Positions 1-15,217 of a stretch of DNA of 15,217 nt are shown one piece after another. This stretch comes from Syntrophomonadaceae bacterium (GTDB lineage: Bacteria; Bacillota_D; Dethiobacteria; DTU022). The translations under genes were made by a program, and so were the position numbers. Below the pieces are notes generated by a model. It saw nothing but the letters and a program-made list of their open reading frames with translations. It was not told the DNA's origin and did no database searches. The stretch is taken from positions 1 to 15,217 of the forward strand of contig PXFD01000044.1 of the NCBI GenBank assembly GCA_003564505.1. The letters are read 5' to 3'. Position 1 is the first letter of the stretch. Every line of letters begins with the position of its first letter.

Positions 1-774
1 CTATTCCTGGCCGGGATTGGACCGGGGATACTGATTTTTTTACTTTTCTCTCTCTACTCTTTTTTATACTCCAAGTACAAAAAGGTCGGACAGCTGCCCA
101 AGGCCAGCTGGAGCGAGAGAATTAAAGCAATCAAGGAAGGTTTACCGGTCATGGGCTTCCCGGCTATTATAGTCGGTGGTATTTATGCCGGCATTTTGAG
201 CCCGACTGAAGCGGCAGCCGCTGCAGTGGCTTACGCAATCTTTTTGGAGCTGGTTGTTTACAGGTGTCTGACAGTCAGCAGCCTGGTCGATAGTTTTTTA
301 CAGACCGGCGTAATAACAGGGGTAGTTTTTATCCTGGTAGGTGCCGGTCAGGGCCTTTCCTGGATGCTCAGTTTTTTAAGGATTCCCCAGCAAGTTTTAG
401 GGCCGCTTTTTGGGGCTGACCCCACTTATGTCACAGTAATTTTAATTATTGTTGTATCTTATTTTGTGGCCTGTATGTTTGTTGACCCCATTGTCGCTAT
501 TTATGTTTTGAGCCCCATTTTTGCACCTTATGTTATACAAGCTGGAGTTGATCCGATCCTGCTCGGGGTCCTGGTTACCCTGCAGGCAGCAATCGGTTCT
601 GCCACACCGCCTTTTGGGTGTGATATTTTTACGGCCCAGCTAATTTTCAGGCGGCCATATCTTGAAGTGATTGGTCATACGCCGCCGTTTATTATCATCT
701 TGATCCTGGTCACTATCATTCTTGTCGCATTCCCACAGATTGCCCTATTCCTGCCGGATACGGCTCTGCTGTAA
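1..774 (+). CDS. dctM: TRAP transporter large permease subunit (DctM-like), 5'-truncated by window edge
   Basis: Large membrane subunit of a tripartite ATP-independent periplasmic (TRAP) transporter, the part that moves a carboxylate-type substrate across the membrane using an ion gradient. The reading frame is open from base 1, so 257 C-terminal residues are visible, against about 425 in a full-length family member. Visible residues 59-80 carry the DctM signature GGIYAGILSPTEAAAAAVAY, and a later SATPPFGCDIF segment is also typical of the family. The rest is a series of long hydrophobic stretches. The solute-binding (DctP) and small permease (DctQ) genes are not in the window and probably lie upstream. 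The next gene starts 33 bases downstream, so co-transcription is likely and the imported compound is probably the substrate of the enzymes that follow. The family is clear; the substrate cannot be read from the sequence. Confidence 0.93.
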   Translation, partial: LFLAGIGPGILIFLLFSLYSFLYSKYKKVGQLPKASWSERIKAIKEGLPVMGFPAIIVGGIYAGILSPTEAAAAAVAYAIFLELVVYRCLTVSSLVDSFLQTGVITGVVFILVGAGQGLSWMLSFLRIPQQVLGPLFGADPTYVTVILIIVVSYFVACMFVDPIVAIYVLSPIFAPYVIQAGVDPILLGVLVTLQAAIGSATPPFGCDIFTAQLIFRRPYLEVIGHTPPFIIILILVTIILVAFPQIALFLPDTALL

Positions 775-807
775 TTTTAAAGTGACGATATTTAAGGAGG
801 ATGCAGC

Positions 808-1539
808 TTGATTTATAAGGCCCAGCCCGGACAGGTCAGTTATGGAGAGGCAATCGGCATACTGCTTCTTGACAGCAGCGCTCCCTATATTCCCGGGGAC
901 GTAGCTAACGCAACCACCTATAATTTTCCCGTTCGTTTTAAAAAGGTGCCCGGACTGACGGTGGAAAGAATATTTAACCATGACCTATCCCTTTTGGGTG
1001 GGGTTATCGCTGCAGCTCATGACCTGAAGCAAAATGGAGTGCGGGCTGTCACCGGTGATTGCGGGTTTATGGCTATCTACCAGCAAAGCCTGGCTGAACA
1101 ACTTGGTTTGCCGGTGTTTATGTCCAGCCTGCTGCAGGTTTCGTTTATCAGCTTGCTGCTTGGTGGTAAAGATAAGATTGGAATTCTTACGGCCAATGCG
1201 GCAGCTTTAAGCAGCGATGTACTGAAGTCCTGTGGAGCATACCTGCCCGAACGGACAGTAATTGCCGGCCTGGAGGACCAGCCCTGTTTCAGCTCTGCCT
1301 TTATAGAAGAAGCCGGCCAGCTGGATCAGGCTAAAGTTGAGGCGGAAGTTGTTAGCACGGCACTCCAGATGGTGCAATCAGATCCAGCATTAAAAGCACT
1401 TCTGCTGGAATGCTCTGTTTTACCTCCCTACGGGGCAGCAATTCAGCGGGCGGTAGGATTGCCTGTATTTGATTACGTCACAATGATTAATTACGTTTAT
1501 TCAGCCGTGGTCAAGAAGCGATTTAACGGTTTTATGTAA
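808..1539 (+). CDS. Aspartate/glutamate racemase superfamily protein
   Basis: A 243-residue protein of the Asp/Glu/hydantoin racemase superfamily, cofactor-independent enzymes that use two cysteines as acid and base. Cys85 lies in the first conserved block (TGDCGFMA), and Cys202 lies in LLLECSVLPPYG, matching the usual ECTxMPPY-type second block, so both catalytic cysteines are present. The start is TTG at 808, preceded by AAGGAGG at 794-800; the ATG at 801 is out of frame and stops after five codons. It lies between the TRAP permease and the M24 gene, so it may racemise or isomerise the imported compound or a hydrolysis product. Related families (arylmalonate decarboxylase, maleate isomerase, EutA) share the fold, so the reaction is not certain. 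It follows the TRAP gene by 33 bases and ends 114 bases before the next gene, in a gap that contains an inverted repeat. Confidence 0.82.
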   Translation: MIYKAQPGQVSYGEAIGILLLDSSAPYIPGDVANATTYNFPVRFKKVPGLTVERIFNHDLSLLGGVIAAAHDLKQNGVRAVTGDCGFMAIYQQSLAEQLGLPVFMSSLLQVSFISLLLGGKDKIGILTANAAALSSDVLKSCGAYLPERTVIAGLEDQPCFSSAFIEEAGQLDQAKVEAEVVSTALQMVQSDPALKALLLECSVLPPYGAAIQRAVGLPVFDYVTMINYVYSAVVKKRFNGFM

Positions 1540-1558
1540 AGTGAGCTGAATTTAAGAG

Positions 1559-1615
1559 TAACTAACCAGCCAAAAAACCTTCGAGAGCAGCTCTCTTTAT
1601 AAGGCTGGGTAGTTA
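1559..1615 (+). repeat. Long inverted repeat (RNA hairpin) between racemase-like and M24 genes
   Basis: The 5' arm TAACTAACCAGCC (1559-1571) pairs with GGCTGGGTAGTTA (1603-1615) at 12 of 13 positions. The enclosed sequence holds a second perfect stem, GAGAG (1583-1587) with CTCTC (1591-1595) around a CAG loop. No T-run follows, so this is not a classical terminator. It ends 27 bases before the AAGGAGGAGG ribosome binding site of the M24 gene. A processing or stability element, or a regulatory leader structure, would fit; which one is inference. Confidence 0.6.
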
Positions 1616-1653
1616 GATTAAATTTAGCAATTAGCTTTAATCAAGGAGGAGGA

Positions 1654-2838
1654 ATGCAGATGGGGGCAGTTTTTTCAGCTGATGAATATCTTCAGCGGAT
1701 AGGAAAAACAAAAGAGAGTATGAAAGAAAAGGGCATTGATTTACTGGTTATTTCCCAGCCTGCCAACATGAATTATTTGAGCGGCTATGATGGTTGGAGT
1801 TTTTACGTTCACCAGTGTTTGCTGCTGCACCTGGATCAGGAAGAACCGATCTGGCTGGGCCGGGGCATGGATGCCAACGTGGCCCGCCTGACCGCTTTTT
1901 TGTCAGAAGAGAATATCCTTGCATATGCTGATGATTATGTGCAGTCGACCGTAAAACACCCGATGCATTTTGTCGCAGATGTCATCAAGGAAAAAGGATG
2001 GGACAAAAGTGTAATCGGGGTGGAAATGGACCAGTTTTATTTTACTGCCCGTGCTTATGTTGAGCTGGAGCGTTCGCTCCCCGAGGCAAAAATTGCAGAT
2101 GGCAATGCCCTGGTTAACTGGGTCCGGGTTGTTAAATCTGAAGCCGAGGTCGAGTTTATTAGAAGGGCCGGTAAAATTGCCGAGAAAGTAATGGATGCAG
2201 CCCGGAATGCTATAAAAGTCGGGGCCAGGGAATGCGATGCGGCGGCAGCGGTTGCTTATGCCCAGTACGCCGGAACTAAAGAATACGCCGGTGATTACCC
2301 GGCAATAGTTCCCCTGATGATGGCCGGTGAAGAAACCAAAGCTCCGCATATGACCTGGACTGAAAAAGTTTACCAGGACGAAGAAGCAATCCTGCTTGAG
2401 TTGTGTGGCGCTTACAGGCGTTACCATGCTCCTATTGCCAGGACAATTTACCTGGGTAAAAATCCTCCCCGGCTGTTGCTTGATACGGCAGAGGTGGTCC
2501 TGGAAGGATTAAGTAAAGCCATGGATACGATCAGGCCCGGTGTGACAGCCGAAGATGTAGAGTCTGCCTGGCGTAAGGGTATTGCCCACTCTAAGGTAGT
2601 TAAGGAATCAAGAATTGGCTATTCCATCGGGGTTAATTACCCCCCTGACTGGGGTGAACAAACAATCAGTTTTAGGCCGGGAGACAAAACAGTGCTCGAG
2701 CCAAACATGGTGCTGCACCTGATTCCGGGCATCTGGTATGACGAAGTCGGTTTCGAAATTGACACTACTTTCAGGGTTACCGAAAACGGTTATGAATCTA
2801 TGTACGATTACCCGCTTGAGCTTTTTATTGAGGGATAA
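1654..2838 (+). CDS. Creatinase-like M24 (pita-bread fold) hydrolase, ectoine hydrolase DoeA/EutD-like
   Basis: Predicted cytoplasmic C-N hydrolase of the M24 'pita-bread' family: N-terminal creatinase domain (about residues 10-155), then the M24 domain (about 165-390). From recall it resembles DoeA/EutD, which open the ectoine ring, especially in GYSIGVNYPPDWGEQTIS (about 322-339) and the block LLELCGAYRRYHAPIART (247-264). Compared with metal-dependent aminopeptidases, the ligand positions are changed: the two Asp become Glu249 and Pro260, the His motif reads GYSIG, and the Glu of the EPG motif becomes Ile357. This points to metal-independent, creatinase-type chemistry; His232 in APHMTW is a candidate catalytic residue. 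Ribosome binding site AAGGAGGAGG is at 1643-1652. ATG 1654 is used here, but ATG 1660 has better spacing (7 bases). An Xaa-Pro peptidase label would be the generic alternative; substrate is unproven. Confidence 0.85.
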   Translation: MQMGAVFSADEYLQRIGKTKESMKEKGIDLLVISQPANMNYLSGYDGWSFYVHQCLLLHLDQEEPIWLGRGMDANVARLTAFLSEENILAYADDYVQSTVKHPMHFVADVIKEKGWDKSVIGVEMDQFYFTARAYVELERSLPEAKIADGNALVNWVRVVKSEAEVEFIRRAGKIAEKVMDAARNAIKVGARECDAAAAVAYAQYAGTKEYAGDYPAIVPLMMAGEETKAPHMTWTEKVYQDEEAILLELCGAYRRYHAPIARTIYLGKNPPRLLLDTAEVVLEGLSKAMDTIRPGVTAEDVESAWRKGIAHSKVVKESRIGYSIGVNYPPDWGEQTISFRPGDKTVLEPNMVLHLIPGIWYDEVGFEIDTTFRVTENGYESMYDYPLELFIEG

Positions 2839-2902
2839 TTTAAGATGCTGCTTAACGGGCTGACAAGGGCCCAATAATTACCATTTGAAGGGAGTAAGAG
2901 TA

Positions 2903-3751
2903 TTGTCTAAGAAAAGTGTTTTGGATTTTATTCAGATGAAAAAAGATGGAGAGAAAACGGCCTGGGTCACGGCTTACGATTTTCCTACAGCCATGTTTGC
3001 CGAGCAGGCCGGGATGGACATGATCCTGGTAGGAGATTCAATGGGGATGGTCCTTTTAGGCTACAAGGATACCATGCCGGTGACAATGGAAGACTGCCTG
3101 GCCCACTGCAAAGCGGTGCGGAGGGGGGCTCCCAAGACCTGGATTATTGGCGATATGCCCTTCGGTTCCTACCAGACCAGCGACGAAGATGCTGTCCGGA
3201 ATGCGGTGCGCTTTCTTAAAGAGGCCGATATGGATTGCATTAAGCTTGAGGGTGGCGTTCGGGTTGCCAGCAGGATTAAGGCTATCAACGATGCCGGGAT
3301 CCTGGTTATGGGTCACCTGGGTCTGACACCGCAGAGCTCGGGTCAGCTGGGTGGTTTCAAAGCTACCGGCCGTGATGTGAAAACAGCCCGGGCTTTAATT
3401 GAAGATGCCCTGGCCGTACAGGAAGCGGGAGCTTTCTCAGTTTTGATTGAAGCGGTTGCGCCCGAACTGACTGCCTTCCTTACTAAAAAACTGGATATCC
3501 CGGTTTACTCCATTGGCGCCGGTGTGGATTGTGATGGTCAGCTGCTGATTTGCGGTGACATGCTCGGTCAGTTCCAGGCTTTTACGCCAAAGTTTGTTAA
3601 AGTTTATGCTAATATTGCAGAAACCAGTGTAAATGCCTTTAAACAATACGTTTCGGAAGTAAAAAACGGCGAGTTCCCAACGGAAGAACATGTTTACCCG
3701 CGTAAGGATAGCATGGAAGATTTCGAGAAGCTTTTCGATGAATACAAGTAA
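2903..3751 (+). CDS. panB: 3-methyl-2-oxobutanoate hydroxymethyltransferase (PanB family)
   Basis: PanB transfers a hydroxymethyl group from methylene-tetrahydrofolate to 2-oxoisovalerate, giving ketopantoate for pantothenate synthesis; the reaction is reversible in principle. The 282-residue TIM barrel is slightly longer than the usual ~265. Conserved blocks are VGDSMGM with Mg ligand Asp45, IGDMPF with Asp84, KLEGG with Glu116, GHLGLTPQ (137-144), LIEAVAPEL with general acid Glu183, and SIGAG (203-207). All catalytic residues are therefore present. TTG at 2903 is preferred because GAAGGGAG (2887-2894) sits 8 bases before it; the upstream TTG at 2885 would place that site inside the gene. 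No panC or panD is nearby. Instead the gene lies 64 bases after the M24 hydrolase in a catabolic-looking cluster, so it may be a paralog acting on a related 2-oxo acid, possibly in the cleaving direction (inference). Confidence 0.9.
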   Translation: MSKKSVLDFIQMKKDGEKTAWVTAYDFPTAMFAEQAGMDMILVGDSMGMVLLGYKDTMPVTMEDCLAHCKAVRRGAPKTWIIGDMPFGSYQTSDEDAVRNAVRFLKEADMDCIKLEGGVRVASRIKAINDAGILVMGHLGLTPQSSGQLGGFKATGRDVKTARALIEDALAVQEAGAFSVLIEAVAPELTAFLTKKLDIPVYSIGAGVDCDGQLLICGDMLGQFQAFTPKFVKVYANIAETSVNAFKQYVSEVKNGEFPTEEHVYPRKDSMEDFEKLFDEYK

Positions 3752-3757
3752 ATATTC

Positions 3758-3819
3758 GTAGGCACCTTAAATGCGGCAGTTCCCTTAAAAGCTGGCGCAT
3801 AATAAGTGAAGGTGCCTGC
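3758..3819 (+). repeat. Multi-stem inverted repeat between panB-like and TIM-barrel genes
   Basis: The outer arms 3758-3768 (GTAGGCACCTT) and 3809-3819 (AAGGTGCCTGC) pair along their whole length with one T-G wobble. An inner stem ATGCG (3771-3775) pairs with CGCAT (3796-3800), and a short CAG/CTG stem lies inside that. No T-run follows, so it is not a standard terminator. It ends about 25 bases before the ribosome binding site of the next gene. It is probably an RNA structure in the cluster transcript; its function is unknown. Confidence 0.6.
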
Positions 3820-3860
3820 AAAGTAATAAAATATTTAAAAATAGATGGAGGTTGTTTAAA

Positions 3861-4799
3861 ATGTCATTTGAAAAGATTGAGAAGTATATCAAGGAGAAAA
3901 CTAACTTTCCGCTGCGTGATCGCTATGATCTGCCCAGCTCGGAAGTTACTTTCCCTGATGGCTCGCATTACCGCACCGAAATTGCCGGGATGGAAACCGT
4001 CGAGAATTTGGAGATCATGGTTAAAGAAGCAGAGAAAAGAAAAGTGCCCGTTCACCGGGTTATTTCCCTGGTCCGCGGTGCTGCGATGATGGACTTTGCC
4101 GAACTGAAAGAATTTGCCCAGGTTGCAGCCCAGAATAAACTCGAAGTTATCATCAACCCTCTGCCGAGCAGGGGCTGGGATAGCGGGCGGCAGTATGTAA
4201 CAGCGGAAGGCTATGTTTCCGGGATGCGCCTCAGGGGAAGCGATAAGGTTTATGAATGGCTAAAAGAGCTTGATCGCTGCCTTGAAGCGGGGATTCGCGG
4301 ATTCCTCATTCCTGACGAAGGCCTCCTTGACCTGGTCACCAAGATGCGGGCAGACGGTGTCTTTCCAGATGATGTTAAATTTAAGGTCTCTGTGTTTGCC
4401 GGGCACGGCAGCCCTTACGGGGCGAAACTATTGGAAGATATGGGTGCGGACAGCTTTAACCCGCTTGGTGACCTGACTCTGCCGATGCTTGCTTCAATCA
4501 GGAGCACTGTAAAGCTGCCTCTAGACATCTATGTAAGCCTGGTTGAATCCATGGGCGGCTTCCAGCGCTACCATGAGTGCGGCGATATTGCCCGTATTTG
4601 CGCTCCCGTATATTTTAAAATTGAACCGGGTCGTTCGGAAGCTGAAATGTACAATTCCTGGGTTGATAATGCCCTGCTTAACCACCTGGCTGCGCACAGG
4701 GTTAAAATTGCCCAGATTTGCATGGAATGGGTAGAACGCTCCGGGTACAACCTGGTGGTCAAAGAAGGCGGAGAGGATCTTTCCATTCCCAAACCTTAA
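3861..4799 (+). CDS. TIM-barrel-like protein of unknown function (possibly peptidase-U32-related)
   Basis: A 312-residue cytoplasmic protein that I do not recognise with certainty. Alternating hydrophobic strands and helices suggest a beta/alpha barrel: HRVISLVRG (65-73), KLEVIINPLPSRGWDSG (93-109), GIRGFLIPDEG (144-154), KFKVSVFAGHGSPYGAKLL (173-191), MGADSFNPLGDLTLPML (194-210), LPLDIYVSLVES (219-230) and PVYFKIEPGRSE (249-260). The ADSFNPLGDLTLPML block and the C-terminal EDLSIPKP resemble proteins annotated as U32-family peptidase-like, but that is from memory. There is no signal peptide or membrane segment. ATG 3861 has TGGAGG at 3845-3850 in front; the TTG at 3852 is too close to that site. 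It lies between PanB-like and dehydrogenase genes, so it is probably an enzyme of the same pathway, perhaps an aldolase- or lyase-type barrel (inference). Confidence 0.75.
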   Translation: MSFEKIEKYIKEKTNFPLRDRYDLPSSEVTFPDGSHYRTEIAGMETVENLEIMVKEAEKRKVPVHRVISLVRGAAMMDFAELKEFAQVAAQNKLEVIINPLPSRGWDSGRQYVTAEGYVSGMRLRGSDKVYEWLKELDRCLEAGIRGFLIPDEGLLDLVTKMRADGVFPDDVKFKVSVFAGHGSPYGAKLLEDMGADSFNPLGDLTLPMLASIRSTVKLPLDIYVSLVESMGGFQRYHECGDIARICAPVYFKIEPGRSEAEMYNSWVDNALLNHLAAHRVKIAQICMEWVERSGYNLVVKEGGEDLSIPKP

Positions 4800-4849
4800 A
4801 AAGACCTGAATTTAAACAGGGAGATATATCAGCAGAAAGGAATGATGGT

Positions 4850-6085
4850 ATGAGTGCAAACCCCCTGGATACGGCCCTGCATTCACTACGGGAAGCGGCG
4901 GAACTGGCCGGGCTGGATCCTAAAGTTATAGAACTTTTAAGCGTGCCAAAGCGAACCATAGAGTTTACCTTTCCTATGCGAATGGATAGCGGTGAAGTCA
5001 GGATTTTTAAGGCATACCGGGTTCACTGGTGTGATGCTCTTGGCAATTTCAAGGATGGTACCAGGTTTACCGGAAACCTTACTCTGGATGAACTCAAAGC
5101 CCTGGCCCTGTGGATGACTATTAAGCATGGTGTCGGCGGGATTCCTGCCGGCGGAGGTAAAGGCGGGGTGGAGGTTGATCCGGGAGAACTGAGTACCTGG
5201 GAACTTGAGAGGCTTTCGCGTAGTTTTATGCGCCACCTGCCGATGAAAGGTGCCTGGGTAGATGTGCCGGGTGCTGATATCGGCACCAGTGAACAGACTC
5301 AGGCCTGGATGCTTGACGAGTATGAACAAATTGTCGGCTATCACAGTCCGGCTGCTGTGAACGATAAACCTGCTGCCGTAAGCGGAACGGTCGGCAGCGC
5401 AGAGGCAACCGGACAGGGTGTATACTATGTTTTCGAGCAGGCTGTTAAGGACTTTGGCTTTGCCGAAGACTGCAGCGTAGCTGTGCAGGGTTTCGGTAAA
5501 GTGGGAGCGGTACTGGCCGGGCTGCTTCATGAAGGTGGTTACAGGGTAGTGGCGGTCAGTGATATCTACGGTGGTATCTATACTCCCGAAGGAATTGATA
5601 TTCCTAAGCTGCAAGAACATGTTCAAAAAACCGGCAAGGTCGTGGATTTTCCGGGGACAGATCCGGTTAGTAACGAGGAACTGCTGGAGCTTGATGCCGA
5701 TATCCTGGTTCCTGCTGCCGTGCAAAGCGTGATCGGTGAGGAAAATGCCCCGCGGATTAAAGCAAAGCTAATTATAGAAGCTGCAAACGGTCCGGTGACT
5801 CCCAAAGCGGAGCAGTACCTGCTTGACAAGGGCATACCGGTTATACCGGATGTGCTGGCCAATGTTGGTGGAGCGACGGTTTGCCACTTTGAGCGGATCC
5901 AGGGACTTACCGATGAGTACTGGGACCTGGAAAGAGTAAACGGGCAGCTCAAAGAGTGGATCTTGAAGGCCTACGATAAGATGTTAAAAACGGCCAAGGA
6001 GAAGGATTCCTCTTACCGTATGGCGGTATGGGTTAACGCCCTCTTGAAAATTGAAGCCTCCGTTAAAAAAAGAGGCTGGGTTTAA
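4850..6085 (+). CDS. gdhA: Glu/Leu/Phe/Val dehydrogenase family protein (divergent glutamate dehydrogenase)
   Basis: NAD(P)-dependent amino-acid dehydrogenase, interconverting an amino acid with its 2-oxo acid and ammonia. It has 411 residues, normal for the family. The N-terminal substrate domain keeps Lys68 (NFKDGTRF), Lys92 (WMTIKHG) and catalytic Lys104 in GGGKGG (101-106), plus the Asp of DVPGADIGT. The Rossmann domain carries EATGQG (185-190) and GFGKVG (214-219), followed by a C-terminal DVLANVGGATVCHFE block. The usual GGIRFHP stretch reads DGTRFTGN, and other conserved places also differ, so the preferred substrate may not be glutamate. The start is ATG 4850 with AGAAAGGA 8 bases before it; the frame is open further upstream, but that part overlaps the preceding gene. 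It lies 50 bases after the TIM-barrel gene and before a terminator-like hairpin. Likely role: recycling nitrogen or supplying a 2-oxo acid. Confidence 0.88.
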   Translation: MSANPLDTALHSLREAAELAGLDPKVIELLSVPKRTIEFTFPMRMDSGEVRIFKAYRVHWCDALGNFKDGTRFTGNLTLDELKALALWMTIKHGVGGIPAGGGKGGVEVDPGELSTWELERLSRSFMRHLPMKGAWVDVPGADIGTSEQTQAWMLDEYEQIVGYHSPAAVNDKPAAVSGTVGSAEATGQGVYYVFEQAVKDFGFAEDCSVAVQGFGKVGAVLAGLLHEGGYRVVAVSDIYGGIYTPEGIDIPKLQEHVQKTGKVVDFPGTDPVSNEELLELDADILVPAAVQSVIGEENAPRIKAKLIIEAANGPVTPKAEQYLLDKGIPVIPDVLANVGGATVCHFERIQGLTDEYWDLERVNGQLKEWILKAYDKMLKTAKEKDSSYRMAVWVNALLKIEASVKKRGWV

Positions 6086-6100
6086 GAAGAAACATCTCCG

Positions 6101-6151
6101 GCATATCTGCGCCTTGTTTTCAAAACAAAGCGTAGATATGCTGAGTTTTTT
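6101..6151 (+). terminator. Terminator-like hairpin with T-run, directly before the EutB-like gene
   Basis: The arms 6101-6120 and 6122-6141 are complementary at 18 of 20 positions, plus one G-T wobble and one mismatch. The hairpin is followed four bases later by six T (6146-6151), the layout of an intrinsic terminator. The next gene starts only 17 bases after the T-run, which leaves no room for a promoter in between. Either the promoter of the next gene lies upstream inside the dehydrogenase gene, or this element works as an attenuator that partly limits read-through. Confidence 0.75.
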
Positions 6152-6168
6152 CTAAGAGGTGGTCTGAT

Positions 6169-7191
6169 TTGCGCGAAAGCAATTTCCCCGGATCTTTTCT
6201 TACAGGAACAAGCGAGATCTGGAAAGCGAGGCAGAGGATTGCCGGCCTGGTAGAAAGAACACCCCTGGTTATGAATTCCGCCCTTAATGATTTATTCGGG
6301 GCGAAAATATATCTAAAGCTCGAGTATTTGCAGCCTACAGGCGCATTTAAATTACGTGGAGCGGCTAACAAAATCCTCAGTTTGAAGGAAGAAGAAAGGC
6401 AGCGTGGTGTTGCCACCTTTTCTACAGGCAACCATGGTCTTGCTGTAGCCTATGTGGCAAAACAGCTTGGCATTCCGGCAGCAGTTTTTATTTCCCGTCG
6501 TGTGCCCCAGGTAAAGGCAGATAATTTGCGCCGCATGGGTGCTAATCTTGTTGTGCATGGTGACAACCAGGATGATGCAGAAGAATTCTGCTTCAGGAAG
6601 GCAGGCGAAGAGGGCTGGAATGTTATTAACCCCTTTGATGATCCCATGGTTATTGCCGGACAGGGTACCATCGGCCTTGAGCTATTAGAGCAGGAGCCGG
6701 AACTCGATACAGTGGTTGTGCCATTGTCAGGGGGAGGACTGATATCTGGAATAGCACTGGCCCTTAAAATAAATCAACCAGATCTGCGTGTGATCGGCGT
6801 TTCTATGGAAGGCAGCCCGGTAATGTATCACTCTCTAAAAGCTGATAAGCCGGTTGTGCTAAAGGAGAAAGATACCCTGGCAGATAGCCTGCTGGGTGGG
6901 ATCGGACTTGATAATAAATATACTTTTTCCATCGTAAAAGAATATGTTGACGATGTTGTCCTGGTTAGTGAAGAGGCAATCGCGAAGGCAATGGCTTTGT
7001 TTTTTAAAGTAAGTCGTGCCGCGGTTGAAGGTGCCGCGGCAACCCCGGTTGCCGCTCTGACGGAACATCAAGTGGCGTCCCGGGGCAGAAAAACGGCTTT
7101 GATCATTACCGGAAACAATATTGACAGCTTTAACTTTTTAAATGTTGTCGGGAAATATATAGAACCGGAAAAGGGGTATAATAATGATTAA
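6169..7191 (+). CDS. eutB: PLP-dependent threonine dehydratase-like enzyme, EutB-like
   Basis: Fold-type II PLP enzyme of the threonine/serine dehydratase family: it eliminates water from a hydroxy-amino acid to give an enamine/imine that hydrolyses to a 2-oxo acid and ammonia. Lys61 in TGAFKLRGA is the PLP Schiff-base lysine, STGNHG (85-90) binds substrate, and SGGGL (187-191) binds the cofactor phosphate. The 340 residues lack the ACT regulatory domain of biosynthetic IlvA. The stretches FDDPMVIAGQGTIGLELLE, GIGLDNKYTF and DDVVLVSEE closely match what I recall of EutB, the hydroxyectoine-utilisation dehydratase. The start is TTG 6169 after AAGAGGTGG. The gene overlaps ridA by 8 bases, implying translational coupling. 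Threonine dehydratase or serine racemase remain alternative labels. Family assignment is firm; the EutB substrate is inference. Confidence 0.88.
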   Translation: MRESNFPGSFLTGTSEIWKARQRIAGLVERTPLVMNSALNDLFGAKIYLKLEYLQPTGAFKLRGAANKILSLKEEERQRGVATFSTGNHGLAVAYVAKQLGIPAAVFISRRVPQVKADNLRRMGANLVVHGDNQDDAEEFCFRKAGEEGWNVINPFDDPMVIAGQGTIGLELLEQEPELDTVVVPLSGGGLISGIALALKINQPDLRVIGVSMEGSPVMYHSLKADKPVVLKEKDTLADSLLGGIGLDNKYTFSIVKEYVDDVVLVSEEAIAKAMALFFKVSRAAVEGAAATPVAALTEHQVASRGRKTALIITGNNIDSFNFLNVVGKYIEPEKGYNND

Positions 7192-7573
7192 TAAAGAAAC
7201 GATTCATCCGGAAAGTGCGCCCATACCGGCCGGTCCTTATTCACCGGCTTTGAAAGTTGGCAGTATGGTTTTTGTTAGCGGCCAAACCCCTGAAAAGCCT
7301 GGCAGCGATGAGCTGGTTGATGGTGGAATCAGGGAGCAAACAGTTCAGGTTATGGAAAACATTAAAAATATCCTGGCAGCCGCCGGCTGCACCATGGATA
7401 ACGTGGTCAAGGTTAATGCCCACCTGCTTGATATAAATAACTTTGGTGAGTACAATGAAGTATACAAGACTTATTTTAATAAGCCATATCCAGCCCGGAC
7501 TACGGTGCAGAGTATTATCCCCGGTGGAGGTCTGGTTGAAGTAGACGTAGTTGCCATGCTGCCGGAAGATTAG
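7184..7573 (+). CDS. ridA: RidA family reactive enamine/imine deaminase
   Basis: RidA hydrolyses the reactive enamine/imine intermediates released by PLP-dependent dehydratases, protecting other PLP enzymes and speeding release of ammonia and 2-oxo acid. At 129 residues it is a typical single-domain member and would form a trimer. Visible family features are AGPYSPA (16-22) with Tyr19, VSGQTP (31-36), Arg105 in YPARTTVQ, which anchors the substrate carboxylate, and Glu119 in LVEVDVVA near the C terminus. The ATG at 7184 lies inside the end of the EutB-like gene, in another frame; this 8-base overlap couples the enzyme to the source of its substrate. It is the last gene of the catabolic cluster; an 85-base gap without obvious signals follows. 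Confidence 0.95.
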   Translation: MINKETIHPESAPIPAGPYSPALKVGSMVFVSGQTPEKPGSDELVDGGIREQTVQVMENIKNILAAAGCTMDNVVKVNAHLLDINNFGEYNEVYKTYFNKPYPARTTVQSIIPGGGLVEVDVVAMLPED

Positions 7574-7658
7574 GATCTAGAATTAGTTGTTTTCCAGGTA
7601 CTGGCTTACGGGCTGTCTGTATGGGCTTATCCTGCCTTGGATCCGGAGTGATTATTGA

Positions 7659-10190
7659 ATGGTAGGGATTAATAAGCTAAGCTTGCTTAAGAGAAAGCAA
7701 GACCCGTGTACGGTTGATAAGATTAAAGCGAGCAGGTGGCTGAAATTACCTTCGCATATCCTGGGGGTTTTAATGCTTGGGGTTGTTTCCCAGGTATGTC
7801 AGGTTATTTTCTTTCGTGAATTTCTGATGGTTTTCCACGGTAATGAAATGACCTTTGGCTTAATCCTTTCCGCCTGGCTGTTCTGGGTTGGTTCCGGCAG
7901 CCGCCTGGCAGGCAGCCTTGCGAAAAGGCTGGACAAGCCGGTTGAACATTTCTTGCTGAGTACCACTGCTCTTTTCATCATGGCGCCCCTGAGTGTTTTA
8001 ATGATCCGTAACCTGCGGGCATACTTCGATTTGCCTCCCGGCGCCTACCTTTCCCTGCTTGATCTTTTTATTGCTACCTTTATCATAACTGCCCCTGTTT
8101 GCCTGCTGCTGGGAGCACAATTTGTTTTTTTGGCCAGGATCTGGCGGGAATATGAACATTCGATAGATACTTCAGGAGCAGGGAAGACCTATATTGGTGA
8201 AGCAGCAGGTAACTTTACGGGTGGTCTTTTATTCACTTTTATACTCGTTCACATACTCAACTCTTACCAGTCTGCTGTATTGGTAACCTTCTTAATTTTT
8301 GTAGCAGCTTTGGTTGTGCGCATGGCAAAAGTTTACAGGAGAGATAAACTGTCTCTGCTACCTTTAATAATGATAATTTTGTTTGTAACGGTCCTTGCAG
8401 CTTTTCCCCTGCTGGATAGGCTTGATCGATGGTCTTACGATTTACAGTGGCATAATTTTTCTCCCCAACATGAACTGATTGGCACTTATAATTCAAAGCA
8501 TGGCAATATTGCAGTATTGGAGCTTGACGAGCAATATACTTTTTTTCAAAGCGGCAACCTGGTCTTCAGCACCGCTGGTCGCGAGACGGCTTTAGCCGGA
8601 TTAGAAGAACAGGATGCTGTGGAGTTTGCCCACATGGCTATGGTTCAGCACCAGTCGCCGGAAAAAGTTCTGCTGATTGGCGGAGGGATGCGCGGAACAT
8701 TAGCTGAAATTATAAAGCATCCGGTAAGCCGGGTTGATTATGTTGAGCTTGACCCGGCCCTGATTGAAGCGGCGGAGCCATTTGTTTCTTTTGCGACCCT
8801 AAAAGCGTTGGAAGATACCAGGGTAAATGTGATTCACACGGACGGCAGACTTTATGTAAAAACCACGGATCAAAGTTATGACTTAATTATCGTGGATGTT
8901 CCAGACCCTGCTACTGCAGTGCTGAACCGTTTTTATACCAGGGAGTTCTTTGCCGAAACAGGAGCCCTGCTTGAGTCCGACGGAGTTTTCGTTACAGGAA
9001 TAGTGTCAACCCCTGATCTGCGGGGCAGGGCGGTTGCAAACCGCAATGCTGCTGCTTATCACACCCTGGACCAGGTTTTCGAGCATGTTATGCCTGCAGG
9101 AGATCATTTCCTCTATCTCTTTGCCGGTAAAAGCAGACAGCATGTTTCACTTGATCCGGTCCTGCTGGCAGAACGATACCTGGAAAGGGGTATATCTACA
9201 GAAGGGTTTTCTGCTCAACATTTTCAAACTATCCTGGAAGAAACCCAGCTGCGCAGGGTAAACTGGACCCTGCGCAATCACGGACGGAGCAGCGCTGCAC
9301 ATCTCGATGGTCCCGGCAGGCAGCCTATGCTGCTGCCCACTATTGAAGAGCAAAAGGTTGAACAGGGATCTTTGCCTCCCGTACAGGAGCGGTATTTTAT
9401 TAACACTGACTTCAGGCCTATCGGGTATTATTATTCCCTGATGTTTTGGGATGACCTGACTCGGGGAGATCGCCCGAAATCTTTTGCTCCCCTTATCCAG
9501 GTCCAGGCCTGGTGGATTTTACCGCTGCTCATTCTGCCTTTTGCTGTTTTACTGATGGCAGGCAGGTTGGGGAAGGCAAGCCGTATTAAAGGTCCGGCCA
9601 GCTTTGCCGTGCTTTTTGCTGTTTTTTCGACCGGTCTTTCTACCATGGCCCTGCAGGTTGCCCTGCTTTTTTCTTTTCAAAGTGTTTACGGCTTTGTTTA
9701 TGAAATGGTAGGGCTGATTACAGCACTTTTTATGATCGGCCTGGCCGGCGGTGCTTACCTGGTTAATCGCTATATCAGGGATAAGGGCAGGCTGCAGCTG
9801 CTTGCGACAGTGCAGATGGGTATAGCCCTTTTATCCCTGGCAATTGCCCTGCTGCTGCCACTATCTGCCAACCTGGTTGAGCCGGTGTTGATCTTTATAT
9901 TTTTTTCAACTCTAACATTATTTGCCGGTGCCATAAACGGGATTGACTTTCCCCTGGCCATGGCTTGTTATCAAAACCTGGTAAAAGATGCTGATAAAAC
10001 TGCAGGCAAAGTTTACGGTTTGGAGCTTTTTGGGGCCTGTCTTGGGGCACTTTTGGCCAGTATCTTAATCGCTCCCATTTTAGGCATTGCTGCCTGTGCT
10101 ATGCTGGCCGCTCTTGTCAATGCTGCTGCTTTTATGGTACTTTTAATAGGGAGGAGGGTCGATCGGTTATGCTGCAGTGGAACAAGCTGA
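7659..10190 (+). CDS. Integral membrane protein with a spermidine-synthase-like domain
   Basis: An 843-residue three-part protein: N-terminal transmembrane block (about residues 30-255), a Rossmann methyltransferase-like domain related to spermidine synthase (about 275-510), and a C-terminal transmembrane block (about 620-835). In the middle domain VLLIGGGMRGT (341-343 = GGG) is the nucleotide-binding loop, followed by YVELDP, YDLIIVDVPDP with Asp413 and Asp416, and FYTREFF. The usual GGGDGG loop reads GGGMRG, losing an Asp that helps bind substrate in true spermidine synthases, so polyamine synthesis is doubtful. YIGEAAGNFTGGLLFTFIL in the N-terminal block is a family feature. ATG 7659 follows GGAGTG by 8 bases. 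The gene overlaps the next one by 22 bases, pointing to shared work with the radical SAM protein. Often annotated as fused MFS/spermidine synthase; the actual reaction is unknown. Confidence 0.87.
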   Translation: MVGINKLSLLKRKQDPCTVDKIKASRWLKLPSHILGVLMLGVVSQVCQVIFFREFLMVFHGNEMTFGLILSAWLFWVGSGSRLAGSLAKRLDKPVEHFLLSTTALFIMAPLSVLMIRNLRAYFDLPPGAYLSLLDLFIATFIITAPVCLLLGAQFVFLARIWREYEHSIDTSGAGKTYIGEAAGNFTGGLLFTFILVHILNSYQSAVLVTFLIFVAALVVRMAKVYRRDKLSLLPLIMIILFVTVLAAFPLLDRLDRWSYDLQWHNFSPQHELIGTYNSKHGNIAVLELDEQYTFFQSGNLVFSTAGRETALAGLEEQDAVEFAHMAMVQHQSPEKVLLIGGGMRGTLAEIIKHPVSRVDYVELDPALIEAAEPFVSFATLKALEDTRVNVIHTDGRLYVKTTDQSYDLIIVDVPDPATAVLNRFYTREFFAETGALLESDGVFVTGIVSTPDLRGRAVANRNAAAYHTLDQVFEHVMPAGDHFLYLFAGKSRQHVSLDPVLLAERYLERGISTEGFSAQHFQTILEETQLRRVNWTLRNHGRSSAAHLDGPGRQPMLLPTIEEQKVEQGSLPPVQERYFINTDFRPIGYYYSLMFWDDLTRGDRPKSFAPLIQVQAWWILPLLILPFAVLLMAGRLGKASRIKGPASFAVLFAVFSTGLSTMALQVALLFSFQSVYGFVYEMVGLITALFMIGLAGGAYLVNRYIRDKGRLQLLATVQMGIALLSLAIALLLPLSANLVEPVLIFIFFSTLTLFAGAINGIDFPLAMACYQNLVKDADKTAGKVYGLELFGACLGALLASILIAPILGIAACAMLAALVNAAAFMVLLIGRRVDRLCCSGTS

Positions 10191-11368
10191 CCAGGGAAGT
10201 AGATCGGCGCCTGATTCTAAAAGCCGGTGCTTATGGGGCCTGTGCATTTTGCCTTGCCTCTGTAGGAGGCTGTGCGCTTTTTAGGGATAAGGCAGAAGAT
10301 GTTCCTGCAGATCCGGAAGATGCGGCTATGCCTGACGACGCCCGCAAAGGCTTGATTAAGAGGGAACCTTCACCCTGGTTTAGTAAGCTTGAAGGAGGAC
10401 ATGTCCGCTGTGAACTTTGTCCTAAAGCCTGTGAACTGGCGAAAGGCGAAAGGGGGCTTTGCCGGGTTCGTGAAAACAGGGACGGTGAAGGTTACACCAT
10501 GGTTTATGGCAACCCGGCCCTGGTGCAGGAGGATCCTGTTGAACGCAAACCTTTCTTCCATGTTTTGCCCGGTAGCAGGGCGCTATCAGTTTCTACTGCA
10601 GGCTGCAACCTGGCCTGTAAGTTTTGTGAAGTATGGGATATGGCCCTGGTTAAACCGGAAGATGTCCACGCTTACGATATGCCTCCCGAAGCAATTATCG
10701 ATTATGCCCTGACTGCAGGGTTGCCGGCGCTTAGCTATGCCTTTGGAGAACCTGTGGTGTTCTATGAATACATGGACAGCCTGTCCGCAAAGGCAAAAGA
10801 GCATGGGCTCCTTAACCTGATGCATACAGGAGGTTATATCAATGAAGAGCCGCTGCGGGCTATCGCTGAAAAAATCGATGCTGTTAACTTTGATTTAAAA
10901 GGTTTCAACGAGGAATTTTACCGGGAATATGTTGGTGGAGAACTTGATAATGTCTTAAAGAGTTTAAAGATTTTGCATGAGGCAGGTGTCCATATCGAAA
11001 TAACCAATATAGTTATCCCTACTGTTAATGATGATCCCGGGGAAATTAGTGAGATGTGCAGATGGATTGTAAGGGAGATTGGCCCTGATGTTCCGCTGCA
11101 CTTTGCCCGCTTTTATCCGCTTTACCAGCTTTCAGGACTGCCCCGTACTCCTGTTTCAACCCTGGAGAGGGCCCGCGAAAAAGCCCTCGAAGCAGGCCTG
11201 CATCACGTTTATATCGCCAAGGTAACAGGCCACGAAGCTGAAAACACCTTTTGCCCGGAGTGCAAAGAGAAGGTGATCAAAAGAGTGGGGTTCGTGATTG
11301 AAGAAGTGCATCTTGACCGGGGCAAGTGTGCTTTTTGTTCGACTCAATTGCCCGGTTTATGGGGCTAA
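10169..11368 (+). CDS. amrS: AmmeMemoRadiSam-type radical SAM protein with Tat/lipoprotein-like N terminus
   Basis: Radical SAM enzyme of the AmmeMemoRadiSam (AmrS) family, 399 residues. Cys146, Cys150 and Cys153 (CNLACKFC) bind the [4Fe-4S] cluster. An N-terminal set (Cys81, Cys84, Cys88, Cys98) and a C-terminal CPEC...CAFC pair are typical of the family and could bind further metal. The first 35 residues are unusual: DRRLILKAG (12-20) resembles a Tat twin-arginine motif, followed by a hydrophobic stretch and VGGC with Cys35 as a possible lipoprotein cysteine, then an acidic linker. This suggests export or membrane anchoring, odd for a SAM-dependent enzyme. The start ATG 10169 lies inside the membrane-protein gene, after GGGAGGAGGG, so the two are translationally coupled. 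The AMMECR1 and MEMO partners are not seen. Family is clear; substrate and true location are unknown. Confidence 0.88.
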   Translation: MLQWNKLTREVDRRLILKAGAYGACAFCLASVGGCALFRDKAEDVPADPEDAAMPDDARKGLIKREPSPWFSKLEGGHVRCELCPKACELAKGERGLCRVRENRDGEGYTMVYGNPALVQEDPVERKPFFHVLPGSRALSVSTAGCNLACKFCEVWDMALVKPEDVHAYDMPPEAIIDYALTAGLPALSYAFGEPVVFYEYMDSLSAKAKEHGLLNLMHTGGYINEEPLRAIAEKIDAVNFDLKGFNEEFYREYVGGELDNVLKSLKILHEAGVHIEITNIVIPTVNDDPGEISEMCRWIVREIGPDVPLHFARFYPLYQLSGLPRTPVSTLERAREKALEAGLHHVYIAKVTGHEAENTFCPECKEKVIKRVGFVIEEVHLDRGKCAFCSTQLPGLWG

Positions 11369-11383
11369 ACTGTGCTTAATTGC

Positions 11384-12484
11384 TTAATCAAGACTGCGGC
11401 GGTGAAGATCCAGCTGGGCGAGTGAACGCTCATCCAGGTTGGTCAGGCCGGCTTCTTTAGCCCAATCCATTGCTTCCACGTACTCTTCAGATGTAATGGC
11501 CCTGGCGATTTCTTCATATTCAAATGCTTCAAACTCTACACGATACTGTGACATAATATTTACATAGGTATCTTTAGAAAGATTTTCAGCCACCCAGTAA
11601 GCGAAATCTTTAGGATTAGAAACCCGGTTGGGCATTACCAGGTGGCGGATCATTAAGCCGCTTTTAGCTATACCTCTTTCATCGGTGACAAGATCACCAA
11701 CCTGATTGTGCATTTCAATGATTGCTTCTTTTGTTTTCTCGGGATAATCGTAGGCCCTGGCCATGTTGAAACGCTCTGCCTTTTCACCATCCATAAATTT
11801 AAGGTCCGGCAAATAAATATCAACAATGCCTTCCAACATTTTCACTGTTTCAACTTCTTCATAACCGCTGGTGTTGTAGCAAAGGGGGATTTCAAGCCCT
11901 TTTTCAAAAGCTATTTTTGTTGCTCCGATAATATTAGGCAGGACATGGGTAGGAGTTACCAGATTGATATTATGGCAGCCGTTATTTTGTAAATTAAGCA
12001 TCATTTCTGCAACTTCTTCATCACTGGCTTCACTTCCCCAGCCATGATGAGCGATGGGATAGTTTTGGCAGAAAACACAGCGCAGGTTGCAGTTGGAGAA
12101 AAAGATAGTTCCGGAACCATTATTGCCTACCAGGGGCAGTTCTTCACCAAAGTGAGGCTGATGACTGTAAACCACGGCATTTTTTGGAGCCTGGCAGAAG
12201 CCTCTTTCACCGGCATTGCGATTTACACCGCAGTGCCGTGGGCAGAGGTTACAGTGATTGAAGATATGGTAAAACTGCTCAACCCTTTCTGCCATTTGCC
12301 CATTTGCAGCCAATGTTGCGTAGGCTGGCTGCCAGGAAGCAGGCTGGTCCTCATGGTTTTCATCAGGCACTTCTTCCAGCGGGCTGCAGGCATTAAGCAG
12401 CATTGAACCACCGGCCAGACAAAATAAACCGGTTCCGCAATATAAGCAGCCTTTTTTTATAAATTCCTTACGAGTTAAAGCCAT
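11384..12484 (-). CDS. PflA/PflX-like radical SAM protein (COG1313 type) with lipoprotein-like N terminus
   Basis: A 366-residue radical SAM protein. Cys132, Cys136 and Cys139 (CNLRCVFC, followed by QNYPIAHHG) bind the [4Fe-4S] cluster, and an upstream set (Cys78, Cys81, Cys85, Cys97) matches uncharacterised PflA-like proteins. The conserved TPTHVLPNI and YLPDLKFMD segments fit that family. The N terminus reads TRKEFIKKG (a weak Tat-like motif), then a hydrophobic stretch ending in the lipobox LNAC (30-33), so it is predicted to be a membrane-anchored, possibly exported, lipoprotein. ATG 12484 is preferred over GTG 12493 because AGGG lies 8 bases in front. It is the second gene of an operon, 18 bases after the baeRF7-like gene, and it converges on the other radical SAM gene with a 15-base gap. 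Its substrate is unknown. Confidence 0.86.
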   Translation of the reverse strand: MALTRKEFIKKGCLYCGTGLFCLAGGSMLLNACSPLEEVPDENHEDQPASWQPAYATLAANGQMAERVEQFYHIFNHCNLCPRHCGVNRNAGERGFCQAPKNAVVYSHQPHFGEELPLVGNNGSGTIFFSNCNLRCVFCQNYPIAHHGWGSEASDEEVAEMMLNLQNNGCHNINLVTPTHVLPNIIGATKIAFEKGLEIPLCYNTSGYEEVETVKMLEGIVDIYLPDLKFMDGEKAERFNMARAYDYPEKTKEAIIEMHNQVGDLVTDERGIAKSGLMIRHLVMPNRVSNPKDFAYWVAENLSKDTYVNIMSQYRVEFEAFEYEEIARAITSEEYVEAMDWAKEAGLTNLDERSLAQLDLHRRSLD

Positions 12485-12502
12485 CAGAATCACCCTGTAA
12501 TG

Positions 12503-13660
12503 TTACCAGCGGAAAATTGCCGCTGCCGGAGCTGTATCCGGCATGTGTTCATGATCGAGCGCATAAACGCTACCATTGTTGGCAAAGCTTTTAGCAGCTG
12601 CCAGGTCAACTAAGTCTTCGCTTCCGGTTTTCTGTTCGTCATAAAGGCTGATATTTTCATTTTCCGGGTCATAGGAGCCCCACTGTTGGAGGCCGGTTGT
12701 TACAAAGAGATCGCTGATTCTGCCGTGATATGAAGCAGGTAAAATTTCCAGTATGTCGTTTGATGTTTTGCCTGTGCCTTTAAGCTCATGGTACCTGGCT
12801 TTGGCTTCTTCCTGCTTTTGCTGGAAGTATGGTTTAACAATCTCCCAGGCTTTTTCATGTAGATCATGGCTATTTATATTTTCAGGGTTTCCTTTAATTG
12901 TTTCTTCGAATAAAAGAGGGTGTTTATTGCTGGCTCTATATAGAGGCGCCAGGTAGTCGACACAGGCTAAAATTATCGGGGCATTCTTATTGCCGATTAA
13001 ATCATGGATCTCCCTGTCTATAAAGCGGAAATATTTAAGCAACCTTTCTTTTTGTATGCTGTCGATTTCTCCACCATGCCCGAAGTATATTGCTGAGCGA
13101 ACATTTCCTGAACCAGGTGCCCCGGGATGAAATTGCAGGTATTGTTCCGGCAGTTCTTCCCCGAACTCAGATTCGAACCGCTCAATGACCTTGCTTAAAT
13201 CCATTTCTTCAATTGTACCCTGGGTGCCGCGCAGCAGGCGGGCATCTTTTTGGCTGAGGGCCAGTATATAGAACAGGCCATCAGATGAGAGCAGGGGGAA
13301 TAGAGGTTTTAAATGAAAAGATCTTCTTACAACTGCCCGCTCTGTAAACTTTACAGGCAAACGGTAGTAGCGGGAAAAACCGTTGGTCAAAAAATAGGCC
13401 AAACCTTCACTCTGGTTTGCCCAGTAGATACTCTCACTGAGCATTTTTTTCGCCGGCTCGAGAAGAGAATCCTTGTTTGAATGGTGAAGTCCACGGTCTT
13501 CCAGCTGTTCTTCTATTTTAGAAAGCAAGTTTTTAAAGCGGATAGAGTTTTCTTTAGCCCTCTCCCGCCCCTTCTGGGTGGGCATGTAAATTGAAATGCA
13601 GGTTTCTTTTTCACTCTGGGTTAAAAGTAATTCCATTTCTTCCTTATTTAAAAGTTCCAT
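12503..13660 (-). CDS. baeRF7-like protein (bacterial release-factor-related family)
   Basis: A 385-residue soluble protein of the baeRF (bacterial archaeo-eukaryotic release factor homologue) group, most like family 7. These proteins are distant relatives of eRF1/Pelota and are proposed to act on ribosomes or in stress; no function is proven. Matching features are CISIYMPTQ (21-29), the block of residues 81-104 with GLAYFLTNGFSRYYRLP, FHLKPLFPLL (115-124), QFHPG (176-180), GHGG (194-197), LACVDYLAPLYR (231-242), AYxxLKGTG-like helix (about 285-297), YHGRISDLFV (311-320), and the C-terminal TAPAAAIFRW. No GGQ tripeptide is present; GHGG might lie in the corresponding loop (inference). Start ATG with AGGAGG ahead, behind a leader of about 120 bases. 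It is first in an operon with a radical SAM gene and divergent from UspA genes, suggesting a stress role. Confidence 0.83.
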   Translation of the reverse strand: MELLNKEEMELLLTQSEKETCISIYMPTQKGRERAKENSIRFKNLLSKIEEQLEDRGLHHSNKDSLLEPAKKMLSESIYWANQSEGLAYFLTNGFSRYYRLPVKFTERAVVRRSFHLKPLFPLLSSDGLFYILALSQKDARLLRGTQGTIEEMDLSKVIERFESEFGEELPEQYLQFHPGAPGSGNVRSAIYFGHGGEIDSIQKERLLKYFRFIDREIHDLIGNKNAPIILACVDYLAPLYRASNKHPLLFEETIKGNPENINSHDLHEKAWEIVKPYFQQKQEEAKARYHELKGTGKTSNDILEILPASYHGRISDLFVTTGLQQWGSYDPENENISLYDEQKTGSEDLVDLAAAKSFANNGSVYALDHEHMPDTAPAAAIFRW

Positions 13661-13790
13661 CTAGTAATCCTCCTTAATTATTAGATGCTAGCTTGTTGCT
13701 CTAACAAAACAAAGCTTTGTCATCTCAGAAGACTGTTTTTGAAAGTGATGCTGGTTAAATTGCTGTAATAATAAAATTACCTCTACCCTT

Positions 13791-13818
13791 ATTATAACTG
13801 ATTGATAGCTGTCTTCAA
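13791..13818 (-). promoter_or_regulatory. Sigma-A-type promoter of the baeRF7-like operon
   Basis: On the - strand, TTGAAG (13818-13813) and a perfect TATAAT (13796-13791) are separated by 16 bases. Transcription would start near 13784, leaving a leader of about 120 bases before the ATG at 13660. The -35 region is part of TTGAAGACAGCT (13818-13807), a near-identical copy of the half-site in the palindrome of the opposite promoter. Confidence 0.7.
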
Positions 13819-13860
13819 CCGCATATGGCAGATTTTTGCGAATTAATATTGAAATTGCTT

Positions 13861-13884
13861 AATTGAAGGCAGCTGCCTTTAATT
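13861..13884. promoter_or_regulatory. 24-bp palindrome, candidate operator
   Basis: Two 12-base half-sites, AATTGAAGGCAG and CTGCCTTTAATT, are complementary at 11 of 12 positions with no spacer. The palindrome covers the -35 box and most of the spacer of the UspA promoter, where a bound protein would block RNA polymerase. A copy of the core (TTGAAGACAGCT) overlaps the -35 box of the divergent promoter. The binding protein is not known. Confidence 0.6.
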
Positions 13885-13891
13885 GTAAAAT
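13863..13891 (+). promoter_or_regulatory. Sigma-A-type promoter of the UspA genes
   Basis: TTGAAG (13863-13868) and TAAAAT (13886-13891) are separated by the optimal 17 bases. Transcription would begin near 13898, about 100 bases before the first UspA start codon. The -35 box and the spacer lie within the 24-bp palindrome. Confidence 0.65.
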
Positions 13892-13999
13892 TCCAGAAGG
13901 CTATCTTAAGAATAATTTTGTATTAATTTCTTATTGTGATAGGAATAGGAACTTCTTTTGTCGAATGTTTTATTAAATTCAGACAAGGAGGAAACCTAA

Positions 14000-14440
14000 A
14001 TGCAGCGTATTCTAATTGCTACTGACGGTTCTGACCACGCAAAGAAGGTGATTGATAAAGGGCTTGTCCTGGCAGAGGCTCTAAATGCTAAAGTTACAAT
14101 TATGACGGTTGTAGGAGAGTATGTTTTTAGCCCGCGGTTTTCTATGCAAATAACAGATGAAGATTGGAAAAAAATTAATAACCAGGTAAAAGAAGAAGCG
14201 GAAGAACTGCTGGCCAATTCAGCTAAACCATTCAAGGAAAAAGGGGTAAGCGTTGAAACAAAAGTTGTTATGGGCCACAAGGCTCCGGCAGACGCTATTT
14301 GCGAGGTTGCTTCTGAAGGAAACTTTGATCTGGTGATGGTAGGCAGCCGTGGTTTGCGAGGTGTGACACAAATGTTTTTGGGTAGTGTCAGCAACAAGGT
14401 AGCCCATTTAGGCTGTACTTCTGTTATGATTGTTAAGTAA
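14000..14440 (+). CDS. Universal stress protein (UspA family), ATP-binding type
   Basis: A 146-residue single-domain universal stress protein, a cytoplasmic dimer expected to act in survival under starvation or other stress. The N-terminal strand RILIATDGSDHA (3-14) holds the nucleotide-contacting Asp, and the C-terminal GSRG...GS segment fits the ATP-binding pattern G-2x-G-9x-G-(S/T), so ATP binding is likely. The start ATG has AAGGAGG in front. A second gene of the same family follows after 42 bases; the two proteins have equal length, align without gaps and are about 45% identical by eye, so they arose by tandem duplication. The promoter with a palindromic operator lies upstream, facing away from the baeRF7-like operon. 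Confidence 0.95.
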   Translation: MQRILIATDGSDHAKKVIDKGLVLAEALNAKVTIMTVVGEYVFSPRFSMQITDEDWKKINNQVKEEAEELLANSAKPFKEKGVSVETKVVMGHKAPADAICEVASEGNFDLVMVGSRGLRGVTQMFLGSVSNKVAHLGCTSVMIVK

Positions 14441-14482
14441 GGCAATAAATAGTCAGTAATATATTAAAAGGAGTGAACTTTT

Positions 14483-14923
14483 TTGTATCGTATTTTAATG
14501 GCGATCGATGGTGATGAGCATTCAGAAAGAGTGATTGATGAGACTATTACTATGGCTAAAGGTTTAGATGCAGAGGTAACAGTACTCCATGTTACCGGAG
14601 AGTATGATGTTAAGAATAGAATTTCTGTGCATATGTCCGACGATTACTGGGCCCAGGTTAAAAAGAACATGCAGGAGGAAGCAGAAAAGGTTGTTAATAA
14701 AGCAGCGGAAAAACTGAAAGAAAATGACGTCAAAACTGAAACAAAAGTCCTTGTTGGCAAGCAGTCTCCGGCCGACGGTATCTGTAAGATGGCCGACCGG
14801 GGCGATTTTAACCTTTTGATTATCGGTAGTCACCGTCTTAAAGGGGTAAGAGAAATGTTTCTGGGCAGTGTCAGTAACAAGGTAGCCCACTGTACCGTAA
14901 AGAATGTCTTGATTGTCAAATAG
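14483..14923 (+). CDS. Universal stress protein (UspA family), second tandem copy
   Basis: Also 146 residues and a paralog of the gene before it. The N-terminal RILMAIDGDEHS block and the C-terminal MFLGSVSNKVAH block are kept, but the ATP-binding pattern is altered: where the first copy has GSRG, this one has GSHR, so the second glycine is lost while the later GS remains. Nucleotide binding may be weaker or different. Start is TTG 14483, with AAAAGGAG 9 bases in front; there is no in-frame ATG nearby. It is probably co-transcribed with the first copy, as the 42-base gap has no terminator, and transcription ends at the strong hairpin downstream. Heterodimers with the first copy are possible (inference). 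Confidence 0.93.
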   Translation: MYRILMAIDGDEHSERVIDETITMAKGLDAEVTVLHVTGEYDVKNRISVHMSDDYWAQVKKNMQEEAEKVVNKAAEKLKENDVKTETKVLVGKQSPADGICKMADRGDFNLLIIGSHRLKGVREMFLGSVSNKVAHCTVKNVLIVK

Positions 14924-14976
14924 ATTATAATGTCTGGCCTACCAGGCTCTTTCAGGCTAATTATTTTTTAATTAAC

Positions 14977-15024
14977 AAAAATTACCAGCGCCTCTTAATA
15001 AACAACAGCGCTGGTAATTTTTTT
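14977..15024. terminator. Strong bidirectional intrinsic terminator
   Basis: The arms 14977-14991 and 15008-15022 form a perfect 15-bp stem around a 16-base loop, and the 3' arm runs into seven T (15018-15024). On the - strand the A-rich 5' side gives a T-run as well. It ends the UspA transcript and also the gene entering from the right on the - strand. Confidence 0.9.
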
Positions 15025-15065
15025 GGCAAGAAAATACTATTTTTTCTCAAGTTAAGCAAGAAGAA

Positions 15066-15217
15066 CTATGCTTCTTTATCAGCCTCAGGATTAATCCCTT
15101 CACTGATAGCACTGTTAACTTCCTGCATGAACTGGCTGAAGTCATTTTGTGCTTTAGCATAAGCCTGGATTGTCAGGTTCGTATCCATTTTGCTTTTCAA
15201 GTCATTGAACTGCTGGA
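15066..15217 (-). CDS. C-terminal end of an unidentified, probably helical protein (partial)
   Basis: The last 49 codons of a gene entering from beyond the right edge; the stop codon TAG is at 15068-15066. The visible part includes LKSKMDTNLTIQAYAKAQND and ends in INPEADKEA. It is rich in Gln, Lys, Asp, Asn and Ala with regularly spaced hydrophobic residues, which suggests amphipathic helix or coiled coil, a little like phasin-type proteins, but too little is visible to name a family. The bidirectional terminator lies 42 bases after its stop, supporting that this is a real gene end. Confidence 0.6.
   Translation of the reverse strand, partial: QQFNDLKSKMDTNLTIQAYAKAQNDFSQFMQEVNSAISEGINPEADKEA

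Follow-up and report, generated by a model that had tools for sequence, protein, structure and literature searches.

A gene cluster conserved among anaerobes, with a predicted folate-linked lower half for the use of ectoine and hydroxyectoine

Gene content of the locus

The window, i.e., the whole analysed stretch of 15,217 nt, probably stems from an anaerobic bacterium. Its plus strand carries a series of eight open reading frames (ORFs) at positions 1-7573 (Table 1). Both the ORF listing and Pfam/NCBIfam scans confirm the eight same-strand genes named in an earlier sequence-only reading of this DNA, and the names agree. The term 'divergent', used therein for the glutamate dehydrogenase (GDH)-like gene, holds for its sequence but not for its orientation, which is that of the other genes. 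The ORF of the TIM-barrel protein starts at the ATG at 3861; a TTG is located at 3852. The Asp/Glu-racemase-like protein (808..1539) belongs to the superfamily that also includes EutA.

Table 1. Genes in the first half of the window, with family assignments and predicted roles.
Feature	Position	Strand	Basis
TRAP large permease DctM	1..774	+	PF06808, 187 bits; 5' end beyond window edge
Asp/Glu-racemase-superfamily protein, PRK07475 family	808..1539	+	NF005679, 284.6 bits (cut-off 231)
M24 hydrolase of DoeA/EutD type, predicted to open the ectoine/hydroxyectoine ring	1654..2838	+	TIGR02993, 471 bits
PanB-like protein, predicted catabolic tetrahydrofolate (THF) hydroxymethyltransferase	2885..3751	+	PF02548/TIGR00222, above cut-off
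TIM-barrel protein of an unnamed family, predicted conversion of 4-amino-2-oxobutanoate to the PanB substrate	3861..4799	+	AF2 model; no Pfam/NCBIfam match
Amino-acid dehydrogenase of the ELFV (glutamate dehydrogenase) family, predicted to act on 2,4-diaminobutyrate (DABA)	4850..6085	+	PF00208/PF02812
EutB-like PLP dehydratase of the hydroxyectoine branch, predicted ammonia-lyase acting on 3-hydroxy-DABA	6169..7191	+	NF005680, 411.2 bits
RidA, predicted hydrolase of the enamine/imine released by EutB	7184..7573	+	TIGR00004, 134.8 bits (cut-off 106.25)

Predicted import, ring opening and dehydration

With regard to the M24 protein, the best model is DoeA/EutD (TIGR02993) with 471.4 bits, which is below its cut-off of 613 bits, while the best peptidase model reaches 91 bits. 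Two orthologues score 494 and 463 bits against the same cut-off. Among PDB structures, DoeA (6twk) is the best relative (378 bits vs. 92 for prolidase). A glutamate at E255 (6twk numbering), which has a covalent role in DoeA-type active sites, is present in the window protein and in 31/31 cluster homologues. This also holds for a proline at position 266, where prolidase has a metal-ligand aspartate, and for the replacement of the prolidase metal ligands. The motifs GYDGWSFYVHQ and GDYPAIVP are kept among the homologues with small exceptions; the M24 gene of one genome (G331) contains an in-frame stop. The protein groups with DoeA rather than with peptidases and is predicted to open the ring of ectoine or hydroxyectoine.

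In two close relatives (L005, L056), genes for an M20 protein, DctP and DctQ are found upstream of DctM. We compared DctP proteins of relatives, one for each of two lineages, with solved proteins. The nearest ones are 3fxb (175 bits), 2vpn/3gyy (171) and 4pfi (170) for the first lineage, followed by the next at 130 bits, and 4pfi (241), 3gyy (200), 3fxb (199) and 2vpn (191) for the second, followed by 119 bits. With 3fxb being UehA and 2vpn/3gyy TeaA, the relatives' TRAP binding protein is by sequence comparison closest to UehA/TeaA. For the M20 protein, a candidate for the missing deacetylase, the CpsA carboxypeptidase model is the better match (400 bits vs. 282 for DoeB2), in both cases below the cut-off. 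The reported lack of eutE/doeB has to be qualified given this candidate just upstream in both relatives.

For the PLP dehydratase, EutB (NF005680, cut-off 413 bits) is the top-scoring model, with 411.2 bits for the window, 411.0 for Alkaliphilus and 429.9 for the Halanaerobium orthologue, of which the last exceeds the cut-off. Profile searches yielded canonical EutC and EutE above cut-off in 0/28 relative genomes. Matches below cut-off are observed in 17/28 genomes for EutC (best 269 vs. 472 bits) and in 5/28 for EutE. Conversion of 3-hydroxy-DABA to 4-amino-2-oxobutanoate by EutB and RidA would explain why EutC is dispensable. EutC was also considered as a marker to separate back ends and rejected, since no genome exceeds the cut-off, whichever back end it has.

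Conservation of the cluster and exchange of its back end

The operon is conserved among anaerobes, namely Alkaliphilus, Anoxynatronum, Tindallia, Halanaerobium and Moorella. At 34 of the 72 loci with a TIM-barrel match, PanB lies no more than 1.5 kb and the GDH-like gene no more than 2.5 kb away on the same strand, such that the gene order is non-random; ORFs shorter than 80 aa were ignored for the locus gene clusters. The suggested co-occurrence of M24, PanB-like and TIM-barrel genes is found across genomes. Given this conserved synteny, the grouping of M24 with DoeA and the best score of the dehydratase on the EutB model, neither of the two outcomes named beforehand as speaking against the sequence-only reading (synteny absent in all relatives, or M24 and EutB-like proteins among peptidases and ordinary threonine dehydratases) was observed.

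In the class of Halanaerobium, a DoeA-like M24 is found in 11/12 genomes with the TIM-barrel protein compared to 4/47 without it (Fisher p=5e-8, not corrected for relatedness). Three of these four carry a Met-gamma-lyase-like enzyme beside M24, M20 and TRAP genes, one of them identified by position and length only. The TIM-less genome G164 shows aminotransferases and an aldehyde dehydrogenase near the same front end; its back end is aspartate-type. Such swaps behind one front end fit DABA as the branch point and make it directly testable. The class of Alkaliphilus (291 genomes including the centre genome) has two genomes with the TIM-barrel protein and three with M24; both of the former have M24, which are too few for statistics. 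Within the class of Moorella, where the search covered M24, a match is found in 1/22 genomes, namely the centre genome.

M24 is lacking at 2/17 well-flanked loci of the GDH/TIM-barrel/PanB triad (L015 and L068 are among the loci without it). This, together with the M24 score of 471 below the cut-off of 613, would be expected if the substrate was another N-acyl or cyclic amidine solute and M24 a DoeA paralogue of new specificity. We consider this improbable, since the DoeA motifs occur jointly with EutB, RidA and a binding protein whose nearest solved relatives are UehA/TeaA; furthermore, the names of several hosts (Halanaerobium, Alkaliphilus, Anoxynatronum) suggest saline or alkaline habitats. 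In Geosporobacter (L019), the TIM-barrel and PanB genes are about 9 kb apart with no GDH-like match nearby. No DABA aminotransferase or semialdehyde dehydrogenase was noticed in the triad clusters.

Enzymes of the back end

The PanB-like protein scores 311 bits (panB family cut-off 207.55), and the PanB proteins of the clusters form a clade separate from canonical pantothenate PanB. Residues were compared for 43 cluster-clade and 9 canonical sequences out of 66, omitting 14 that are intermediate or unassigned. Y25, D45, S46, D84, K112, E114, H136 and E181, the catalytic residues of PanB, are kept in 43/43 cluster-clade sequences. The pocket is altered, with I200 replaced by Y (43/43) and G201 by S (41/43), as well as V152A. 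Among 23 genomes with PanB, PanC is absent from 13 and present in 10, nine of which encode a PanB that does not belong to the cluster clade (6 canonical, 3 of another clade). Pantothenate synthesis was rejected as the role of the PanB-like protein based on PanC absence and phylogeny, with two exceptions: G019 (L037) has PanC and a cluster-type PanB as its sole copy, and in G021 (L039), where TIM-barrel and GDH-like genes adjoin, the sole PanB is canonical and located elsewhere beside PanC.

The TIM-barrel protein has no Pfam or NCBIfam match at E 0.001, while 751 database homologues are found at the same threshold. AF2 predicts a TIM barrel for it (mean pLDDT 86), a fold that permits no catalytic assignment. 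The conversion of 4-amino-2-oxobutanoate to the substrate of PanB, predicted for this protein, is the least certain step of the pathway. A Moorella homologue carries the name U32 peptidase, and remote relatives occur in other gene contexts.

We also considered that, within the same pathway, PanB might act directly on 4-amino-2-oxobutanoate in a retro-Mannich reaction, i.e., methylene is passed to THF and ammonia released. The TIM-barrel protein would then catalyse another step, for example on hydroxy-DABA or an isomer, or be a partner protein. The fold's silence on catalysis leaves room for this, and at six loci (L054, L058, L061, L062, L069, L072) the TIM-barrel gene adjoins PanB with GDH, M24 and EutB unmatched in the available stretch, some of which are short. 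On the other hand, same-clade PanB proteins without TIM-barrel protein (65-98% identical to the best cluster match) are encoded beside hydroxyacid dehydrogenase, Fe-alcohol dehydrogenase, tetronate-kinase-like and IlvD-type genes, for which a hydroxy substrate is expected. We regard a direct PanB reaction as rather unlikely.

The GDH-like protein belongs to the GDH family, yet is far below the listed GDH equivalog cut-offs (395 bits vs. 750 at best). We inspected 37 sequences longer than 380 aa, including that of the window, with the glutamate side-chain pocket numbered by K89 and S380 of Clostridium symbiosum GDH. The exchanges of the S380-type serine to C, of W to R and of the G90-type glycine to D/N are each found in 36/37 sequences, while the gamma-carboxylate lysine is K in 27/37 and R in 10/37. 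That is, the glutamate pocket is not preserved in full (K/R at the lysine position, C for serine), and the retention of K/R counts against a purely amine-binding pocket. From these residues, the protein is predicted to be a DABA dehydrogenase.

In 8/30 genomes with the TIM-barrel protein, fhs is located within 15 kb of its gene on the same contig and strand, where one of the eight fhs genes is broken and three are cut by the contig end, among them that of G023, a 30-residue match below cut-off. No such linkage is seen in 21/30 genomes, one of which is G001, a near relative of the window. At two loci (L125, L026), PanB is immediately preceded by an fchA-like gene and folD. The presence of fhs, fchA-like and folD genes within several clusters makes methylene-THF a likely output, such that the proposed retro-aldol transfer onto tetrahydrofolate gains support from context.

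Taken by itself, the window reveals no lower pathway, and its PanB exceeds the panB cut-off. Both would also suit catabolism of ectoine by the ordinary aspartate route, in which PanB would contribute to pantothenate synthesis and GDH would recycle glutamate. This reading is highly improbable given the PanC distribution (missing in 13/23 genomes, and 9/10 PanC genomes with a PanB outside the cluster clade), the altered GDH pocket, the fhs/folD linkage and the aspartate-type back end of the TIM-less G164.

Proposed pathway

Ectoine and hydroxyectoine are salt-protection molecules, and ectoines rank among the major solutes of saline waters. We consider it likely, with a probability of roughly 0.65, that the operon allows ectoine and 5-hydroxyectoine to be used anaerobically, by fermentation, via a new lower half. 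From the observed gene content, synteny, motifs, module swaps and fhs/folD linkage, we infer every substrate, reaction and activity as follows. The TRAP system would import ectoine or hydroxyectoine, and M24 would open the ring to yield N-acetyl-DABA or its 3-hydroxy form, from which the M20 protein encoded upstream, outside the window, would remove acetate. The GDH-like enzyme would then remove the C-alpha amino group of DABA, yielding 4-amino-2-oxobutanoate, which 3-hydroxy-DABA may reach via dehydration/deamination by EutB and subsequent action of RidA. The TIM-barrel protein would swap the 4-amino group for a hydroxyl, releasing ammonia, and the PanB-like protein, working in the catabolic direction, is predicted to cleave the resulting 4-hydroxy-2-oxobutanoate into pyruvate and 5,10-methylene-THF, a substrate assignment based on general background and gene context. 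FolD/FchA and formate-THF ligase, cluster-encoded in several relatives, could finally convert the C1 unit to formate and ATP. That is, the pathway would end with a one-carbon unit passed to folate in place of aspartate.

Gene context and sequence comparison support the main guess of the sequence-only reading, with the correction that the substrates would most probably be ectoine and hydroxyectoine and not some other solute. In a wider reading, which we rate at even odds, enzymes of the PanB clade would release C1 units in catabolism among anaerobes in general, with sugar acids and hydroxy acids as further substrates and with energy gained via FolD and formate-THF ligase; here, DABA from ectoine or hydroxyectoine would be cut to pyruvate and a folate-bound C1 unit after preparation by the unnamed TIM-barrel enzyme.

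Relation to known systems

The back end of GDH relative, TIM barrel and PanB clade is new, while the front end is of the known ectoine type. If true, the pathway would explain a mode of anaerobic life on ectoines, provide a likely substrate for an enzyme family without any model and recast PanB, otherwise emblematic of vitamin synthesis, as a catabolic enzyme that releases C1 units. With pantothenate PanB (ketopantoate hydroxymethyltransferase), the protein shares family model, catalytic residues and expected THF chemistry; it differs by its separate clade, I200Y, G201S and V152A, genomes without PanC and catabolic neighbours. Bouzon et al. (2017) reportedly engineered an E. coli route from homoserine via 4-hydroxy-2-oxobutanoate to pyruvate and methylene-THF using PanB. 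The proposed PanB reaction and product are the same, whereas the present operon is natural, would start from an amino substrate and includes a TIM-barrel enzyme in addition. If true, it is a natural counterpart to a pathway built by synthetic biologists.

Within open-licence PMC full texts, we found no description of a fermentative ectoine route and no paper on 4-amino-2-oxobutanoate, on 4-hydroxy-2-oxobutanoate with ketopantoate hydroxymethyltransferase, on diaminobutyrate, methionine gamma-lyase and ectoine combined, or on ectoine hydrolase with hydroxymethyltransferase. In the available portions of two reviews, 4-hydroxy-2-oxobutanoate is treated with an aldolase, not PanB.

The eutABCDE-ssd-atf/doeABCD systems of Proteobacteria (Ruegeria, Halomonas, Vibrio) have TRAP import, a DoeA/EutD-type M24, EutB, a racemase-superfamily protein and an expected deacylation in common with the operon. 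Here, in contrast, M20 takes the place of EutE (no EutC or EutE exceeds the cut-off in the 28 relative genomes), GDH-TIM-PanB (plus fhs/folD) that of aminotransferase and semialdehyde dehydrogenase, RidA is added and regulators are of IclR/GntR type. A 2026 AEM survey (PMC13188858), as far as its text is available, terms its own Gram-positive clusters unexpected and tentative. Its putative Bacillales cluster (pucR-eutBCD-atf, abgB-thrA-adh) shares Gram-positive hosts, a deep-branching EutD, an amidohydrolase (abgB) and EutB, but keeps eutC, atf, thrA and adh, unlike the present operon; the main text makes no mention of panB, hydroxymethyltransferase or glutamate dehydrogenase. The survey's putative Thermodesulfobacteriota clusters may overlap with the type presented here, judged by the text description, with further genes given only in its Fig. 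6. As described in that text, they comprise 9-13 genes, usually with two eutD and no eutE or ssd; two eutD and no eutE are likewise found in the Halanaerobium and Moorella clusters.

Gene content and conservation

ORF calling places eight plus-strand genes in series at the start of the window, i.e., DctM (5' end cut), a racemase-like gene, the DoeA/EutD-type hydrolase M24, a PanB-like gene, a TIM-barrel gene (TIM), a GDH-like gene, an EutB-like gene and RidA; Pfam and NCBIfam scans confirmed seven of the eight.

We scanned GTDB contigs with the TIM alignment, which gave 73 loci. Hosts include many sediment MAGs, the labels of which presumably denote soda-lake samples, as well as Alkaliphilus, Anoxynatronum, Halanaerobium, Moorella, Geosporobacter, Bipolaricaulota, Chloroflexi and Asgard archaea. 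The PanB-TIM-GDH triad on one strand occurs in 34 of the 72 loci with a TIM match in the ORF search. Where at least 1.5 kb is available on both sides (n=50), PanB lies within 1.5 kb in 32 loci, GDH in 28 and both in 27. Of the triad loci flanked by 8.5 kb or more on each side (n=17), 15 carry M24, 12 DctM and 8 EutB. The gene set is constant across lineages while its order is reshuffled (see table). In two close relatives of the window, L005 and L056 (TIM 86-87% identical), M20-DctP-DctQ-DctM lies upstream, preceded in L005 by IclR.

Probable ectoine-type front end

The front end (TRAP, M24, M20, EutB, RidA) is very likely of the ectoine type. Against solved structures, the window M24 scores 378 bits with DoeA (6twk) compared to 92 bits with prolidase; like 31/31 cluster M24 proteins, it has Glu at E255 (6twk) and Pro at the second prolidase metal-ligand position. 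For DctP of two lineages (one protein each), the nearest solved relatives are 3fxb, 2vpn/3gyy and 4pfi, with a clear gap to the next; 3fxb is UehA and 2vpn/3gyy is TeaA. EutB is the best-scoring model for the PLP enzyme and exceeds its cut-off in Halanaerobium. EutB-RidA comes after GDH in the window and in L002 and L007; in L001 the pair is absent from the stretch between GDH and its following gene, which fits the expectation for an accessory branch. EutC and EutE exceed their cut-offs in 0/28 relative genomes; weaker matches are present in 17/28 for EutC and 5/28 for EutE, and such EutC matches also in 10/14 control genomes. A candidate for the deacetylase step is M20, which in L012 scores 282 bits for DoeB2 (cut-off 550), 400 for carboxypeptidase CpsA (cut-off 500) and 356 for a general amidohydrolase model, the last above its cut-off.

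In the literature searched, the closest printed account is PMC13188858; in the part available, its Bacillales gene sets differ from the present cluster, while its Thermodesulfobacteriota clusters, described with two eutD and no eutE, may overlap with it. The accessible text of PMC8739950 calls the precise activities of EutABC unknown and infers a fast conversion of hydroxy-DABA to 2,4-diaminobutyrate (DABA).

Exchangeable back ends

Among 59 genomes of the Halanaerobium class, TIM is found in 12, DoeA-like M24 in 15 and both in 11 (one-sided Fisher p 5e-8, uncorrected for relatedness). In G346, the only TIM genome of this class without an M24 match, the contig stops beside TIM. In three of the four genomes with M24 and no TIM (G331, G335, G336), M24, M20 and TRAP are adjoined by a methionine-gamma-lyase-type PLP enzyme of Cys/Met metabolism, assigned by 545 bits in G331, by Pfam in G335 and by position and length alone in G336. 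A phosphotransacetylase is also present in G331, the M24 of which has an in-frame stop, and a gene of similar size occupies the same place in G336. The fourth genome, G354, has its M24 on a 9.8-kb contig. In G164 (Alkaliphilus class), an aldehyde dehydrogenase follows the front end, and two BhcA/PhnW-like aminotransferases lie in the 6 kb before it.

In known family chemistry, DABA can lose ammonia by gamma-elimination to give 2-oxobutanoate, or be transaminated and oxidized to aspartate. Reactions of this kind at these loci would have both replacement back ends start from DABA, and since the triad occupies the same slot, it most likely consumes DABA as well. The methionine-gamma-lyase-like enzyme of L166, L168 and L167 is a predicted DABA gamma-lyase; no EutB match was found within the examined stretches of L166 and L168.

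Enzymes of the triad

All 37 GDH relatives compared retain both catalytic lysines as well as the aspartate. In 36/37 each, however, C stands in place of the S380-type residue, R in place of the FEW tryptophan, and D or N in place of the glycine that follows the gamma-carboxylate lysine. Given the roles of these residues, this pocket argues against plain glutamate and does not prove DABA as substrate.

The window TIM protein has no Pfam or NCBIfam match at E 0.001. Its AlphaFold2 model is a TIM barrel (mean pLDDT 86). A database search gave 751 related proteins; none of the 120 listed bears a Pfam domain, and names, where given, are 'hypothetical' or 'uncharacterized' protein, apart from one Moorella 'Peptidase U32'. 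TIM is coupled to amino-acid dehydrogenases, i.e., the GDH-like enzyme and a second kind in L105, while PanB without TIM accompanies hydroxy-acid genes; we therefore propose that TIM would replace the amine by a hydroxyl, yielding the substrate of the PanB-like step. In Bipolaricaulota loci (L050, L058 and others), a TIM homologue (~50% identical) has a glutamine-synthetase-like gene and an S58 peptidase as neighbours, and in some cases PanB. TIM and GDH of L060, a contig labelled Ectothiorhodospiraceae, are 76-87% identical to those of the window; the label is probably a binning error.

The cluster PanB is not the pantothenate enzyme. PanB is present in 23/23 genomes searched and PanC in 10/23; a Geosporobacter genome titled complete has PanB and lacks PanC. 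In the phylogeny, the cluster PanBs make up a clade of their own, separate from the E. coli, Mycobacterium and Neisseria enzymes and also from the canonical copies found in six of the genomes with PanC. Three of the other four PanC-bearing genomes have an extra PanB that falls in a further clade; in G019, the cluster copy is the only PanB. G021 (L039) has TIM and GDH, but its sole PanB is canonical and adjoins PanC. Within the clade, catalytic residues are unchanged (43/43), and the pocket differs by I200Y (43), G201S (41) and V152A (43; E. coli numbering). A common 4-hydroxy-2-oxobutanoate-type substrate would explain the contexts without TIM; an engineered route that reportedly uses PanB backs this idea. 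One L106 PanB shares 98% identity with the ectoine-cluster PanB that matches it best and, judged by this value, should catalyze the same reaction. Aldehyde ferredoxin oxidoreductase is also among the neighbours of these clade genes.

Probable folate C1 output

The pathway output is likely methylene-THF, a folate C1 unit. We located the formate-THF ligase gene fhs and folD in 30 TIM genomes. In 8/30, fhs and TIM share a contig and a strand and are at most 15 kb apart (G003, G010, G011, G013, G292, G008, G012, G023), and the first five also have folD linked. G003 has fhs in broken pieces beside an intact folD; in G008, G012 and G023, fhs runs off the contig end directly behind the cluster, leaving 30 residues, below the family cut-off, in G023. 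G322 has fhs at the end of the contig that carries the latter half of its cluster. The genes immediately before PanB in L125 and L026 are fhs, an fchA-like gene (177 bits, cut-off 275) and folD. Linkage was not seen in the remaining 21/30, and G006 and G353 have no fhs; it thus recurs in several lineages without being universal. Of the four genomes of the Halanaerobium class that have M24 and lack TIM, G335 has fhs 0.5 Mb or more away, and the others have it on a different contig. The genome of L012 has two other, intact fhs copies.

Coordinates and gene orders of the features discussed
Locus	Position	Strand	Feature
Window	1-7573	+	eight-gene operon
Window	7659-12493		spermidine-synthase-domain membrane-like protein; radical SAM gene; second radical SAM gene on opposite strand
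Window	12503-13660	-	baeRF (bacterial archaeo-eukaryotic release factor) family protein
Window	14000-14923		two tandem paralogous 146-aa ORFs
L125			fhs-fchA-folD-PanB-TIM-GDH-IclR-M20-DctP-DctQ-DctM-racemase-like-M24-EutB-RidA
L070 (Halanaerobium)			PanB-TIM-GDH-M24-GntR-RidA-EutB-M24-DctQ-DctM-M20-DctP
L036 (Moorella)			IclR-GDH-formamidase-TIM-PanB-M24-DctP-DctQ-DctM-racemase-like-M20-RidA-EutB-M24
L166 (Halanaerobium class)	9598-17229		methionine-gamma-lyase-like ectoine cluster instead of GDH-TIM-PanB
L168 (Halanaerobium class)	9451-17140		as L166
L167 (Halanaerobium class)	9125-16707		as L166
L106	7876-12742		clade PanB without TIM; IlvD-type dehydratase, LarA-type racemase
L118	9752-15339		clade PanB without TIM; Fe-alcohol dehydrogenase, 3-oxo-tetronate kinase (over cut-off)
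L104	8567-10609		clade PanB without TIM; Fe-alcohol dehydrogenase
L107	8963-13282		clade PanB without TIM; FMN hydroxyacid dehydrogenase
L115	4688-6920		clade PanB without TIM; class III aminotransferase
L112	8766-11804		clade PanB in other catabolic neighbourhood
L012 (Alkaliphilus peptidifermentans)	6681-7487		broken fhs pieces just before folD and PanB

Flanking genes

The spermidine-synthase-domain gene and the first radical SAM gene adjoin the operon in L001 and L003 too. The tandem ORFs resemble universal stress proteins. A usp gene is included in the Ruegeria ectoine cluster, as described in the accessible part of PMC8739950, but the ORFs of the window lie over 6 kb past the end of the operon.
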